From assembly GCA_016195815.1 (NCBI GenBank), contig JACPYX010000006.1, forward strand, positions 1 to 64,000: DNA of 64,000 bases, given 5' to 3'. The translations under genes and the position numbers were made by a program. Source of the stretch: Chloroflexota bacterium. GTDB taxonomy: Bacteria > Chloroflexota > Anaerolineae > Anaerolineales > Villigracilaceae. Positions 1 to 64,000 of this stretch are shown here, in pieces (position 1 is the stretch's first letter; the number at the start of each line of letters is the position of its first letter). The notes below the pieces were generated by a model. It did no database searches. It had not been told where the DNA came from and saw only the letters and a list, made by a program, of their open reading frames with translations.

Positions 1-210
1 CGTATGCCTTGCAGTGAGCTGTCCGTTTGTTTGTCTATTACTTCAACCAGCGTCAATTGAGAAAACAGCAGTTCCCGAAATACTCGTTTCATATCACCGA
101 TTTCGTTCACTCTCCCATTTAGCCACTCCCTGTTCAACTGTGCAAATATTTTATAGCCCCCCCCCCGCATTTTGTCAACCAGCGTTTTGCTCTTTCGATT
201 TGTTTTTCAT
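1..210. other. Left-edge intergenic sequence
   Basis: No gene is supported here. Open frames are short and have no recognisable composition or ribosome binding site. A run of ten C residues at 157-166 is the only notable feature and could be a length-variable homopolymer tract. Confidence 0.5.
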
Positions 211-246
211 CAAAAAGAAAAAACCGCAGTTTTTCTGCGGCTTTTT
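211..246 (-). terminator. Rho-independent terminator of the riboflavin transporter operon
   Basis: A six-bp stem (ccgcag 224-229 with ctgcgg 235-240) has a five-T loop. It is followed on the minus strand by a T-rich tract (223 down to 211). It also has T residues on the plus side, so it may work in both directions. It lies directly after the ATPase stop codon. Confidence 0.8.
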
Positions 247-247
247 T

Positions 248-1003
248 TCATCCAATTGCGTCTTTTAGTTTCCCGGCCAGTTTTCCGAAATGCGCGGTGT
301 AGCGCATCTCATCTTTTCTTGGACGCGGCAAATCCACCTTCAAATCCAGTTTGACATTGCCGGGGCGCTGGGTCAGCACGAGCACGCGGTCGGATAGAAA
401 TAAGGCTTCCTCAATTGAGTGCGTGACCATGATGACGGTTTTTCGCCGCGCCTGCCAGATGCGGGAGAGTTCCATCCACATGCGTTCGCGCGTCAGCGCA
501 TCCAGCGACCCGAAAGGCTCATCGAGCAGAAGCAGGTCCGGGTCATGGATGAGTGCGCGTGCGATGGCCACGCGTTGCGCCATCCCGCCCGAAAGGTCGC
601 GCGGCCAATTATCTTCAAAGCCCTGCAACCCAACCAATTCTATTAAGTCTTGTGCGTGCGTACGCGCTTCCGCCGCATTCATGCCTTGCAATTCGAGCGG
701 CAGCATTATGTTTTGGATGACGGTCCGCCAGGGCATGAGATTGGCTTGTTGAAAGACCATGCCGATGCGTGGGCTTTGTCCGCTTGCGAAAGTGTAGTTG
801 CCATGTGTGGGTGCGATCAGCCCCGCTATGATCCGAAGCAGAGTGCTCTTCCCCGAGCCTGATGGCCCCAACACGGCAACGAACTCGCGTACCTGAACAT
901 GGAACGAGACGTCGTTCAGCGCGTGAAGTCCGCCGTTGCCGTCAGGGAAGGTAATGGTTAATTTATCGGCGACCAGGATTGGGTTCGGGGAAGAAGCGGG
1001 CAT
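248..1003 (-). CDS. ABC transporter ATPase, probable riboflavin uptake
   Basis: This is the ATP-hydrolysing subunit of an SsuB/TauB/ThiZ-type importer, 251 aa. Walker A GPSGSGKST is at residues 46-54, the signature LSGGMAQR at 137-144 and Walker B LLLLDEP at 157-163, so the nucleotide site looks intact. The ATG at 1003 is preferred over an upstream TTG because AGGA lies seven bases before it. It is the last gene of a three-gene minus-strand operon (permease, binding protein, ATPase) behind an FMN riboswitch. The family alone would suggest sulfonate, nitrate or pyrimidine substrates. The riboswitch is what points to riboflavin, as in the RibXY systems described in Chloroflexi. Confidence 0.85.
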   Translation of the reverse strand: MPASSPNPILVADKLTITFPDGNGGLHALNDVSFHVQVREFVAVLGPSGSGKSTLLRIIAGLIAPTHGNYTFASGQSPRIGMVFQQANLMPWRTVIQNIMLPLELQGMNAAEARTHAQDLIELVGLQGFEDNWPRDLSGGMAQRVAIARALIHDPDLLLLDEPFGSLDALTRERMWMELSRIWQARRKTVIMVTHSIEEALFLSDRVLVLTQRPGNVKLDLKVDLPRPRKDEMRYTAHFGKLAGKLKDAIG

Positions 1004-1083
1004 AATCAAATCCTGTTGGTCGAGCAGGCGGCGGGTTTCGATATGCAGGAACGCTGCTCAACCGCCGCCTATCGAGACCAAAA

Positions 1084-2058
1084 TTATGGAAGAAAATCAT
1101 TCGTGAACATTTTGCTTGCATCCAATGGCTTTGTGATCGAACCCATCTTGAGCAAAGTGTCGTTCATGTTTTGCCAGGCCTGTGGGTCAGACATGCCGAG
1201 ACGGTCGGTTTTCCATTCGTCAATCGAACGCGCCAGAATTTCCTTTTGCACTTTTTGATCTGCACCGGCCAGCGTGTCCACATATTTTGTGCTGATTGTG
1301 TAGGCTTCATCGGGGTTGGCAATGGCATCGGCCAGCCCGCGCAAAAAGGCTTTAACAAAACCGCGCACCAGATTTGGATTTTCAGAAATAGTTTTTTCGT
1401 TTGTGATGATTCCATTCGATGCAAGCTTCACATAATCGGCCACTTGCAATTCGTTGATGACGTAGCCCTGCGCCTTTAACTGCACCGGTTCATTTGCAGA
1501 ATAAACCGACACGGCCTGTTCACGATCCGCGGCCAGTGCCTCAACTTGATTGAAGCCAATTGAATCGAGAGTCACATCCTGTTCGGTCAGTCCGGCGGAA
1601 TAGAGCAAAGCATCCAGGCCAATATAATTCGCGCCGAAGCGTCCGGGCAGGCCGATCTTTTTGCCTTTTAGATCTGCGGGAGTCTTAATATTTTGCGAAG
1701 TCTTTGAAACCACCGCGACAGGATATTTCTGATACCAGGCCGCCACATAAACCACAGGCAATCCCTGCGCGCGCGCCAGCGGAACCTGCTCGCCGGAAAC
1801 AACCGCGAAAGGAATATTGTCTGCGCCAACCAAAGCCACGCCATCCGTCTCGAATTTGTAATCGAAGGCAAGTTCGATGCCTGCGTCTTTGAAATAGCCC
1901 TTTTCAACTGCGACATAAAACGGCGCAAACTGGATGTTGGGGATGTAGCCCATCGGCAGGCTGATGTTGGTCAGCGCGCCATTCCCGGACTTGGGCGCGC
2001 CGCAGGCCGAAAGGCCGAGAGCCAAACCGAGCAGGGTCAAAACTATTTTCTTCAACAT
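1084..2058 (-). CDS. ribY: ABC substrate-binding lipoprotein, NMT1/THI5-like (RibY type)
   Basis: This 324-aa extracytoplasmic binding protein has a lipoprotein signal: a charged start, a hydrophobic stretch and the lipobox LSAC near residue 19. The mature part is of the NMT1/THI5/SsuA type, with the opening theme IPNIQFAPFYVAVEKGYF typical of that superfamily. GGAGAATATC precedes the ATG, a good Shine-Dalgarno. It sits between permease and ATPase genes in the FMN-riboswitch operon, so the likely ligand is riboflavin or a related flavin. The symbol follows the RibXY naming for this arrangement. Thiamine precursor or sulfonate binding cannot be excluded from sequence alone. Confidence 0.8.
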   Translation of the reverse strand: MLKKIVLTLLGLALGLSACGAPKSGNGALTNISLPMGYIPNIQFAPFYVAVEKGYFKDAGIELAFDYKFETDGVALVGADNIPFAVVSGEQVPLARAQGLPVVYVAAWYQKYPVAVVSKTSQNIKTPADLKGKKIGLPGRFGANYIGLDALLYSAGLTEQDVTLDSIGFNQVEALAADREQAVSVYSANEPVQLKAQGYVINELQVADYVKLASNGIITNEKTISENPNLVRGFVKAFLRGLADAIANPDEAYTISTKYVDTLAGADQKVQKEILARSIDEWKTDRLGMSDPQAWQNMNDTLLKMGSITKPLDASKMFTNDFLP

Positions 2059-2107
2059 GATATTCTCCTAAAAATATTTTCAATTGACAATCAATTTAAA
2101 GTGACTG

Positions 2108-2908
2108 TCAATTATTGCTAATATGTTCCTGCCAGATCAAAAATTTTCTTTCCATCCATGCCACGATGCCATATAAACACAGGGCAAGAACGATCAAAGT
2201 AAAGACCGCCACGAATACCATCGGCGTGTCGAACGTGCCGCGGCTGATGTTGATCAAAACGCCAAGCCCAGTATTTGCGCCGACCAATTCGCCGACCACC
2301 GCGCCGATCACCGATAGCGTGGCACCGATGCGAAGTCCGCCGAAGAAGATGGGCAATGCGGCGGGAATTTCGAGATGATGGAGAATCTGCCGGCGCGAGG
2401 CACGCAGCGAGCGCATCAGGTCGTAATAGGCGGGCGGCACCGCGCGGATTCCGAATACGGTATTGACCAGCACCGGGAAGAAGACGATCAATCCGACTAT
2501 TAAAATCTTCGAGAAGATTCCCGGTCCAAACCACAGCACCAGCAACGGCGCAATTGCAACCAGCGGCACGGCCTGGCTTGCAACAAGATATGGCGAAAGG
2601 ATTTGTTCGAGTACGCGTGATTTCGCCAGTATGTAGCCGAGGATGATCGCAAAGGTCGTGCCAAAAAAAAGTCCAAGCAAAACTTCGAGCAGGGTTGCGC
2701 CTGTGTGGCGCGCCAGTTCTCCGCTGACGAGGGCGCGCAGGAAGCGCGTCCACACATCGGAGGGCGATGGCAGGATGAAAGCCGGGAGTCCGCCATAGAG
2801 CGCGGCCAGCCACCATGCGAGCAATCCTGCGGCAAGAGAGACGAGTCCCAGCCAGCGGCGGGTGCGGTTGTATGTCTGGCGAAGTTTGAGGAGAGAGTTT
2901 GAATCCAT
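2108..2908 (-). CDS. ribX: ABC transporter permease (RibX type)
   Basis: This is a 266-aa inner-membrane subunit of the BPD_transp_1 family (SsuC/TauC type) with about six hydrophobic segments. The EAA-type cytoplasmic loop, where the permease contacts the ATPase, is seen around MRSLRASRRQILHHLEIPAA. It is the first gene after the FMN riboswitch and its expression platform. No convincing Shine-Dalgarno is visible; the region before the ATG is A/T-rich and follows directly on a terminator-like hairpin. Assignment to riboflavin transport is inferred from the riboswitch and gene order. Confidence 0.8.
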   Translation of the reverse strand: MDSNSLLKLRQTYNRTRRWLGLVSLAAGLLAWWLAALYGGLPAFILPSPSDVWTRFLRALVSGELARHTGATLLEVLLGLFFGTTFAIILGYILAKSRVLEQILSPYLVASQAVPLVAIAPLLVLWFGPGIFSKILIVGLIVFFPVLVNTVFGIRAVPPAYYDLMRSLRASRRQILHHLEIPAALPIFFGGLRIGATLSVIGAVVGELVGANTGLGVLINISRGTFDTPMVFVAVFTLIVLALCLYGIVAWMERKFLIWQEHISNN

Positions 2909-2921
2909 TTTTTTGCCGTAA

Positions 2922-2958
2922 ATAAAAAACGCCTCGCAGAGAAAAAACTACGGGGCGT
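2922..2958 (-). terminator. Second terminator-like hairpin in the FMN leader
   Basis: An eight-bp stem with one mismatch (acgcctcg 2929-2936 with cggggcgt 2951-2958) is followed on the minus strand by six T residues. It lies 14 bases before the ribX start codon and is a good candidate for the regulated terminator of the leader. Confidence 0.65.
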
Positions 2959-2988
2959 GGAAACAGCAAGCGTCCGAGCCTGAGCCGA

Positions 2989-3023
2989 CAAAAATCCCGA
3001 AAACAAGAATCGTTTTCGGGGCG
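2989..3023 (-). terminator. First terminator-like hairpin in the FMN leader
   Basis: A nine-bp perfect stem (cccgaaaac / gttttcggg) with a seven-base loop is followed by ATTTTTGT on the minus strand. It begins about 35 bases after the aptamer ends. With the second hairpin downstream, it gives two stacked candidate terminators. Confidence 0.65.
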
Positions 3024-3055
3024 TCCAAGTCGAATCAGACCCGTGCGGGCCTGTC

Positions 3056-3172
3056 ATTACCTTCTTCTATCCAGACTATACTGTCGGCCTCGGAATTGCG
3101 CCGAGTCATGCGCTTGCGCGCTCGCGGGCTGTACCGCCGATCGGGAATTGCACCCTGCCCCGAAGGTTAATA
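3056..3172 (-). promoter_or_regulatory. FMN riboswitch (RFN element)
   Basis: The minus strand carries the conserved RFN blocks in order: GGGGCAGGGTG, AATTCCCGATCGGCGGTA, AGCCCGCGAGC, a variable arm, AATTCCGAGGCCGACAGTATAGTC and TGGATAGAAGAAGG. The closing stem P1 pairs TTAACCTTC with GAAGGTAA. The element heads the three-gene ABC transporter and would switch it off when FMN is plentiful. Confidence 0.95.
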
Positions 3173-3185
3173 TTTGATTGCTATG

Positions 3186-3191
3186 ATTATA
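3186..3191 (-). promoter_or_regulatory. -10 box of the FMN-riboswitch operon
   Basis: TATAAT on the minus strand lies about 14 bases before the aptamer, in the right place to start the leader. The -35 is weak. A perfect hairpin at about 3200-3224 (agagcggga/tcccgctct), which may end valS transcription, overlaps the region where the -35 would fall. Confidence 0.5.
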
Positions 3192-3232
3192 ACGCAAGTA
3201 GAGCGGGACAACATCCCGCTCTTACTAAATTC

Positions 3233-5941
3233 TTATTTCAACTGCGCCCTCAACTTCTCAGCCGTCTCTTTGTATCCGGCTAGTTTCTCGCGTTCTTTTG
3301 CAACGACCGGCGCGGGCGCTTTGCCGGCAAAGTCACTGGCGAGGAGTCTCTCGAGCCGTTCGATATGAGACTGCGCCTCGGCCAGTTCTTTTTCAAGACG
3401 GGACTTTTCATCGGCGAGATCAATCATGCCCGCCAGCGGGAGGAAGATTTCCACCGGGCCGATCACGAGCGCGGCGCTGTCTGTGGGTTTTTTCTTGAGA
3501 GATTCTCGAATGGAGAGTAGAGAATGGTCAAGACCGGCAAGAGAAGCAATCGTTGCCGCTTGTTCTTTCAGCAGATCTGTTTTGTCGCCTGCGGCAAATG
3601 TCGCCGCGATGCGTTTCGAAGGCGCGACAGATTTTTCCGCGCGCAGGTTGCGGATGGCGCGCACGATCTCCTGAATTAGCATGAAGTCTGCGGTCTTCGC
3701 TTCTTCCCATCCCTCGACTTCACGCGGCTCCGGCCATTTGGCAATGATTAATGCCTCAGGCCAATCAGCAGCGAGATTCGATAATCGAGATTCGAGAATC
3801 GAACCTCGCAGGTGTCCCCAGATCTCCTCGGTGACAAATGGCGTGAAGGGATGTAGCAAGCGCAGGGAAATATCGAACACGCGCGCCAAAGTTTTAATCG
3901 TCTGTTCTCTGGTTTCTTCGTTCTTCATTTGTTCTTTTGCGATTTCCACATACCAGTCCGCAAAATCGGACCAGAAGAATTCATAAATCTGGCGTCCGGC
4001 TTCGCCGTATTGGAAATTTTGGAAGAGGCGTTCGACATCGCGGATGAGTTGTTGCAGGCGCGCCCAAATCCAGGAGTCGGCGAGAGTGTAGGAATCAGGA
4101 ATTAGGGATTGGGGATTAGGCTCTAATTCCTGATTCCTGATTCCAGAGATGGAATTGATCACAAACCTGCCCGCATTCCATAGTTTGTTGGCAAAGTTGC
4201 GATTTGATTCCACCTTCTTTACAGATAGATTCATATCATTACCCGGCGTTGAGCCCACGAGCAAAGTGAAACGCAGTGCATCTGTGCCGAAATCGTTCAT
4301 AACAATCAGTGGGTCAATCACATTGCCGTAGGTCTTGGACATTTTGCGGCCATGCTCATCGCGGATCAGGCCGTGCAGATACACGGTATGGAAAGGCGCC
4401 TCTCCTGTGAACTCAAGTCCCATCATGATCATACGCGCCACCCAGAAGAATAAAATGTCGTAACCCGTTTCCATGTAAGACGTTGGATAAAAATATTTAT
4501 AGTCGGGCGTTTTATCCGGCCAGCCCAACGTGGAGAACGGCCACAGTCCCGACGAGAACCAGGTATCCAACACATCTTCGTCTTGTGTCAAATCTTTTGA
4601 GCGGCAGGTCGCGCATTCGGTCGGGTCGGCGCGGGCCACGGTCATGTGGCCGTCCGCGCAATACCAAACCGGGATGCGATGTCCCCACCACAACTGCCGG
4701 CTGATGCACCAGTCTTTGATATTTTCGAGCCAGTTGTAATAAACTTTTTCAAAACGTTCCGGCACGATTTTGATTCGTCCATCCTTCACGGCTTCGAGCG
4801 CGGCCTTTGCCAGCGGTTCGATCTTGACGAACCATTGAGTCGAGATCATCGGCTCGACGATTTCGCCGCCGCGTTGCGAGCGCGGGATGGTGGTGGTGTA
4901 TGGCTGAGTTTTAATGACCAGGCCAGCGGCTTGCATATCAGCCCACAGATTTTTACGCGCTTCGAATCTATCCTGACCCTGATACGGGCCGCCGTTTTCA
5001 TTGATCTTCGCGGCCTCGTCCAGCACCGATATGATCGGCAGGTTGTGACGTTGCGCGATGGCATAATCATTCGGGTCGTGCCCGGGCGTGATCTTCAACG
5101 CGCCCGTGCCGAATTCCATGCTGACATATTCATCCGCGATGACGGGAATCTCGCGTCCGATGATCGGCACGATGGCGGTCTTGCCAATATATTTTTTGTA
5201 GCGGTCATCCTCAGGATGAACGGCCACGGCAGTATCGCCGAGAATGGTTTCGGGCCGAATGGTTGCCACGGGGATATATTCGTTTGAATCTTTCAGCATG
5301 TATTTGAAATAATACAACGCGGCTTCTTCTTCGCTGTATTCCACTTCGAGATCTGAGACGGCGGTCTTGAGGCCCGGCGACCAGTTGATCAGGCGCGGGC
5401 CGCGGTAGATGAGTCCCTTTTCGTAGAGGCGCACAAAGGCCTCTCGGACTGCCCGCGACAGCCCATCGTCCAGAGTGAAGCGCTCGCGCTCCCAATCGCA
5501 GGACGCGCCGAGTCGTCGAATCTGCTCGGTAATGATGCCGCCGTATTTGTGTTTCCAATCCCACGTGCGCTTGACGAATTCTTCGCGGCCAAGTTCCTCG
5601 CGCGTCACTTCCTCGGCCTTGAGCAGATGACGTTCCACCATCAGTTGCGTGGCAATGCCGGCGTGGTCCGAGCCGGGAACCCACAGCGTGGAAAAGCCTT
5701 TCATGCGGTGATAGCGGATCATCAAATCTTCCACGCTGACGAACATGGCGTGGCCGAGATGAAGTTCGCCGGTCACGTTGGGCGGCGGGATGGAAATGAC
5801 GAACGGCTTGACGTTCGAGTCGAAGCCCGGTTTGTTCGGGTCGTTGCGCGGTTTGAAATAGCCGCCCGCCTCCCACATGGCGTAGATGCGGGACTCGGTG
5901 GATTTGAAGTCGTAGGCTTTGGGTAATTCGTGTTCGGTCAT
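3233..5941 (-). CDS. valS: Valine-tRNA ligase
   Basis: ValRS charges tRNA-Val and edits threonine mischarging. The 902-aa protein has the class I HIGH-type motif HLGH, the KMSKT variant of KMSKS, the editing and anticodon-binding regions, and the C-terminal coiled coil typical of ValRS. The ATG at 5941 is chosen because AAGGAG precedes it and the protein then starts MTEHELPKAYDF, as expected; upstream in-frame codons belong to the leader. Expression is under a T-box. Two short segments are odd: residues about 600-617 and 709-722 are encoded by palindromic repeat-like DNA (4091-4144 and 3771-3810) and read as low-complexity insertions at the protein level. The frame stays open through both. 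Confidence 0.97.
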   Translation of the reverse strand: MTEHELPKAYDFKSTESRIYAMWEAGGYFKPRNDPNKPGFDSNVKPFVISIPPPNVTGELHLGHAMFVSVEDLMIRYHRMKGFSTLWVPGSDHAGIATQLMVERHLLKAEEVTREELGREEFVKRTWDWKHKYGGIITEQIRRLGASCDWERERFTLDDGLSRAVREAFVRLYEKGLIYRGPRLINWSPGLKTAVSDLEVEYSEEEAALYYFKYMLKDSNEYIPVATIRPETILGDTAVAVHPEDDRYKKYIGKTAIVPIIGREIPVIADEYVSMEFGTGALKITPGHDPNDYAIAQRHNLPIISVLDEAAKINENGGPYQGQDRFEARKNLWADMQAAGLVIKTQPYTTTIPRSQRGGEIVEPMISTQWFVKIEPLAKAALEAVKDGRIKIVPERFEKVYYNWLENIKDWCISRQLWWGHRIPVWYCADGHMTVARADPTECATCRSKDLTQDEDVLDTWFSSGLWPFSTLGWPDKTPDYKYFYPTSYMETGYDILFFWVARMIMMGLEFTGEAPFHTVYLHGLIRDEHGRKMSKTYGNVIDPLIVMNDFGTDALRFTLLVGSTPGNDMNLSVKKVESNRNFANKLWNAGRFVINSISGIRNQELEPNPQSLIPDSYTLADSWIWARLQQLIRDVERLFQNFQYGEAGRQIYEFFWSDFADWYVEIAKEQMKNEETREQTIKTLARVFDISLRLLHPFTPFVTEEIWGHLRGSILESRLSNLAADWPEALIIAKWPEPREVEGWEEAKTADFMLIQEIVRAIRNLRAEKSVAPSKRIAATFAAGDKTDLLKEQAATIASLAGLDHSLLSIRESLKKKPTDSAALVIGPVEIFLPLAGMIDLADEKSRLEKELAEAQSHIERLERLLASDFAGKAPAPVVAKEREKLAGYKETAEKLRAQLK
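3771..3810. repeat. Palindrome-rich repeat inside valS (C-terminal part)
   Basis: The sequence alternates gattcga/tcgaatc-type words (attcgataatcga, attcgagaatcga) bounded by gcgag and ctcgc. It is read in frame as part of valS and resembles the repeat lying in the valS leader at 5959-6017. Confidence 0.6.
4091..4144. repeat. Palindromic repeat inserted in frame in valS
   Basis: A perfect 15-bp inverted repeat, ggaatcaggaattag at 4091-4105 and its complement at 4123-4137, brackets a ggattggggattagg core. It encodes about 18 in-frame residues between conserved ValRS segments. The word pattern (gattcctgattcc) is that of short dispersed intergenic repeats. Confidence 0.75.
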
Positions 5942-5958
5942 TTGCGCTCCTTCGTTGC

Positions 5959-6017
5959 TCGATACTCGATAATTCGTTATGCGGCTGAAAGTGTCGAGTA
6001 TCGAATTTCGAATATCG
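5959..6017. repeat. Inverted repeat between T-box terminator and valS start
   Basis: Perfect 11-bp inverted copies tcgatactcga (5959-5969) and tcgagtatcga (5994-6004) are followed by ttcgaatatcg. They lie between the T-box terminator and the valS ribosome binding site and could form a hairpin in the mRNA leader. Confidence 0.65.
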
Positions 6018-6022
6018 GCACT

Positions 6023-6372
6023 TAAAACAAAAACGCCTCGTCCATGTTGAGGACGAAGCGTCAACTTCGCGGTACCACCTCAATTCATTCTTTTTTCACG
6101 AAGTTCACGAAAAAAAGAATGCTCTCTGCTTACCCTGGTGTATTTCCAGGGTGGCTGACGATCATCAGCCTATGCTGTAACGGGCATTCCCGTGCCGTTC
6201 TAGTTGCCAGTGATTAGTGAAGACTAAGCGCTGGCTTTCTTCGGCATTTGATTCAAGCGACGTTCAGCAATTGTTTTCTGTGAAGGCTTCCAGCCCGGGT
6301 CTCGATACCTTCGTAGTCGACCGCCGGCCTTCTTCTCTATCAGTCTGCAACCTGCTTACTCCTCTTGATGTT
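6023..6372 (-). promoter_or_regulatory. T-box leader of valS
   Basis: The minus strand contains the T-box signatures: GAGGAGTA near the 5' end, AGAGAAG, the TGAAC motif and the core AGGTGGTACCGCG (about 6066-6078). The terminator CGCTTCGTCC/GGACGAGGCG plus T tract follows (about 6024-6060). A GTC triplet directly follows TGAAC at 6259-6261 and would be a valine specifier codon. Uncharged tRNA-Val binding would favour the antiterminator and raise valS expression. A long A/T-rich hairpin containing ttcacgaagttcacgaa (6090-6120) lies just before the T-box core. Confidence 0.93.
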
Positions 6373-6378
6373 GTTGGG

Positions 6379-6407
6379 ATTATACGCGGCGCGGAAAGGC
6401 AAGTCAA
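6379..6407 (-). promoter_or_regulatory. Promoter of valS
   Basis: TTGACT at 6402-6407 and TATAAT at 6379-6384 are separated by exactly 17 bases on the minus strand, close to the vegetative consensus. The -35 overlaps the stop codon of the upstream btuD gene. The predicted start near 6372 coincides with the 5' end of the T-box. Confidence 0.85.
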
Positions 6408-7186
6408 GCCTTTCTGGTTGATTCCGCCAGCACCAGCGGCTCGCCCGTCAGCGGATGCTCGACCACCTGAACGGGCAGGCAATAGGCATCCGAGATCAAC
6501 TCGGGTGTCAGCACTTCGCGCGGCGAGCCGAGCGCTTTTAATTCGCCTCCCACCAGCAAGGCGATGCGGTCAGCGTAATACGCGGCCAAGTTGAGATCAT
6601 GCAGCGCAACCAGAACGGCGAGATGATCGTGATGCGCGAGTTCGTGAATCAATTGCAGCAAACTCACTTGATATTGCAGATCCAGATGCGCGGTCGGTTC
6701 GTCAAGCAAAAGGATCGGCGTGGATTGGCACAATGCGCGCGCCAGCAAAATCCGTTGCGCTTCTCCCCCGGATAATTCGCCGACGCGGCGTTCTGCGAAT
6801 TCCAGCGCGTTGACGCGTTCCAGCGCGCGGCGCGCGATGCTTTCGTCGCTGCCGGATGGCTGGCCGAGAAAACCAAGATAAGGTGTGCGCCCAAGCAGGA
6901 CCGTCTCCCAGGCCGTGAATGCAGGCGGAAGCGAAACCGCTTGCGGCACTACCGCTAAATATCTCGCGCGCTGAATGTGAGTCAGCGAACGAAAATCGTC
7001 GCCGTTCGTGCGGACGCATCCGCTTTGGACGGGAATGACTCCGCTGACTGCGCGAATCAACGTGGACTTGCCCGCGCCGTTCGGCCCGATCAGCGCCACT
7101 ACTTCGCCGCTTTGCACACCCAGATTTATATCGCGCAGGATCTGGCGTTGACCATAGAAGACGGAGAGATTTTGAATTTTGAGCAT
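6404..7186 (-). CDS. btuD: Corrinoid ABC transporter ATPase
   Basis: This is a FecE/BtuD-family ATPase of 260 aa that would drive the BtuC-type permease encoded upstream. Walker A GPNGAGKST, signature LSGGEAQR and Walker B LLLLDEPTAHLD are all present. The start MLKIQNLSVFYG at 7186 is chosen because its ATG overlaps the cobU stop (TGATG), implying translational coupling; a longer open frame upstream lies inside cobU. It is the last gene of the cobalamin-riboswitch operon. The sequence alone would also fit iron-siderophore or haem import, and the B12 assignment rests on context. Confidence 0.88.
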   Translation of the reverse strand: MLKIQNLSVFYGQRQILRDINLGVQSGEVVALIGPNGAGKSTLIRAVSGVIPVQSGCVRTNGDDFRSLTHIQRARYLAVVPQAVSLPPAFTAWETVLLGRTPYLGFLGQPSGSDESIARRALERVNALEFAERRVGELSGGEAQRILLARALCQSTPILLLDEPTAHLDLQYQVSLLQLIHELAHHDHLAVLVALHDLNLAAYYADRIALLVGGELKALGSPREVLTPELISDAYCLPVQVVEHPLTGEPLVLAESTRKA

Positions 7187-7752
7187 CAGGCCTGCTTGAT
7201 GATGGTCGGAATGCCTGCTACCATGAAGATGACTTTGTTTGCGGCGCGCGCCAATCGCTGGTTGGCCCAGCCAAGCGCATCGCGATACACGCGTCCCATT
7301 GGATAAGGCGGGACAAGCCCCAAACCAGTTTCGTTCGAAACGATGATCCAATCCTGTTTTTGGAGGCGGAATACATCAGTCAATTCGTTGATTTCTTTTT
7401 GAAGGGCCGGCATAAAAAACGTTTCATCTACTGCGATGTCATCCTTCGTAAATTGCATGAGCAGGTTGGTGACAAGCAAAGTAATGCAGTCCAGAATCAC
7501 AACATCCGATTTTATTTGCTGTATATGAGACGCAATGCCCAGTGGGATTTCCAGCGTTTCCCACTGCGCGGGACGTTCGGCTCGATGCTTTTGAATGCGC
7601 GCGGACATCTCTTCGTCCAATGCTTGCGCGGTGGCGAGAAAAGTTACCGATTTGCCCGAACTTTCAGCGAGGCTTTGCGCGTAGAATGATTTCCCGCTGC
7701 GCGCGCCGCCGAGAATGAGAGTGAGGCCGTTTGGTTTGGGGCTTATATTCAT
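7186..7752 (-). CDS. cobU: Adenosylcobinamide kinase / phosphate guanylyltransferase
   Basis: CobU phosphorylates adenosylcobinamide and activates it with GTP to AdoCbi-GDP. The 188-aa length is usual. The P-loop GGARSGKS lies near residue 15, and the family block VSNETGLGLVP followed by GRVYRDALGWANQRLA is clear. The gene overlaps cbiR upstream by four bases (ATGA) and btuD downstream by one. Its product feeds CobS, encoded two genes upstream. Confidence 0.95.
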   Translation of the reverse strand: MNISPKPNGLTLILGGARSGKSFYAQSLAESSGKSVTFLATAQALDEEMSARIQKHRAERPAQWETLEIPLGIASHIQQIKSDVVILDCITLLVTNLLMQFTKDDIAVDETFFMPALQKEINELTDVFRLQKQDWIIVSNETGLGLVPPYPMGRVYRDALGWANQRLARAANKVIFMVAGIPTIIKQA

Positions 7753-8528
7753 TGCGATATTTTCCTGACAACATCCAGTGACGACAAAAAATCTTCCTCG
7801 GAGAAAACTTCAAGCGTCAAAACGCCTTTGTAATCTGCGCGGACGAGTTCGTCCCACACCGCGCGGACTTTCTCCTCTGGCATGAAAGCCAGCGAACGAT
7901 GGTCGCGTTCAGCCAGACCGTGCATGTGGATGACACGCGTGCGCGGCAGGGCGGCCTGCAAATAAGGCAGGGGGTCAAGGCCGTCCAGCCACAAATGACC
8001 AATGTCCACGCAACGGCTGGCGGCGACGCGCTCCAACACAGGGTCTATAAAGTCGAGCGGATAACTTTCAAGATTCTCCACCGCGAGTTTTCCCATTCCG
8101 CCCGCCCATTCTGCCGCGATCTCCAGCGCGCGCACCGATTGGTCCTGCCAGCGCGCTAAAACATCACCGTCAGTTGATGTTCGCACAAATCTGCCGTCCA
8201 AATGCAGGACATAAGCCCACGGGTCGAGTTGACGCGTGCAATCCATTACGCGTTTTGCCTTCGCCAGCGATTGATCGCGTTCAGAACCGCCCTCGCCCAG
8301 CTTGAGGTCCAGCGGCAGATGAACGGTGTACGTCATGTCATATTGTTTTGCGATTTGTGAAAGTTCACCGATTACTTCAGGTGATGGCAGGTTATTAGGG
8401 CCGTCATCCACTTCAAAGAGAATCAATTCGATATCTTTGGCTTTGCCTGCCAGATAACGCGCATTGGGCAGGATGTCATCAGGGATAATATAAGACGTTG
8501 TGCCGAGGCGAAAAGAAAAATTATTCAC
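7749..8528 (-). CDS. cbiR: Cobamide remodelling hydrolase CbiR (AP endonuclease 2 / TIM-barrel fold)
   Basis: The 259-aa protein is a xylose-isomerase-like TIM barrel. Potential metal-binding motifs lie along the strands: HLPLDL, HLDG, ENLES, DIGHLWLDG, IHMHGLAERDH and EVFSEED. The N-terminal FRLGTTSYIIPDDILPN resembles the start of CbiR, the enzyme described in Akkermansia muciniphila that cuts the nucleotide loop of cobamides so the lower ligand can be replaced. Its place between cobS and cobU, with four-base overlaps on both sides and under a B12 riboswitch, supports this strongly. It is less likely to be a sugar isomerase, given this context. The CbiR call is from recalled family features plus context; I did no alignment. 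Confidence 0.82.
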   Translation of the reverse strand: MNNFSFRLGTTSYIIPDDILPNARYLAGKAKDIELILFEVDDGPNNLPSPEVIGELSQIAKQYDMTYTVHLPLDLKLGEGGSERDQSLAKAKRVMDCTRQLDPWAYVLHLDGRFVRTSTDGDVLARWQDQSVRALEIAAEWAGGMGKLAVENLESYPLDFIDPVLERVAASRCVDIGHLWLDGLDPLPYLQAALPRTRVIHMHGLAERDHRSLAFMPEEKVRAVWDELVRADYKGVLTLEVFSEEDFLSSLDVVRKISQ

Positions 8529-9253
8529 AAGACTCCAATCGAAAAAACCAGCAACACAATCGCTTCAACAATTTCGATCACCATGCCAAACACGTCGCCA
8601 GTCACGCCGCCAATGCGAGACCTGGCAAAGAGCAATACCAAAGCTGCCGCGCACAATCCCGCCAGCGCCGATAAAATTCCGCGCGATCCAAGCGCCAGCG
8701 TGATGCCGAGCGGCAGAAGTGCGCTCACAAAGATGAATACGCGGCGCAAGCCGGACGCAAAGTCGGCGCCCATGCCGCCGGGACGCGCCAGCGGAAGTAG
8801 ACCCGCGGGAAGAACGCACCAGCGGCTGAGACTCGCCGCCAAAATAATTCCCAAACTTGCGGATGAAGTGAGCGTTCCCAATATTGCGGCCTTAAGCAAT
8901 AAAACCAATATCAAGCCAATGATCCCAAATGTGCCCAGATGCGGATCTTTCATAATTTCGAGTCTGCGTTTGGGCGTGGCGCTTGAAAACAAACCGTCGC
9001 AACAATCGGCGAGACCATCAAGATGCAAACCGCCCGTCAATGCCACCCAGACTGCAAGTGTGATGATACCCGCGACCACTGGATGAAAGATAAACATCGT
9101 GCCTTTCCACGCCAGCCAGGTCAACGCGCCCACCGTCAGCCCCACGAATGGATACCAGACAGCCGCGCGCCCGCTGTCGCCCGCAGACCAATCATCGGGC
9201 AGCCTGAACGGGAGCGTGGTCAGCAAACTAAAGGCGATGCGTAAACTTCGCAT
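8525..9253 (-). CDS. cobS: Adenosylcobinamide-GDP ribazoletransferase (cobalamin synthase)
   Basis: CobS joins AdoCbi-GDP to alpha-ribazole (phosphate), the last major step of nucleotide-loop assembly, in the membrane. The 242-aa protein has several hydrophobic helices and the conserved block GGLHLDGLADCCDGLFS with the metal-binding Asp residues. The C-terminal GDVFG motif is also conserved. It overlaps cbiR by four bases (ATGA). Confidence 0.95.
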   Translation of the reverse strand: MRSLRIAFSLLTTLPFRLPDDWSAGDSGRAAVWYPFVGLTVGALTWLAWKGTMFIFHPVVAGIITLAVWVALTGGLHLDGLADCCDGLFSSATPKRRLEIMKDPHLGTFGIIGLILVLLLKAAILGTLTSSASLGIILAASLSRWCVLPAGLLPLARPGGMGADFASGLRRVFIFVSALLPLGITLALGSRGILSALAGLCAAALVLLFARSRIGGVTGDVFGMVIEIVEAIVLLVFSIGVL

Positions 9254-9343
9254 GTTATTCGTCCATCACAATTCAAATCAAAAGATCATGGACGCCGGAG
9301 CGCAAAAGACTCTGCGCTTCGCGCCCTTTGTGTTCAAGAAAAA

Positions 9344-10399
9344 TTATTCCTTATCGCTCACGCCAGCTTCATCGAACGTAGCCATCCCTGCCAAAATTTT
9401 GCAGGCGGCTTCAGCCAATGAAATGCCCAGTGCCGCGCCTGTGCCTTCGCCGAGCCGCAGATCAAGATCGAGCAACGGCTTCAACCCAAGCCATTCCAAC
9501 ATCCAGTGATGACCATTTTCTTTCGAACGGTGCGCGGCAATTAAATAATCTTTGCACTGCGGCGCAAGCGTCACCGCGATCATCGCCGCGGCAGTGGAAA
9601 TAAAACCGTCCGCCATCACAGGCTTGCGCTTCGACGCCGCGCCGATCATCACACCCACCAGCCCGCCAATTTCAAACCCGCCCACTTTTGCAAGCACGTC
9701 GAGTCCATCTTTCGCGTTCGGCTTGTTCACATCCAATGCCCGCGCAATCGCAGAAATTTTTCTTTTCAATCCATCATCGTCTATGCCCGTACCGCGCCCG
9801 GCAATCTTCTCAGGAATTTGATTCATCAACACGCAGGCAATCGCGGCGGACGGAGTCGTATTGCCGATGCCCATATCGCCTGTTCCGAGGATATCTGCGC
9901 CGCGCGCGATTTCCGCCAAAGCGATTTCGATTCCGCTTCGAATAGACTCCGTTGCCTGCTCACGCGTCATTGCCGGACCCTTAGCCATGTTCGCCGTCCC
10001 CGAGCCTGCTCTGCGCCTGACGAGTTTTCCGCTTGCATCCTGAATTTCCGAAGCCGCGCCCATATCCACCACCACGACCCGCGCGCCGACATGGCGCGCT
10101 AACACGTTAATGGCCGCGCCGCCCCTCAGAAAATTCAACACCATCTGCGGCGTGACCTCCTGCGGAAACGCGCTGACTCCCTCCGCAGCCACTCCATGAT
10201 CGCCCGCCATTGTGATGATAACTTTATCCTGGATGGTTGGAATAGTTCTGCCTGTGATACCTGCCAGTTGAATTGACAATTCTTCCAAGCGCCCCAAACT
10301 GCCCCGAGGCTTGGTCAACATATTCTGGCGTTCGCGCGCCGCCTGCATGGCAGATTGATCGAGCGGTTGTATTTGTTCGATCACTTCATCGAGCATCAT
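9344..10399 (-). CDS. cobT: Nicotinate-nucleotide-dimethylbenzimidazole phosphoribosyltransferase
   Basis: CobT activates the lower-ligand base to its alpha-riboside phosphate. The 351-aa length is usual. Hallmarks are the early block MLTKPRGSLGRLEELSIQLAGITG, GDHGV, FLRGGAAINVLARH, a GTGDMGIGNTTPSAA loop and the C-terminal LRLGEGTGAALG. GAGGAAAGAG precedes the ATG pair at 10399 and 10396. The 90-base gap to cobS shows no separate promoter. Here it would supply the new lower ligand after CbiR removes the old one. Confidence 0.96.
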   Translation of the reverse strand: MMLDEVIEQIQPLDQSAMQAARERQNMLTKPRGSLGRLEELSIQLAGITGRTIPTIQDKVIITMAGDHGVAAEGVSAFPQEVTPQMVLNFLRGGAAINVLARHVGARVVVVDMGAASEIQDASGKLVRRRAGSGTANMAKGPAMTREQATESIRSGIEIALAEIARGADILGTGDMGIGNTTPSAAIACVLMNQIPEKIAGRGTGIDDDGLKRKISAIARALDVNKPNAKDGLDVLAKVGGFEIGGLVGVMIGAASKRKPVMADGFISTAAAMIAVTLAPQCKDYLIAAHRSKENGHHWMLEWLGLKPLLDLDLRLGEGTGAALGISLAEAACKILAGMATFDEAGVSDKE

Positions 10400-10462
10400 G
10401 TTTTCTCTTTCCTCTTTCTTTACTCATCTTTCATTATTTGTCTTTGTATTTATCCCTGTTTT

Positions 10463-10999
10463 CTAGAACTCGATCCCTGCCTGCGCTTGAATCCCTTCCT
10501 TGTAAGGGTGTTTCACTTCCTTCATTTCTGTCACCAGGTCGGCGTATTCCACCAATGCAGGCAACGCGCCGCGCCCTGTAATGATGAGATGCAGGCCGGC
10601 GGGTTTGTTGGCTTTCAGCCAGTCAATGGTTTGGGTGGGGTCAATCCAGCCGAATTGCAGGGGATAAGTAAATTCATCCAGCACGATCAAATCATAATCG
10701 CCGCCGGCAATTTTTTCTTTTGCAATTTCCCAGCCATGCAGGGCGCGGGCTGTGGTCTCATCCGTGTCTTTGGATGTCCATGTAAAGCCATTGCCCGTGG
10801 CGTGCCATTCGATGCCGAGTTTCTTCGCGGCTTTGACCTCACCCCACTGGCCCGTTTCGGCTTTGATGAATTGAATCACACAAATGCGAAAGCCGCGTCC
10901 CCAGGCGCGTAACACCACACCCAACGCGGCAGTGGTTTTGCCTTTGCCGTCGCCGGTATTCACGATTACCAGGCCTTTTTTACGATTCGTTTTGCTCAT
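10463..10999 (-). CDS. cobO: Cob(I)alamin / cob(I)yrinic acid a,c-diamide adenosyltransferase
   Basis: This is a CobA/CobO/BtuR-type ATP:corrinoid adenosyltransferase of 178 aa with the P-loop [10 protein letters not shown], the block [13 protein letters not shown], and [16 protein letters not shown]. It attaches the adenosyl group before CobU acts. The start is uncertain: the ATG at 10999 fits family length, but an ATG at 11014 overlaps the end of btuC and would add five residues. Confidence 0.94.
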
Positions 11000-11007
11000 T
11001 TTATCTT

Positions 11008-12006
11008 TTACCATAACCCTTGATTTTTGGCCCGCCGCAAAACCCACAAGAAAAATGGCGCGCCCGCCAAGGCGGTGATAATGCCCACCGGCAATTCCTG
11101 CGGAGCCATCACGACGCGCGCCAACACGTCCGCAAACAACAAGGCAGACGCGCCGCCCAAAATACTGAGCGGGATCAGCCTCCGATAGTCCACGCCCCAC
11201 CACATGCGGGCAACATGCGGAACGATGAGACCGATAAAGCCGATGATACCTGCGAACGAAACCGCCGCGGCTGTAACCAGAGAAGCCGCTACAATGACGA
11301 TAAATTTTGCGCGGCGCACATCCAGTCCCATTTGTGCTGCCTGATCATCGCCGAATTGCAAAAGGTTGAGAGCATATCCGTTCAAGACCAATGTCGTCAG
11401 GCCAATGGACAGATACGGGATTAGCGCCAGCGTCACGTCCCAGCCAATCAAGCTGACTCCGCCTAACAGCCAGCCAATGGCGCGGCGCAATTCACCGGTG
11501 GAACGCAGCATGAGGAACGAAGTCAACGAGGCCGCAAAAGAGGAGACCGCCACGCCTGCAAGAATTAAATTCGTGGTGGGAACACTTCCACCTACATGAG
11601 CAAACTTGTAGACCAGAAAAACAGTCAGCAAGCTGGCGGCAAAAGCTGCCATTGGTACAGCCGTCAACCCCAGCATAGTGTAGGGCCAGCGAATGGACAT
11701 TGCCAGCACCGCACCCAGGCCCGCACCTGAAGCCACGCCAATCAGGTATGGGTCCGCTAATGGATTGCGAAACAAACCCTGATATGCCGCGCCGCTTCCG
11801 GCCAGGGCCGCGCCGACCAGCGCAATCAGGATGGTGCGCGGCAGGCGGATATCCCACAGGATCGTGCGAAACGTCTCATTGGTTGATGTCCCGCTGATAG
11901 CGCGCCACACTTCCAGCGGCGGAATGAAAACGGAACCGATTGCCAGGCTCAGAAGCAGGGCAATCAAGAGAAAGGTGAAAGAGGAAAGAAAAGGAGTGCG
12001 GCGCAT
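11008..12006 (-). CDS. btuC: Corrinoid ABC transporter permease, FecCD family
   Basis: The 332-aa inner-membrane protein has about ten hydrophobic segments and the FecCD-family features [37 protein letters not shown] and [12 protein letters not shown]. Behind a B12 riboswitch and next to a BtuF-like lipoprotein gene, it is best read as the BtuC component. It is separated from btuF by a 218-base gap that contains a dispersed palindromic repeat, unusual inside an otherwise tightly packed operon. Confidence 0.9.
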
Positions 12007-12045
12007 GTTTTTTTGAGGAGCAGCTAATATTAGAAACTAGAATCA

Positions 12046-12153
12046 TGTCGTTGCGAGGAGGGTGCAGCCCGACGAAGCAATCTCCGAAGAACAAGGAACT
12101 TTCTCTTCGTTAATTTAGGGGATTGCTTCGCCTAAAAACGGCTCGCAATGACA
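12046..12153. repeat. Dispersed palindromic repeat (GTCRTTGCGAG type), copy 1
   Basis: The outer arms gtcgttgcgag and ctcgcaatgac, and the inner arms gacgaagcaatctc and gattgcttcg, are inverted with respect to each other. The same arms recur at 63256-63327. The unit is about 108 bp and sits between btuF and btuC. This word pattern is familiar as a dispersed repeat in many environmental genomes. Confidence 0.8.
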
Positions 12154-12223
12154 AATTGTGTTTTCGTTGTTAGCCGCTCCCGTTTTTTTGCAGGGGCAGA
12201 TTCTGATCCGCCCCTGCGCGTGG

Positions 12224-13204
12224 TCATTTGAAAAGTTCAGGATGCAAAAGTTTTGCCAACGCTTCCAGCCCATCCACCAAACGCGGGCCGGGGCGGCTAA
12301 GCAAGTTATCGTCGAAGGGCAGAACCTGCTTGCTCTTGACTGCGTTCAAATTTCCCCAACCAGGACGGGCGGCCACTGACTCTGGCGTAATACCATAAGC
12401 CGCATCGCCCAAAATGATGAAAGCCGGATTGTCGGCTACAACTTGCTCCAAACTCATTTGAGGATAACCGTCAATCTGTGCGGCGATGTTTTGACCGCCC
12501 GCGGCCTCCAGCAAGGTTGTGATGAATGTGCCTTTGCCCGCGGTATAAGGCTTGGCTGGATCGGTGGCGTCGAGCTCATAAAAGACGGTCGGCCTGGTTG
12601 CGGCTGCCGCGGCTTTTGCATTCACTGCGGCAACGCGCGCCTTGAGCGATTCAATCGCGGCGGCGGCCTCGGCTGCATGGCCGGTCAGTTGCGCCGCGAT
12701 TTCCATGTTGCCGTACATCTCGTCAAGGGTGGTTGGATTTTTCAGATAATAGACAGTCAATCCCAGGCCTTCAAGCGCTTTCACTTGTTCAGGCGTGTTG
12801 ACCTCCGCGGCCAGGACAAGATCAGGGTGCAGAGAAATAATTTGCTCTGTGTTCAAATCCTTGAAAGTGGAACCGATGCTGGTAACACTTTTTGCCGCTT
12901 CAGGATAATCTGAAAGTTCGTCGCGGCCTACAACTTGTGAGCCCGCGCCGACCGCGAACAAGATCTCCGTGTTGGACGGCGCCAGCGAGACGATTTTTTG
13001 CGCGGGCGATGTCAGTTTGACTTCACGTCCGAGTCCGTCAGTTAGAACGATGCCAGCGGGCGTGGGCGCGGCGGCCGGCGCTTCGGTCTGGACTGGAGCC
13101 GGTTGCGTGGACCCGGCAGCGGGTGCGGGCTGAGGCGTTATCGCGGGCGCGCATCCGAACAGTAACGTGGCGAACAGTGTCAAAAGTAGAAATTTACGAA
13201 ACAT
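12224..13204 (-). CDS. btuF: Corrinoid-binding periplasmic-type lipoprotein
   Basis: This is a class III substrate-binding protein (BtuF/FepB type), 326 aa. The signal ends in the lipobox LFGC, followed by a Pro/Ala/Thr-rich linker to about residue 50. The mature domain has the usual opening VSLAPSNTEILFAVGAGSQVVGRDELSDYP. The ATG at 13204 is chosen because the lipoprotein signal begins there and the upstream open frame runs through the riboswitch terminator. It is the first gene of the B12-regulated operon and captures external corrinoids. Confidence 0.92.
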   Translation of the reverse strand: MFRKFLLLTLFATLLFGCAPAITPQPAPAAGSTQPAPVQTEAPAAAPTPAGIVLTDGLGREVKLTSPAQKIVSLAPSNTEILFAVGAGSQVVGRDELSDYPEAAKSVTSIGSTFKDLNTEQIISLHPDLVLAAEVNTPEQVKALEGLGLTVYYLKNPTTLDEMYGNMEIAAQLTGHAAEAAAAIESLKARVAAVNAKAAAAATRPTVFYELDATDPAKPYTAGKGTFITTLLEAAGGQNIAAQIDGYPQMSLEQVVADNPAFIILGDAAYGITPESVAARPGWGNLNAVKSKQVLPFDDNLLSRPGPRLVDGLEALAKLLHPELFK

Positions 13205-13233
13205 GGTTTTCTCCAATTTGAATTTTATATCGA

Positions 13234-13261
13234 ACAAAAATCCCCTGCCGATGACAGGGGA
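13234..13261 (-). terminator. Expression-platform terminator of the cobalamin riboswitch
   Basis: On the minus strand, a CCCCTGTCATCGGCAGGGG hairpin is followed by ATTTTTGTT. It lies between the aptamer and btuF, so ligand binding is likely to act through transcription termination. Confidence 0.85.
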
Positions 13262-13410
<149 letters not shown>

Positions 13411-13412
<2 letters not shown>

Positions 13413-14595
13413 ATTCAATTATGCTCGGATTGTATGCCGCGTCAGGCGAACCGTCAAGCTGGCGGCTGAGGCGATAAAGGATCGCAAGCGACAGGATGGC
13501 AGAAAGCGAAAAGCCCAGGTTTCCATATCTTCCTAAAAGTCCAACGGATATAAATGGAATAACGTATGCGGCTGTGATGAAAAGCCAATCGACGAGCTTA
13601 TTATTCTGTCCGGCGAGAAAATAAAACGGGAGAAGCAAAAGAACAAAATCATAATTGAGAAGATATGGGCTGGCGAGTAAAGTGATAATCACGGCAAATA
13701 CCATGAGCCATGCAGGTTGTTTTAGAGTTGCGGCGCGCGTAAGACTCCACCAAATGGATAAGGCCGAAAATATGATCAGCCCAATAAAAGGCGCGGGAGC
13801 AAGGCTTGATTTGCCGCTGAAAAACCTGGCGAGGGCAACCGGCAGGCTGGCGCATAATTCGCAGGACGAAACGCCGGGATCCTGCCTGAAGGCCAGTAAT
13901 GAATGAAAGTAGTTTAGCGGCCAGGCGCGATCGGCAAAAAAACCAAACGCAAAGAGCAGCGCGCCTGCGATGAAGGTGTAAATCAGTGCGCGGCGGCTGA
14001 AGGTATCGCGTCGAAGCCAGAGATAGGCCAGCCCTGCCAGTAATATCAACGCGCCGAGATGCGGCTTGAAGGTTAGCAAGGCGGAGGCGAGCGCGGTCAG
14101 CACCGGTCTTTCTTTGCGGACAGAAAAAATCCATAATGACGCGCCGAGCAGGACCGGGAATACATATTGCCCGACGAGCAATGTTCCCAGCACGGGAATA
14201 AAGATGAAAGCAAAGAGGAAAGAAGAGAGGCGTTTTTTCGGTGACCATTCATCGGTCAGAAGCCAAATAGAGAGAAAGAGCATTAGGAGATTAAGTTCAA
14301 ACCATATTCGTGCGCCTATTTCAATGGGAAGCAGAGCCAGCGGCAAAGTAATTAACGCGTACCAGGGCGGATATGGAAATGGCAACACATAAACCTGCCC
14401 AGGCCGGACATTTGCCAGTTGTGCGATCATATTCGCCTGGCCTGCATGGTCGTAGACGGAAATGCCGTGCAGGAGTCCCAGGTTGGCCTGATAGATGATT
14501 TGAAAGTCGAGATATGGAGGAATGGGGAGAGGCAGAAGGGCAACGATAAACAGGAAGCCGAAGACAATAAACAGAGTGAGTAGAGCGTGCTTCAT
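13411..14595 (-). CDS. GT87/DUF2029-like polytopic membrane protein
   Basis: The 394-aa protein has about ten hydrophobic segments. The first extracytoplasmic loop contains PPYLDFQIIYQ, and a later one reads FPYPPWYAL, typical of GT-C-fold polyprenyl-phosphate mannosyltransferases (GT87). It probably transfers a sugar from a lipid carrier outside the membrane; substrate is unknown. The start at 14595 forms an ATGA overlap with the upstream DUF2867 gene. The last coding bases contain the promoter of the downstream cobalamin riboswitch. Confidence 0.75.
13429..13457 (-). promoter_or_regulatory. Promoter of the cobamide operon
   Basis: TTGACG at 13452-13457 and TACAAT at 13429-13434 are spaced by 17 bases on the minus strand. 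Both lie inside the 3' coding end of the glycosyltransferase gene. The predicted start is about 10-15 bases upstream of the cobalamin aptamer. Confidence 0.8.
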
Positions 14596-16013
14596 GAATT
14601 TTCGCTTCGCCTGATGACAGCGCGGATTAAACCATGCAAGACGATGCGACGCAATGGATTGAGCAGATACCAATATAAAAATCCGGGCATTCCGCGCGGA
14701 GCGAAGAAGGCAGTTTGGGCGAGAACGGCCCCGCCATCATCGTTGGATTCTACGCTCCATTCCATCCAGCCTTCGCCGGGCGCTTTAAGCTCTGAACGCA
14801 AACGCATAAAGTTATTTTGTTGCAAGGATTCGACGCGGTAATAATCCATCATTCCGCCCTGTTGTATGGCGGCACTTCGTCCGCGCAGACCCGGGCCTCC
14901 AAGCAATTTGTCGAGCCAGCCGCGTAATTTCCAGAGCCAATTTGCATAAGGCCAGCCATTTTGTCCGCCGATATGGATCAAGGCGCGATAAACAGATTCA
15001 GGTGGGGCCGCGGCATAGAGGCGGCGATAATCAATGAAAAAGCCTTCGTGCTTGAGTTGAATTTCAGGATGCGTCCCGCTGTTCCAGACTCGTTCGAGCA
15101 TGTCGGGATGCAAATGTGCCAGGGCAGTTGACGCAGCTTCTTCGTAAGTGATCAACTGAACGGATGGGAAGACGCGCCGCGCCGAATCGTTGTGGACAAT
15201 ACTGTCGCTTTGCAGGCTGTCAATCAGGGCGTATGCGATCGGCAATGAGATCGGAGTCAACTTATCCACCCACCAGGCCATGAACCAGAGCGGTATCCCC
15301 GGAACGGTAAACGGCCAGCGGCGCAGACCGCGCAACCGCGCGTACGTCAACATCAGGTCGGAGTAGACTTTGATGTCGGGGCCGCCAATCTCGAAAACTT
15401 TGTCGTGGCCGTTGGGAGTATCGAGCGCGGCCAGTAAATAATCGAGTACGTTCTGTGTAGCGATTGGCTGTGACTTGTTCTTCAACCAGTGTGGGCCCGG
15501 CAGGATCGGGCATTGCTCGGTTATAAAGCGGATCATTTCAAAAGAAATGCTTCCCGGCCCGGCAATGACGCCGGCGCGGAATTCGGTGACCGGCACTTTG
15601 CCCTCACGAAGCGCTTCGCCTGTTTCGATGCGTGAGCGCAGGTGCGGTGCGATGTCTTGGCTTGGGTCGGCCAGCCCGCCGAGATAGATGATGTGTTGAA
15701 CGCCCGCTTTTTCTGCGGCGTTTGCAAAGTTACGCCCGCTCTCCAATTCGCGGGATATATAACCGCGTCCGCTCGACATGTTGTGGATCAGATAATAGGC
15801 AGTGTGAACCCCATCTAAAGCCGACTTAAACGTTTGCGGCGAAGTGACATCGCCTGAAACCATTTCAACCCTGGAACTCCATTTGCGCCCTGTGATGTGG
15901 CGCGCATCCCGCGCCATGGCCCGAACGCGGTATCCGCTTTCGAGCAGGCGCGGGATCAGGCGGCTTGCAATATATCCATTGGCGCCGGTGACGAGGATGA
16001 GTCTGTTTGTCAC
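14592..16013 (-). CDS. NAD(P)-binding SDR-type protein with C-terminal DUF2867
   Basis: The 473-aa protein has an extended-SDR/NmrA-like Rossmann domain: VTGANGYIASRLIPRLLESGYRVRAMARD at residues about 7-35 carries the GxxGxxG nucleotide motif. A DUF2867 domain follows (about 320-470). It is similar along its whole length to the gene immediately upstream, so the two are tandem paralogues. The start codon is GTG with AGAAGG upstream. The function is unknown; the family is usually annotated as an oxidoreductase or nucleoside-diphosphate-sugar epimerase-like protein. Confidence 0.8.
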   Translation of the reverse strand: MTNRLILVTGANGYIASRLIPRLLESGYRVRAMARDARHITGRKWSSRVEMVSGDVTSPQTFKSALDGVHTAYYLIHNMSSGRGYISRELESGRNFANAAEKAGVQHIIYLGGLADPSQDIAPHLRSRIETGEALREGKVPVTEFRAGVIAGPGSISFEMIRFITEQCPILPGPHWLKNKSQPIATQNVLDYLLAALDTPNGHDKVFEIGGPDIKVYSDLMLTYARLRGLRRWPFTVPGIPLWFMAWWVDKLTPISLPIAYALIDSLQSDSIVHNDSARRVFPSVQLITYEEAASTALAHLHPDMLERVWNSGTHPEIQLKHEGFFIDYRRLYAAAPPESVYRALIHIGGQNGWPYANWLWKLRGWLDKLLGGPGLRGRSAAIQQGGMMDYYRVESLQQNNFMRLRSELKAPGEGWMEWSVESNDDGGAVLAQTAFFAPRGMPGFLYWYLLNPLRRIVLHGLIRAVIRRSENS

Positions 16014-16067
16014 GATAAAAGCCTTCTCACCGCCAGGAGCGCGATGCTGCAGGGAAAGCCAAAGGTT

Positions 16068-17531
16068 TTATAAACGCGCCAACATGCGCGCCCGCCCTGC
16101 GAGTTGACGGATCAGCCCGTCGAATAGAAAAGCGTGGAAGGGCCACATGGCATACCAGTAAACAAAACCCCAGAATCCTTTCGGCGCAAAGTAGGCCGTT
16201 TCGGTCAGAAGTGTTTTGCCATCCTCTTGCGGAATGGATTCAAACTCTAGCCAGGCCAGGCCCGGCACTTTCATCTCGGCGCGCAGACGCATGAGACGAT
16301 TATTTTCAACGGCTTCGACCCGCCAGAAATCAAGCGACTCGCCCGCGCGAATATCATCGGGATGACGGCGGCCGCGGCGCAGGCCCACGCCGCCGATGGC
16401 TTTGTCAATCCAGCCGCGAAACGCCCAGGCCCAGTCCATGTATAGCCAGCCGCGCGCGCCGCCGATGCCGGTGTAAGCCCTGAAAACGGTATCCGGCGCG
16501 AGGTCGAGAAGAAGCGTGCGGCGTTCGCGCATCAGGCCGTCTTCAACGATGAAGGCGTAAGGTTTTGTGTCGCCCGCAGTATTGACCAGCGCGTCCGACC
16601 AGGATGTTTCGACGGTGTCGCTCAGGACGCGTCCCAATGCTTTGCGAACGGCGGTGTGAAAATCGAGCGGTGTGATCTGCGGAAAAAGTTTTTTGGCCGT
16701 ATCTCCATGGACGATGAGCTGGGCGCGCAATCCCTCGATGAGCGGCAGGACCGCATGCCAATGAATGGGCGTGAGCATGTGAATCCAATAAGCAGAAAGA
16801 AGCGACGCATAGAATGGTGTGCGGATCAGTATGCGCTTGAGGCCGCGTTCTTTTGCATACCCGAGCAGCATGTCTGCATAGGTGAGCCGGGTTGGCCCTC
16901 CGATCTCGATCAGTTTGCCGACGCTTTCAGGAGTGGAAAGCGCGGCTACCAAATATTCCAGCGTGTCGCGAATTGCAATCGGCTGTGCCAATGAAAAATA
17001 CCATGCCGGACAGATGATGATCGGCTCGCGTTCGGTCAGATAGCGCACCATTTCGAACAACACACTGCCTGAACCTATGATCATACCCGCGCGGAATTCG
17101 GTCACGCGTACGCGGCTCTGGCGCAAAATGTAGCCTGTCTCGTGACGCGAACGCATGTAGGGCGAAAGGACATCGGTGGTGTTGACCAGTTCGCCCAGAT
17201 AAATGATGCGCTTGATCCCGGCTTGTTCGGCGGCTGCAGCGAAGTTGCGCGCTGCAAGCATGTCGCGTTCTGCGCCGTTTTTTTTATCCTTCATACCGTG
17301 GATCAAATAGTATGCAACGGAAATGCCTTGCATGGCGCGGTCAAGCGATGCAGGGTCGAGCGCGTCGCCTTCGATGACTTCGACCTGTCTGCGCCAAAAG
17401 AAGCCGTCCAGCCTGTGAGCGTCGCGCACCATACAGCGGACGCGGTAGCCGGATTCCAACAGGCGCGGCACGAGGCGTCCGCCCACGTAACCGGTCGCTC
17501 CTGTAACGAGAATTAATTCCTTATCGTTCAT
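16068..17531 (-). CDS. NAD(P)-binding SDR-type protein with C-terminal DUF2867 (paralogue)
   Basis: The 487-aa protein starts MNDKELILVTGATGYVGGRL, with the Rossmann GxxGxxG motif, and ends in a DUF2867 domain. It shares many blocks with the downstream neighbour, such as a YYLIH segment, TEFRAG and FEIGGP/IEIGGP. The pair probably arose by duplication and is likely co-transcribed across a 54-base gap. TATAAT eight bases before the ATG suggests a leaderless or nearly leaderless mRNA. The substrate is unknown. Confidence 0.8.
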   Translation of the reverse strand: MNDKELILVTGATGYVGGRLVPRLLESGYRVRCMVRDAHRLDGFFWRRQVEVIEGDALDPASLDRAMQGISVAYYLIHGMKDKKNGAERDMLAARNFAAAAEQAGIKRIIYLGELVNTTDVLSPYMRSRHETGYILRQSRVRVTEFRAGMIIGSGSVLFEMVRYLTEREPIIICPAWYFSLAQPIAIRDTLEYLVAALSTPESVGKLIEIGGPTRLTYADMLLGYAKERGLKRILIRTPFYASLLSAYWIHMLTPIHWHAVLPLIEGLRAQLIVHGDTAKKLFPQITPLDFHTAVRKALGRVLSDTVETSWSDALVNTAGDTKPYAFIVEDGLMRERRTLLLDLAPDTVFRAYTGIGGARGWLYMDWAWAFRGWIDKAIGGVGLRRGRRHPDDIRAGESLDFWRVEAVENNRLMRLRAEMKVPGLAWLEFESIPQEDGKTLLTETAYFAPKGFWGFVYWYAMWPFHAFLFDGLIRQLAGRARMLARL

Positions 17532-17539
17532 AATCGAGG

Positions 17540-17545
17540 ATTATA
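17540..17545 (-). promoter_or_regulatory. -10 box close to the DUF2867 gene start
   Basis: TATAAT on the minus strand is eight bases before the ATG at 17531, with no Shine-Dalgarno between. A leaderless transcript is implied. No good -35 is seen at 17-18 bases. Confidence 0.5.
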
Positions 17546-17592
17546 ACGGTTAACATCGAAAAGATTAGCAACTTATCGGCTGGCAAGAATCA

Positions 17593-17621
17593 TTGTTTCC
17601 ATATGTTGTCTATTGTACAAT
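17593..17621 (+). promoter_or_regulatory. Promoter of comEC, probably leaderless
   Basis: TTGTTT (17593-17598) and TACAAT (17616-17621) have a 17-base spacer. Only six bases separate the -10 from the ATG at 17628, so transcription should start at or next to the start codon. No ribosome binding site is present. Confidence 0.65.
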
Positions 17622-17627
17622 TCTGAC

Positions 17628-19982
17628 ATGCCTTTGTTGTGGGTATCCCTGGCTTTTCTGATCGGGATCGCTTTAAATGGATTCTGGCGCGCTCCGCTTG
17701 AGATGTGGCTGGCATTTACTTTATTATCCGCCATCGGGGTTTGGGCTATTCCTGGAAGGTTTACAACGCTCAAACCGTCTGACAAACGAATCATCATTGT
17801 ATCGCTGGCGGCGCTCCTGCTTGGCGCGTTCCGTTATCAGCTTACCATCCAAAAGCTGACACCCTCCGATGTAGCCTGGTACAACGACCGCAAGTATGAA
17901 GTCCTGGTCACAGGCTGGATTGTCGAACCCCCCGATTACCGCGATACATATACCAACCTGCGTTTACGCGTCAAGCAGTTGGATACCGGCAAGGATGTTT
18001 TTAAAGTTGGCGGTTTGTTGCTCGTACGCGTTCCGGTCAATGATGTTTATCGCTATGGCGACATCCTGCGTGTGCGCGGCAAACTTGAAACTCCGCCGGT
18101 AGATGAAGATTTTTCATACCGCGATTATCTTGCCCGTCAGGGCATTCTCTCTTATATGCCCCAGGCCGAAGCAACTCTCCTGCCCGGACGCGGCGGGAAT
18201 TCGATCAGCGCCGCGATCTACGCCGTTAAAGAAAGATCGCTTGAAAATGTCTATCGCCTCTTCCCCGACCCGGAAGCCTCGCTTTTGGCCGGGATTATTC
18301 TTGGCGTGGACAGTGGACTGCCTGCGCCCCTGCAACAGGCTTTCAAAGATACCGGCACGGCGCATATCATCGCCATCTCAGGCTTCAACATTTCGATCAT
18401 CGCTGGAATTTTTATCCTGCTTTTCAGCCGTATACTCGGCCCGCGGCGCGGCGCGATCGCGGCAGTTCTTGGAATTATCTTTTATACTTTGCTGGTTGGC
18501 GCATCAGCCGCAGTTGTCCGCGCTGCCGTCATGGGCACCTTTTCGATCTTTGCCATGCAGGTTGGCCGCAGGCAGCAAGGCCTGAATACCCTGGCCTTTG
18601 TTGCGGCGTTGATGGCACTTTGGAATCCGCTTTTTATTTGGGACGCGGGCTTTCAACTTTCCTTTTTTGCAACCCTCGGCCTGATCCTTTATGGCGAACC
18701 CTTCCAACGAGCCGCGGAAAGATTTATCATGCGTTTCACTTCGCCCGAAAGAGCCGGAAATATCGCACAGCCCATCTCTGGTTTTGTTCTGCTTACATTT
18801 GCCGCGCAAATCACAACGATTCCGATCATGGCATACCAATTCAAACAAATCTCACTGGTTTCATTCATCGCCAATCCGTTCATTCTTCCCGCACAGCCTG
18901 CGGTGATGATCCTGGCCGGCATTGCAATTTTCATCAGTCTCATTGCTTTTCCCCTTGGGCAGCTCGCGGCCTGGATATCATGGCCGCTGGCCGCCTACAC
19001 GATCCGCATGGTTGAATTGTTCGACAGCCTGCCCCTCGGCGTCATTTATCTTCAAGATTTCTCCCTGGCTTTTGTATTTATTTTCTATGCGGCGCTTCTG
19101 GCTGTGACGTTTAGCGGCTCCCGTTTAAAAGACATCTTCCTGTCCCTGCGTGAACGATTCCGCTACCTGTCAGCCATAACCATACTTGCGGTATTGTTCA
19201 TCGGCGCACTGCTTATCTGGCGCGCAGTCATCGCCGGGCCAGACGGCAAACTTCACGTCACCTATCTCAATGCCGGCTCTGCGGACGCAGTGCTGATTGA
19301 AACGCCCGAAGGGAGACACATTCTTGTCAACGGCGGCCCGTCCGCTTCGTCCCTCTCTGACGCGTTGGGACGCAGACTGTCACCCCTCGACCGCAGCCTC
19401 GATTGGTTGATCATCGCATCCACCGACGAGAATCAGCTCTCGTCCCTGCCGCGAGTTCTCGACCGTTATCCGCCTAGAAATGTTTTATGGAGCGGCAACC
19501 GGCAGGCTTCGTTCTCATCGCGCAGCGTGGATAAATGGCTGGCCGATCATTCCATCCCCGTCACACAAGCGAGAGAGGGTCAAACCCTTGATCTTGGCAA
19601 AGGGGCCACGCTCAAAGTTCTTTCTGTTTCGCCGCGCGGCGCGACCTTGTTGATCGAGTGGAACGGCTTCCGCGCCCTGTTTCCGATCGGAGAAAATTTT
19701 GATACGCTCGATCAACTGGAATATGGCAACGCGGTTGGCCCCGTTGCAGTATTATCTTTGGCGCAAAGCGGCTATGCTCCGCTGACCCCCGTTGATTGGA
19801 TTGACAATCTAAATCCACAATTGATCCTGCTAGGCGTGGCCGCCGGCGATAAGAATGGTCTGCCCGATCAGGAGACCCTCGACGCATTGGCCGAACGCTC
19901 CCTGCTCCGCACCGACCGGAATGGCTGGATTGACGTTTCAACAGACGGCCGGAAAATGTGGGTTGAAATGGAAAGGAAGTAA
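17628..19982 (+). CDS. comEC: ComEC/Rec2 family DNA-uptake channel protein
   Basis: ComEC forms the inner-membrane channel for single-stranded DNA in transformation. The 784-aa protein has the N-terminal DUF4131 region, the Competence domain with many membrane helices (block GTAHIIAISGFNISIIAG) and a C-terminal metallo-beta-lactamase-like domain from about residue 540. That last domain looks catalytically dead: the usual THxHxDH metal site is replaced by STDENQLS (about 596-603) and the DxGG-type segment reads NGG. The start ATG at 17628 is preferred over an in-frame TTG because of the promoter position. Other com genes are not in the window, apart from a lone pilin 50 bases downstream on the other strand. 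Confidence 0.92.
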   Translation: MPLLWVSLAFLIGIALNGFWRAPLEMWLAFTLLSAIGVWAIPGRFTTLKPSDKRIIIVSLAALLLGAFRYQLTIQKLTPSDVAWYNDRKYEVLVTGWIVEPPDYRDTYTNLRLRVKQLDTGKDVFKVGGLLLVRVPVNDVYRYGDILRVRGKLETPPVDEDFSYRDYLARQGILSYMPQAEATLLPGRGGNSISAAIYAVKERSLENVYRLFPDPEASLLAGIILGVDSGLPAPLQQAFKDTGTAHIIAISGFNISIIAGIFILLFSRILGPRRGAIAAVLGIIFYTLLVGASAAVVRAAVMGTFSIFAMQVGRRQQGLNTLAFVAALMALWNPLFIWDAGFQLSFFATLGLILYGEPFQRAAERFIMRFTSPERAGNIAQPISGFVLLTFAAQITTIPIMAYQFKQISLVSFIANPFILPAQPAVMILAGIAIFISLIAFPLGQLAAWISWPLAAYTIRMVELFDSLPLGVIYLQDFSLAFVFIFYAALLAVTFSGSRLKDIFLSLRERFRYLSAITILAVLFIGALLIWRAVIAGPDGKLHVTYLNAGSADAVLIETPEGRHILVNGGPSASSLSDALGRRLSPLDRSLDWLIIASTDENQLSSLPRVLDRYPPRNVLWSGNRQASFSSRSVDKWLADHSIPVTQAREGQTLDLGKGATLKVLSVSPRGATLLIEWNGFRALFPIGENFDTLDQLEYGNAVGPVAVLSLAQSGYAPLTPVDWIDNLNPQLILLGVAAGDKNGLPDQETLDALAERSLLRTDRNGWIDVSTDGRKMWVEMERK

Positions 19983-19983
19983 A

Positions 19984-20020
19984 ACAAAAGGGCTTTGTCA
20001 AAGACAAAGCCCTTTTGTTG
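19984..20020 (+). terminator. Bidirectional terminator between comEC and the Flp pilin gene
   Basis: A long perfect stem, aacaaaagggctttgtc with its complement, ends in ttttgttg on the plus strand and in a T-rich tail on the minus strand. It lies between two convergent genes and serves both. Confidence 0.85.
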
Positions 20021-20034
20021 ATCTTATGATATGG

Positions 20035-20190
20035 TTACACTGAAGAGAGACTATTGTTGACAGTGCTAAACGCGTTGCCGATGATTGGGCCGAGTACCAT
20101 CAAGGCCGCGATAACAACAATGGCAACTAAAACAAGAATTAACGCATATTCGACCAGGCCCTGGCCTCTTTCTTTGGGAGCGAATAACAT
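20035..20190 (-). CDS. Flp/Fap-type pilin
   Basis: A 51-aa prepilin. The leader MLFAPKERG precedes QGLVEYALILVLVAIVVIAA: Glu at +5 and Tyr at +6 after a Gly cleavage site, then a hydrophobic helix, which is the Flp family pattern. AAAGGAGAAT precedes the ATG. The pilin would be cut by a TadV/GspO-type peptidase and assembled by a Tad secretion system; neither is in the window. Length and motif make a real gene likely despite its small size. Confidence 0.85.
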   Translation of the reverse strand: MLFAPKERGQGLVEYALILVLVAIVVIAALMVLGPIIGNAFSTVNNSLSSV

Positions 20191-20314
20191 GGTGTATTCT
20201 CCTTTCTTTTGAATTTCTCTGAGACGATTTTCCCAGAGTTGAATTGATTTTAACAGTTAAGATTTTACCACTTTAAGACCTTGCGGATGTGTAAGGCATA
20301 ATGCAATAAAAAAC

Positions 20315-21007
20315 ATGGGCTATATCCTGCTTGAAGGCGGCGCAGAATTTACCGGACGCATGTCTGAGCCCGATTTGCGCGCCATTGATTTGGCGGGAGG
20401 ATTCGACGCGCCGATTGCGATTCTGCCGACGGCTGCCGCACCGGATAATAATCACGAACGAGCCGGGCGGAACGGCCAGCGCTGGTTTCAATCCCTGGGC
20501 GCAGCGCATGTGGACCTCGTGCCGGTCACCGATAAACCCAGTGCAAACCTGGCTGCATTTGCATCCCGCATCCGCGCCGCCCGGCTGGTCTATTTGCTGG
20601 GCGGTTTTCCGCGTCATTTAGGAGAGACGCTTGCAGACAGCCTTGTATGGCAAGCCGCGCTTGAAGCGTATAAAGACGGCGCAGTGATTGCAGGCAGCAG
20701 CGCCGGGGCAATGGTTTTGTGTGAACATTATTATGATCCTTATTCCAGCAAGTTGTTGCCGGGGTTGAATCTTTTGCCAAACACCTGTGTTTTGCCGCAT
20801 CACGATAATTTTGGGAAACAATGGGCGGAACGCCTCGCCACATTATTGCCCAACTCGTTTTTGATCGGTATTGACGAACAAACTGGGCTGATCCGCAATC
20901 GAGAAATATGGTCAGTGTATGGTGCGGGAGAGGTTACGTTATATCATGGCCTTCAGACGGAACCGAGATCAAAGGTCCATGCGCGCGGCGAAACGTTCAG
21001 TATTTAA
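20315..21007 (+). CDS. Peptidase S51 / cyanophycinase-like protein
   Basis: The 230-aa protein belongs to the class I glutamine amidotransferase-like S51 group. The nucleophile elbow GSSAGAM carries the expected catalytic Ser, and a His pair follows in CVLPHHDNFG. The position where cyanophycinase and peptidase E usually carry GGNQ/GGDQ reads GGFP. With no cyanophycin synthetase nearby, cyanophycin degradation is not supported; an Asp-dipeptidase or other hydrolase is possible. CATAAT twelve bases before the ATG suggests a very short leader. Confidence 0.78.
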   Translation: MGYILLEGGAEFTGRMSEPDLRAIDLAGGFDAPIAILPTAAAPDNNHERAGRNGQRWFQSLGAAHVDLVPVTDKPSANLAAFASRIRAARLVYLLGGFPRHLGETLADSLVWQAALEAYKDGAVIAGSSAGAMVLCEHYYDPYSSKLLPGLNLLPNTCVLPHHDNFGKQWAERLATLLPNSFLIGIDEQTGLIRNREIWSVYGAGEVTLYHGLQTEPRSKVHARGETFSI

Positions 21008-21208
21008 TCGCTTCACAATTTGGAAAGTTTTTGCCTTACAAACAATTTACGAATTTCGCATTCAGATTGTTTTTTTTTAGGAAAAGGCTTATAAACACAG
21101 TGTTCATTGTGGGTACCGCATAAACATCTAAACCGACTTATCAATTTGCAATCGCTGAAATAACAGTTTGAGTTTAGTGATGTATGTAAGGAACGAGAAA
21201 GCGCCATA
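21008..21208. other. Intergenic region before the diguanylate cyclase
   Basis: No gene, strong hairpin or riboswitch motif is seen. A run of nine T at 21069-21077 after the upstream gene could contribute to termination, but there is no clear stem. Confidence 0.4.
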
Positions 21209-22852
21209 ATGCAAATCACTGCCCATCCGTATACACTGCTGCTCTTAAGTTCTGCTCTGGTATCGGGGGTCATGGCTTTTTTGATCTGGGGAAGGCGGAC
21301 GCTGAAGGGGGCGCTTGCGCTTGCCGCGCTGATGTTCGAATTGGCTGTATGGGCCGGCGCATCTGCGATGATGTGGTCAAGCCCAATACTGGATACGCAG
21401 GTATTCTGGTTGAATGCAACCTATTTCGGGGCGCTGACAGTTCCCATAACCTTCTTTGTTTTTGCGATGCAGATCACCGATAACGACCGCTGGCTGACGA
21501 AGCGCAGCCTGCTTTTGCTTGGTATCGAGCCGCTGATTACATTTTTTGTAATTTGGACGAACCAATTCCACTATCTTTTTCACGCCAATTATAAGATGAC
21601 GTATGTTAACAATTTCCCGGAATTGTCCTGGACGCACGGCCCGTGGTTCTGGCTCAACAGCTTGTATTCTTACGCTGTAATTCTTGTCTCTATAACAGTT
21701 CTTCTGCGCGCTTTTATGCGGGCAGGGCCTTATTTCCGGATGCAGCTTGGCACGGTTTTGATCGGGGGCATCCTTCCATTGGCGGCCAATATATATGCGA
21801 TCTTTCTGCCGAACTCTTTGAAAGGCCTCGACATTACGCCGTTGTCTTTCGCTGTTTCGGGCCTGATTTTTGCCCATGCCTTATTCAGGCAGGGACTGCT
21901 GGATATTCTGCCGATCGCGCGCAGTGTGCTGATCGAAAAAATCACCGATGGCGTTTTGGTGCTGGATATGAATGGGCGGGTTCTGGATATCAACCCTGCC
22001 GCGCAGCGAGTCTTTTCCGTGAATGGATCCGTCCACGGAAAAGATATTCGGATCCTATATCCGCAATGGACCGATCTCATTGACCGGTTCTTGAAAGAAA
22101 AGGAAATGCGCTGTGAAATAAGAAGCAGGACCGATGAATCGATTTTCTACGATCTTATTGTTGCTCCACTTGTTGATAACCGCGGACGGGATAACGGACG
22201 TTTGATCACCTTCCGGGACGTCAGTGAGAAAAAACGATTTGAAACAGAACTTGAAAAAATGAATGAGCGGTTGAGATTGCAATTGCACAAGATCAGCCTT
22301 CTGCGCGATGCGTTACGCGAGCAGACCATCCGTGACCCATTGACCGGCCTCTTCAATCGGCGTTATCTAACCGAAACGCTGGAGCGCGAGTTAAGTCTGG
22401 CAAAGCGCAAAGGTTATTCGGTCAGCGTTATTATGATAGATATCGACCGATTCAAACGGGTCAACGATACGTACGGACACAAGGCGGGCGATCAGGTTCT
22501 AAAAGCGCTTGGCAAGATCATTCAGTCACGCGTTCGCAGCAGCGATATCCCATGCCGTTTCGGCGGGGAGGAGTTTGTGATCGTTATGCCTGAGACTACA
22601 GTTGAAATCGCTGTCCAACGCGCCAACCAAATCCGCTCCAAATTTCGTTCGATGAAATTCTTTAGCGGAGGAGACGCCATCATTCCGACTCTCTCGATCG
22701 GCGTCGCGGCCTTTCCGACACACGGCAATAATCTGGAAGAAATCGTACAAGGCGCCGACCAGGCGATGTATAATGCCAAAGCTTTAAGGAACACAGTTAT
22801 GGTCTACGGGGAAAAATCACTTAAACGCCATAAAGATATGATTGTCGGGTAA
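21209..22852 (+). CDS. Membrane 7TM-PAS-GGDEF diguanylate cyclase
   Basis: The 547-aa protein has an N-terminal histidine-kinase-type 7TM sensor (about residues 5-230), a PAS domain (from about 240, VLVLDMNGRVLDINPAAQRVF) and a GGDEF domain (about 375-540). The active site reads GGEEF, and RSSD sits exactly five residues upstream, matching an intact inhibitory c-di-GMP I-site. It should make c-di-GMP in response to an unknown membrane or extracellular signal. A probable c-di-GMP-I riboswitch lies 17 kb away at 39466-39556. Confidence 0.92.
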   Translation: MQITAHPYTLLLLSSALVSGVMAFLIWGRRTLKGALALAALMFELAVWAGASAMMWSSPILDTQVFWLNATYFGALTVPITFFVFAMQITDNDRWLTKRSLLLLGIEPLITFFVIWTNQFHYLFHANYKMTYVNNFPELSWTHGPWFWLNSLYSYAVILVSITVLLRAFMRAGPYFRMQLGTVLIGGILPLAANIYAIFLPNSLKGLDITPLSFAVSGLIFAHALFRQGLLDILPIARSVLIEKITDGVLVLDMNGRVLDINPAAQRVFSVNGSVHGKDIRILYPQWTDLIDRFLKEKEMRCEIRSRTDESIFYDLIVAPLVDNRGRDNGRLITFRDVSEKKRFETELEKMNERLRLQLHKISLLRDALREQTIRDPLTGLFNRRYLTETLERELSLAKRKGYSVSVIMIDIDRFKRVNDTYGHKAGDQVLKALGKIIQSRVRSSDIPCRFGGEEFVIVMPETTVEIAVQRANQIRSKFRSMKFFSGGDAIIPTLSIGVAAFPTHGNNLEEIVQGADQAMYNAKALRNTVMVYGEKSLKRHKDMIVG

Positions 22853-22961
22853 TATCAGCAACTCTCGAACTCTCATTCGCCGCTAAGGAAGATTTTGTAT
22901 GCTTGCGCTGTCGCTTATACAAACATCTTTCTTTTTGTGATTTAACTTTAGCGAGGCCGCC

Positions 22962-23918
22962 ATGAGCAAATATAAGTCAGTCCCCGTTCTTTCATCCGAG
23001 ATCACTTCAAAATCACAATATTTAAATCGACGCGATTTTCTCAAAGCCGCAGGGGTTGTGACCGGGGCTGCGCTGCTCGCCGCCTGCGTGCCTCAGGCAG
23101 CCGCGGACCCCGCTCGAAGTCCGGGCAATGACGCGGCTTATTCGGGCAAAACGGACGAGCTGGGTTCCCCGCTTAACTCGTTCGACGATATTACCCATTA
23201 CAATAATTTCTATGAATTCAGTACGGCCAAGGATGCCGTCGCTCCTCTTTCAACGAATTTTAAATCCCGTCCGTGGACGGTGGAAGTTGGCGGCCTGGTC
23301 AAGAATCCTAAGACTTATGCGATTGAAGATTTACTGAAAGCCTTTCCGCAGGAAGATCGCATCTATCGCCTACGTTGTGTGGAAGCCTGGAGCATGGTCA
23401 TCCCGTGGCAGGGATTTCCGCTGGCGAACCTGCTCAAAGCAGTCGAGCCGACCTCTGACGCGAAGTATGTGCATTTCGTGACGTTGATGGATAAGACGCA
23501 ATTCCCGGCGGAGGGCAGTCAGTTTTATCCGTGGCCGTATGAGGAAGGCTTGCGTCTCGACGAAGCCATGAATGATCTTGCCATTCTCGCCACTGGTTTA
23601 TACGGCGAGTCCCTGCCCGCGCAGGATGGCGCGCCCATTCGCCTGGTTGTGCCGTGGAAGTATGGATTCAAAAGCATCAAATCCATTGTCAAGATCGAAC
23701 TGGTGGATAAAATGCCGGGCACTTTCTGGAATACAATTGCGCCTAATGAATACGGTTTTTATGCCAATGTCAATCCCGATGTGCCGCACCCGCGCTGGTC
23801 GCAAACCTCCGAGCGCCGCATCGGCGAACTGACCCGCCGCGCTACATTACCCTTCAACGGATACGGCGAACAAGTCGCATATCTTTACGAAGGGATGGAT
23901 CTAAAACTCCATTATTAA
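22962..23918 (+). CDS. msrP: Protein-methionine-sulfoxide reductase catalytic subunit, Tat lipoprotein form
   Basis: MsrP (YedY) is a molybdopterin enzyme that repairs methionine sulfoxide in extracytoplasmic proteins, fed by the haem protein MsrQ. The 318-aa protein has a twin-arginine signal (NRRDFLKAAG, RR at 23-24) ending in a lipobox LAAC with Cys42, so it may be Tat-exported and lipid-anchored. Cys139 in YRLRCVEAWS is the expected Mo-ligating cysteine. msrQ follows after an unusually long 166-base gap. moaA for cofactor synthesis is about 10 kb away. Confidence 0.93.
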   Translation: MSKYKSVPVLSSEITSKSQYLNRRDFLKAAGVVTGAALLAACVPQAAADPARSPGNDAAYSGKTDELGSPLNSFDDITHYNNFYEFSTAKDAVAPLSTNFKSRPWTVEVGGLVKNPKTYAIEDLLKAFPQEDRIYRLRCVEAWSMVIPWQGFPLANLLKAVEPTSDAKYVHFVTLMDKTQFPAEGSQFYPWPYEEGLRLDEAMNDLAILATGLYGESLPAQDGAPIRLVVPWKYGFKSIKSIVKIELVDKMPGTFWNTIAPNEYGFYANVNPDVPHPRWSQTSERRIGELTRRATLPFNGYGEQVAYLYEGMDLKLHY

Positions 23919-24084
23919 CTGCTCGGGTTTACCATAATTGCTTTACAAGTTTCTGCTCTTGGCGGCGTCCCTGCTGCCGAGGATGGCCGCTTGGGTTAAA
24001 CAATCTGAAAACCTGCGCTCAACAACGGAGTCGCAGTGAAAATGAATTCCATTATTTTGACTCGCATTTTAGGAATCGTGTTTC

Positions 24085-24777
24085 ATGAATGTGGTGGATC
24101 GTCTCAAGAAAATTCCATACACCCCCTTGCAAATCGCGGTTCACCTGTATGCCTGGTCGGCGCTGGTGGGGTTGGTGATCGCGTTTTTCACGCGCAACCT
24201 CACGGCCAACCCGATCCAGGCCATGGAACAGCGCACCGGCCGCCATGCTCTTACCCTGCTGGTTTTGTCGCTGGCATGCACGCCTCTCAACACGCTTTTC
24301 GGCTGGCGCGAACTCCTCAAACGCCGCCGCGCGCTTGGTTTGTACGCATTCATGTACGCTACCATCCATGTGTTGATCTTTATAAACCTCGATTACGGCC
24401 TGGCCTGGAGTCTCATCATTCAGACCGTTTTGCAGAAACCCTACATCGTATATGGAATGACCGTGTTTCTTCTGCTCATTCCGGTGGCATTGACCTCTTT
24501 CGATATTTGGAAAGTCCGCCTCGGTAAGAATTGGAAACGCCTGCACCAGATTCTCTACTTTATCGCTCCGCTGGCAGCCCTGCATTACGCGCTCTCCAAA
24601 AAGGGCAATATCTTTCGCCTGCAAGGCGACATTGTGCGGCCGTTCATTTATGGGCTTGTCATTCTGATTTTGTTGATTCTGCGGCTGCCGCGTGTGCGTA
24701 AATTTTTCGCTTCCCTGCGGACCCGCATCCTGCTCCCGTTTAATAAGCCAATCCCACATCCGAAAATAGATGCGTAA
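24085..24777 (+). CDS. msrQ: Haem-binding membrane subunit MsrQ
   Basis: MsrQ (YedZ) is a ferric-reductase-like membrane cytochrome passing electrons from the quinone pool or flavin to MsrP. The 230-aa protein has about six hydrophobic helices, with candidate haem ligands in TGRHALTLL, ATIHVLIF, LHQILYF and LHYALS. AGGAATC precedes the ATG at a rather long distance. It ends in a strong bidirectional terminator. Confidence 0.92.
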   Translation: MNVVDRLKKIPYTPLQIAVHLYAWSALVGLVIAFFTRNLTANPIQAMEQRTGRHALTLLVLSLACTPLNTLFGWRELLKRRRALGLYAFMYATIHVLIFINLDYGLAWSLIIQTVLQKPYIVYGMTVFLLLIPVALTSFDIWKVRLGKNWKRLHQILYFIAPLAALHYALSKKGNIFRLQGDIVRPFIYGLVILILLILRLPRVRKFFASLRTRILLPFNKPIPHPKIDA

Positions 24778-24817
24778 AACAGAACGGGCAGATTCAGGAT
24801 CTGCCCGTTCTGTTTAG
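24776..24817. terminator. Bidirectional terminator after msrQ
   Basis: A perfect long stem, aacagaacgggcagat with its complement, around the loop tcagg is flanked by A and T tracts on both sides. It separates convergent msrQ and the small membrane protein gene. Confidence 0.88.
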
Positions 24818-25038
24818 AATATCCCTTTCAAGAACAATAGCAGGCCGATGATCACCATCGGAATGCCGACGATTGCCCCGATCACCGTCAGGCTGACGAT
24901 CACGCCGACGATGATAAAGACCAGGCCGATCAGCATGGCCACGAATCGCCCCGTCAGACCGACAATGGTTGCGATAAGCCGCCAGAGCGCGGCGAATGGC
25001 CACAGCCACCAGGGAACATGTTTATGCAGATGGGACAT
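24814..25038 (-). CDS. Small membrane protein
   Basis: The 74-aa protein begins MSHLHKHVPWWLWPFAALWRL and then has two long hydrophobic segments separated by a short Gly-containing turn, so it is probably a two-helix membrane protein. GTGGAGGTCC gives a good ribosome binding site for the ATG at 25038. The track of hydrophobic residues is clean and the gene ends at a terminator, which supports it being real. I do not recognise the family. Confidence 0.65.
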   Translation of the reverse strand: MSHLHKHVPWWLWPFAALWRLIATIVGLTGRFVAMLIGLVFIIVGVIVSLTVIGAIVGIPMVIIGLLLFLKGIF

Positions 25039-25230
25039 AAGGACCTCCACCAGGATATACGTTGGAATTCCCGGTCCGTTCCACATGTTATAATGCGCCG
25101 CATACCAACTCAACCAAAACTAAAACTCCTGCTCCGGCGAAAGTTCTTTTCCCGAATCGGATGCGAAAGAAGCAGTTTTTATTTTCAAGGTGACCCATTT
25201 CTGCGCGGTGTTTATTTATACGGAGGGAAG

Positions 25231-25896
25231 ATGAAAAAATTTGTAGCAGTCGCTGGCAACATTGGTGTGGGCAAATCCACGCTGGTTTCGATGTTGTGCC
25301 GGCAGCTTGAATGGGAACCGTTCTATGAGCCGGTTGCCGACAATCCCTATCTGGCCGACTTTTATCAGAACATGGATGCCTGGTCGTTCCATTCGCAGGT
25401 CTTTTTTCTGACCCGCCGCCTGCGCTCGCACCATGAGTTGACTTTGCATCCGGCCTCGGTGATTCAAGACCGCAGTGTGTACGAAGATGCAGAGATATTC
25501 GCCCAGAACTTATTTCTGCAGGGGCACATCCAGCCGCGCGATTATGATACCTATCGCGAGTTGTACGAGATCGCCGTCCAGTTCCTGCCGCCGCCGGACC
25601 TTGTGATCTATCTGCGCGCCTCGGTGCCGACTCTGTTGAATCGCATCTCGCATCGCGGCCGGGACTATGAGCGGAGTATCGCGCCCGAATACCTGCAAAG
25701 TCTGAACGATCTCTACGAAACCTGGATCGAGAACTTTGTGCTGTGCCCGGTGCTGACCGTGCCCGCGGACGACCTGGATTATGTCGCCCATTCCGGGCAT
25801 TTAAAGTTAATTGTATCGAAAGTAGAAGAGAAGCTGACGGGCAACGAGGAAGTTGTCTTTGAGCCGGAAGAAGTGGCGCGCGCTGCTAGTGATTGA
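25231..25896 (+). CDS. Deoxynucleoside kinase
   Basis: The 221-aa protein belongs to the deoxyadenosine/deoxyguanosine kinase family of purine salvage. The P-loop GNIGVGKST is at residues 9-17, the EPVADNPYL substrate block follows, and the DRSVYEDAEIFA motif (the DRS/ERS signature) is present. The start at 25231 has a GGAGGG ribosome binding site; the longer open frame upstream overlaps the opposite gene. A -10 candidate TATAAT lies near 25085. Deoxynucleoside choice cannot be told from sequence by eye. Confidence 0.92.
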   Translation: MKKFVAVAGNIGVGKSTLVSMLCRQLEWEPFYEPVADNPYLADFYQNMDAWSFHSQVFFLTRRLRSHHELTLHPASVIQDRSVYEDAEIFAQNLFLQGHIQPRDYDTYRELYEIAVQFLPPPDLVIYLRASVPTLLNRISHRGRDYERSIAPEYLQSLNDLYETWIENFVLCPVLTVPADDLDYVAHSGHLKLIVSKVEEKLTGNEEVVFEPEEVARAASD

Positions 25897-25907
25897 CGAA
25901 AATTTTT

Positions 25908-27905
25908 TTATTCTACAATCGTCTGACTCTTGCTGAATGAGTCTGGGACGATGAATTGGTTTTGTCCGGCCGCATCATCCCAGTATTTGCGGTTCCAAAT
26001 ATTGGCGCCGAAGGGAGCGCATTCGGCCAGGCGAAATTCTTCGGGTGTGGTATCTGGCAGCAGGCAGGCCGCGGGCTGGTTCGCTTTATCGGGAGGCGGC
26101 GCAGGCAGAACTCCCGCCAGAGCGTTTTCGTTTCCGGGTGTTGGGAAGCAGGCGAGCTGCCAGTATCCGTTCCCGTCCGGGATGCGGCAATGAGATTGAT
26201 CGGGATATTTGACCACGCCATATGTGCGCGCATCCACAACCACGCCGGATTTGTTGATCAGGCGGACACTGTCGCCGCTGTCGTTGAGCAGGATATTTGT
26301 CATTGATCCGTAGAACACGGCGTGTTCGCCGGTCTTAAGTATCTTGTTCGGCAGCGTATATGGACTGGAGCCGGTGTTTATCTCATCGTCCAGTTTCCAG
26401 CCTGAAAGATTCACGTCCACCGGGCCAAGGTTTTCGATCTCGATGAACTCATCGTTGACATCTATCACGCCGTCGTTGTTCCAATCGAATCCGGCGCGTG
26501 GCAGGAATTCGTTGATGACCATCCGGCCAAATGGGGTTGGGGGCCGCGGGGTTGCCGTTTTAGGCGGGCGGGGCGTGGGCGTAATGGTCACTGTCCAGGC
26601 CCAGTTGGATCCTTTTGGGGTGCCGCGCACGCGATTCCCCACGCAATCTCGGGCATTGCTGGCAGTTGGCCCCGCAAAAGTGAACCATGCCGTTGACGAG
26701 TCCAGCACGGTGCCCCGGCGTTCCATGCTGGAATAATTGAAGGATAGCCCGGCCGGCCATGAGCCGCCATCGGAATTGGCAGTGTCAACCAGGTTGCCAG
26801 GCGGATCTTTTAATTCAAGAATCGCGCCGCTGTTTGACAGGCTGGCGGTGAAGGTTTTATCTATCGTGACATCTGCCGAATTGAAGACGACGCAGGCGGG
26901 GGGAGTGGGTGTATTGCTGGAACTGCGTGCCAATAAATAATAGCCTCCGGCGGGGATGCTGCCCGTCAAGAGAATATCCTGAACGATATTGCGATTCATA
27001 TCCAGGATGAATAAGTGCCAGCCGTTCAGGTTGACAGTATTTAAGCCCGGGTTGTAAAGCTCGATCCATTCGTCGTTTGAGCTGGCGGCCGTCCCGGCCC
27101 AGGCGACTTCGTTAATAATAATGCTAAGCGGCAGGGCGGTTGTGGAAGTGGGCGTTGGGGTGGTTGAACCAGGTGTAAAAGTTGCAGTGGGTGTGTTTGT
27201 TGGAGTGGATGTGTTTGTGGAAGTGGGCGTGTTGGTAGGTGTGAATGTTGGTACGTCGGTAGAGTAGATTGGAGCGCTTGAAATATTTTGTGGGTTACTT
27301 GGGGTGATCAGGGAAAAATCACTTTGATTATCATCTGTATCTTGATAACTGCCTGAAGCCCCGCCGAGTTTGCGCTCATAACTTTTTGAAGGATCTGTTA
27401 GAGGGGATAAAAATATCCCTTCAGCATAAATCGACGAAGAATTCATCCCCACAGAATCAATTTTTAAACCATTTCGATCAAAGACGGCAATTCCACCGGT
27501 ATCGATGATGCCACTCGAATAAGTTTGATCCGGAAGAATCGTCCCGTTATAGCCCCCCGTTGAATTTGTATTAGCGATTAAGTAGTGTTGCCCCGGCGAT
27601 AATATTTTTCTGTTGGAAATAGTCACTTTAACTGATTCGGTCCCGTTTGTGGTTAAAGCTCGTACTTGCCAATTGCTCAAATCAATTGGCCCGCCTGTTC
27701 GATTAAATAATTCAATGAATTCATCATTTCCACCGTTTGGCTCTTGCGTTCGGAATTCACTGATAACTACATCGCCCGGAGAAACCGTTTGCTCCTGCGG
27801 CGCGGCTTTGACGGGAGCCAACGTTGGCATGAGAATTCCAGCCAGCCATCCGGCCAGCAGGAAGATGACGAGCAATCCGCGCACGAGGGGTTTGGAGTGA
27901 AGCAT
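25908..27905 (-). CDS. Secreted lamin-tail-domain protein
   Basis: The 665-aa exported protein has a signal peptide (MLHSKPLVRGLLVIFLLAGWLAG, cut likely after APVKA) and three lamin-tail (LTD) domains. Each begins with an INE/ISE-F/VA-type strand, then NDEFIEL and an LSNW/LNGWHL/LSGWKL turn, at about residues 43-180, 260-405 and 460-570. A Thr/Pro linker lies between domains one and two. The C-terminus is rich in Cys and Pro. Bacterial LTD proteins are thought to be surface or DNA-associated; the role is unknown. TACAAT seven bases before the ATG suggests a leaderless mRNA. Confidence 0.85.
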   Translation of the reverse strand: MLHSKPLVRGLLVIFLLAGWLAGILMPTLAPVKAAPQEQTVSPGDVVISEFRTQEPNGGNDEFIELFNRTGGPIDLSNWQVRALTTNGTESVKVTISNRKILSPGQHYLIANTNSTGGYNGTILPDQTYSSGIIDTGGIAVFDRNGLKIDSVGMNSSSIYAEGIFLSPLTDPSKSYERKLGGASGSYQDTDDNQSDFSLITPSNPQNISSAPIYSTDVPTFTPTNTPTSTNTSTPTNTPTATFTPGSTTPTPTSTTALPLSIIINEVAWAGTAASSNDEWIELYNPGLNTVNLNGWHLFILDMNRNIVQDILLTGSIPAGGYYLLARSSSNTPTPPACVVFNSADVTIDKTFTASLSNSGAILELKDPPGNLVDTANSDGGSWPAGLSFNYSSMERRGTVLDSSTAWFTFAGPTASNARDCVGNRVRGTPKGSNWAWTVTITPTPRPPKTATPRPPTPFGRMVINEFLPRAGFDWNNDGVIDVNDEFIEIENLGPVDVNLSGWKLDDEINTGSSPYTLPNKILKTGEHAVFYGSMTNILLNDSGDSVRLINKSGVVVDARTYGVVKYPDQSHCRIPDGNGYWQLACFPTPGNENALAGVLPAPPPDKANQPAACLLPDTTPEEFRLAECAPFGANIWNRKYWDDAAGQNQFIVPDSFSKSQTIVE

Positions 27906-27912
27906 CTTGGCA

Positions 27913-27918
27913 ATTGTA
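27913..27918 (-). promoter_or_regulatory. -10 box of the lamin-tail gene
   Basis: TACAAT on the minus strand is seven bases before the ATG at 27905, with no ribosome binding site between. It belongs to the leaderless-type starts in this window. Confidence 0.5.
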
Positions 27919-28022
27919 GCAGAAAGCAAATGCGGCGCAGAACAAACAGCGGAGACGCGTTCAAACGTCCCTGTGGAAGATGCCGCTGAAACGGAATCCC
28001 GCGCCGGGTCGGGGAAGAGGCG

Positions 28023-28283
28023 TCAGCGCGGGGTGATGTTCAGTTTGATGGCCGTGCGGACTTTGTCCTCGATCTGTACGTCCACAAATTCTGGAACGCA
28101 GACCACTTCGATGCCGTCGTTTTTGAGGTAGCCAGTGGCGAGAGCCAGCGCTTTGATAGCCTGATTCACGGCTCCGGCGCCGATGGCCTGCACTTCCGCG
28201 TGTTTGTGTTCTCTAATAACCCCGGCAATTGCCCCAGCAACGGCAGAAGTGCGTGAGTTTGCGGAAACTTTGATCATATCCAT
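28023..28283 (-). CDS. spoVS: Stage V sporulation protein S homologue
   Basis: The 86-aa protein matches the small Alba-like SpoVS family over its whole length, from MDMIKVSANSRTSAVAGAIAGVIREH to DKVRTAIKLNI. GGAGG five bases before the ATG at 28283 fixes the start. SpoVS occurs in many non-sporulating lineages including Chloroflexi and Deinococcus-Thermus, and is thought to bind nucleic acid. No other sporulation gene is present here, so a role in sporulation is not implied. Confidence 0.95.
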   Translation of the reverse strand: MDMIKVSANSRTSAVAGAIAGVIREHKHAEVQAIGAGAVNQAIKALALATGYLKNDGIEVVCVPEFVDVQIEDKVRTAIKLNITPR

Positions 28284-28447
28284 GTGGGCCTCCACGCAAA
28301 AGGGTAGTGAGGGGCTTGCTTAAAATAATTGTACGAGATTTTGAAGCCTGATTCAAGCCTTACTCTGGTGGGGGCGGCAATCGCTGGATTTGAAGCTATA
28401 ATGCCGCCTAAGGCGAAATGAAAAACCCGTTTTTGACAGGAGCGATG

Positions 28448-28918
28448 ATGAATCCCAATGAACAACTTATCTACGATTTTTATAGCGCTTTCCAGGCCCG
28501 CGACGGCGGCAAAATGGTTTCTTTTTATCACCCAAACGTGGATTTTTCAGACGCTGCCTTCGGCGAACTGCATGGGCGACAGGCTACAGCCATGTGGCGG
28601 ATGTTGTGCGCGCGCGGCGCTGACTTGAAGATCGCGTTTGAGCGCATCCACGCCGACGATAAAACGGGGAGCGCCCACTGGGAAGCCTGGTACACCTTTT
28701 CGGCCACCGGGCGCAAAGTGCACAATGTGATCGAGGCGACTTTTGCTTTCAAAGATGGGAAGATCATCGAACATCGCGACCGCTTCAACTTTTGGCGATG
28801 GGCCGCGCAGGCACTTGGGCCGCTGGGCCTGTTACTGGGTTGGACGCCGTATCTGCAGGGCAAAGTCCGCGCCCAGGCGTTGAGCGGGCTGGAAGCGTTT
28901 ATGAAGAAAAACGCTTGA
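28448..28918 (+). CDS. SnoaL/NTF2-like protein
   Basis: The 156-aa protein has the NTF2-like fold pattern: the N-terminal helix NEQLIYDFYSAFQARDGGKMVSFYHPNVDFSD, then HGRQA and a beta-rich half ending KIIEHRDRFNFWRW. It resembles the ketosteroid-isomerase-like SnoaL group. A C-terminal extension of about 40 residues is more hydrophobic. AGGAG lies before tandem ATGs at 28445 and 28448. The reaction, if any, is unknown. Confidence 0.8.
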   Translation: MNPNEQLIYDFYSAFQARDGGKMVSFYHPNVDFSDAAFGELHGRQATAMWRMLCARGADLKIAFERIHADDKTGSAHWEAWYTFSATGRKVHNVIEATFAFKDGKIIEHRDRFNFWRWAAQALGPLGLLLGWTPYLQGKVRAQALSGLEAFMKKNA

Positions 28919-28966
28919 ATTTTATAAAGCAAAATCTTTTTGCAAATAAAGGATCGAAGCAAAAAC

Positions 28967-29509
28967 ATGTACATCAGACAAACCTCGGGTTTTCCGCCTT
29001 TTCAGCAGGGCGGGCTGGATTCATTGTGCGGCCTGTATAGTATTGTCAATGCCGAGAGATTTATCAATCGCTCCTCCGACGAAAACGTGCAGCAGCTTTT
29101 TAATGGCATTGTCCACTATCTTGCGCGCAAGAGGTTGTTGGCAAAACTTTTGATCGGCGGGGTCATTCACACGCAAATGCTGCTGATCCTGGATCGGGTG
29201 GTGGGCAGGGAACGAATACCGAATGTGCAAATTCCCTGGCGCGGCGTTCCCAACCCGGATTTGACTACGTTCTGGAAGTCCATGCAAAATTTTCTAGACG
29301 GGACTCCCGGACGGGCAATCATCCTCGGCATCAACGGCTTCCACGATCACTGGACGGTGATCGAAACCATCACGAACAGGTCAATTCATTTATATGATTC
29401 TTCTTTGATCAAACGACTGCCGCGCTCATCCTGTACAACGGTCTATGCCACCTGGAAACGCAAACATTTGCTTTTGCCCGCGCAGACATATTTTTTATCG
29501 AATAATTAG
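28967..29509 (+). CDS. Papain-like cysteine peptidase family protein, orphan
   Basis: The 180-aa protein has no signal peptide. Cys21 lies in GGLDSLCGLYSIVNA, His128 in FHDHWTVIE and Asp144 in HLYDSS. That Cys-His-Asp order and spacing fit a C39-like or papain-like fold, and the QGGLDSLCGLYS block looks like a nucleophile helix. The middle (residues 40-110) is Leu-rich and not recognised. It stands alone between an NTF2-like protein and an aminotransferase, with no partner gene suggesting bacteriocin processing. The start at 28967 is preferred because homology-like sequence begins there; an ATG at 28940 would add nine residues. Confidence 0.6.
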   Translation: MYIRQTSGFPPFQQGGLDSLCGLYSIVNAERFINRSSDENVQQLFNGIVHYLARKRLLAKLLIGGVIHTQMLLILDRVVGRERIPNVQIPWRGVPNPDLTTFWKSMQNFLDGTPGRAIILGINGFHDHWTVIETITNRSIHLYDSSLIKRLPRSSCTTVYATWKRKHLLLPAQTYFLSNN

Positions 29510-29743
29510 ATCAACAGGGACTTCGCTTATGTGGGTTTCGCGCTTGAACGGCGAGGTCTCAAGTGCGCAAGCGGAAGTTGCCGTGGATGGTTTGCGGCGG
29601 GTCAGAACGAAATCTGACAAATTTGTGATTTCTGTCATGCCCGCGAATGTTGCGCTGCGAAGTGAAAGTGAGTAAGATTAAGTTGCCATGATACGAGTTC
29701 TGGCACTAGACCTTCCGGGCATTAAATTGCCGTGAAGTCAGCG
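29510..29743. other. Intergenic region before the aminotransferase leader
   Basis: One 48-codon open frame (29529-29675) has no ribosome binding site and no recognisable motif. The rest could be a transcribed leader, since it runs into the terminator at 29744-29780. I could not match it to a known riboswitch. Confidence 0.4.
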
Positions 29744-29780
29744 AGCCTGACGGGTACCAACGTACCTGCCAGGCTTTTTT
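29744..29780 (+). terminator. Terminator or attenuator before the aminotransferase gene
   Basis: A stem agcctg/caggct with an inner ggtac/gtacc helix is followed by six T residues. It lies 24 bases before the ATG of a same-strand gene, with the Shine-Dalgarno AAGGAG in between. It may end transcription from upstream or regulate the aminotransferase. Confidence 0.75.
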
Positions 29781-29803
29781 CATCCCTGTACCAAGGAGTA
29801 TAA

Positions 29804-31042
29804 ATGCAAACACCCTGGGAGTATCGTTACGCCCACCGCACACAAAAAATGGGAAGCTCGGTCATCCGCGAATTACTAAAACTGACCGAACAACCCGATA
29901 TCATTTCCTTCGCAGGCGGCTTGCCTGCCCCGGATGTCTTTCCCCTCAAGGAATTCAAGGAAGCCTGTAACGTTGTGTTGGAAACGGTCGGCGCACAGGC
30001 TTTGCAATACAGCACCACAGAAGGCCACCGCCCGCTGCGAGAGATGATCGCCCGCCATACTGCCCGTTACAGCGTCGAAGTTAGCCCCGACAATATTTTG
30101 ATCACATCCGGTTCGCAACAAGCCCTCGACTTTATCGGGCGCTTGTTCATCAATCGCGGCGATTACGTTGTGGTCGAATCGCCGACCTATCTTGGCGCTT
30201 TGCAGGCTTGGAATGCGTATGGCGCGCAATATATTTCCGTCCGCACCGACGAGAATGGCATGGTCGTTGACGAGCTTGAAGCCGCTTTACGCGTCGGACC
30301 GAAATTCATCTATGTTCTGCCCAATTTTCAAAACCCAAGCGGTGTGACGCTCAGCCTTGAGCGGCGCAAAAAGCTGATCGAACTGGCCGACAAATACGGC
30401 GTCCCGATTATCGAAGACGACCCGTACGGGCAGTTGCGTTATGAGGGTGAGCACCTGCCGTCCGTCGTTTGCCTCGATAGTCAGTTCCGCGGCAGGAACG
30501 GCGGGACATATAGCGGCAACGTCATCTATCTCAGTACGTTTTCAAAACTTCTCGCTCCCGGCTTGCGTTTGGCATGGGTCATCGCGCCGGAACAGGTTAT
30601 TCGGAAACTGGTGATGACCAAACAGGCCGCCGACCTGCACACTTCGTCCTTTAATCAATATGTGGCGCACGAGGTTGCAAAAAACGGTTTTCTTGACGAA
30701 CATGTCAAGGTGATTCGCTCCACGTACAAAGAACGCCGCGATGTCATGCTCGAAATGATGGATGAAATGTTTCCGGCCGAGGTCACCTGGACGCGCCCTC
30801 ACGGCGGCATGTTCTTATGGGGCATGATGCCCGAAGGCATAGATGCGGCGGAAGTTCTCAAAGTTGCCATTGACCGCAAAGTGGCTTTCGTGCCCGGCGC
30901 GTCTTTCCACGCCACCGGTGGAGGCGCAAACACCATGCGCATCAACTTCTCGTATTCGGCGCCAGACATAATCCGCGAGGGCGTTACAAGATTGGCAACG
31001 ACCTTGAAGGAAGCAATCCACAAAAACGGGCACAAGCCATAA
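29804..31042 (+). CDS. PLP-dependent aminotransferase, LysN/2-aminoadipate type
   Basis: The 412-aa fold-type I aminotransferase has Lys248 in STFSKLLAPGLRLAW as the PLP Schiff-base lysine. The N-terminal block is PDIISFAGGLPAPDVFP, NFQNPSGVTLSLERRK is the Asn-containing PLP loop, and EDDPYGQLRYEG follows. This is the pattern of the LysN/ARO8-like group that transaminates 2-aminoadipate, aromatic or branched-chain amino acids. Substrate cannot be fixed from sequence. CAAGGAG precedes the ATG. The terminator-like hairpin just upstream suggests attenuation. Confidence 0.9.
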   Translation: MQTPWEYRYAHRTQKMGSSVIRELLKLTEQPDIISFAGGLPAPDVFPLKEFKEACNVVLETVGAQALQYSTTEGHRPLREMIARHTARYSVEVSPDNILITSGSQQALDFIGRLFINRGDYVVVESPTYLGALQAWNAYGAQYISVRTDENGMVVDELEAALRVGPKFIYVLPNFQNPSGVTLSLERRKKLIELADKYGVPIIEDDPYGQLRYEGEHLPSVVCLDSQFRGRNGGTYSGNVIYLSTFSKLLAPGLRLAWVIAPEQVIRKLVMTKQAADLHTSSFNQYVAHEVAKNGFLDEHVKVIRSTYKERRDVMLEMMDEMFPAEVTWTRPHGGMFLWGMMPEGIDAAEVLKVAIDRKVAFVPGASFHATGGGANTMRINFSYSAPDIIREGVTRLATTLKEAIHKNGHKP

Positions 31043-31314
31043 TCAACAAAACATGATTCACCCCAAATTTAATTGTGGTGTCTTTGGAGACAAGTAAAAG
31101 AGAACAGCCGCGGATTTGACGGATTTACACGAAGAAGACCCGACGCGCTTGCAAGTCGGGTCTTTAGATTCCGGGGTGGTTTTGTTTTTTGGAGTGAAGA
31201 GTTCTATGAGCTTTTAATTTTCTCGCCGCAACGGAAAAAACAAGAAACATTTGTGTCAATTCGTGACCGAATCTTTAAATTGGAGTGAGTCATGTTTCAT
31301 CATGATATCTATTT
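31043..31314. other. Intergenic region with hairpin and repeat-like words
   Basis: A 10-bp perfect stem (aagacccgac 31135-31144 with gtcgggtctt 31155-31164) sits between two convergent genes but has no good T tract. Flanking stretches (cggatttgacggatttacacg at about 31111-31131, and tttgtgtcaattcgtgac at about 31253-31270) resemble the cacggattacacgg-type dispersed words common in environmental genomes. Confidence 0.45.
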
Positions 31315-32664
31315 TTATTCTTCCACATAAGGCACATACTCGGCGCGCGCAATACCTTGCGCGATGGCCGTTGTTGCCACTGCACGTGCCACAGCGCGAT
31401 GCACTTCTTTATCCAATGGGCTTGGCACCAACTCGCCAGGCGGAGTCATATCCGCAATGGTTTGAGCGGCAGCCACCAGCATCTCATGCGTAATACGCGA
31501 AGCATTCGCATCCACCACGCCGCGGAAGATGCCGGGGAAGCCCAACACATTATTGACCATCTTGCCGTCTGCCGCAAACGCCGCGCCTTGCGCCAAAGCC
31601 TGATCCGGGTCTATCTCCGGATTTGGATTTGACAACGCCAGAATGATCTGCCCTTTGTGAACCATTCCGGGCTTGATGAGTCCCGGCGCGCCGGTCGTGG
31701 CGATCACAATATCGCACTTCTCCATTATTTCGCTCAGGCTGGACCCTTGGCCGCCCACAGCCTCGAAATGCTGGATTGCCTCTGCCGACAAATCCGTGCC
31801 CAACACAGCGTTGCCTGTCAGCCTCATCAACATTTTTGCAATTGCATATCCCGCCGCGCCCAGGCCGACCTGCCCGATGACCGCCTTTTTGATATCGGTA
31901 TTCGTCTGGCGGCAGGCATTGGTCAGCGCCGCCACACATACAACCGCCGTGCCATGCTGGTCATCGTGCATGACCGGAATATCCAGCGTTTTCTGCAGAC
32001 GCTCTTCGATCTCAAAGCAACGCGGCGCAGAAATATCTTCCAATTGGATCGCGGCAAAGGTGGGCGCGATAGCCGTTATTGCCGCGACGATTTCATCCGG
32101 GTTCTTGGTGTTGAGCAGGATCGGCACGCCCGAAAGCCCGACCAGTGATTCCATCAACATGGCTTTGCCTTCCATCACGGGCATCGCCGCAAGCGGACCG
32201 ATGTCACCAAGTCCGAGCACGGCGGTCCCGTCTGTTACGATGGCGACCATGTGACTTGTACTGGTATACAAGCGCGCCATCGAGGGGTCCTTGGCGATCT
32301 TGAGGCATACCTCTGCCACACCGGGCGTGTAGACCAGCCGCAGTGTTGCCATTGAATCGATCGGGAAGCGCGAACGGATGGCGATCTTGCCCTTTTGATG
32401 AAGCTCCAGCACCTCGTCGCGGACTTGTAGAATCTTGGTGCCGGGATTGGCCGCCATCGCTTTGACGACCTTATCGATATGCTCAGTGTCTTCGGCATAG
32501 ATCGTAATATCGCGGACGACCGAACGGGATGTCTCGGTCATCAGATCAATATCGCCGACCGTGCCTCCCGAATCAGAGATGGCTGCCAGCAGGCGGGCAA
32601 GTTGCCCAACTGACTGGTCATTACGAACGCGCACCGTGCGCATGATCTTTCGTTCCCAGGCCAT
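31315..32664 (-). CDS. NAD(P)-dependent malic enzyme with N-terminal ACT domain
   Basis: Malic enzyme decarboxylates malate to pyruvate. The 449-aa protein has an ACT-type regulatory domain (about residues 8-80), then the short bacterial malic enzyme. VYTPGVAEVC carries the catalytic Tyr, TDGTAVLGLGDIG and DISAPRCFEIE (metal site) follow, and the Rossmann motif GLGAAGYAIAK marks the NAD domain. The ACT domain implies allosteric control, perhaps by an amino acid. AAGGAAATACT precedes the ATG. No phosphotransacetylase-like domain is fused. Confidence 0.94.
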   Translation of the reverse strand: MAWERKIMRTVRVRNDQSVGQLARLLAAISDSGGTVGDIDLMTETSRSVVRDITIYAEDTEHIDKVVKAMAANPGTKILQVRDEVLELHQKGKIAIRSRFPIDSMATLRLVYTPGVAEVCLKIAKDPSMARLYTSTSHMVAIVTDGTAVLGLGDIGPLAAMPVMEGKAMLMESLVGLSGVPILLNTKNPDEIVAAITAIAPTFAAIQLEDISAPRCFEIEERLQKTLDIPVMHDDQHGTAVVCVAALTNACRQTNTDIKKAVIGQVGLGAAGYAIAKMLMRLTGNAVLGTDLSAEAIQHFEAVGGQGSSLSEIMEKCDIVIATTGAPGLIKPGMVHKGQIILALSNPNPEIDPDQALAQGAAFAADGKMVNNVLGFPGIFRGVVDANASRITHEMLVAAAQTIADMTPPGELVPSPLDKEVHRAVARAVATTAIAQGIARAEYVPYVEE

Positions 32665-32718
32665 AGTATTTCCTTTCGATGCTTGTAGAGGGCATCGCGC
32701 TGCTGTGCCCTACATATT

Positions 32719-33426
32719 TTACAGAGTTTGGACGACAGAAATCAATTGGTCAAACGACCCGATGATCGGACATTCGGCATCGGGGAAGATTCGGCGCGGG
32801 TCGTAGAGCACCGGCTGAAGTCCCGCGCGCCGCGCACCGATCGCATCTGCAAAATAATTGTCGCCGACGTATACCGCCTCGGACGGTTTTACATCCGCGC
32901 GTTTGCAGGCATGGATAAATATCTCTCGGTTGGGTTTGAATGAATTGACTTCGCCGGCGGCAAGTGAAAAAATAAAAAAGGGTGCCAGTCCCAGTTTCTC
33001 GAGTTCCTGTTGATAGGACTGCTCGCGATTTGACACGACCGCCATTTTGTAGCCGGCATTCTGAAGGCCGGCCAGCATAGGTACGACATCCTCAGGCACA
33101 ACATTTTTCGGTCTATAAGACTCTTCCATGTATTGAGAAACTTTTAGCGAAAGAGTTTTCACCTGTTCTTTGGACGCACCCAGCGCCGCCAGCTGTCGAT
33201 GGCAGTAATGAAGCCAGAAATCAGCTTCATTGGGGTATTTTAGTTTGTCGTTTTGCAGTTCAATCGAGTGGGCCCAGTAGTAATTTTCCCAGCGGATCGC
33301 GCGCAGACGATCTTCGTCGTTAATGGGCAAGCCGAGCAGCGCGGCGTAGTCCGCAAAAACCTCCCCGCCTGAGGGGAGGTTGTGACGAAGTGTTCCGTCG
33401 AGGTCGAAGAAGATGGCTTTTATCAT
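32719..33426 (-). CDS. HAD-superfamily hydrolase
   Basis: The 235-aa protein has all HAD motifs: FFDLDGTL (nucleophile Asp), SNRE (motif II), a Lys in FKPNREIF (motif III) and YVGDNYFADAIGARRAG (motif IV). A helical cap follows motif I, as in subclass I phosphatases such as the Gph/YjjG groups. The substrate is unknown. It lies 51 bases downstream of moaA. The short gap contains a repeat-like word (gggttgaaggttggg, 33427-33441) directly before the start codon and no ribosome binding site. Confidence 0.9.
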   Translation of the reverse strand: MIKAIFFDLDGTLRHNLPSGGEVFADYAALLGLPINDEDRLRAIRWENYYWAHSIELQNDKLKYPNEADFWLHYCHRQLAALGASKEQVKTLSLKVSQYMEESYRPKNVVPEDVVPMLAGLQNAGYKMAVVSNREQSYQQELEKLGLAPFFIFSLAAGEVNSFKPNREIFIHACKRADVKPSEAVYVGDNYFADAIGARRAGLQPVLYDPRRIFPDAECPIIGSFDQLISVVQTL

Positions 33427-33477
33427 GGGTTGAAGGTTGGGTAATGGAGGCGGACGATTGCAGCAATAGTCTATGGT

Positions 33478-34458
33478 CTATCCGCCAATTTCATTCATTG
33501 CCCGATTAAGCGGAATGATGCCCTCGGCAAGGCCATGTCCCCACGGTTTCTGCCAGACGCCGTCGAGGAGTAACTGCCGCAACTCATCCAGCGAAGCGCC
33601 GGCGCGCAACGGTGTAAGTAAATCCACTTCCTTCTCGCGCAACAGGCACAGGCGCAGGCGCCCATCGGCAGTGAGGCGGGCGCGTGTACAGGCGGAGCAG
33701 AACGGATGCGTAACCGATGAAATAAAGCCTACGTCACCTTGCGCGCCGGGAAGATGAAAGACACGCGCTTCCCCGTCGAGTTTGCCATCGTTGGAAGCCT
33801 CCATCCTGCCCAGTTTGGATTCGATCCTGTCCTGGATCTGCGCGGCGGTGATGATCTGTTCGGTCTGCACATCGGTCACGTCTGCGAAGGGCATCATTTC
33901 GATGAAACGGATCTGCCAGGGATGTTCAACGGTCAACCGCGCCAGGTCAACCACATCTTCTTCGTTATAACCTTTGACCACGACCGCGTTCAATTTAATC
34001 GGCGTTAGGCCTGCTTTTTCGGCGGCCAGAATTCCATCCCATACATCCTGCAATTTTCCCCAGCGGGTAAGGCGGTGGAATTTTTCAGGGTCTAAAGTAT
34101 CAATGCTGACGTTGACGCGATGCAGACCGGCGTCAGCCAAAGGTTGGGCCAGTTTTTTGAGCAGGACACCGTTAGTGGTCATGGATACGGAGCGGACGCC
34201 TTCCGTCGAAACGATGCCCCGCACCAGGTCCACAACATGGGCGCGCACGGTCGGTTCGCCGCCCGTCAGCCTGATCTTGTCGAATCCCAAACTGGCGAAC
34301 AGGCGCGTCAGTAAGAGAATCTCGTCGTCCTGCATCAATTCCGGGTTTGGACGGAATGTCTGATCCTCGGTCATACAATAGATACAGCGCAAGTTACAGT
34401 GGTCGGTGAGACTGATGCGCAAATAATGAATATTGCGCCCGAAACGGTCAATTGCCAT
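33478..34458 (-). CDS. moaA: GTP 3',8-cyclase (molybdenum cofactor synthesis)
   Basis: MoaA is a radical SAM enzyme for the first step of molybdopterin synthesis. The 326-aa protein has the SAM-cluster motif CNLRCIYC, the C-terminal second cluster FCSACTRARL plus a later Cys in RLRLCLL, and the terminal double glycine (IGG) needed in this family. The ATG at 34458 is chosen because TATAAT lies six bases before it and the conserved region starts there, which implies a leaderless mRNA. It is the only cofactor gene in the window; msrP is a likely user of the cofactor. Confidence 0.95.
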   Translation of the reverse strand: MAIDRFGRNIHYLRISLTDHCNLRCIYCMTEDQTFRPNPELMQDDEILLLTRLFASLGFDKIRLTGGEPTVRAHVVDLVRGIVSTEGVRSVSMTTNGVLLKKLAQPLADAGLHRVNVSIDTLDPEKFHRLTRWGKLQDVWDGILAAEKAGLTPIKLNAVVVKGYNEEDVVDLARLTVEHPWQIRFIEMMPFADVTDVQTEQIITAAQIQDRIESKLGRMEASNDGKLDGEARVFHLPGAQGDVGFISSVTHPFCSACTRARLTADGRLRLCLLREKEVDLLTPLRAGASLDELRQLLLDGVWQKPWGHGLAEGIIPLNRAMNEIGG

Positions 34459-34464
34459 GGATGG

Positions 34465-34470
34465 ATTATA
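34465..34470 (-). promoter_or_regulatory. -10 box of moaA, leaderless type
   Basis: Perfect TATAAT on the minus strand ends six bases before the ATG at 34458. No Shine-Dalgarno fits in the gap. The -35 region is not close to consensus. Confidence 0.6.
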
Positions 34471-34560
34471 TAACCGATTTGGGTAATTGACGGGAGACAC
34501 TAGCCATGCTATTATCCTGTAACATTATTTTTTATTTTGTACTTTATAAAAGGAGCAATT

Positions 34561-35643
34561 ATGAGCGCTGAATTTATTCTTCGTATTATTGGCATGATCG
34601 TGCTCGGCATCGCAGGCGGATATTGGGGGTACGATCTGGCGCGCACAAATCCTGTGGAAACCATCCGTTACACTCTTGGGATTGGATTGACCGGCGCGTT
34701 GACGGGCCTGGTCCTGACTCCGTACTTTACCACACGCCCGGCGCGCGCCCTCCGTTCTCTTCTTGGACGTATAGCGGCGGAGACCCTGTTTTCCGGACTC
34801 ATGGGCCTTGTCATCGGGTTACTCACCGCGGCCCTGTTGGCGTTTCCGCTTTCTCTTTTGCCTGATCCATTCGGACGCACCCTGCCGTTCATCGGCGTCC
34901 TGTTGTTCAGTTACTTTGGTGTGACGCTGTTCATCATGCGCCAGGGCGATATTATGAGTTTGTTCAGCACATTCAGCGGACGCACCGAAGGCGGCTCTGG
35001 TTCTTCCTGGACAAACCTCAACCGCACTATCTTACTCGATACCAGCGTCATCATTGACGGGCGCGTGGCCGACATCGCCCGCACTGGTTTCCTGCCTGGC
35101 ACCCTGCTCATCCCACGTTTTGTCTTGAACGAACTGCAATATATCGCCGATTCGCCCGATGGCCTGCGCCGCCAGCGCGGACGCCGCGGTATGGAAGTGT
35201 TATCTGAATTGCAAAAACTACCGAATATCCTCGTCCGTATCAGCGATATTGACGTGGACGGCGTGCGTGAAGTGGACGATAAACTGGTCGTGCTTGGCAA
35301 ACAACTTAAAAGTCCGGTGCTGACCAATGACTTCAATCTTAACCGCATCGCCGAATTGCAGGGTGTGACCGTGCTCAACATCAATGATCTTGCCAACGCG
35401 GTCAAATCTGTTGTTTTGCCAGGCGAAGCCTTGAACATCAACATCTTCCAGGAAGGCAAGGAGATCGGCCAGGGCGTCGGTTACATGGACGATGGCACGA
35501 TGGTCGTCGTGGAAAACGGCAAGGAATATATTGGCGAATATATGGATGTTCACATCACCAAAGTTTTGCAGACTGCCGCAGGCCGTATGATCTTCGCCCG
35601 CGTGGAAGAAGATAAGAAGAACGGCAACGGGAAAAAGAAATAA
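34561..35643 (+). CDS. Membrane-anchored PIN-TRAM protein (YacL type)
   Basis: The 360-aa protein has four predicted membrane helices (residues about 5-125), a PIN nuclease-like domain (ILLDTSVIIDGRVADIAR with the first acidic residue, later DDKLVVLGKQLKSPVLTNDFNLNRIA) and a C-terminal TRAM domain. It matches the YacL/PilT-N family often called twitching motility or RNA-binding protein. The start at 34561 has AAGGAGCAATT before it. It may act on RNA at the membrane; substrate is unknown. A lysine-rich tail ends the protein. Confidence 0.92.
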   Translation: MSAEFILRIIGMIVLGIAGGYWGYDLARTNPVETIRYTLGIGLTGALTGLVLTPYFTTRPARALRSLLGRIAAETLFSGLMGLVIGLLTAALLAFPLSLLPDPFGRTLPFIGVLLFSYFGVTLFIMRQGDIMSLFSTFSGRTEGGSGSSWTNLNRTILLDTSVIIDGRVADIARTGFLPGTLLIPRFVLNELQYIADSPDGLRRQRGRRGMEVLSELQKLPNILVRISDIDVDGVREVDDKLVVLGKQLKSPVLTNDFNLNRIAELQGVTVLNINDLANAVKSVVLPGEALNINIFQEGKEIGQGVGYMDDGTMVVVENGKEYIGEYMDVHITKVLQTAAGRMIFARVEEDKKNGNGKKK

Positions 35644-35829
35644 TCCATCGCACTGAGCGGAGTCGTGGTCGAGCAGACCGGTGTTCTTTCGACCGTATCA
35701 AGACCCGGCGAAGTCGAAGTGCAATTCAACATGCAAAACAATCAACCGCGAAGATTTACCAAAGTTTTTCTTTGGGTTCTTAGCGGTTGAAAAAATCTGT
35801 GTAATCTGTGGATAGTCCAAGGTAATTAA
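35644..35829. repeat. Intergenic region with dispersed repeat-like segments
   Basis: Three stretches look like short dispersed repeats, not gene sequence. They are cactgagcggagtcgtggtcgag (35651-35673) facing cgaagtcgaagtg (35709-35721), a partial inverted pair accgcgaag/cttagcggtt (about 35745-35788), and aatctgtgtaatctgtgg (35793-35810). There is no gene, terminator or clear promoter for cysS. Confidence 0.5.
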
Positions 35830-37227
35830 ATGATCCGTCTTTACAACACCCTCACCCGCAAAAAAGAAGACTTTCAAACCATCGAGCCGAACAAAGTCCG
35901 CATGTACGTGTGCGGCGTCACGGTCTATAACGACGCGCACGTCGGGCATGCCATGTCGGCGCTGGTCTTTGACATCATCCGCCGTTACCTCGAATATCGC
36001 GGCTACACGGTCAGGCATGTAATGAACTACACTGACGTGGACGACAAGATCATTGCGCGCGCCAACAAGCTCGGCGAAGACCCGCTCAAACTTTCACAGC
36101 GTTACATCGAAGATTATGCGCGCGACCTGGCCGGCCTCAACATCCTGCCTGCCACATCCAACCCGCAGGTCAGCAAGACCATGCCGCTCATCATCAAATT
36201 CATCGAGGGTCTCATCCAAAAAGAACATGCCTATGCGGCTGAGAACGGTGATGTCTACTTCCGCGTTACCAGCGATGATGATTACGGCAAACTCTCCGCC
36301 CGCAAGCTCGACGACATGCAAGCCGGTTCACGCATCGAAGTCGGCGAACAAAAACAACACCCGATGGACTTCGCCCTCTGGAAAGCCGCCAAGCCCGGCG
36401 AAATTTCATGGGACAGTCCCTGGGGCAAAGGCCGTCCGGGCTGGCACATCGAATGCTCCGCCATGAATCTGGCCGAACTCGGCGAACAGATAGATATTCA
36501 CGGCGGCGGTAACGACCTGATCTTCCCGCATCACGAAAACGAAATTGCTCAAAGCGAGTCGTTCACCGGCAAGCAATTCTCGCGCTATTGGATCCACAAC
36601 GGCATGTTGCAACTCGGCGGCGAGAAAATGTCAAAGTCGCTCGGTAATATTATCAGTATCAAAGAGTTTCTCGCCAAACGGGATGCAGACGTGATGCGGA
36701 TGCTGGTGCTGAACGGAACTTATCGCGCGCCGCTGCTGTTCAACGACGAAACGCTGGACGCGGCCGAGAAATCGGTTGACCGCCTCAAATCCGGACTTCG
36801 ACCGGCCGCCGTTTCCGCAAGCGGACTCGCTGCTGGCAGTGCATCCGAACTTGCGGCTGTGGTCAACTCTGCCAAAGAAAACTTTACCAGCGTAATGGAC
36901 GACGACTTCAACACCGCCGGTGCAGTCGCCGTGTTGTTTGAACTTGTCAAAGCCATCAACACCGCCCGCGACAAGGGCGCGACGGATGATGAACTCAAAT
37001 CCGCACAAGATCAATTGCGTGAACTGACCGGCGTGCTTGGCCTGCGCTTGCAAGGCAGGCAAGGCTCAAGCGAAACGGACAAATTCGTGAACCTGCTCAT
37101 CGAAGTAAGAAACGAAGTGAGAAAACAAAAACTCTGGCCGCTCTCCGACTTGATCCGAGATAGATTGAAGGAACTGGGCGTCACCATCGAAGACAGCAAA
37201 GACGGCACAACGTGGAGATGGGGATAA
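35830..37227 (+). CDS. cysS: Cysteine-tRNA ligase
   Basis: This class I synthetase charges tRNA-Cys. The 465-aa length is usual. The Zn-binding Cys lies in MYVCGVTVYNDAHVGHAM, which also holds the HIGH-type motif HVGH. CSAMN and HHENEIAQSE provide further Zn ligands, and KMSKSLGN is the KMSKS loop. The ATG at 35830 has only AAGG some way upstream. A good terminator follows. Confidence 0.97.
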   Translation: MIRLYNTLTRKKEDFQTIEPNKVRMYVCGVTVYNDAHVGHAMSALVFDIIRRYLEYRGYTVRHVMNYTDVDDKIIARANKLGEDPLKLSQRYIEDYARDLAGLNILPATSNPQVSKTMPLIIKFIEGLIQKEHAYAAENGDVYFRVTSDDDYGKLSARKLDDMQAGSRIEVGEQKQHPMDFALWKAAKPGEISWDSPWGKGRPGWHIECSAMNLAELGEQIDIHGGGNDLIFPHHENEIAQSESFTGKQFSRYWIHNGMLQLGGEKMSKSLGNIISIKEFLAKRDADVMRMLVLNGTYRAPLLFNDETLDAAEKSVDRLKSGLRPAAVSASGLAAGSASELAAVVNSAKENFTSVMDDDFNTAGAVAVLFELVKAINTARDKGATDDELKSAQDQLRELTGVLGLRLQGRQGSSETDKFVNLLIEVRNEVRKQKLWPLSDLIRDRLKELGVTIEDSKDGTTWRWG

Positions 37228-37256
37228 GCGAGCAAATCAGGAATTGGCAAAATAAA

Positions 37257-37290
37257 AACTTCCGAGACTTCAATCTCGGAAGTTTTTATT
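37257..37290 (+). terminator. Terminator of cysS
   Basis: A 10-bp perfect stem (acttccgaga/tctcggaagt) with a six-base loop is followed by TTTTATT. Confidence 0.88.
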
Positions 37291-37322
37291 AGACCACTCG
37301 CGAAAGTTGTTATATGAGTTGC

Positions 37323-39410
37323 CTAGCGAACGATCACTGCATCCAGGGTGCCCATGGTATTAACTGGTCCGGTGAAGACCAGCTTCAGTGTGTGTTTGCC
37401 GTAAACCAATTGGCCCGGATAATCCCAGCGTTGCTGGAAGCGAAGGTCAGGTGACTGTTGATTAAGCGACCCGGCCAGCTGGTTATCTATATAGATGTCC
37501 ATGCTGCCATAACTTGGCCCCGCCGCGTACAGAACGCTGAAGGACTGACCGGTGAAGCTCAGCGTCACGGATGTGGCTTTTGTGCCAGTGTATTTGTATT
37601 TGCCTAAATAAGCCTGGCTGTTGGACACAAGCGGCCAGAATGAGGAGAACTTGAAAAAGCGATAGGTATCGTCATAGGTTGTCTCTGAAACTGGCGGTTG
37701 GGTTGTCGCTTGCGAAGTAGCTGTTGGCTGGGGTGATGTGGATGTTGCGGTGGGCAGTACCGGCGCAGGAGACGCGGTTGGGGTAGCTGTCAGAGGGATT
37801 GGCGTTGCAGTAAGAATCGGCAGAACCGGCGCGGGAGACGCGGTCGGAGTGGCCGTCAGAGGGATTGGCGTTGGGGTAAAAGTTGGCAGAACCGGCGCGG
37901 GAGACGCGGTCGGAGTAGCCGTCTGAGCGATCGGTGTTGAAGTAAAAGTCGGCAATATGGAGGACGCGGCCGCAAACTCAAAGGCTCCAATGTCAAAGCC
38001 CGCTCCTTGCGGCCGTAAATTGCCGTCAAAGTCACTTGGAATGCCGGAGTTGAATCCTTTATCTATGCACGGAGAAGCAGACTGCAGGCGAAAATTCTTA
38101 GCCGCCATATTTACGAAAAGCGGATTAAGCCCCCAAACATCGCCAGGATCTGGGGAACGCGCAGGAAGTCCGCCCGCCCTGTAAACGCAATTGTATCCCG
38201 CAGTGAGTGATGACTTTGAGATGCTGTCGGGCCAGATGGAGCCGACGCCATTCTCTTGATAGGCAAAGACGTTGTTTCGAATTTTTACGTTAGTCGTATT
38301 GGTTAAATAGATACCGGTTGAGTAAGCAAAATCAGGGTTACCCACGAAGGTATTATTTTCAAAGCGAATATCACGCGCCCCATTTATATTGGCTATCCCG
38401 TTCGTGTTAACGACGTTATTTATGAATGTCAGGTTGTATGCCCCGCCCTCCACCTGAAACGCCCTGGCTGCCACATTTAGGTTGAGCGAACTGGTTACGT
38501 TAATACAGGAATTGCCATCGAAAAGGATATCATGCCCTGCAATCTTGTCGCCTGCAAAGGTCTGAAAACAGTCCGTGTGAGAGTCGCTTATATAGTCGTT
38601 GGAAAGATTCTGAAGGCTGGCTAAACTGCAGGGTGTTCCCTGTGTGTATCCTTCAGGGCCAAACGGTATATCGTGGATCTTATTGTTCCTGAACACATGT
38701 CCGCTGCCGTGAAAAAGGATGCCGTTGGCATCCAGCCATGTCGCGCCCGCATAAGTCACGTTACACGGATTATTTTGAATGGTCTGGGAAATGTCGTTGC
38801 CCTCTACGAGGTGATTTTGTCCCATGATCTCCAGGCCGAATAAACCGTTTCGATATAGCACGTTGTTTTTTACAATGCAGTCATGCGTCGCAGATGGATT
38901 GGCAGGCAATCCCTGAAGACTGATCCCGCCCATCGTGCTGTATTGAACGGTGTTGTTTTCAATGTCGCACCAGCCGCCCTTATTGACAAGTATCCCAACC
39001 GCTAAATCAGCCAATGTAGTGACAGTAAAACCTTTGATGGTAACGTAGTCTGCAGAAACCACAAAGCCTTGCATATTCACAGTCCCTTGTGCTTGCAAGA
39101 CCACAGCGCGATTGACCGTAACTCTCTCGGCATAATTTCCAGCCAGGACTATCACTGTATCTCCTGCCGCCGCCGTGTTGACCGCCTTTTGAATAGTCTT
39201 AAAGGGAGCTGAAGATGTGCCTGGATTAGCGTCATTGCCGGTTGCAGACACGTAATAGATTGTCTGCGCAGCCAGGGCAGCTTGACTCTGCGCCCTCGCT
39301 GCAACCGGTTCGAAAGAAGCGTGCGCGCTCGTGTAGATGCCAAGTATCATTGCGAGCGCAATTGCGCTTGCAATGATGACGCTCGTTATTCGGTAAACTG
39401 TTTTAATCAT
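37323..39410 (-). CDS. Secreted parallel beta-helix surface protein
   Basis: The 695-aa protein has a signal peptide (to about residue 31-35) and a DUF1565-like opening (TIYYVSATGNDANPGTSSAPFKTIQKAV). A right-handed beta-helix of many N-rich turns follows (about 75-470), then a Thr/Pro linker built of 22-residue repeats (about 487-560), and a C-terminal beta-rich domain resembling carbohydrate-binding modules. It has no membrane anchor or sortase motif. Function is unknown: adhesin, polysaccharide binding or lyase. AAGGAG precedes the ATG. The probable c-di-GMP-I riboswitch upstream suggests it is made in response to the motile/sessile switch. Confidence 0.85.
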   Translation of the reverse strand: MIKTVYRITSVIIASAIALAMILGIYTSAHASFEPVAARAQSQAALAAQTIYYVSATGNDANPGTSSAPFKTIQKAVNTAAAGDTVIVLAGNYAERVTVNRAVVLQAQGTVNMQGFVVSADYVTIKGFTVTTLADLAVGILVNKGGWCDIENNTVQYSTMGGISLQGLPANPSATHDCIVKNNVLYRNGLFGLEIMGQNHLVEGNDISQTIQNNPCNVTYAGATWLDANGILFHGSGHVFRNNKIHDIPFGPEGYTQGTPCSLASLQNLSNDYISDSHTDCFQTFAGDKIAGHDILFDGNSCINVTSSLNLNVAARAFQVEGGAYNLTFINNVVNTNGIANINGARDIRFENNTFVGNPDFAYSTGIYLTNTTNVKIRNNVFAYQENGVGSIWPDSISKSSLTAGYNCVYRAGGLPARSPDPGDVWGLNPLFVNMAAKNFRLQSASPCIDKGFNSGIPSDFDGNLRPQGAGFDIGAFEFAAASSILPTFTSTPIAQTATPTASPAPVLPTFTPTPIPLTATPTASPAPVLPILTATPIPLTATPTASPAPVLPTATSTSPQPTATSQATTQPPVSETTYDDTYRFFKFSSFWPLVSNSQAYLGKYKYTGTKATSVTLSFTGQSFSVLYAAGPSYGSMDIYIDNQLAGSLNQQSPDLRFQQRWDYPGQLVYGKHTLKLVFTGPVNTMGTLDAVIVR
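37753..37950. repeat. 66-bp tandem repeat, three copies, in the beta-helix gene
   Basis: Units start at 37753, 37819 and 37885, each opening ggcag(a/t)accggcgc, with a truncated fourth start at 37951. The period of 66 bp keeps the frame and encodes 22-residue Ala/Thr/Pro repeats in the linker. The copies are nearly identical, so copy number may vary between strains. Confidence 0.9.
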
Positions 39411-39465
39411 TTTTTCTCCTTACTGAAAAACAAACTGATCAAGCAGACGCAAAACTGTTTTGCGA

Positions 39466-39556
39466 TCCTTTAGAAACCCGGCGGCCATTGTGGATCTACC
39501 GCTTTAGGCTAGCGGCTTGGCTTTGTCGGCTTTTGCCGAGTTTGCCCAAATTGAAT
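39466..39556 (-). promoter_or_regulatory. Probable c-di-GMP-I (GEMM) riboswitch
   Basis: Read on the minus strand, the order of GEMM-I conserved blocks is present: GGGCAAACT, a GGC-AAAA-GCC tetraloop hairpin, ACAAAGCC, then GCCTAAAGC, and finally ATGGCCGCCGGGTTTC. These match the consensus blocks GGCAAACC, GNRA hairpin, GCAAAGCC, CCTAA and ATGGxxGCCGGGTT. It lies 56 bases before the start codon of the beta-helix surface protein. Outer pairing is not fully clear by eye. Expression of a surface adhesin is a common target of this riboswitch class. Confidence 0.72.
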
Positions 39557-39815
39557 TAGATTTGTTGTTTTGGGGTTGTTGTTATTGCAACAGCTTGCGT
39601 TGCTTTTCTGCTTGAGCGGCCCACAGTATAAAAGCAAAGCCCCTCGAAATCATGAACACATCTGTAATCTAACAATTTAGAAAGGGCGCATGAAATTCGC
39701 TCGTGTATTATGAGCGCTTCCTGATTTATCCGTGACAAACACACGAACCAGGCTTATCATTAACCTTGTTTATTAGAACAATCTCATTTTCTAAAAGAAA
39801 ATTCTCCGAGGTATC
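39557..39815. other. Rest of the divergent intergenic region
   Basis: The region between the riboswitch and the DUF2721 gene holds no gene. It is A/T-rich. A TATACT-like -10 for the riboswitch transcript may lie near 39630 on the minus strand. A tttctaaaagaaa inverted repeat (39789-39801) lies just before the DUF2721 gene. Confidence 0.35.
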
Positions 39816-40271
39816 TTGACCGTCACTGAACTTATTCCTGTTTTGCAAGTTGCCATTGGCCCGGTTGTGCTGATCTCTGGTATTGGTCTGCTCATCCTTT
39901 CCATGACCAATCGTTTTGGCCGCGTGATTGATCGCGGCCGCAGCCTCGCGCGCGAACTGCCTGAGATACCGCGTCAAGATCAGATCCGCGTCAATGAGCA
40001 ATTGCGCATTCTCTCCCGTCGGGCTGAATATTTGCGGCGCGCAATTACATCCGCTTCGGTCAGCGTTTTGTCTGCGGCAGTTTTGATCATCACCCTTTTC
40101 ATCACTGCCGCACTTGGGCTGGAGGCTGCCTGGCTTATCGGAATCCTGTTCGTTGCCGCAATGGGCTTCCTCATTTTTTCGCTGGTTGCATTCCTTCAAG
40201 ACTTGAACGAATCATTGCTTGCGTTCAAGCTCGATATTGGCATGAATCCAAGAGATAAATTCATGAAATAG
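39816..40271 (+). CDS. DUF2721 membrane protein
   Basis: The 151-aa protein matches DUF2721: one membrane helix near the start (IGPVVLISGIGLLILSMTNRFGRVIDRGR, with the conserved N-R-x-x-R-x-x-D-R-x-R motif) and two more near residues 80-130. The start codon appears to be TTG with GAGGT just before it; no ATG fits. The function of the family is unknown. It is probably co-transcribed with plsY, 23 bases downstream. Confidence 0.88.
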   Translation: MTVTELIPVLQVAIGPVVLISGIGLLILSMTNRFGRVIDRGRSLARELPEIPRQDQIRVNEQLRILSRRAEYLRRAITSASVSVLSAAVLIITLFITAALGLEAAWLIGILFVAAMGFLIFSLVAFLQDLNESLLAFKLDIGMNPRDKFMK

Positions 40272-40294
40272 GTTTTCGATCTGAAACGACCATT

Positions 40295-40903
40295 ATGATA
40301 ATTTTTTCTGCCCTTGGCTTCGCACTGCTTGGATATATCTCAGGCGCTCTTCCGTTTGCAGTTTGGGTGACGCGCCTTATCACAGGCGCAGATGTGCGTG
40401 ACTCAGGTTCAGGCCATGCAACGACAACCAACACGATTCGCCGTGCCGGATTTGGACCGGGCGTGGCGGTACTGCTTCTCGATCTGGCGAAAGGCTTTCT
40501 GCCAACTTACCTCGCGTTGAAATATTCGCCGGCAACTTTTATCGTTCCTGTGACTGCCGCATTCGTCATCATAGGTCATTGCTGGCCGGTCTTCGCACAA
40601 TTTCGCGGCGGTATGGGGCTTGCCAGCGCAGGCGGATGTCTCCTGGCCGTTTCACTGCTGGCATTCTTGACGGCTGCTGCAATCCTAATCGTGTTGACCT
40701 TGGCGATCCGCCATTCGGCGCGCGCCAGCGTCTTTACCGGGATTGCTGTCGCGCCTGTGTTGTGGTTGATGAGTCAGCGCGGGATCGAATTTTGGGTTGC
40801 AGTCGCGGTTGGCCTCGTCATCGCCTACCGTTTTCTGATTGACTGGAATCGCCAATATCGCGAACTCTGGCTTGACCGAAAAAACAGGATTGTACTTAAA
40901 TAA
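40295..40903 (+). CDS. plsY: PlsY-type acyl-phosphate:glycerol-3-phosphate acyltransferase
   Basis: PlsY starts phospholipid synthesis by acylating glycerol-3-phosphate. The 202-aa protein has about five helices and three recognisable motifs in altered form. Motif 1 is RDSGSGHATTTNTIR where SGNxGATN is usual, motif 2 is GHCWPVFAQFRGGMGLAS where GHxxPVFxxFKGGKGVAT is usual, and the C-terminal region is AYRFLIDWNRQYREL. The changes (K to M/R in motif 2) make activity or substrate uncertain, so it could be a divergent PlsY paralogue. Confidence 0.8.
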   Translation: MIIFSALGFALLGYISGALPFAVWVTRLITGADVRDSGSGHATTTNTIRRAGFGPGVAVLLLDLAKGFLPTYLALKYSPATFIVPVTAAFVIIGHCWPVFAQFRGGMGLASAGGCLLAVSLLAFLTAAAILIVLTLAIRHSARASVFTGIAVAPVLWLMSQRGIEFWVAVAVGLVIAYRFLIDWNRQYRELWLDRKNRIVLK

Positions 40904-40942
40904 AGAGAGACCAGTTCAGCAGGCTGGTCTCTCTTTATTCTC
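40900..40942. terminator. Bidirectional terminator between plsY and the PP2C gene
   Basis: A near-perfect palindrome, aataaagagagaccag…ctggtctctctttatt, has about 16 bp of stem and A/T flanks. It serves both convergent genes and overlaps the last codons of the phosphatase gene. Confidence 0.88.
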
Positions 40943-41798
40943 CAAATAATTGTTCAAAGATACTTTTCTTTTTTTGCGGAATGGCAATTCCCTCTTTTGG
41001 CACAGCCAGCAGAATAACTGTGATGTTATCGTGTCCGCCGCGTTCGTTGGCCTGCGCCACCAGATCCTCAGCCGCGGATTTAAGGCCGCTGCGCGTGGTG
41101 AGCACGCGCAGGATTTCATCATCCCACACCAGGTCGGTCAAGCCGTCGCTGCACATCAATAAAATATCGCCAGCCCTCAAAGTCGTCCCCTGATTTTTCA
41201 AAGCTTTCTCACGATCGTCTTCATTGCTCAAAAGCAGGCGAAAATCCACTTGCGGCAATTCGACCGATCCCAGGTGCCGGCGGATCACATGCACATTAGG
41301 ATGATCGCGCGCCTGCTCCGGCAGGATAATGCCCTTCTCGATCGCTTCCTGAACCCAGGTGTGGTCCACCGTTAAACGTTGTATCTTCCCATCTCGAATT
41401 AAATAAATGCGCGAGTCGCCGACATACGCGGTGTATAACTTATATCCTTCAACCCATACACAGGCGCAGGTGGATCCCATGCCATGCTGGTCGGTCTTGC
41501 TGGCCGAGCGCGAGGCAATTGCCTGGCTGGCCGCGTGAATGGCAGATTCCATGATCTCGAGCGGTTTCCTGCCATTGCTCTCGGAAACATTCTGGATGAT
41601 GTAATTAACCGCAAGTTCCGCCGCCACTTCACCGGCGCGATGCCCGCCTATGCCATCCGCGATAATGGCAAACACCACTGGTTTTTCGGCTTCATTTAAA
41701 TATGAAGAGACGGTATAGCGATCTTCGTTATTTTTACCAGCCTTCCCTGCGTGGCTTAAGGCCGCGACATGTAGATGAGGGCGCTGGGAACGATTCAT
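40935..41798 (-). CDS. PP2C-family Ser/Thr protein phosphatase
   Basis: The 287-aa soluble phosphatase (Stp/PrpC type) has the PPM motifs NNEDRY, ADGIGGHRAGEVA, TAYVGDSRIYLIRDGKI, MCSDGLTDLV and GGHDNITVIL, with the metal-binding Asp residues in place. It should remove phosphate from Ser/Thr residues. It overlaps the upstream VWA/FHA gene by four bases (ATGA), so both are translated from one mRNA. No Hanks-type kinase is in the window. Confidence 0.95.
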   Translation of the reverse strand: MNRSQRPHLHVAALSHAGKAGKNNEDRYTVSSYLNEAEKPVVFAIIADGIGGHRAGEVAAELAVNYIIQNVSESNGRKPLEIMESAIHAASQAIASRSASKTDQHGMGSTCACVWVEGYKLYTAYVGDSRIYLIRDGKIQRLTVDHTWVQEAIEKGIILPEQARDHPNVHVIRRHLGSVELPQVDFRLLLSNEDDREKALKNQGTTLRAGDILLMCSDGLTDLVWDDEILRVLTTRSGLKSAAEDLVAQANERGGHDNITVILLAVPKEGIAIPQKKKSIFEQLFGE

Positions 41799-43726
41799 AA
41801 CAAGGGAGTCTCTTTGATAATTTTTGGCTCCGCTGCGGGAGGCGGATTCTTTAATTCAAAGCGGAAGACCAATTGGCCGAAGTGTACCACGTCACCGTGT
41901 TGGAGGAGATGGCCCTCTTTTCCCACTGGCTCGAAGTTGACCCATGTGCCAGCCACAGTGCCTGCATCGGCCAGGAGATATCCGCCGTCTTCGGTTTGGG
42001 CCAGGCGCGCGTGACGCGGGTTGAGAGATGGGTTGTCAAGAACATAAGTTGATTGCACCGGGTCGGAGCCGAAGACGCTCTCTTTTTCGGTGAGGAGAAT
42101 TGGCGAAACGGGGGCCGCCGCCAGGTCGGGTGTGAGGCGTTGAAGCCAGGCGGGTGCGTCCGCGTTTTTGGCGCGTTCATTCACCGCGCGCGCGCGTTTG
42201 GTCCGGTCTGTGATTGGCTCGACAGTCGCCGCGACCGGTTGTGTGAGCGGGTCGCCAGCGGCCCGGCGTGAAGTACGGGCGCGCCTAAAGACCGAGCGCA
42301 TACTTCCCAGGAAGAAGATCAACAACAAGGACAGGCCGGCCAGGCCGATCGCGCCGTACGTGATGTATTGTTTATATCTTGCAAAGAAAGCGGACAAGCC
42401 GCGCGGCGGCTGGGTGACTGTGACGGTGACCGGGATCTCCATGCTGGTTTTGCTCAGCCCCAATACGTCCACGGCCTCAACCATGATCTTGTGTTCGCCG
42501 CTCAGGTTGTACTTGCTGATGTCCCATGTGAATGTGTCGAAGGGCGCGGCTTTGTTTTCGGCCGCGATTTCGCCGTCTACATAAAACGTGGTGCGGGCCA
42601 GGGGGCGTTTGTGTTTGTCTGGAAATTCGATGATGATCTCGATCTTCTGCGTATCGGGCAAAAGGATTTTGTCATTGTACGGGTCGTTTTGCGGCGGACG
42701 GCGCACGATCTGCAAAGGCGGCGAGACGAAGATCGGGTTGGGCGGCTGGATGTCTATGGTGATGGATTGGTCCGCCGATTGGACTTTGCCGGCCGCGCTT
42801 GTAATTTGTGCGCTGATCGTGAGTTGTCCGCCTTTGGCCGCGGCGGAGTTGTACTTGAGCGAGTACAACCTGCGTAATGGGGCAAAATAAGATTCGGGGT
42901 CGGGCAGGGGCTGGGTCTCATTGGTCGCCGAGAAATATTCGCCGCCGGTTTGCATGGCCAGGTTGTTAAATGCCGCCGCGCTGGTGGTGGCTGCGTACAA
43001 GTCTGTATCTGCAAACCATACGAAGACGCGCACGCGGTTCTGTTGTGCCTTCACAATCAATGGCTGCAACAGCGTGTCTATGTTCGGATCGTCCATACGC
43101 GGGGTGATAAACAATACCGCGCGCTTCATCCCCGGGCGCGGCGTTTGCGCCGCGGCTGTATCAATTGCAATGGCTAATGATTGCAGGTTGGGTGTTGTGG
43201 TGCGGAAATCTGGTTGGAAGGCGTTCAGGCTCACCGACCAGTCTTTTGCGCTGGCATGAGAAATGACCGGCCCGGCAATCGTCACGAGACTCAGATCGTC
43301 GGGCGTATCCGCGGGAAGTCTCTGTTCCCACTCACTGAGCGCCTGCACAATCTGTTGAAAGCGAGGCGCGCCCTGTGCGTTTCGGATCCCGAGCGCAGGC
43401 CCGGGATTGACCGCCACCACAATTTGTGCGGGGACAACCATCTCGGTCAATTCCTGCACCGGCAACGGCTGGCCGTCTTCGAGCATGTTCACGTCACCGG
43501 GCTTGAGTCCGCTCACGAAACGGCCTGATGCGTCGAACACATCCAGGAACGATGACATCACTGGAAATGCCGAGGCGTCCACCGGATAAAGATCGGCGCG
43601 GGCCTGTCCCTGCGCAAAAGCGAAGGTTGAGGGTTGAAGAGTGAAGGCCAGAAAGGCAAAAAGAAAAAGGAACGCGTGTGACAGCGTTTGTCCGCGTCCC
43701 CGTTTTGGAATTGAAAAGTTTCTCAT
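41795..43726 (-). CDS. VWA-like membrane protein with cytoplasmic FHA domain
   Basis: The 643-aa protein has a signal peptide (residues about 15-38), a large outside part with a von Willebrand A-like domain (about 80-300) and a beta-rich region, and one membrane helix (about 470-490, YITYGAIGLAGLSLLLIFFLG). The C-terminal FHA domain (about 560-630) contains GSDP, NPSLNPRHARL and DAGTVAGTWVNF. The FHA domain should bind phosphothreonine peptides inside the cell, and the coupled phosphatase gene fits that. Part of the signal peptide is encoded by a repeat-like sequence (43621-43648). TACAAT seven bases before the ATG suggests a leaderless mRNA. Confidence 0.85.
   Translation of the reverse strand: MRNFSIPKRGRGQTLSHAFLFLFAFLAFTLQPSTFAFAQGQARADLYPVDASAFPVMSSFLDVFDASGRFVSGLKPGDVNMLEDGQPLPVQELTEMVVPAQIVVAVNPGPALGIRNAQGAPRFQQIVQALSEWEQRLPADTPDDLSLVTIAGPVISHASAKDWSVSLNAFQPDFRTTTPNLQSLAIAIDTAAAQTPRPGMKRAVLFITPRMDDPNIDTLLQPLIVKAQQNRVRVFVWFADTDLYAATTSAAAFNNLAMQTGGEYFSATNETQPLPDPESYFAPLRRLYSLKYNSAAAKGGQLTISAQITSAAGKVQSADQSITIDIQPPNPIFVSPPLQIVRRPPQNDPYNDKILLPDTQKIEIIIEFPDKHKRPLARTTFYVDGEIAAENKAAPFDTFTWDISKYNLSGEHKIMVEAVDVLGLSKTSMEIPVTVTVTQPPRGLSAFFARYKQYITYGAIGLAGLSLLLIFFLGSMRSVFRRARTSRRAAGDPLTQPVAATVEPITDRTKRARAVNERAKNADAPAWLQRLTPDLAAAPVSPILLTEKESVFGSDPVQSTYVLDNPSLNPRHARLAQTEDGGYLLADAGTVAGTWVNFEPVGKEGHLLQHGDVVHFGQLVFRFELKNPPPAAEPKIIKETPLL
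43621..43648. repeat. Oligo-repeat in the signal-peptide region of the FHA gene
   Basis: The stretch gaaggttgagggttgaagagtgaagg (complement ccttcactcttcaaccctcaaccttc) is the same kind of cttcaac word repeat seen at 54022-54049 and 33427-33441. It is read in frame here as LQPSTF. Confidence 0.55.
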
Positions 43727-43733
43727 CGGGCTA

Positions 43734-43739
43734 ATTGTA
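43734..43739 (-). promoter_or_regulatory. -10 box of the VWA/FHA gene, leaderless type
   Basis: TACAAT on the minus strand ends seven bases before the ATG at 43726. No ribosome binding site is present. Confidence 0.5.
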
Positions 43740-43767
43740 AATCAACAGTCGTGAATCCGATGCTGTA

Positions 43768-45306
43768 TCATTCCCATTCAATCGTCGCCGGCGGTTTGCT
43801 CGTAATATCATACACGACGCGATTGATTCCGTCCACTTCATTAACAATGCGGTTCGCCACGCGCGCCAAAAGTTCATGCGGCAGGCGCGCCCAATCCGCG
43901 GTCATGAAATCGTCGGTCGAGACGGCGCGGATCGCGGCCGCCTCCTGATATGTGCGCTGGTCGCCCATCACGCCCACCGAACGCACCGGCAACAAAACCA
44001 CGAACGCCTGCGAGACCTGCGCGCCCTTTCCCAGAAATCCCACTTTGGATAATTCCTCGATCAAGATGGCGTCCGCCGCGCGCAAACGGGATACGCGCTC
44101 ACGCGTCACTTCGCCAAGACAGCGCACGGTCAGGCCGGGACCCGGGAACGGCTGCCGCCAAACCATCTCTTCCGGCAGTCCGAGCGCTTCACCGACCGCG
44201 CGCACTTCATCCTTGAACAAATATCTGAGCGGCTCGACCAGTTCAAATTGCATGTCTTCCGGCAGTCCGCCGACGTTATGATGCGTTTTGATTCGCTCGG
44301 CTTTATTGCGATCCGGCGCGGACGATTCAACGACATCGGGGTAGATCGTGCCTTGCACCAAAAATTTTGGATGGCCGATCTGTTTCGCCTGCGCTTCAAA
44401 CAAGCGAATGAATTTTTCGCCGACGATCTTGCGCTTTTGCTCTGGGTCGGTGACGCCTTTCAACGCGCCGAGGAATTCATCGCTGGCGTCCACCGCGATC
44501 AACTCAGCGTGCATCTTCTCGCGGAAGGTTGACGCGACCTGTTCGCCTTCGCCTTTTCGCAGTAAACCGGTGTCCACGAACACGGCCACGAGTTGATCGC
44601 CGATGGCTTTGTGCACCAGCGCCGCCGCCACAGATGAATCCACGCCGCCGCTTACTGCGGCCAGCACGCGTTCTTTGCCAACTTGCTTTTGAATGCGCGC
44701 CACCGCATCGTCAATGATGGAAGCGGGAGTCCATTCAGGTTTCGCATCACAGATGTCAATCGCGAAATGCTTCAACAATTGTGAGCCGTTCGGGGTGTGG
44801 TGCACTTCAGGATGGAACTGGACGCCGAAATATTTGCGTTGAAAATCGCCCATGGCCGCGAAAGGACTGTTTCCGCTCTTCGCCAGCGCCATGAATCCCG
44901 GCGGCATTTTGGTGATGCGGTCGCCGTGCGACATCCACACCTTGGAGAGTGCATCCAGCATTGTGCCGGGCATCAACGGTTGGATTTCTGCCTGCCCATA
45001 TTCGCGCTGCGCCGACGGATCAACCTGCCCGCCCAGCGCGTGAGTCAGGGCCTGCATCCCATAGCAGATTCCAAGAATGGGCAATCCTGAATCTAAAATA
45101 TATTTTTGAATATATGGCGCGCCGGCTTCATAAACAGATTTAGGCCCGCCGGACAAAATAAATCCTTTCGGTTTGATCGAAAGGATTTTTTCCTGCGGCG
45201 CGTCCCAAGCAAACAACTCGCAGTAAACCTGCGCCTCGCGCACGCGGCGCGCAATGAGTTGAGCGTATTGGGAACCGAAATCGAGGATGGCAATGGAATT
45301 AGTCAT
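43768..45306 (-). CDS. guaA: GMP synthase (glutamine-hydrolysing)
   Basis: GuaA converts XMP to GMP. The 512-aa protein has the class I amidotransferase domain with the nucleophile in LGICYGMQ and the His/Glu pair in GVQFHPEV. The ATP-pyrophosphatase domain has the PP-loop [13 protein letters not shown], and a dimerisation domain ends in [18 protein letters not shown] as usual. It lies 33 bases after xpt, whose product makes XMP from xanthine, so the pair forms a guanine-nucleotide salvage unit. The gap is filled by an atcagtgg repeat. Confidence 0.97.
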
Positions 45307-45353
45307 CAGTGGTCAGTATCCAGTAATCAGTGGCCATTGTCACTGATCGCTGA
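45305..45353. repeat. Oligo-repeat between guaA and xpt
   Basis: Words atcagtggtca (45305-45315) and atcagtggcca (45327-45337) are direct repeats, and cactgat (45341-45347) is inverted to them. The repeat fills the guaA-xpt gap and forms the last codons of xpt (FSDQ). Confidence 0.6.
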
Positions 45354-45915
45354 AAACGATTTTCCCGCCATCCATCGAAGCAATGCAGGCCAGTGATTCG
45401 ACCGGCACACCGACCGGCTTGAGCGCCTCGCGTCCGCCCTCGAAACGTTTCTCGATCAACGCGCCGATGCCGACGATCTTCGCGCCCGCGGCTTCCGCCA
45501 GACGCACAAGCCCGAGGATGGTCGCGCCGGAAGCGAGGAAATCGTCAATGATTAAGACTTTTTCGCCGTGCTGAAGATATTCAGGCGAGACGATCAATTC
45601 GACCATGCGGCCTTTGGTATGCGAAGGCGCGAGCGTGAGATAAACCTGGTCCGGCATGGTGATGGGCTTGTTTTTTCGCGCGTACACCACCGGAAGTCCG
45701 AGATGAAGCGCAGTGGTCAGCGCCGGTGCGATGCCTGAAATTTCGGCGGTCAGCACTTTGGTCGCACCGGCATTTGCGAAGCGGCGCGCGAATTCCTTTC
45801 CGCATAAGTTCATCAAGGTCGCATCAACCTGATGATTTACAAAACTATCTACTTTGAGAATTCCATTTCCAAGATTTTGCCCGTCACGCTGGATTCGATC
45901 TTTGAGTTCTTTCAC
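45340..45915 (-). CDS. xpt: Xanthine phosphoribosyltransferase
   Basis: Xpt salvages xanthine to XMP. The 191-aa protein matches the Bacillus-type Xpt family: GILKVDSFVNHQVDATLM near the start, TAEISGIAPA, ARKNKPITM and the PRPP loop VLIIDDFLASGAT. The start codon is GTG with GGGAGG upstream. No purine riboswitch is visible in the 131-base upstream region, unlike the firmicute gene. It is probably co-transcribed with guaA. Confidence 0.94.
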   Translation of the reverse strand: MKELKDRIQRDGQNLGNGILKVDSFVNHQVDATLMNLCGKEFARRFANAGATKVLTAEISGIAPALTTALHLGLPVVYARKNKPITMPDQVYLTLAPSHTKGRMVELIVSPEYLQHGEKVLIIDDFLASGATILGLVRLAEAAGAKIVGIGALIEKRFEGGREALKPVGVPVESLACIASMDGGKIVFSDQ

Positions 45916-46034
45916 GCCTGCCTCCCGAAATTTTTAACCTGAATATAAATCCATTGTACAACACTCATCTTGAACCTGCCAGATAAGATTTGCGCGCATG
46001 AGTTCAGCCTTAATGACGCGTTTTTATCCTGTGT

Positions 46035-46040
46035 TAGAAT
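46035..46040 (+). promoter_or_regulatory. -10 box of maf, leaderless type
   Basis: TAGAAT ends six bases before the GTG start of maf at 46047. No Shine-Dalgarno is present. Confidence 0.5.
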
Positions 46041-46046
46041 CTTCCC

Positions 46047-46718
46047 GTGACTGAACGGATATTGATTCTGCTTGCATCGAATTCCCCGCGTCGCAGAGAA
46101 TTGATCTCACTTGGGAACTGGTCGTTCAGCATTTCAGTCTCGAATGTGGATGAGAGTCTGCGTGCGGGCGAAACTCCCGGCGATTATGTCCGCAGGCTGG
46201 CCGATTCAAAAGCGCGTGCGGCCATCGGAAATGCCGGCCCTGAACACATCATCGTTGCGGCTGATACTGCCGTGGTGGACGATGACATGATCCTCGGCAA
46301 GCCCAAAGACATGGCCGATGCCGCGCAAATGCTTCAACGCCTGCGCGGGCATACCCACCAGGTTTACACAGGACTTTCCGTTCTTGAAATGAAAAACGGA
46401 CGCAGCATCAACGAAGTTTGTGTGACGGATGTGCCGATGCGAAATTACAGCGACGAAGAGATCAGCCTCTATGTCCAGACCGGCGACCCGCTCGATAAGG
46501 CCGGGGCGTATGCAATTCAACATGCTCGTTTTCAACCGGTGGAAAATATGGGCGGCTGTTTTGCATCTGTAATGGGATTGCCTCTGTGCCACCTCACGCG
46601 TGCCCTGCGAAAGCTCCATGTCACCCCCGACGCGGACATTCCGAACAACTGCCAAACTTATTTGCATTATCAATGTCCTGTCTCGCGTGCCATTCTGCGC
46701 GGCGAACAGGTTGGATAA
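46047..46718 (+). CDS. maf: Maf-family nucleotide pyrophosphatase
   Basis: Maf proteins hydrolyse non-canonical or canonical nucleoside triphosphates and were first linked to septum inhibition. The 223-aa protein has the N-terminal LLASNSPRRRELI, the DTAVVDDDMILGKP block and QVYTGLSV. It continues about 30 residues past the usual end (CQTYLHYQCPVSRAILRGEQ), with three Cys. The start is GTG placed six bases after a -10 box. The PBP gene follows after 11 bases. Confidence 0.92.
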   Translation: MTERILILLASNSPRRRELISLGNWSFSISVSNVDESLRAGETPGDYVRRLADSKARAAIGNAGPEHIIVAADTAVVDDDMILGKPKDMADAAQMLQRLRGHTHQVYTGLSVLEMKNGRSINEVCVTDVPMRNYSDEEISLYVQTGDPLDKAGAYAIQHARFQPVENMGGCFASVMGLPLCHLTRALRKLHVTPDADIPNNCQTYLHYQCPVSRAILRGEQVG

Positions 46719-46729
46719 AAGGTAAACGT

Positions 46730-48991
46730 ATGAGACCAATTCGCTGGCTTCCATTGATCCTGATGTTGTTTGTATTTGCCGCTTGTGCGCCGAAATCTGG
46801 CGGAGGGAGCGGCCTGCCTTTCTTTTCAACGGCTACGCCTCTGCCGACTGCACAGGTATCCATTACCCATGCACCGGATGCGCAAGCCGCCATGCGGAGA
46901 TTCCTCGAGGCACTCAAGACCGGCGATTATGCCACGATGTACAGCCTGTTGTCGAAGGACAGCCAGGCCGCGGTGACGCAGGATGTTTTCAGCAAGAAAT
47001 ACAACGATGCCCTCAATACCATGAGCGCAAACAAATTGGATTATGAAGTGTTGACCCAATTGCTCAGTCCCAGCCTCGCGCAAGTTGGATTTCGAGTCAT
47101 CTATCGCACCGCCCTGGTGGGAGACATTCAACGCGACATGATCGCGCGCTTCAACCTTGAAGCCGGTGAATGGCGCCTCCAATGGGACGACAGCCTGATC
47201 CTGCCCGAACTGGCGGGCGGCAACGTCCTGAAAATGGATTACCAAATCCCGGCCCGTGGCAACATCTACGACCGCAATGGCCTGCCCATTGTCGGACAAT
47301 CTGATGCGTACGCGCTCGGTATTACACCCGGCCAAATGACTCCGAAATCTGAAGTCGCGCTGGTCAGCCAGCTTTCCAAACTTTGTGGAATTACCCAGGA
47401 TGAAATCAAAGCTCGTTATGCCAGCGCCGCACCGGATTGGTATGTGGCAATCTGTGACGCCTCGACCGATGAGGTCAAAGGCGTCCTGGACCTTGGCATT
47501 GGCGGCTTGACTGTCACGCCTTATACCTCACGCTTTTATTTCAACCAGGGCATTGCCTCGCAGACGGTTGGCTATACTCTTTCTATTGACCCTGCGCAAG
47601 TGGATGAGTATCGCCGCAAAGGTTATCGCGGCGACGAGCGAATTGGCCAGGCTGGCGTTGAAAAATCAATGGAGTCTTATCTGGCAGGCACACATGGCGG
47701 CACGCTTTGGGTCGTTGACCCCAACGGCAATCTTGTCGCCAAACTTGGCGAGAGCCAGCCAAAACCCGCCGACTCGGTTTACCTGACGATTGATCGCAAC
47801 CTGCAGTACTATACCCAACTAGCTATTCGGGGCTTCAAAGGCGCGGCAGTTGTCATTGAACGCGATACGGGCCGCATATTGGCGATGGCCTCCTCGCCCA
47901 GCTATGATCAGAACGTGTTCGATCCCAACAACTTTAATAACGGCTACCTGGTTGGCGATCTGCTCAACAGTCAGGACCAGCCTCTGCTCAACCGCGCTGC
48001 GCAGGGACAATACCCGCTCGGTTCGGTATTCAAGGTTGTAACCTTTTCTGCCGGCCTCGAAAGCGGACTCTATCTTCCCGAAACGACCTACAATTGTCAG
48101 TATGAGTTTACCGAGCTTCAGCAATATGGCGGCCAAATCTTATATGACTGGACGTGGCAATATTGCCAGGACAGGCTTGCGGCAGGCAAACAATGTGACA
48201 CACAGAGCAGTACACCATCCGGCTTGCTGACTCTGCCCGAGGGGTTGATGCGTTCCTGCAATCCATATTTCTGGCGCATTGGCCTTGACCTTTACAACAA
48301 TAATCGCGCAGGCGATATCGCAAACATGGCGCGCGCTTTTGGTCTCGGCGCGCCGACCGGCATTGACGCTGTGGCGGAGGCCTCTGGAAATATTGATATT
48401 CCGACCAACCCGATAGACGCGACCAACCAGGCTATTGGTCAAGGAACTGTGACGGTGACGCCTTTGCAAGTGGCGCGCATGATTGCCGCCATTGGCAACG
48501 GCGGGACCTTGTACCGGCCCCAGCTCATCGAGAAGATCCAGCCTGTTGACGGCAGCCCGCTAACTGTCTTCAAGCCTGAAGCGGCCGGCACACTGCCATT
48601 GCGTCCAGATAATCTCAAACTTTTGCAAGATGCCATGCGGAGTGTAATCAACGACCCGCGCGGCACTGCCTACTTTCGCATGATCGGGCTGCAGATTCCA
48701 GTTGCCGGAAAAACCGGCACGGCTGAATCGGGCAATGGCAAATCGCATGCCTGGTTCGCGGGATACACGCTGGCAAACGAGCAGGATACGACATTGCCCA
48801 ATATTGCGGTGGTTGTGATTCTTGAGAATCAGGGACAAGGCTCCGACTGGGCCGCGCCGCTCTTTAGGGCAATTGTCGAGACCTATTACTACGGCCAGCC
48901 CCCGACAGTTCCCTGGTTTGGACCGATTGGCAATCCATATACGCCCACGCCCATTGGTGGCATTCCAACCAAAACGCCGAAGCCGAAATAG
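46730..48991 (+). CDS. Class B penicillin-binding protein, lipoprotein form
   Basis: This peptidoglycan transpeptidase of 753 aa has a lipoprotein signal (FVFAACAPK). An NTF2-like MecA_N domain (about 40-160) and the dimerisation domain (about 180-350) come next, then the transpeptidase domain. Catalytic motifs are Ser432-V-F-Lys435 (SxxK), Ser509-Cys-Asn511 (SxN) and Lys661-Thr-Gly663 (KTG). The C-terminus ends in a short Pro/Thr tail. It resembles PbpA/PBP3 of Gram-positive type. The lipobox in place of an uncleaved membrane anchor is less common. It follows maf by 11 bases. Confidence 0.93.
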   Translation: MRPIRWLPLILMLFVFAACAPKSGGGSGLPFFSTATPLPTAQVSITHAPDAQAAMRRFLEALKTGDYATMYSLLSKDSQAAVTQDVFSKKYNDALNTMSANKLDYEVLTQLLSPSLAQVGFRVIYRTALVGDIQRDMIARFNLEAGEWRLQWDDSLILPELAGGNVLKMDYQIPARGNIYDRNGLPIVGQSDAYALGITPGQMTPKSEVALVSQLSKLCGITQDEIKARYASAAPDWYVAICDASTDEVKGVLDLGIGGLTVTPYTSRFYFNQGIASQTVGYTLSIDPAQVDEYRRKGYRGDERIGQAGVEKSMESYLAGTHGGTLWVVDPNGNLVAKLGESQPKPADSVYLTIDRNLQYYTQLAIRGFKGAAVVIERDTGRILAMASSPSYDQNVFDPNNFNNGYLVGDLLNSQDQPLLNRAAQGQYPLGSVFKVVTFSAGLESGLYLPETTYNCQYEFTELQQYGGQILYDWTWQYCQDRLAAGKQCDTQSSTPSGLLTLPEGLMRSCNPYFWRIGLDLYNNNRAGDIANMARAFGLGAPTGIDAVAEASGNIDIPTNPIDATNQAIGQGTVTVTPLQVARMIAAIGNGGTLYRPQLIEKIQPVDGSPLTVFKPEAAGTLPLRPDNLKLLQDAMRSVINDPRGTAYFRMIGLQIPVAGKTGTAESGNGKSHAWFAGYTLANEQDTTLPNIAVVVILENQGQGSDWAAPLFRAIVETYYYGQPPTVPWFGPIGNPYTPTPIGGIPTKTPKPK

Positions 48992-49049
48992 CGGGCCGCT
49001 CTCTGCGCCATCCTTGGCGCAGGCCGATGAGGACGACTGCTGCAGCAAT

Positions 49050-49955
49050 ATGACAGAAACGCCGCTTGCTGGTTTGATCGTCAAAGCCCAGTCTGGTTTC
49101 TTTACCGTCGAGACTGGAGAGACCCTCGTTGTTTGCCAGTTACGCGGACGCTTGAAACAAGGCCGCGCCAGCGGAGATATTGCGGCGCTCGGCGACCACG
49201 TCCGCATCACGGTGTTGACGGATGGGTCTGGGGTGATCGAAGAGGTCGGAGAACGGAAGCAGGCCATCGTCCGGCTCGACCCGAGGCCGCAGGGCAAATA
49301 TCAGCAGGTGCTGTTGGCGAATACAGATCAGGCGGTCTTCGTCTTCGCTTGCGCGCAACCGAATCCGAAATTGAGAATGCTCGATCGTTTCCTGGTCATC
49401 GCGGAAAAACAACGCGTGCCCGCCGTGATCGTCGCCAATAAAATTGATCTCGTTAAAAATCCCGAGGAAATTTTTGGAATGTATGAACCGCTGGGCTATC
49501 GTGTGATTTACACTTCGGCAAAGAATGGCAGTGGCATCGCGGCATTGAAATCGAATCTAACCGGAAAGATCAGCGCGCTGGCCGGGCCGAGCGGCGCGGG
49601 CAAATCAAGTTTGTTGAATGCCATGCAGCCCCGGCTTGGTCTGGCTGTGAATGAGGTCAGTGCGGCGCTGAACAAAGGTAAACACACGACTGTGGTGCGC
49701 GAATTATTTGCGCTCGAAGGCGGCGGGTATCTGGCTGATACGCCCGGATGGAAATCGCTGGCATTGTGGGACACACACCCCGAAGAGATAGACGCTTATT
49801 TTCCAGAGCTTGCGCCGCTGGTGGCCGAATGCCAGTTCAGCGATTGCTCGCATATCCACGAACCGGGCTGTGCCGTATTGACCGCACTGAAAGCAGGCAC
49901 AGTCCATCCAGAGCGTTATGATTCTTATTTGCGCTTGCGGGCCGGGGAAGAATAA
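49050..49955 (+). CDS. rsgA: Small ribosomal subunit biogenesis GTPase RsgA
   Basis: RsgA checks 30S subunit maturation. The 301-aa protein shows the circularly permuted GTPase order: an N-terminal OB fold, then NKID (G4), then the P-loop GPSGAGKSS (G1), then DTPG (G3). A C-terminal zinc motif follows with Cys and His in CQFSDCSHIHEPGC. The ATG at 49050 gives the expected family length; upstream frame belongs to the PBP gene region. It is 58 bases after the PBP stop. Confidence 0.96.
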   Translation: MTETPLAGLIVKAQSGFFTVETGETLVVCQLRGRLKQGRASGDIAALGDHVRITVLTDGSGVIEEVGERKQAIVRLDPRPQGKYQQVLLANTDQAVFVFACAQPNPKLRMLDRFLVIAEKQRVPAVIVANKIDLVKNPEEIFGMYEPLGYRVIYTSAKNGSGIAALKSNLTGKISALAGPSGAGKSSLLNAMQPRLGLAVNEVSAALNKGKHTTVVRELFALEGGGYLADTPGWKSLALWDTHPEEIDAYFPELAPLVAECQFSDCSHIHEPGCAVLTALKAGTVHPERYDSYLRLRAGEE

Positions 49956-49988
49956 CGATTTACGATGGCTGCTGATTATTGAACACTG

Positions 49989-50978
49989 ATGACAGATAAC
50001 TGGAATTTGCTCGGACATGAATGGGCTGTGGACATGCTGCGACAACATGTCGCACGCGATTCGGCGCGCCATGCGTATCTCTTCGCGGGACCTCCGGGCG
50101 TTGGCCGCCGCACATTGGCCTTGCGCTTCGCCCAGGCTTTGAATTGCACCCAGACCATCGAAGCGGGCATGCCCTGCGGCAAATGCCGCGACTGCAAACA
50201 GATCGAAGCCATGCAGCACCCCGACTTGACCATCATCCAGGCCGAGACCGAAGGCGGGACGTTGAAAGTGGATCAAGTGCGTGAGTCGCGGCGTTCGCTG
50301 ACTCTCAAACCGTATCAATCCAAATACCGCCTGGCGCTCTTCGTCCGCTTTCAGGAAGCGAACGATAATGCCGCCAACGCTTTGCTCAAAGTATTGGAAG
50401 AAGCGCCGTCTTATGCGCTCCTGATCCTGACTGCGGATAACCCTGAACAACTTTTGCCGACCATCGTTTCGCGTTGTGAAGTTCTGCGATTGAGACCAGT
50501 GCCATTGGAAATGGTCAGTTCTTTCCTGAGGGAACGCGGCGCAGATGAAGACACTGCGCGGCTGTTGGCGCATATCAGCGGCGGGCGTCCGGGGTTTGCA
50601 TTGCGGCTGCTGCAAGACCCGTCTGCGTTGGAATTTCGCCGGGAAAAATTATCAGACTTGCAGACTCTCCTGCCAGCCACGCGCGTGGAAAAATTTGCAT
50701 ACGCCGATAAACTCTCCAAAGATAAAGACAGTATGCGCCGCGTGCTCTTGGTATGGGTCTCATTCTGGCGCGATGTGTTGCTGCGCGTGGGCGGCGTGTC
50801 CACGCCGATTGCAAACGCGGACCAGGTGCAGGAAATAGAATTTTTAGCGGGACTCGTTTCTTTGTCTGAGGTGCGAGGCGTGGTGTCGAATCTCGAAAAG
50901 GCCCTGGCGCGCATGGATGCCAGCGTCAACGCGCGCCTGCTGGCGGAAGTACTCCTGCTCGATTGGCCGAAGGTTTGA
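49989..50978 (+). CDS. holB: DNA polymerase III delta' subunit
   Basis: This clamp-loader subunit has 329 aa. An AAA+ domain begins GHEWAVDMLRQHVARDSARHAYLFAGPPGVGRR, with Arg in place of the Walker A Lys, and a four-Cys zinc module follows (NCTQ, then CGKCRDC). The sensor-1 region and LLKVLEEAPSYALLIL are typical, and the SRC motif is present in IVSRCE. The Walker change fits the known loss of ATPase activity in delta' proteins. The next gene starts three bases after its stop. Confidence 0.94.
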   Translation: MTDNWNLLGHEWAVDMLRQHVARDSARHAYLFAGPPGVGRRTLALRFAQALNCTQTIEAGMPCGKCRDCKQIEAMQHPDLTIIQAETEGGTLKVDQVRESRRSLTLKPYQSKYRLALFVRFQEANDNAANALLKVLEEAPSYALLILTADNPEQLLPTIVSRCEVLRLRPVPLEMVSSFLRERGADEDTARLLAHISGGRPGFALRLLQDPSALEFRREKLSDLQTLLPATRVEKFAYADKLSKDKDSMRRVLLVWVSFWRDVLLRVGGVSTPIANADQVQEIEFLAGLVSLSEVRGVVSNLEKALARMDASVNARLLAEVLLLDWPKV

Positions 50979-50981
50979 TGC

Positions 50982-51998
50982 ATGCCTCGTATCTGTATTG
51001 TTCCAGCCGTGGATGGAATCGGAGGCATGTCGTCTTTCCGCAATAAATTTGAAGCCGGACTCAAAACGCGCGGCATTGAAATTACCCATGACGCTGACGA
51101 TTCGCCGGACGCGATCCTGGTCATCGCTGGGACGAAAAATATTGCGCCATTGGTGCGGGCGCGCCGCCGCGGCGTACGCATCGTACAGCGGCTTGACGGC
51201 ATCAACTGGATCCATCGTAAACGCAATACGGGCCTTCGTCATTTTGCGCGCGCCGAGTACGGCAATTTCGTTTTGTCGTTTATCCGCTCGCGGATCGCAA
51301 CGCATATCATGTATCAAAGTGAGTTCTCGCATAAATGGTGGGAGGATTGGTATGGGAAAACGCGTTCATCTTTTTCCGTCGTACACAATGGCGTGGATTT
51401 AAATATTTACCGGCCGAATGGCATCGGCGAATTATCCGTTGATCGTTATCGTTTGCTGATCGTGGAGGGCAGTCTCGGCGGCGGTTATGACATGGGACTC
51501 GATAATGCCATTGAACTGGCCGGGACGCTGGCTGAAAAATATGGCTTTCCAATGGAGTTGATGGTGGTTGGACAGATTTCAAAAGAACACCAGGCTAAAA
51601 CGCAGGCTCGAGCTCGAACCCCGATCATTTGGGAAGGCGCACTGCCGCGTGAACGCATCCCGCAGATTGACCGTTCGGCGCATTTGCTTTTCTCCGCCGA
51701 TTTAAACGCGGCCTGCCCCAACTCGGTCATCGAAGCGCTGGCTTGCGGATTGCCCGTTGTGGCTTTCGATACCGGCGCGTTGAACGAACTTGTTGTCGGC
51801 GGCAGCGGCAGGCTGGTTCCTTATGGCGGCGATCCATGGAAACTGGATCCGCCGGACATTCCCGCGCTGGCGGAGGCCGCCGCACACATCCTGCGGAATC
51901 AGCTGCGCTTTCGGGCGGCTGCCCGCGCCCAGGCCGAGTCCGCGCTGGGTCTCGATAAAATGATGGATGGATATCTAAAAGCTTTGTTGGGGGAATAA
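50982..51998 (+). CDS. Glycosyltransferase family 4
   Basis: The 338-aa GT-B glycosyltransferase has an N-terminal Gly-rich loop (DGIGGMSSFRNKFEAGL), a VVHNGVDLNIYRP linker and the C-terminal nucleotide-sugar block NSVIEALACGLPVVAFDTGALNELV, with the EALACG part of the EX7E motif. The sugar donor is unknown. It opens a run of three glycosyltransferase-type genes spaced two bases apart or overlapping, probably for a surface glycan. Confidence 0.88.
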   Translation: MPRICIVPAVDGIGGMSSFRNKFEAGLKTRGIEITHDADDSPDAILVIAGTKNIAPLVRARRRGVRIVQRLDGINWIHRKRNTGLRHFARAEYGNFVLSFIRSRIATHIMYQSEFSHKWWEDWYGKTRSSFSVVHNGVDLNIYRPNGIGELSVDRYRLLIVEGSLGGGYDMGLDNAIELAGTLAEKYGFPMELMVVGQISKEHQAKTQARARTPIIWEGALPRERIPQIDRSAHLLFSADLNAACPNSVIEALACGLPVVAFDTGALNELVVGGSGRLVPYGGDPWKLDPPDIPALAEAAAHILRNQLRFRAAARAQAESALGLDKMMDGYLKALLGE

Positions 51999-52000
51999 CT

Positions 52001-53455
52001 ATGGATGAAAAACGCGGTGCGCCCGGCAGTTATGATTTTCTCTGGCTAAGCCTCGCTTTATTGCCCCTGCTTTTCATTTCGCTGCTTTTGCCTCTCACCC
52101 CTCACGATTATTGGTGGTATCTGCGGCTTGGGCAGGATATATTACGCGCGGGCTATGTGCCTTCCATCGAGACCTACAGTTTTACTTATGCCGGCACACC
52201 TGTCACCTATCAACCCTGGCTTTCTGCTGTTATTTTCCGTCTGGCTTATTCCGGCGGCGGCATGGATTTTACTTTTCTTTTGCGCGCGCTCTTCATCGGA
52301 GCGGCTTATGGGTTGTTATGGTTATGGATGCGGCAGTTGGGCGCCGGGCCGCGGCTGGCAGCCGTCCTAATCATCATTGCGGGACTGGCGGGTAGTAATA
52401 ATTGGTCCTTTCGGCCGCAGATGTTTGCCTATCCCTTGTTCACCCTCACGCTTGTTATTTTATGGAACTGGCAAACAGGGAAAAATAAAACGGCCTGGCT
52501 TTTGCCGTTGATCGCCCTGCTGTGGGCTAACATCCATGAATCTTTTTTGCTCTTATTCTTGCTGGAAGGCGCCGCATTGGTTTTCGGGAAGGGAAATCGA
52601 AAAACCTTAACCCTGGTCATCGTTTTTACTTTTCTCGCTTCCCTGGTTACTCCGTACGGCATGGCTTTATGGAAGTCTCTCAGCGCTTCTTTTTTGTCTC
52701 CTCTTGCTTGGGATGTGAGCAGTGAATGGCTGCCGCCGGCCAATCTTGGCTGGCAGATGAATATTTTTTTTGCCTGGGTTTTGCTGTTAATATTATTCGC
52801 GTCCCTTTCGCCGCGTCGTCCTTCAAAGTTGGAATGGGTTTGGCTGCTAGGATTGCTTTGGATGTCTTTTTCCGGGCTGCGATACGTGATCTGGGGACTC
52901 ATCATTATGGCGGCCTTTACTGCAAATTTATTGGCCGATTGGGATTTGCGTTGGCTTGATAGACCGGCCAGGAGCGGGCATCCTGTCTTGAATTACGCTC
53001 TTGCGCTTATATTTTTATTTATTCCCCTCGTTGCATTGCCGGGCGCGCGCGCTAGGCTCGGGATCAAATCTCCGCCGGTCATCAGCGTGGATACCCCGCT
53101 CGCGGCAACTGCGTGGCTTTCCCAACACCCCGAACTCCCCGGCCCTCTTTGGAGCGACCTGACGTTTTCGAGCTATCTCATTTTTGCCCTGCCGTCACGA
53201 CCCGTATGGGTTGACACTCGTTTTGCGCTGGCTTATCCCGCTGAACAATATCAACGTTTCAGCCAGATCGCCGGCGCGTCGCCAAATTGGCAGGCATTAC
53301 TGGATCGCGACAATATCAATTTGCTGATGATTTCACCGCAAAGTGAACCCAACCTTTTGCAGGCTGTTGCGATCTCTGGCCAATGGTGCAGGCAATATCG
53401 CGACGATATCGCAGTTATATTCAGCCGCAATCGTTCAGGCCAGCCCTGTCCATGA
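52001..53455 (+). CDS. GT-C-like polytopic membrane protein
   Basis: The 484-aa protein has about eleven hydrophobic segments and a C-terminal outside domain. The first loop contains PHDYWWYLRLGQDILRAG and then PSIETYSFTYAGTP, a pattern common to a group of GT-C-like glycosyltransferases and unnamed bacterial membrane proteins, with the first-loop acidic residue in place. It lies between two GT4 genes (two bases after the first, four-base ATGA overlap with the second). Function is inferred from context. Confidence 0.75.
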   Translation: MDEKRGAPGSYDFLWLSLALLPLLFISLLLPLTPHDYWWYLRLGQDILRAGYVPSIETYSFTYAGTPVTYQPWLSAVIFRLAYSGGGMDFTFLLRALFIGAAYGLLWLWMRQLGAGPRLAAVLIIIAGLAGSNNWSFRPQMFAYPLFTLTLVILWNWQTGKNKTAWLLPLIALLWANIHESFLLLFLLEGAALVFGKGNRKTLTLVIVFTFLASLVTPYGMALWKSLSASFLSPLAWDVSSEWLPPANLGWQMNIFFAWVLLLILFASLSPRRPSKLEWVWLLGLLWMSFSGLRYVIWGLIIMAAFTANLLADWDLRWLDRPARSGHPVLNYALALIFLFIPLVALPGARARLGIKSPPVISVDTPLAATAWLSQHPELPGPLWSDLTFSSYLIFALPSRPVWVDTRFALAYPAEQYQRFSQIAGASPNWQALLDRDNINLLMISPQSEPNLLQAVAISGQWCRQYRDDIAVIFSRNRSGQPCP

Positions 53456-54561
53456 AAACAATATTTTCTTTTCAAGGCCGTCTCGGTCTGCAGCAACGAG
53501 TCCTGCCCGCGTATCGCGTGCCTTTCTTTGACATGTTAGCGCAGTCTTGCGAGGGCGGCATGAGTCTCTTCGCGGGACTGCCGCGCCCCAGTGAGAGCAT
53601 TGCTTATGCAAAAGATTTCCGTTTTGCAAAATATGCTGTCGCTCACAATATCCATCTCTTGGATGGGTCATTTTATTTTTGCTATCAACGCGGATTGATT
53701 GCCTGGCTCACAGATTGGAACCCCGACGCGTTGATCGTCGAAGCCAACCCGCGTTACCTCGCGACTTCCTCCGCCGTGAAGTGGATGCGCTCACGCGGAC
53801 GTAAAGTCATTGGCTGGGGATTGGGCGCGCCACATCTTTCCGGACCCTTTGCCGGACTCCGTCAAACGCGCCGCATCCACTTCCTCGGGCAATTCGACGC
53901 GTTGATCGCTTACAGTCAGCGCGGCGCTGATGAATATGCCGCGCTCGGTTTCCCACGCGAGAAGATTTTCGTCGCACCGAATGCGGTTGCATCCAAGCCT
54001 TTATCCCCTCTCCCCTCACGACCTTCAACTTTCAACATTCAACCTGCAATTTTATTCGTTGGCCGACTGCAAGCCCGCAAGCGCGTTGACTTCTTGCTCC
54101 GCGCTTGCGCGGAGTTGAACCTAAAAGTGCGTTTGATGATCGTCGGCGATGGGCCGGAGCGGGAAAATCTAGAGTCGTTGGCGAAACGGGTTTATCAGTC
54201 AGCGGAGTTTATCGGAGCCAGGCATGGGGACGAGTTGAAGCCTTATTTCATGGAAGCCGATATTTTCGTCCTGCCCGGAACCGGCGGACTGGCCGTGCAG
54301 GAAGCCATGAGTTACGGCCTGCCTATCATTGTCGCAAAAGGGGATGGCACGCAGGATGACCTCGTCCGCGAATCGAACGGCTGGCAAATCCCGCCGGAGG
54401 ATTATGCCGCGCTGGTCAGCACACTGCGAACAGCTCTATCGGACGTGAATCGTTTGCGAAAGATGGGGGAAGAATCTTTTCGAATTGTTTCGGAAGAGAT
54501 CAATCTCGAAAAAATGGTCGAGGGGTTTGTGCGAACGTTGAACAGCATGAATGTTCAGTGA
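53452..54561 (+). CDS. Glycosyltransferase family 4
   Basis: The 369-aa GT-B protein has an N-terminal acceptor domain with RVLPAYRVPFFDML, the inter-domain start FVAPNAVASKP and ILFVGRLQARKRVDFLL. The donor-binding block is ADIFVLPGTGGLAVQEAMSYGLPIIVAKGDGTQDDLV. The start at 53452 overlaps the previous stop (ATGA). Residues about 184-199 are encoded by an oligo-repeat (54022-54049) placed exactly at the linker between the two domains. The sugar is unknown. Confidence 0.88.
   Translation: MKTIFSFQGRLGLQQRVLPAYRVPFFDMLAQSCEGGMSLFAGLPRPSESIAYAKDFRFAKYAVAHNIHLLDGSFYFCYQRGLIAWLTDWNPDALIVEANPRYLATSSAVKWMRSRGRKVIGWGLGAPHLSGPFAGLRQTRRIHFLGQFDALIAYSQRGADEYAALGFPREKIFVAPNAVASKPLSPLPSRPSTFNIQPAILFVGRLQARKRVDFLLRACAELNLKVRLMIVGDGPERENLESLAKRVYQSAEFIGARHGDELKPYFMEADIFVLPGTGGLAVQEAMSYGLPIIVAKGDGTQDDLVRESNGWQIPPEDYAALVSTLRTALSDVNRLRKMGEESFRIVSEEINLEKMVEGFVRTLNSMNVQ
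54022..54049. repeat. Oligo-repeat in frame in a glycosyltransferase gene
   Basis: The stretch ccttcaactttcaacattcaacc is built of ttcaac words and is read in frame as PSTFNIQP between the two Rossmann domains. The same word type occurs at 43621-43648 and 33427-33441. Confidence 0.6.
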
Positions 54562-54601
54562 ACGGGAACGCCTCGTCCCGAACCAGCGGCGAGATCAGTC
54601 T

Positions 54602-55120
54602 TCAGCTCACCGCTTTCTTTACGAGTTCGCCAATCCTTGCCTCTTCGGTGGCAGTCAACTCCTTTAGTGCAAAGGCAACCGGCCACAAAGTTCCTTCGTC
54701 GAGGTTCGCCGTGTCGCTGAAGCCCAACGTTGCGTACCTCGTGTTGAACTTCTGCGCGCTTTGGAAGAAGCAGACGACCTTGCCGTCCTTGGCATACGCG
54801 GGCATCCCGTACCAGGTTTTCGGCGAGAGGGCCGGCGCGCTGGCTTTGATGATCGCATGAAGCCGCTTGGCCATGGCGCGATCCGGTTCTTTCATCGCGC
54901 TGATTGCCGCAAGCACGGCGCTTTCCCCATCCGCCTTGTCTTTGTTCGCGCGCGCTTCCGCCTTCAGTTCTTGGGCGCGAGCCTTCATCGCGGCTCGTTC
55001 CTCTTCCGTAAATCCCTTGGACTTGTTGATCGCGGTGGTGCTCTCCCTGGCACCGCCCGTCAGGGCAGGTGTGGCGGACTTCTGCGTGGCCTTCTTCGTG
55101 GTGCTTTTACCTGGGTTCAT
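54602..55120 (-). CDS. DUF1801 domain protein
   Basis: The 172-aa protein has a Lys/Thr/Ala-rich N-terminus (residues 1-35), a helical charged segment ([24 protein letters not shown]) and a C-terminal DUF1801 (YdhG-like) domain with [20 protein letters not shown]. Some members are called iron chaperones. AAGGAG precedes the ATG at 55120. It interrupts the glycosyltransferase cluster on the opposite strand and may be a recent arrival. Confidence 0.85.
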
Positions 55121-55232
55121 GAGAATCTCCTTCCATTTGTTTGAATTAGTGTGTCGCAAGACAACCTGGCAAAAATTACAGTATACGTGTTCTAAAATTT
55201 CAACAGCTTTGAATTATACTTTAGCACGCTCG
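55121..55232. other. Intergenic gap between DUF1801 and GT87-like genes
   Basis: No gene, clear hairpin or riboswitch is visible. The DUF1801 ribosome binding site occupies the left edge. Confidence 0.4.
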
Positions 55233-56624
55233 TCAAGCCTTGAGTTCCGGCAAATTCATCAGCCAATTGTTGAATACGCCAAAGAATTTTGACGTTTCTT
55301 TTCTTTGGCTGGTTCTCCACATCAGCCCCAAAACGATCAATGGCGCGATGAGTCTCCCATACGACCAGGGGAAGAAATCAAAAGTCGGCAGGATGAATTC
55401 GAGGAAATAGGCAAAGCCGAACCACATCCATTCGGATGGCGTTTCAAGTCTTTTGAGCATGAGCAAAAAGGCCAGCGCGACGAAAATGCCGTGATGTTCC
55501 CAGACGATGGGCGAGGCCAGCGTCATCAAAATGAACAGCGGCGGAATTGCGTTGAAGAGACGCGCGCCGCGTTCTTTTGATTCGTAAAACGTTTGATTTT
55601 GCACGCATCGCGTCATGACGAAAAATGCTGCGGCGGCCAGCAGGGCTTTCGAGGCGTAGACAAGGATTCGGGTCCAGATGGAAGCGAGGTTGAAGAATTC
55701 GCCGATGGCCGTGAAGAAAGAGTCGAATGAGTTATCGCGGAAGGAGAGTCCGTGCGATTGAGTCAGCAAAAAGGCGTTGTTGACAAAATCCATGAATGGC
55801 GACGCGCCGTGCAGGATCAGCGTCGGCGCGGCGACCAGGATCATCGAAAGCGCGAACCATGCCAGCCATTTCCAATCCAGTTCGAGCAGGAAGGCCAGCG
55901 CCAGCACCGCGGGCGAAGCCTTGAAATTGACGGCCAGCGCCATTGCCAGAGCCGATAGAAACGGGCGGTCGCGATACAGAAGAATGCCAAGCAGGATGAA
56001 ATTCAAAACATGCAGGTTGACCTGCACATAAAACAACGTGCGCAGCAGTGTGGCATTGACCAGCAAAAAGAGAGTCGTGGTCAGCGCGGCGAGGCGCGCG
56101 GAGAAGTTGTAACGCTCGAGAGTTTTTGTCAGCAGAAAATAAAATACGAAGAGCGAAAACAGATTCAACGTCCATGCAAAATAAGCGATGGCCTTTTCAC
56201 CGAATGGCGCAAAGAGTTCAAGAATGTTGGCCCACAGCGGCGGATAAAGATATTCGGGCGGGAGAGGTTTGCCCGCGTAGAGATCGAGCGCGGCGCGGGC
56301 GTAATATTCTACGTCGCCGTAATCGGCGCGCTCACGCAGAAGATTCAAGGCCGCGAAGGCCGTCAAGAAGAATCCCGCCCACAAAAAAATATTTTTGGAA
56401 TGGATGCGATTGGATGAAAGCAGAAACAGCAAAAGCCCGGCCAACAGCCAGGCGAACGTCACGGATAACAGCGTCACGGTCAAATCGCTGATCGGGCCGC
56501 GCTGAATGAGGATGTTGAATCCGTCAGCGCCGCGCCACAGATAAATAACAGGCAAACTGGCCGCGACCAGAATACTGATCGCGGCCCAGGCGGCAAAAGC
56601 TATGCGCGAGGCGCTCTTCCTCAT
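55233..56624 (-). CDS. GT87/DUF2029-like membrane glycosyltransferase
   Basis: The 463-aa protein has about eleven hydrophobic segments. The loop ERADYGDVEYYARAALDLYAGKPLPPEYLYPPLWA carries the acidic residue and YPP motif typical of GT87 polyprenyl-phosphate-dependent transferases. It overlaps the upstream C39/SH3 gene by four bases (ATGA). It resembles the 13411-14595 protein in kind but not closely. Substrate is unknown. Confidence 0.78.
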   Translation of the reverse strand: MRKSASRIAFAAWAAISILVAASLPVIYLWRGADGFNILIQRGPISDLTVTLLSVTFAWLLAGLLLFLLSSNRIHSKNIFLWAGFFLTAFAALNLLRERADYGDVEYYARAALDLYAGKPLPPEYLYPPLWANILELFAPFGEKAIAYFAWTLNLFSLFVFYFLLTKTLERYNFSARLAALTTTLFLLVNATLLRTLFYVQVNLHVLNFILLGILLYRDRPFLSALAMALAVNFKASPAVLALAFLLELDWKWLAWFALSMILVAAPTLILHGASPFMDFVNNAFLLTQSHGLSFRDNSFDSFFTAIGEFFNLASIWTRILVYASKALLAAAAFFVMTRCVQNQTFYESKERGARLFNAIPPLFILMTLASPIVWEHHGIFVALAFLLMLKRLETPSEWMWFGFAYFLEFILPTFDFFPWSYGRLIAPLIVLGLMWRTSQRKETSKFFGVFNNWLMNLPELKA

Positions 56625-57826
56625 TTGGCTTTTACGTACTGCGCCGCCACATAGCCTTGTTTATTGTTGGTCGCTTTCACCGCGATCCATTGTCCCGCCA
56701 CGCCGATCTTCGGTGTGGCCGAACTGGCCGGCTCGATCACCGTTAATCGCGCGCCGGCTTTTTCCATGTTCACAGTAGCAGAGCCTTGCGATGGCTGCTG
56801 GCGCACTGCTAATCCCGCCGCGCCAACGCTTGAGGACACGATGACTTGGAATCGTTGCGGAGCGGGCGCGGGAGGAGTTGGCGCGGACGGTGTGGCTGGA
56901 GTCGAAGCGGGCACCGGTTCGGGCGCGGACCCGGTGGCGGGCGCGGGCGTCGTTGAAGTTGGCGCGGCGCCTGCGGCTTTTTCCACATACCACGCCGCGA
57001 CATAACCTTGATTCCCTTGTTGGTCGCGGACGTAAATCCACTGTTGTGAGCCGATCTTGGCCAAAGCGCCAGCTTTATCTTCAATGACTCTCAATTGAGT
57101 GCCAGGCATTTCAGCAAAGTTCGCCGGTGAATCCTGCGATGCCGCTATGTGAAGCCTTATGCCTGCGGTGGCGGATGCAACGACCTGCACAATGAGATCA
57201 GTTTCAACAGGAGTTGGCATCGGCGTGGACGGAGTCGTTGTGGTGGAGCCGCTTGAAGTCCCGGAAGGAGGCGGAGGGGTTGTTCCGCTCCCCGTCGCGC
57301 TGGCCTCATACCATGCGACCGCGGTGATCACATTCTTGAGCGGTTTGCCGAATGCGTAACGCGCGCCGAAAAGATTCTCGCCGCTTTCGACTGGGTACGG
57401 CCAGGGATCGAGCATCAGGTAGTCGCCGCCTTTTTTGGCGTACAACACCACCCAGTGAGTCTGAAAGCCGGACTGGGTCGAGCGGTCCATTTCCACCAGC
57501 ACGGGCTGGCCGGCCGCGAGCGAGGCGTCTATTTGTGCGAGAGGCGCTTCGGTCGTGCGGCTGATGGTCAGCCCTTTGAATTTGATTTGAGGATGGATGG
57601 AACTGACCGCGCCCCACACGATCAGGGCTTCGAGAAAACCGCCGCTGGCAGCGAGTTTTTTGTTGACGGTTTTGGGCGTTTCGGGGTAGCCCCAGCCGCT
57701 CAAGTACATGGCAACGCTGGTCACCGCGCATCCGAACGTGCCGAGTGTATCGTCGGTGCTGTTGCCGAGATTGTCGTTCTTCCATTGCGGATCCTGCTGG
57801 GAATAACGAACGAGATTGAATGCCAT
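56621..57826 (-). CDS. C39-like peptidase with two SH3-type domains
   Basis: The 401-aa protein has an N-terminal C39-like domain with Cys33 in GTFGCAVTSVAM, His124 in THWVVLYA and Asp140 in LMLDPWPY, the expected triad. Two bacterial SH3 domains follow (about 210-285 and 325-400, each ending QGYVAAWYV/QGYVAAQYV), separated by Pro/Thr/Ser linkers. The domain build suggests cell-wall cleavage, yet no signal peptide is seen at the N-terminus MAFNLVRYSQ. GGAGGTGAGAC fixes the start. It is translationally coupled to the GT87-like gene. Confidence 0.82.
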   Translation of the reverse strand: MAFNLVRYSQQDPQWKNDNLGNSTDDTLGTFGCAVTSVAMYLSGWGYPETPKTVNKKLAASGGFLEALIVWGAVSSIHPQIKFKGLTISRTTEAPLAQIDASLAAGQPVLVEMDRSTQSGFQTHWVVLYAKKGGDYLMLDPWPYPVESGENLFGARYAFGKPLKNVITAVAWYEASATGSGTTPPPPSGTSSGSTTTTPSTPMPTPVETDLIVQVVASATAGIRLHIAASQDSPANFAEMPGTQLRVIEDKAGALAKIGSQQWIYVRDQQGNQGYVAAWYVEKAAGAAPTSTTPAPATGSAPEPVPASTPATPSAPTPPAPAPQRFQVIVSSSVGAAGLAVRQQPSQGSATVNMEKAGARLTVIEPASSATPKIGVAGQWIAVKATNNKQGYVAAQYVKAK

Positions 57827-57889
57827 GTCTCACCTCCGATGTTGAATTGACGATAAAGTGTGAATATCGAATTGATTATACAGCGAAAG

Positions 57890-57924
57890 CAAAAAAATCA
57901 GCCCCCGTTGAGATGCCGGGGCTG
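57890..57924 (-). terminator. Terminator of the SpeD-family gene
   Basis: The stem CAGCCCCGGCATCTCAACGG…GGCTG on the minus strand is followed by ATTTTTTT. It lies 20 bases after the stop codon. Confidence 0.85.
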
Positions 57925-57943
57925 TATATTTTGAATCAGTGTA

Positions 57944-58309
57944 TCAACGCCGCTCGACCGATTGAAGATTGTAGCGCTCAGCCTTGAAATATTCCTTTGC
58001 ATATTCCGCGGCTGCTTTCGGGTCATATGGCGCGCAACTGAACACATCCAGATAAATGGCGCGCGAGGCGTTGGCAAAATGTGCCGAGATCAGTGAGGTC
58101 TCGATCAATTGCATCATGCTGAAGCCCTCGACGCGCGGATCATCGCCGAAGTGAACAACGTGAGTCTCTCCATAGCGGCGCATCCCGATCTTTTCACACA
58201 AGCGAACGACAAATTCTTTAATCGCCGGCGCATCCTGCATGAGATTCAGATCGCAGTCATACAAGTCAATACAGGAGGAGAGTCCCCAATAGGGAGGGTT
58301 TTGATTCAT
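57944..58309 (-). CDS. S-adenosylmethionine decarboxylase (SpeD) superfamily protein
   Basis: The 121-aa protein matches small class 1b SpeD pro-enzymes that self-cleave to form a pyruvoyl group. Ser72, His77 and Cys92 have the same spacing as Ser63, His68 and Cys83 of the Thermotoga enzyme, and DVFSC is typical. The residues around the cleavage site differ: Thr71 replaces the usual Glu, and Leu73 the usual His. Such variants include enzymes that act on ornithine or arginine, so the substrate is open. AGGAGCACAC precedes the ATG at 58309. No speE is adjacent. Confidence 0.8.
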   Translation of the reverse strand: MNQNPPYWGLSSCIDLYDCDLNLMQDAPAIKEFVVRLCEKIGMRRYGETHVVHFGDDPRVEGFSMMQLIETSLISAHFANASRAIYLDVFSCAPYDPKAAAEYAKEYFKAERYNLQSVERR

Positions 58310-58635
58310 GTGTGCTCCTAAAATTTGATGAGGATACATGCGCTACTTTACCAAACCCCGCGGGGAAATGCAATGTTAAATTTCATTCTTCGAGAAAGTT
58401 TCCGGTTCATGTTTTTCGACGAAGCCCGCGCCAAGTTTGCCTGAGGAGGAAAATCACCACCGAGTCACGGAGAACACTGAGAAAAAGCGTTAAAAAATCT
58501 CCCTCGGCGTCTCTGCGGCTTGCTCTTTTGGGCTACCTGCAACCTTTGAATGTTCCCGTATCATGCCATCTACATCATCCTTCATCCTTTTCCGTTATAA
58601 TTCCCCTTAATACATCCAATTCATGGAGAGAGTAC
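58310..58635. other. Divergent intergenic region with a repeat-like element and promoter
   Basis: The region holds ccgagtcacggagaacactgag and, about 40 bases on, ctcggcgtctctgcggc (58459-58521). These are words of the cacagagacacagagaac type of dispersed repeat. TATAAT at 58596-58601 is a likely -10 for the dehydrogenase operon (-35 weak). GGAGAGAG lies before the E1 start. No gene is supported. Confidence 0.55.
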
Positions 58636-61047
58636 ATGCCCAGGAAAAAGGGTTCTGTTACGCTTCCTTTATCCCCCGAAGAAATCATCAAAGATTATCG
58701 TTTAGCATACCAATCACGGCAGGCGAGTCTGATTGGCAGACGTGAAGTGTTGAGCGGAAAGGCCAAGTTCGGAATCTTCGGCGACGGCAAGGAACTCGCC
58801 AACCTCGCCATCGCGCGCGCCTTCCGCAAAGGCGACTGGCGCTCCGGCTATTATCGTGACCAGACTTGGATGTTTATGCTGGGTGTAATGAGCATCCAGG
58901 AATTTTTCGCACAACTCTACGCGCACGCCGATCTCGCCGCCGAATCAAACACAGCCGGGCGCGGCATGAACGCGCATTTTGCTTCGCGTTACATCAACGC
59001 CGATGGCTCGTGGAAGAATCAAACCGAGATGTATAACACCTCCGCGGATGTCTCGCCCACCGGCACACAGATGCCGCACGCGGTTGGGCTGGCGTATGCG
59101 TCCGTTGTGTATCGCAAATCGAAAGAGCTTGAGCAGTCCAATCACTTCTCGCGCAACGGCGACGAAGTCACCTTCGTCAGCATCGGCAACGCATCCACTG
59201 CCGAGGGCATGTTCTGGGAATCGGTCAATGCCATCGGTGTTCTGCAAGCGCCGGCGGTTATCACCGTCTACGACGACGGCTACGGTATCTCTGTTCCCAA
59301 TCAATTTCAAATGGTCAAGGAAAATATCTACGCCATTCTCAAAGGTTTCGAGCGCGACGATTGCATGGAGGAGGAGTGCGAGCGCGGCTACGGCCTCTAT
59401 CAAGTGCGCGGCTGGGATTATCCCGCGCTGATCGAAACCTATCAAAAAGCGGGCGAGATCGCGCGCAGGCATCATATTCCGCAATTGATCCATGTGACCG
59501 ATCTGACGCAGCCGCAGGGACATTCAACCTCGGGAAGTCACGAACGATATAAATCTGCGGAGCGGCTCAAGTTCGAGGAAGAATTCGATTGCGTGACGAA
59601 GATGCGCGCATGGATGATAGAAAACCGCGTCAGTTCGGACCCCGAGCTGGCTGCGCTCGAAAAAGCCGACCATGAAACTGTGGAGAGAATCCGCAAAACC
59701 GCGTGGGACGCGTATCTCAACCCGATTCTCGAGGAGCGCGCGCAAGTGATGGACATGTTCGATGAGATCGCGGGGTCTTCGAGTCACGCGTCAGAGTTGA
59801 ATCAGATCAAAGAACGGCTGGCCGCCCTCCCGTCGCCGTTGAGGCGTGATCTTCATTCCGCGGCGCATGAAGCATTGCGAGCCCTGCGCGGCGAAGCGAA
59901 TCCATCCAAGCAGGTTTTGGCCCAATGGAAGAACGAACAGGACGCGGTCAACATCGAACGCTATGGTTCGAATCTTTACAGCCGCGAAGCGTTGAGGGTG
60001 AAAGAAGTCAAGCCGATGTATTCGCCATCTTCGCCAACCGTGATGGGATTTGAAATCATGAACGCTGCTTTTGATGCAATTCTCAAACGCGACCCGCGCG
60101 TGATTGCGTTCGGTGAAGATGTGGGTTTTCTCGGTGACGTGAACCAGGGCTTCAAAGGCATGCAGGAAAAATACGGCGCGCTGCGCGTGACCGATACCGG
60201 CATTCGCGAAGCCACGATTTTGGGGCAGGCGATCGGCATGGCGATGCGCGGGCTGAGGCCGATTTGCGAAATTCAATATCTTGATTATTTGTTGTACGCG
60301 TTGCAGATCATGTCCGATGATCTGGCGACTCTGCACTGGCGCTCCGCAGGCGGACAGTCTGCGCCGGTCATTATTAGAACGCGCGGGCATCGTCTCGAGG
60401 GCATCTGGCATTCGGGTTCGCTGATGTCGGGCATCATCAATCTCGTGCGCGGCGTCAATGTGCTCGTGCCGCGCGACATGACGCGCGCCGCAGGTTTTTA
60501 TAATACGATGTTGAAAACCAATGAGCCTGCGCTGATCGTCGAAGTGTTGAACGGCTATCGCGTCAAAGAGAAATTGCCCGATAACATCGGCGGGATGACC
60601 GCGCCGCTGGGCATGCCTGAAGTCATCCGCGAAGGAAGCGATATCACCATTGTCACTTATGGCGCGTGCTGTCGCATCGCGCTGGACGCGGCGGAGAAAT
60701 TGTCAAAAGCTGGCATTGAAGTTGAAGTCATTGATGTTCAATCCTTATTACCGTTCGATATTCACGGCAGGATTGTCGAGTCGCTCAAGAAGACCAACCG
60801 TGTTGTATTTTTGGATGAAGATGTGCCGGGAGGCGCGTCGGCGTACATGATGCAGGAAGTCATCGAGAAGCAGGGCGGTTATTATCATCTTGATTCCGAG
60901 CCGCGCACGTTATCTGGCACGGCCCATCGTCCCGCGTATGGAAGCGATGGGGATTATTGGAGCAAGCCAAATAGCGAGACGGTTTTTGATATGATATATG
61001 AGATTATGAATGAAGTGGATCCAGCGGCGTATCCGCCGCTTCGTTGA
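58636..61047 (+). CDS. Fused 2-oxoacid dehydrogenase E1 (alpha-beta)
   Basis: E1 decarboxylates a 2-oxoacid with thiamine diphosphate and acylates the E2 lipoyl group. The 803-aa protein joins E1-alpha (1 to about 440) and E1-beta (about 460-803). Alpha has the cofactor segment IGNASTAEGMFWESVNAIG…YDDGYGIS and a GHSTSGSHERYKSAERL loop. Beta begins VMGFEIMNAAFDAILKRDPRVIAFGEDVG with the catalytic-type Glu. The first cofactor motif reads GNA where Asp is expected, a possible change in Mg binding. E2 and E3 follow. Branched-chain 2-oxoacids or pyruvate are both possible substrates. Confidence 0.9.
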   Translation: MPRKKGSVTLPLSPEEIIKDYRLAYQSRQASLIGRREVLSGKAKFGIFGDGKELANLAIARAFRKGDWRSGYYRDQTWMFMLGVMSIQEFFAQLYAHADLAAESNTAGRGMNAHFASRYINADGSWKNQTEMYNTSADVSPTGTQMPHAVGLAYASVVYRKSKELEQSNHFSRNGDEVTFVSIGNASTAEGMFWESVNAIGVLQAPAVITVYDDGYGISVPNQFQMVKENIYAILKGFERDDCMEEECERGYGLYQVRGWDYPALIETYQKAGEIARRHHIPQLIHVTDLTQPQGHSTSGSHERYKSAERLKFEEEFDCVTKMRAWMIENRVSSDPELAALEKADHETVERIRKTAWDAYLNPILEERAQVMDMFDEIAGSSSHASELNQIKERLAALPSPLRRDLHSAAHEALRALRGEANPSKQVLAQWKNEQDAVNIERYGSNLYSREALRVKEVKPMYSPSSPTVMGFEIMNAAFDAILKRDPRVIAFGEDVGFLGDVNQGFKGMQEKYGALRVTDTGIREATILGQAIGMAMRGLRPICEIQYLDYLLYALQIMSDDLATLHWRSAGGQSAPVIIRTRGHRLEGIWHSGSLMSGIINLVRGVNVLVPRDMTRAAGFYNTMLKTNEPALIVEVLNGYRVKEKLPDNIGGMTAPLGMPEVIREGSDITIVTYGACCRIALDAAEKLSKAGIEVEVIDVQSLLPFDIHGRIVESLKKTNRVVFLDEDVPGGASAYMMQEVIEKQGGYYHLDSEPRTLSGTAHRPAYGSDGDYWSKPNSETVFDMIYEIMNEVDPAAYPPLR

Positions 61048-61485
61048 TGGTTGACAGTCGGCAGTTGACAGCAGGAGAGGGCAGATGGAGCAAACTCAAG
61101 AAAAAGTGACTGCGCGCAACTATCGAGATTTAATTGTTTGGCAAAACGCGATCAAACTTGCTAAGGAAATTTACAAACTGACCGAGAAATTTCCAAAACA
61201 TGAAACCTACGCTCTCGCTGACCAAATTCGCCGTGCTGTTGTTTCCGTCCCATCTAATATTGCCGAGGGCCAAGCCCGCAAAACTCCCGCGGATTTTCGA
61301 CGGTTCTTGTACATTGCACTCGGATCATTAGCCGAAGTAGATACACAATTGATTTTGGCTCAAGAGTTCAATTATCTGAGCAAAGAAGACGTGGATGGCA
61401 TGGATGGACAAATTCAAGAATTGCGCAAGAAACTTTATGCGCTCATGAATAGTTTGCCTGCACGTTGACCAACAACTGTCAACCA
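61048..61485. mobile_element. Possible small mobile unit carrying an S23-type gene
   Basis: A perfect 11-bp inverted repeat, tggttgacagt at 61048-61058 and actgtcaacca at 61475-61485, brackets the four-helix-bundle gene. It lies between E1 and E2 of a dehydrogenase operon. The left edge begins directly at the E1 stop codon and includes ttgacagtcggcagttgacag. The right edge includes ccaccaactaccaac. The same words recur inside the E2 gene. No target duplication or transposase is seen; movement would have to be in trans or by another route. This is an inference. Confidence 0.5.
61085..61468 (+). CDS. Four-helix-bundle protein, S23/23S rRNA intervening-sequence family
   Basis: The 127-aa protein has the family opening NYRDLIVWQNAIKLAKEIYKLTEKFP. 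It continues with the conserved LADQIRRAVVSVPSNIAEGQAR and RRFLYIALGSLAEVDTQL blocks; the protein is all-helical. Relatives sit in intervening sequences of 23S rRNA and, as Avd, in diversity-generating retroelements, where Avd binds RNA and reverse transcriptase. Here there is no rRNA, reverse transcriptase or variable repeat. GGAGAGGGCAG precedes the ATG. It is placed between E1 and E2 and flanked by inverted repeats. Confidence 0.92.
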   Translation: MEQTQEKVTARNYRDLIVWQNAIKLAKEIYKLTEKFPKHETYALADQIRRAVVSVPSNIAEGQARKTPADFRRFLYIALGSLAEVDTQLILAQEFNYLSKEDVDGMDGQIQELRKKLYALMNSLPAR

Positions 61486-61509
61486 CCAACTACCAACTGG
61501 AGAAATTTT

Positions 61510-62763
61510 ATGGCAACCAAAGTACTCGTCCCGCTGCTCGGCGAAGGCGTGGAAGAAGTTACCGTTACGAAATGGCTCAAGCAGGAAGGCGAGACGGTCA
61601 AAGAACTCGAGCCTTTGCTCGAAGTCAACACCGATAAAGTGGACACTGAAATCCCCGCGCCCGCGTCAGGGACGGTGTTGAAGATCGTGGCGCAGGAAGG
61701 CGTCCCCGCCAGGGTCGGCGCGGTATTGGCGTTCATCGGCAAGCCGGGAGAGACAGTTGACAGTGGGCAGTCGTCAGTTGTCAGTGAAAAACCTGCTGGA
61801 GCAACTTCCAAAGTCGTAACAGATCAAGGTCAATCGCCAGCGACCAACCTCCAACCACCAACCATCAACCGCCAACCATCCACTGAGATTGGATTCATTT
61901 CCCCTGTGGTTGCGAAGATCGCGGCCGAGCATGGAGTGAACTTATCTCAAGTGCAAGGCACAGGATCGAATGGACGCATTACGAAGAACGATGTGGTGGC
62001 ATTTGTCGAGAATCAGAAGTCGGGGATTGGCGCGTCGGTTGCCAAACCTGCCGATTTGCAACCTGTAAACTTGACACCCATTCTTGACGATCAACTTATC
62101 AAGCATACCGTCATCCGCAAACAGATCGCGGAGCATATGGTTATGTCCAAACACACATCGCCGCACGTGCTGACCGTGATGGAAGCGGACATGAGCAAGG
62201 TCGCCGCTCATCGCGCCGCGAACAAGGACAACTTCGCCCGAGACAGCGTCAATCTCACATTCACGGCCTACTTTATGATGGCGATTGTGGCAGGATTAAA
62301 AGCCCATCCATTGACAAACTCATCGTGGACAGACGAAGGCATTCGCGTTCACAAAGCCGTCAACCTGGGCATGGCAACTTCGCTCGGCGAGGAGGGCCTG
62401 ATCGTGCCGGTCATCAAGAACGCGGACAATCTCTCGCTGTTAGCCATGGCGCGTTCGGTGAATGATTTGGCAAACCGGGCGCGCGCGAAAAAACTTCAGC
62501 CCGATGAAGCGCGCGGCGGCACGTTCACGCTGACCAATCACGGCATCAGCGGCTCGCTGTTCGCCTTCCCGGTCATCAACCAGCCGCAATGCGGTATTCT
62601 CGGCGTCGGTGCGATGCAGAAGCGCGTCGTGGTTATAAACGATGCAATTGCAATAAGGCCGATGGTATATTTGTCGTTCGTGTTCGATCATCGTATTTTA
62701 GATGGGGCCAGCGCGGATGCCTTTCTGATGAAGGTCAAAGAGACACTGGAGAATTGGAGTTAA
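61510..62763 (+). CDS. Dihydrolipoamide acyltransferase (E2)
   Basis: E2 is the core of the dehydrogenase complex. The 417-aa protein has one lipoyl domain (lipoyl Lys in NTDKVDTE, about residues 1-75), an odd linker (81-125), a peripheral subunit-binding domain (FISPVVAKIAAEHGVNLSQVQGTGSNGRITKNDVV) and the catalytic domain ending FDHRILDG with the His and Asp of the acyltransferase site. The start at 61510 has GGAG before it. The linker is encoded by the same oligo-repeats that bracket the S23 gene, replacing the usual Ala/Pro linker. Confidence 0.94.
   Translation: MATKVLVPLLGEGVEEVTVTKWLKQEGETVKELEPLLEVNTDKVDTEIPAPASGTVLKIVAQEGVPARVGAVLAFIGKPGETVDSGQSSVVSEKPAGATSKVVTDQGQSPATNLQPPTINRQPSTEIGFISPVVAKIAAEHGVNLSQVQGTGSNGRITKNDVVAFVENQKSGIGASVAKPADLQPVNLTPILDDQLIKHTVIRKQIAEHMVMSKHTSPHVLTVMEADMSKVAAHRAANKDNFARDSVNLTFTAYFMMAIVAGLKAHPLTNSSWTDEGIRVHKAVNLGMATSLGEEGLIVPVIKNADNLSLLAMARSVNDLANRARAKKLQPDEARGGTFTLTNHGISGSLFAFPVINQPQCGILGVGAMQKRVVVINDAIAIRPMVYLSFVFDHRILDGASADAFLMKVKETLENWS
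61753..61884. repeat. Oligo-repeat unit forming the E2 linker
   Basis: The left part (61753-61786) reads acagttgacagtgggcagtc and so on. The right part (61842-61884) is made of ccaacc/caaccacc words. Left and right parts match the sequences on the left and right of the S23 gene: gttgacagtcggcagt differs by one base from gttgacagtgggcagt, and caaccaccaac is shared. It is read in frame. Confidence 0.7.
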
Positions 62764-62764
62764 G

Positions 62765-63232
62765 ATGGCTGAACAAAAAGATCACGCGGATGTGAAGATT
62801 CCCCCGCCCGTTTTGACGTTGATCCACATTGGAATTGCATATGCGGCGAAATGGCTCATTCCCATCCCGTTTGCGGTTCCGAATATTTTGCGAACCATCG
62901 GCTTGCCGTTGGCCGCCGTCGGCTTTCTGCTGGCCATCGGCGCATTCCTGGAATTCAGGAAGGCAGGCACCACAGTAGACCCGCACGGTCCGGTGAAAAG
63001 CATCGTCATCTCGGGAGTTTATCGTTTTACGCGCAATCCAATCTATTTGGGCTTTCTGCTGGTGTTGATCGGTATTCCGCTCAACAGCGGCACATATTGG
63101 GGAATTCTCCTTGCGCCTGTTTTCATCGTCAGCATCAACAATCTTGTCATTCAGCACGAAGAGGCCTATCTGGAGAAAAAGTTTGGGGATGTTTACGCCG
63201 GTTATAAGTCCCGCGTGAGGCGCTGGATATAA
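62765..63232 (+). CDS. Isoprenylcysteine carboxyl methyltransferase-like membrane protein
   Basis: The 155-aa protein belongs to the ICMT/PEMT-type methyltransferase group, with four to five hydrophobic segments and the conserved end GVYRFTRNPIYLGFLLVLIG…EEAYLEKKFGDVYAGYKSRVRRWI. The RNPxY and EE parts form the SAM/membrane site in the family. It starts one base after the E2 stop, so it is translated with the dehydrogenase genes, but a link to the complex is not known. Substrate is unknown. Confidence 0.88.
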   Translation: MAEQKDHADVKIPPPVLTLIHIGIAYAAKWLIPIPFAVPNILRTIGLPLAAVGFLLAIGAFLEFRKAGTTVDPHGPVKSIVISGVYRFTRNPIYLGFLLVLIGIPLNSGTYWGILLAPVFIVSINNLVIQHEEAYLEKKFGDVYAGYKSRVRRWI

Positions 63233-63255
63233 AGTAAAATTGAAACAACACCAAA

Positions 63256-63327
63256 TGTCATTGCGAGGACGTTCTTCGCCCGAAGCAATCTCCGCTTTCA
63301 ATAATCATTGCTTCGCTCGCAACGACA
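63256..63327. repeat. Dispersed palindromic repeat (GTCRTTGCGAG type), copy 2
   Basis: Outer arms tgtcattgcgag (63256-63267) and ctcgcaacgaca (63316-63327), with inner arms cgaagcaatctc and attgcttcg, match the element at 12046-12153 in shorter form. It lies 15 bases before the E3 start, within the operon. Confidence 0.82.
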
Positions 63328-63342
63328 TCAATAGGAGAAATC

Positions 63343-64000
63343 ATGGCAGAAAATTTTGACGTCATCGTCATCGGCGCCGGGCCGGCCGGATACGTGGCCG
63401 CCATCCGCGCCGCGCAGTTGAAGCAAAAGGTCGCCATTGTGGACAAGCAGTGGCTGGGCGGCGTGTGTTTGAACGTCGGTTGTATTCCGTCCAAGTCATT
63501 GTTGAAGAATGCGGAAGTCGCTCATACTTTGCGCGAACGCGGCAAGGACTTTGGATTTTCATTCGACAATCTCAAACTCGATTATGGCGTGGCCGTCAAA
63601 CGCTCGCGGCAGAATTCGGACCGGCTGACCAAAGGCGTTGGATTTTTGATGAAGAAAAATAACATTGCGGTCTTCATGGGCGAAGCGCATCTTAGCGGAC
63701 CCAAAGCGGTCTCCGTCAAAGATAAGGATGGCAAGCTGACGGATCTCGCCGCTAAAAACATCATCGTGGCGACGGGCGCCAGCGCGGCTGTTCCCGCCGC
63801 GTGGAAAGTGGACGGTGAAAAAGTCGTCACATATCTCGAAGCCATTTTGCAGGAGAAACTCCCGAAATCGGTCATCGTAATCGGCTCTGGCGCGATCGGC
63901 GTGGAATTCGCGACAGTTTGGAGTTCCTACGGAGTGGACGTGACGGTCGTCGAGATGCTGCCGCGCATCGTTCCGCTGGAAGATGAAGAAGTCTCGAAAG
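63343..64000 (+). CDS. lpdA: Dihydrolipoamide dehydrogenase (E3), truncated by the window edge
   Basis: E3 reoxidises the lipoyl group of E2 with FAD and NAD. The 219 residues visible start MAENFDVIVIGAGPAGYVAA (FAD-binding GxGxxG), then GGVCLNVGCIPSKSLL with the redox-active CxxxxC pair, an ATGA-type second FAD motif, and the NAD-binding VIVIGSGAIGVEFA. The frame is open to the end of the window. AGGAGAAATC precedes the ATG. It completes the E1-E2-E3 set. Confidence 0.97.
   Translation, partial: MAENFDVIVIGAGPAGYVAAIRAAQLKQKVAIVDKQWLGGVCLNVGCIPSKSLLKNAEVAHTLRERGKDFGFSFDNLKLDYGVAVKRSRQNSDRLTKGVGFLMKKNNIAVFMGEAHLSGPKAVSVKDKDGKLTDLAAKNIIVATGASAAVPAAWKVDGEKVVTYLEAILQEKLPKSVIVIGSGAIGVEFATVWSSYGVDVTVVEMLPRIVPLEDEEVSK

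Follow-up and report, generated by a model that had tools for sequence, protein, structure and literature searches.

A divergent c-di-GMP-I riboswitch homologue upstream of a secreted beta-helix gene in a Chloroflexota genome

The beta-helix locus and its aptamer homologue

The window analyzed here, a stretch of 64,000 nucleotides, carries on its minus strand a gene encoding a 695-residue beta-helix protein (37323..39410). The product has a signal-peptide-like N-terminus, a right-handed beta-helix (PF13229, DUF1565), a Pro/Thr-rich linker and a C-terminal domain common to its homologues. Solved structures related by sequence give short matches only, to xylosidase and rhamnogalacturonan lyase. 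Within the start of the gene lies a near-perfect inverted repeat, TATCATTGCGAGCGCAATTGCGCTTGCAATGAT (39341..39382, plus strand). The neighboring gene, plsY (glycerol-3-phosphate acyltransferase; 40295..40903, plus strand), marks the orthologous locus in the genomes G001, G005, G011 and G033. Elsewhere in the window are an FMN riboswitch (3171..3055, minus strand, 108.3 bits), an AdoCbl riboswitch (13424..13287, minus strand, 58.2 bits) and a gene encoding a 7TM-PAS-GGDEF diguanylate cyclase (21164..22852, plus strand; GGDEF domain E 3e-49).

A divergent homologue of the c-di-GMP-I (GEMM-I) aptamer occupies 39469..39556 on the minus strand, as judged by the Rfam model RF01051 and by comparison of the core. 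In a cmscan search, the model matches at full length (39556..39469) with 40.3 bits against a gathering threshold of 35; the E-value is 2e-4 over the whole 64 kb and 1.4e-6 over a 461-base stretch. R1, a covariance model trained on 36 of the order's aptamers, this one among them, gives it 64.9 bits. Taken alone, the aptamer folds modestly better than its shuffles (z -1.3). An earlier note on this DNA had read four blocks in GEMM-I order here and proposed an RF01051 search as a check; all four blocks are found, and the score bears out the family. The note did not name the strand, which is minus, and it missed the changed core. Its description of the surroundings was accurate: the gene just downstream, whose ATG (39410..39408) lies 58 bases past the aptamer end, encodes a secreted beta-helix protein, and the cyclase combines a GGEEF motif with an RxxD I-site (RSSD, five residues before GGEEF). 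In the open-licence literature, no paper was found on c-di-GMP-I in Chloroflexi or Anaerolineae, nor on GEMM-I with A47.

Signaling by c-di-GMP is present in this genome (G000), since it holds six further c-di-GMP-I aptamers, 11 GGDEF matches and two PilZ matches; the window aptamer is the weakest of the seven. Another weak R1 match (20.3 bits; L066, 2881-2948) falls in a repetitive stretch and was dropped. In two species of the genus, three c-di-GMP-I aptamers stand in a row, with guaB upstream, ruvB downstream and a strong hairpin after them (L064, G000:C23, 1799-2057, minus strand; L073, G005:C34, 4922-5182). An A at position 20, tied to c-AMP-GMP sensing (PMC9481103), occurs in two of the three copies of G000 and, by eye, in the middle copy of G005. 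It also occurs in the upstream member of a tandem pair (L065, G000:C3, 7133-7402, minus strand) that precedes a 214-residue protein with a signal-like N-terminus. A single aptamer on the same contig (L066, 7955-8041, minus strand) is located upstream of a secreted subtilase-like protein; a terminator-like hairpin uses the aptamer's own 3' end, CTGCCGAA, as its 5' arm, an arrangement suggestive of an ON switch.

Orthologous loci and the expression platform

At least one c-di-GMP-I match occurs in 79 of 150 related genomes. The best six places found in other genomes with the beta-helix protein are G005, G001:C475, G033, G011, G017 and G102, and in three of these (G033, G011 and G017) an aptamer lies directly upstream. 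Such aptamers thus recur before secreted beta-helix or glycan-active proteins in G011, in G017 and in G033, which has two beta-helix genes with an aptamer before each. R1 finds none in the stretches examined near the beta-helix genes of G005 and G102, and the G001:C475 place ends at a contig boundary. As in the window, the beta-helix gene sits beside plsY in G011 and G033, although in a different arrangement, and there it has a full aptamer and an intrinsic terminator. The divergent arrangement of the window is found in the congeners G001 (C182) and G005 (C89), while the stretches examined around plsY in G002-G004 contain no beta-helix gene.

At the same place in G001 there is a relic of the aptamer, to which R1 gives 22.9 bits and RF01051 gives 19.0 bits, the latter below its gathering threshold of 35. 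In G005:C89, R1 finds no aptamer at the same locus (80500-84300), and a DNA search of five congeners with the leader as query found nothing. A protein search of 84,980 species genomes returned 38 relatives, with no convincing aptamer beside them (R1, best E 0.86).

The sequence that follows the window aptamer corresponds to the platform of the intact orthologues without its terminator. Directly after the aptamer is a short, perfect AT-rich hairpin (CGCAAAA-CAG-UUUUGCG; 39448..39464, minus strand) with no U-run behind it, which the terminator scan of this strand does not list. A U-rich stretch, GUUUGUUUUUC (39425..39435, minus strand), stands where G011 and G033 have the terminator tail; its counterpart in the first G033 gene (G033a) is GUUCCUUUUUCAGGUAAGGAG, and from the U-tract to the start codon G033a and the window are nearly letter-identical. 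In the window, no GC-rich stem precedes this stretch. A terminator scan of the minus strand (39300-39830) gave no terminator-like site before the window gene; in G011, G033a and G033b the same scan found one terminator-like hairpin per leader, between the aptamer and the gene. It overlooked the terminator of G017, which the sequence shows plainly: AACTACCTGG-CGCGC-CCAGGTAGTT, then T's. The orthologues' terminator has been lost from the window leader. The ribosome-binding site AAGGAG is in place (39416..39421, minus strand), and its predicted access scarcely shifts, from 0.48 free to 0.47 with the canonical aptamer enforced in a fold whose P1 register is incorrect.

Aptamer core and helices

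In Vc2 numbering, taken from the conserved-position list in PMC3764141, the window aptamer keeps G20, A48, A49, G83 and C92 and carries the changes A18U, G32A, G42A, C44A and A47C. Among 37 other aptamers, A18, C44 and A47 are present in all 37, G42 in 36 and G32 in 35. When the comparison is widened to 106 other distinct aptamers from this order, a set that leans to strong matches because the underlying listing puts the best places first, A47 occurs in 106 and C44 in 105; these counts omit the window aptamer, the relic of G001 and an incomplete match in L209. The window aptamer differs at 16 of the 41 near-invariant columns, compared with 0-7 for the 37 others and 11 for the relic. Across 301 genomes of the order, a search for core patterns lacking A47 listed 26 places; R1 matches the window aptamer alone among them.

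These positions matter for both binding and docking. According to PMC9049102, A47 is conserved in all class I aptamers and is stacked between the two ligand guanines; PMC4744006 lists G20 and C92 together with A47 as the ligand contacts of Vc2 and terms the interhelical C44-G83 pair universally conserved. The G20 and C92 contacts are present in the window aptamer. The C44-G83 pair is lost, since A44 faces the retained G83. The tetraloop reads AAAA for the GNRA-type GAAA, and an A at its first position is also found in five of 77 other aptamers. As position 20 is G and not A, the window aptamer does not belong with the c-AMP-GMP (GEMM-Ib) type. Four of the 106 aptamers have C20 with A47 and C92 intact (L215, L196, L192 and L207), which may be another pocket variant in the order; A20 is found in eight.

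The core of the G001 relic is altered differently, with U20, U23, U44, U59 and U92 and with A47 intact. A32 is common to the two, and neither has the consensus base at position 44 (A in the window, U in G001); the other core changes differ, and the damage in G001 is thus mostly independent of that in the window. A reading of the relic (U20, A47, U92) as c-di-GMP-I-UAU, an Rfam family whose letters presumably stand for positions 20/47/92, was rejected; the best model is plain c-di-GMP-I, at 19.0 bits.

With the P1 register set by pair 14-93 (PMC3764141), the window aptamer, P1 included, retains 21 of its 26 pairs, though 19 of 52 paired positions are changed; two adjacent mismatches fall in P3. 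Five pairs are held by two-sided changes. In the relic, 18 of 26 pairs stand, four of them by such changes. When substitutions away from the consensus are simulated at random, the retention of pairs seen in the window has P 0.0005-0.0017 without a transition bias, 0.03 with a bias of 4 and 0.11 with a bias of 8, as against 0.03, 0.23 and 0.46 for G001. For the double changes, P is 0.004-0.018 in the window and 0.07-0.19 in G001. In two strong copies that carry a similar number of changes, 25 and 23 of 26 pairs persist. The window helices thus appear to be under constraint, weaker than that on ordinary copies and dependent on how substitution is modeled, and the compensatory changes would fit either a recent loss or a retuning.

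Fate of the leader and comparison with known systems

The window element is probably a c-di-GMP-I riboswitch homologue whose sensing function is being lost in the genus. Descent from a riboswitch is supported by the orthologues of the beta-helix/plsY locus in G011 and G033, which hold full aptamers and terminators. An ancestral c-di-GMP-I riboswitch probably controlled the secreted beta-helix gene in the family. The 5' arm of the orthologues' terminator (CUGCCUGGC) is largely complementary to the aptamer 3' strand (GCCAGGC...), so that an antiterminator could arise in the unbound RNA. With the aptamer locked by its ligand, the terminator would be able to form and turn the gene off; the intact orthologues are thus likely transcriptional OFF switches, and the ligand would have been an OFF signal for the ancestral gene as well. 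The window lineage has lost or altered its pocket (A47C, A18U), its docking pair (C44A opposite G83), its GNRA loop and its terminator, and the beta-helix gene is most likely reached by read-through transcription at any level of c-di-GMP. The RNA would remain as a folded but deaf leader.

That such a leader could still permit expression is made plausible by the Vc1 aptamer, for which PMC4744006 reports that the A39U mutation, equivalent to a change of A47, abolished c-di-GMP sequestration and binding in vitro, and that mutation of this position did not significantly alter the protein level in vivo. The same in vivo result means that function is not decidable from sequence alone. To judge by its letters, the window aptamer looks worn out or retuned, unlike a normal working copy, and the window lineage would have lost c-di-GMP control. 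Of the earlier proposal, a c-di-GMP-I riboswitch before a secreted beta-helix gene, the family and the gene context stand; with A47 replaced by C, C44 by A, and the orthologues' terminator missing, a link between messenger level and this gene is not supported. What speaks against a decaying element is that the helices are not simply random, with most pairs kept and several compensated, and that G20, C92 and a score above the gathering threshold persist.

The same features could be read as those of a working c-di-GMP-I riboswitch that tolerates core changes and acts through translation or weak attenuation. This is unlikely, even though the five core residues are kept and the genome has the signaling components: C47 and A44 are absent from the 106 other aptamers, there is no terminator, and predicted ribosome-site access hardly responds to the aptamer fold. 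It is more doubtful still that the element is a pocket variant (20/47/92 = G/C/C) whose retained fold recognizes another cyclic dinucleotide or a similar ligand. Constraint on a covarying fold together with changes at A18, C44 and A47 would be expected of one, and there is precedent for pocket changes that alter ligand choice (PMC7266159, PMC9481103), the A20 variants that sense c-AMP-GMP being the analogy. However, the window aptamer is a singleton, alone among the 26 listed places in fitting the aptamer model; the only congener with a relic, G001, does not share the pocket; and C44-G83, a docking pair rather than a ligand contact, is lost too. Only a slim chance attaches to the related idea that a G20/C47/C92 pocket without C44 is a retuned GEMM-I, its helices kept by compensation, with a ligand other than c-di-GMP or a new helix docking. 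Chance resemblance without riboswitch descent, to which the altered core and the unremarkable folding might point, is extremely improbable given the E-value over 64 kb and is contradicted by synteny, as the gene, its neighbor and the platform sequence are the same as in orthologues with full aptamers.

The genus presents a small series of this one leader: a complete aptamer in related genera, a changed core in the window, a copy below threshold in G001 and none detected in G005. Such a series could let the loss of messenger control over a secreted protein be followed experimentally. The window aptamer also illustrates that passing a covariance-model threshold is not the same as still sensing the ligand, as here the score is reached with the most invariant ligand residue replaced.

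Compared with RF01051 as a family, the window element has the same three-helix layout, the same G20, A48, A49, G83 and C92, and the same position in the 5' leader of a secreted-protein gene; it differs in A47C, A18U, C44A with its lost pair, the AAAA loop, the P3 mismatches and the missing terminator. With the c-AMP-GMP-type GEMM-I variants (A20) it shares a pocket change on a common scaffold, except that G20 is kept and A47 and C44 are changed instead. Vc1, in the Vibrio cholerae gbpA leader, is described as a similarly weak, atypical GEMM-I before a secreted protein (PMC4744006), although it retains the equivalents of A47, C44 and G83, of which the window has only G83. A further parallel is found in the ghost aptamers of glycine riboswitches, in which, according to PMC6944388, the ligand site is lost and the helices are kept; unlike those, the window aptamer stands without an adjoining partner aptamer.

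Follow-up and report, generated by a model that had tools for sequence, protein, structure and literature searches.

We describe a small cassette that splits the E1 and E2 genes of a 2-oxoacid dehydrogenase operon in a Chloroflexota genome, within a window (the whole stretch of DNA analysed, 64,000 nucleotides of contig C11). It consists of a gene for an S23-type four-helix bundle protein, a G-rich array of 7-nt repeats in front of it and the inverse, C-rich array behind it. This architecture recurs at S23 genes of many other genomes, with arms that match within an element and an upstream arm placed at the stop codon of the preceding gene; two sites turn over between relatives, and similar arrays occur without an ORF. 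We consider it probable that G-rich heptamer array, S23 gene and inverse C-rich array together form one cassette, positioned where a preceding gene in the same orientation has its stop codon.

The initial annotation described a discrete 438-bp unit (61048-61485) with perfect 11-bp inverted ends, starting at the first base after the E1 stop codon and holding an S23 gene. The ends and the gene are as described: TGGTTGACAGT at 61048-61058 and ACTGTCAACCA at 61475-61485 are exact complements, and the S23 gene, a PF05635 member, is the sole gene between them (Table 1). The limits had been drawn too narrowly on both sides. On the right, the array continues to about 61498; the extended arms (61043-61058 and 61475-61490; 16 nt, 94% complementary) overlap the TGA of E1 at 61045-61047.

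Table 1. Features at and near the E1-E2 junction, in window positions.
Feature	Position	Strand	Basis
E1, fused 2-oxoacid dehydrogenase alpha/beta gene	58636..61047	+	ORF, sequence
Upstream (G-rich) arm, degenerate 7-nt array: TG GTTGACAG TCGGCA GTTGACAG	61048..61071	+	pairs with 61473-61498
Shine-Dalgarno-like GGAGAGGG of the S23 gene	61074..61081	+	sequence, by eye
S23 / four-helix bundle gene, 127 aa	61085..61468	+	PF05635, TIGR02436; predicted fold; purifying selection
Downstream (C-rich) arm with a 7-nt period, CAACTGTCAACCACCAACTACCAACT; inverted complement of the G-rich array	61473..61498	+	sequence comparison
GGAG, Shine-Dalgarno of E2, immediately 3' of the right arm	61499..61502	+	sequence, by eye
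E2, dihydrolipoamide acyltransferase gene	61511..62763	+	in-frame ORF
S23-less arm with the word of the cassette (GACAGTT), in frame in the E2 linker, ORF-less	61751..61786	+	sequence
Facing arm ACCAACC of the second, S23-less pair inside E2	61836..61880	+	sequence

The window holds 39 inverted pairs of at least 15 nt within 600 nt, so the inverted repeat of the cassette is unremarkable by itself, and its arm score of 15-16 is unexceptional among swapped pairs. Both numbers would suit an inverted repeat that surrounds an ordinary gene by chance, but the permutation tests and the 108 loci presented below make this hardly credible. The non-random features are the period of 7 in the arms and the layout that recurs at other S23 genes. 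Seven segments of period 7 were found in the window, as against none of periods 4-6 or 8-10.

A PF05635 search identified five S23 genes in this genome, and all five are flanked by facing arrays (by eye), each of another word: AAGGTTGAAAGTTGA (L002), GAGAGTAGAGAA (L003), GAAAGAGGAAAG (L004) and AAAGCAGTAGGCAG (L005) at the other four. Thus the inverted heptamer layout is shared between copies while its sequence is not, and the ends are not a conserved repeat that could be recognised by a transposase; the unrelated flanks that the initial annotation named as contrary evidence are unrelated in letter, not in kind. Words also mostly differ among the S23 copies of genome G003. In another genome, a 4.4-kb stretch holds three S23 cassettes, each with its own word (L197, G019:C11:7283-11681). 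That each copy has its own word rules out a fixed terminal inverted repeat. A relic of a conventional DNA transposon or a MITE, with terminal inverted repeats served by a transposase in trans, would account for a unit with inverted ends and for ORF-less forms, but is very unlikely, as the end sequences differ between copies within one genome, a transposase gene is absent, a target duplication was not identified, and the internal gene encodes a four-helix bundle.

For a quantitative comparison, downstream flanks of S23 genes were reverse-complemented, and each upstream flank was aligned with the one from its own locus (own arms) or from another locus (swapped arms). At 34 loci from this genome and its relatives, own arms scored 18.9 and swapped arms 10.8, the highest of 10,000 permuted means being 14.0; at 74 loci of public genomes that span many phyla, the values were 21.9 and 10.3, with a highest permuted mean of 12.2. 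By record title, the latter set includes Chloroflexota, Bacteroidota, Planctomycetota, Acidobacteriota, Proteobacteria, Clostridia, Kiritimatiellota, Verrucomicrobia, CPR and others, and the cassette layout is found in more than 10 bacterial phyla. Since individual arm pairs in this genome have modest scores (15-16), the case rests on these pooled tests. A score of at least 18, a cut-off picked after the scores were seen and of which the permutation tests are independent, was reached by 61% of 108 S23 loci, compared with 2.5% of 353 control ORFs and 0.5% of swapped control pairs; the remaining S23 loci, about 39%, score below the cut-off. Within the arms, identity is 0.59 at lag 7 and 0.55 at lag 14, against 0.24-0.30 at other lags. 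Of 63 upstream arms with a decided bias, 59 have more G than C and 4 have less. Words with a stop triplet number 46 of 74, a mild excess over the 36 +/- 3.6 expected from letter shuffling; because 7 is not a multiple of 3, such a word closes all frames. At one cyanobacterial locus, on a Pseudanabaena plasmid (L237, 1400-1500 and 1858-1950), the S23 gene lies between cas6 and cas4 and the arrays, AAAAGCT upstream and AAAAGCC downstream, are direct rather than inverted.

Placement relative to neighbouring genes was assessed for 87 elements with an arm score of at least 16, with naive ORFs as neighbours. In raw counts, uncorrected for a genome baseline, 80 elements have a callable upstream neighbour, which shares the strand of S23 in 71; of 75 downstream neighbours, 53 do so, and the two proportions differ with p 0.008. 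In 68 of the 71 co-directional cases, the arm begins within 35 nt of the upstream neighbour's stop codon. A typical cassette would have one arm overlapping or following the stop of a host gene and its far end abutting the Shine-Dalgarno of the next. On cyanobacterial plasmids, one S23 gene separates cas10 from cmr3 and has GGAGATA arms; another, with GGGAGTA arms, is located between the two ribonucleotide reductase genes, antisense to both. As the initial annotation stated, the cassette is outside rRNA: there is no Rfam match in window 52000-64000, and none of 79 S23 loci from public genomes is in rRNA.

The E1-E2 site turns over. An empty-site check in relatives, proposed by the initial annotation, bore out a discrete unit, the junction being empty with a gap of 16-25 nt in L049 and L059 and of about 16 nt in L066. 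It carries the S23 type of the window in L037, L038, L041 and L010, and a second S23 type with CAGTGATCAGT-like words, about 33% identical in three of the five, in L040, L042, L052, L056 and L064. In L057 it holds a heptamer hairpin without an ORF, and in other relatives GxxExxY genes or CGCAGAG-type hairpins. At folD, this genome has an S23 relic with arms, a same-genus genome has in this position a hairpin with the same word but no ORF, and many other genomes have no heptamer array. From this turnover we infer that the cassette is mobile. No transposition event was seen, in that no near-identical cassette was found at two unrelated sites, and no target-site duplication was identified, the known empty sites being too diverged for exact ends. 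In several genera, the S23 lineage of the window has remained at the E1-E2 junction and so looks inherited in place.

This inheritance, together with purifying selection on the gene and the numerous heptamer arrays without S23, would be expected if S23 were an ordinary vertical operon gene and the arrays were independent simple repeats gathering at gene ends as tolerated intergenic positions. Such a reading is already disfavoured, and we think it unlikely: arms of this kind are rare at control ORFs in the same loci, they match within elements and not between them, and the same junction in relatives holds another S23 type with another word.

ORF-less arrays are abundant. Genome-wide counts were obtained by single-pattern and family searches. 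With one mismatch allowed, CAGTRATCAGTRATCAGT, the one word surveyed, occurs in 35 of 61 genomes, with up to 240 matches per genome and a reversed-pattern control near zero; the matches overlap within one array, so arrays are fewer than matches. Of 50 genomes with S23, 34 have the pattern, as does 1 of the 11 that lack S23 (Fisher p 0.0005, uncorrected for phylogeny), and S23 copy number correlates with match number (Spearman 0.65, likewise uncorrected for phylogeny). Word sharing between loci occurs mainly above 70% S23 identity and drops to a few per cent below 60%, with no overall correlation between S23 identity and word sharing (rho 0.02). Word-specific recognition by the S23 protein is accordingly unsupported, and co-specificity of protein and word was set aside as an explanation.

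Further repeats were observed in the window. An ORF-less heptamer hairpin, GGAATCAGGAATTAGGGATT / AATTCCTGATTCC, lies in frame within a valyl-tRNA synthetase-like gene (4088-4150) and has a word similar to the Xanthomonas GGGAATC repeat; more period-7 runs are found within or at the start of this gene (3772-3803, CGAGATT; 5955-6018, TCGAATA). A TTCAACA array at 54018-54052 has the word type of the S23 arms of L002, and a 66-nt unit is tandemly repeated in 3.1 copies at 37753-37954.

The S23 protein matches PF05635 with 143 bits (cut-off 33.8, E 3.8e-42) and TIGR02436 with 138 bits (cut-off 24, E 1.2e-40), and its AF2 model is a four-helix bundle with a pLDDT of 92.7. Comparison of orthologs (pN 0.05-0.15, pS saturated) indicates that the gene is under purifying selection. 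The nearest solved structure to the predicted fold is XCC0516 (2GSC, TM 0.87), followed by Avd (4DWL, 8UB7; TM 0.73), which matches weakly in sequence. The XCC0516 and Avd structures are pentamers, and by analogy the S23 protein is probably pentameric as well. It differs from the Avd of DGRs in that it scores 32.1 bits, under the NF033474 cut-off of 80, and in that no reverse transcriptase adjoins it. The sole reverse transcriptase of the genome lies on contig C14, away from the window, in agreement with the initial annotation, and a link to DGRs or reverse transcriptases was rejected. Two S23 relatives were found on viral contigs. S23 is not known to have nuclease activity.

In our preferred reading of a heptamer-armed cassette, the cassette and its ORF-less derivatives would disperse as elements. 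S23 would be expressed through read-through of the host operon, and its protein may bind folded RNA or single-stranded DNA of the arms and assist a host enzyme in copying the unit. The matched arms would most likely come from repeat slippage and template switching between arms as the arrays are made, and would decay independently thereafter.

Alternatively, the cassette may act as an intervening sequence at the mRNA level, where the arms pair in the polycistronic transcript and RNase III cuts the stem, which would free the S23 mRNA, split the E1 and E2 messages and let the element persist because a cut between genes is harmless. This is possible but rather unlikely, and mobility could hold at the same time. 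Its parallel is the 23S rRNA intervening sequence of Coxiella burnetii, a 428-nt, RNase III-cut sequence with an S23 ORF (PMC4990558), which has the same protein family, a similar size and the same layout of an S23 ORF in a stem loop. The co-directional placement of cassettes also fits, as does a predicted sense-RNA fold that pairs the arms, equalled by 3 of 100 shuffles. Against this, selection for RNA pairing is not evident. Mismatches between arms on the sense strand show no excess of G.U over A.C (145 vs 169, p 0.19), and at orthologous loci own arms match no better than arms swapped between orthologs, which gives no sign of ongoing compensatory change. Compensatory selection at the RNA level was thus discarded, and the two results suggest that arm pairing was set at array formation and is not maintained by RNA-folding selection. 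An RNase III-type processing role for the arms is possible.

In its layout, the S23 cassette is best read as related to the intervening sequence of rRNA. Both have an S23 ORF looped between complementary ends. Unlike the rRNA form, the cassettes lie between protein genes, their arms are 7-nt arrays of variable word at stop codons, and ORF-less forms abound.

RAYT proteins are Y1-type nucleases, and REP sequences are conserved within a genome, whereas the S23 words vary between copies. REPs and REPINs with RAYT resemble the cassettes as small, palindromic, dispersed intergenic units, many of them gene-less (PMC3116915). The arms also have the 7-nt periodicity of cyanobacterial STRRs and, like the other known heptamer repeats of Xanthomonas, Nostoc and Beggiatoaceae, are tandem and intergenic. 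Xanthomonas GGGAATC and Nostoc GGGGATT repeats form intergenic 7-nt tandem arrays, and two Xanthomonas genomes each have 70-75 inverted pairs in convergent orientation (PMC4692102). Some TAACTGA arrays of Beggiatoaceae overlap with stop codons, and the patchy occurrence of this repeat suggests that it spreads horizontally (PMC4679880). The accessible parts of these two papers report such repeats as over-represented in bacteria, give no cause or means of spread, and name no link to an S23 or four-helix gene (PMC4692102, PMC4679880). Here, in contrast, the arrays frame S23 genes. Among the open-access papers searched, none was found that connects inverted or tandem repeats with S23 or the 'four helix bundle protein', and we provisionally regard the link as novel.

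Many proteins are annotated as 'four helix bundle protein', a label with no known function behind it. If S23 is the gene of a heptamer element, there would be a testable explanation for both S23 proteins and heptamer repeats, the rRNA intervening sequence would become a special case of a widespread element, and a practical annotation rule would follow for S23 genes and S23-less hairpins. We put forward only tentatively the broader idea that S23 cassettes are transposase-less mobile elements found throughout bacteria, for whose dispersal an RNA/DNA-binding pentamer, self-complementary heptamer arms and host enzymes would suffice, that the orphan heptamers of cyanobacteria, Xanthomonas and Beggiatoaceae may be ORF-less derivatives, and that GxxExxY genes with 9-nt arrays may be a second, parallel class.

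The GxxExxY genes of relatives (TIGR04256 / PF13366) have matching arms (own 20.6 vs swapped 11.1, n=29; best permutation 15.1), and these arms have a period of 9, with an identity of 0.40 at lag 9. GxxExxY genes, of the PD-(D/E)XK nuclease superfamily, occupy the E1-E2 junction in L051, L054 and L060 and are also found at L149-L178, with facing 9-nt arrays of which CGCAGAGA, ACGGATNNC and ACGAATGNC are examples.
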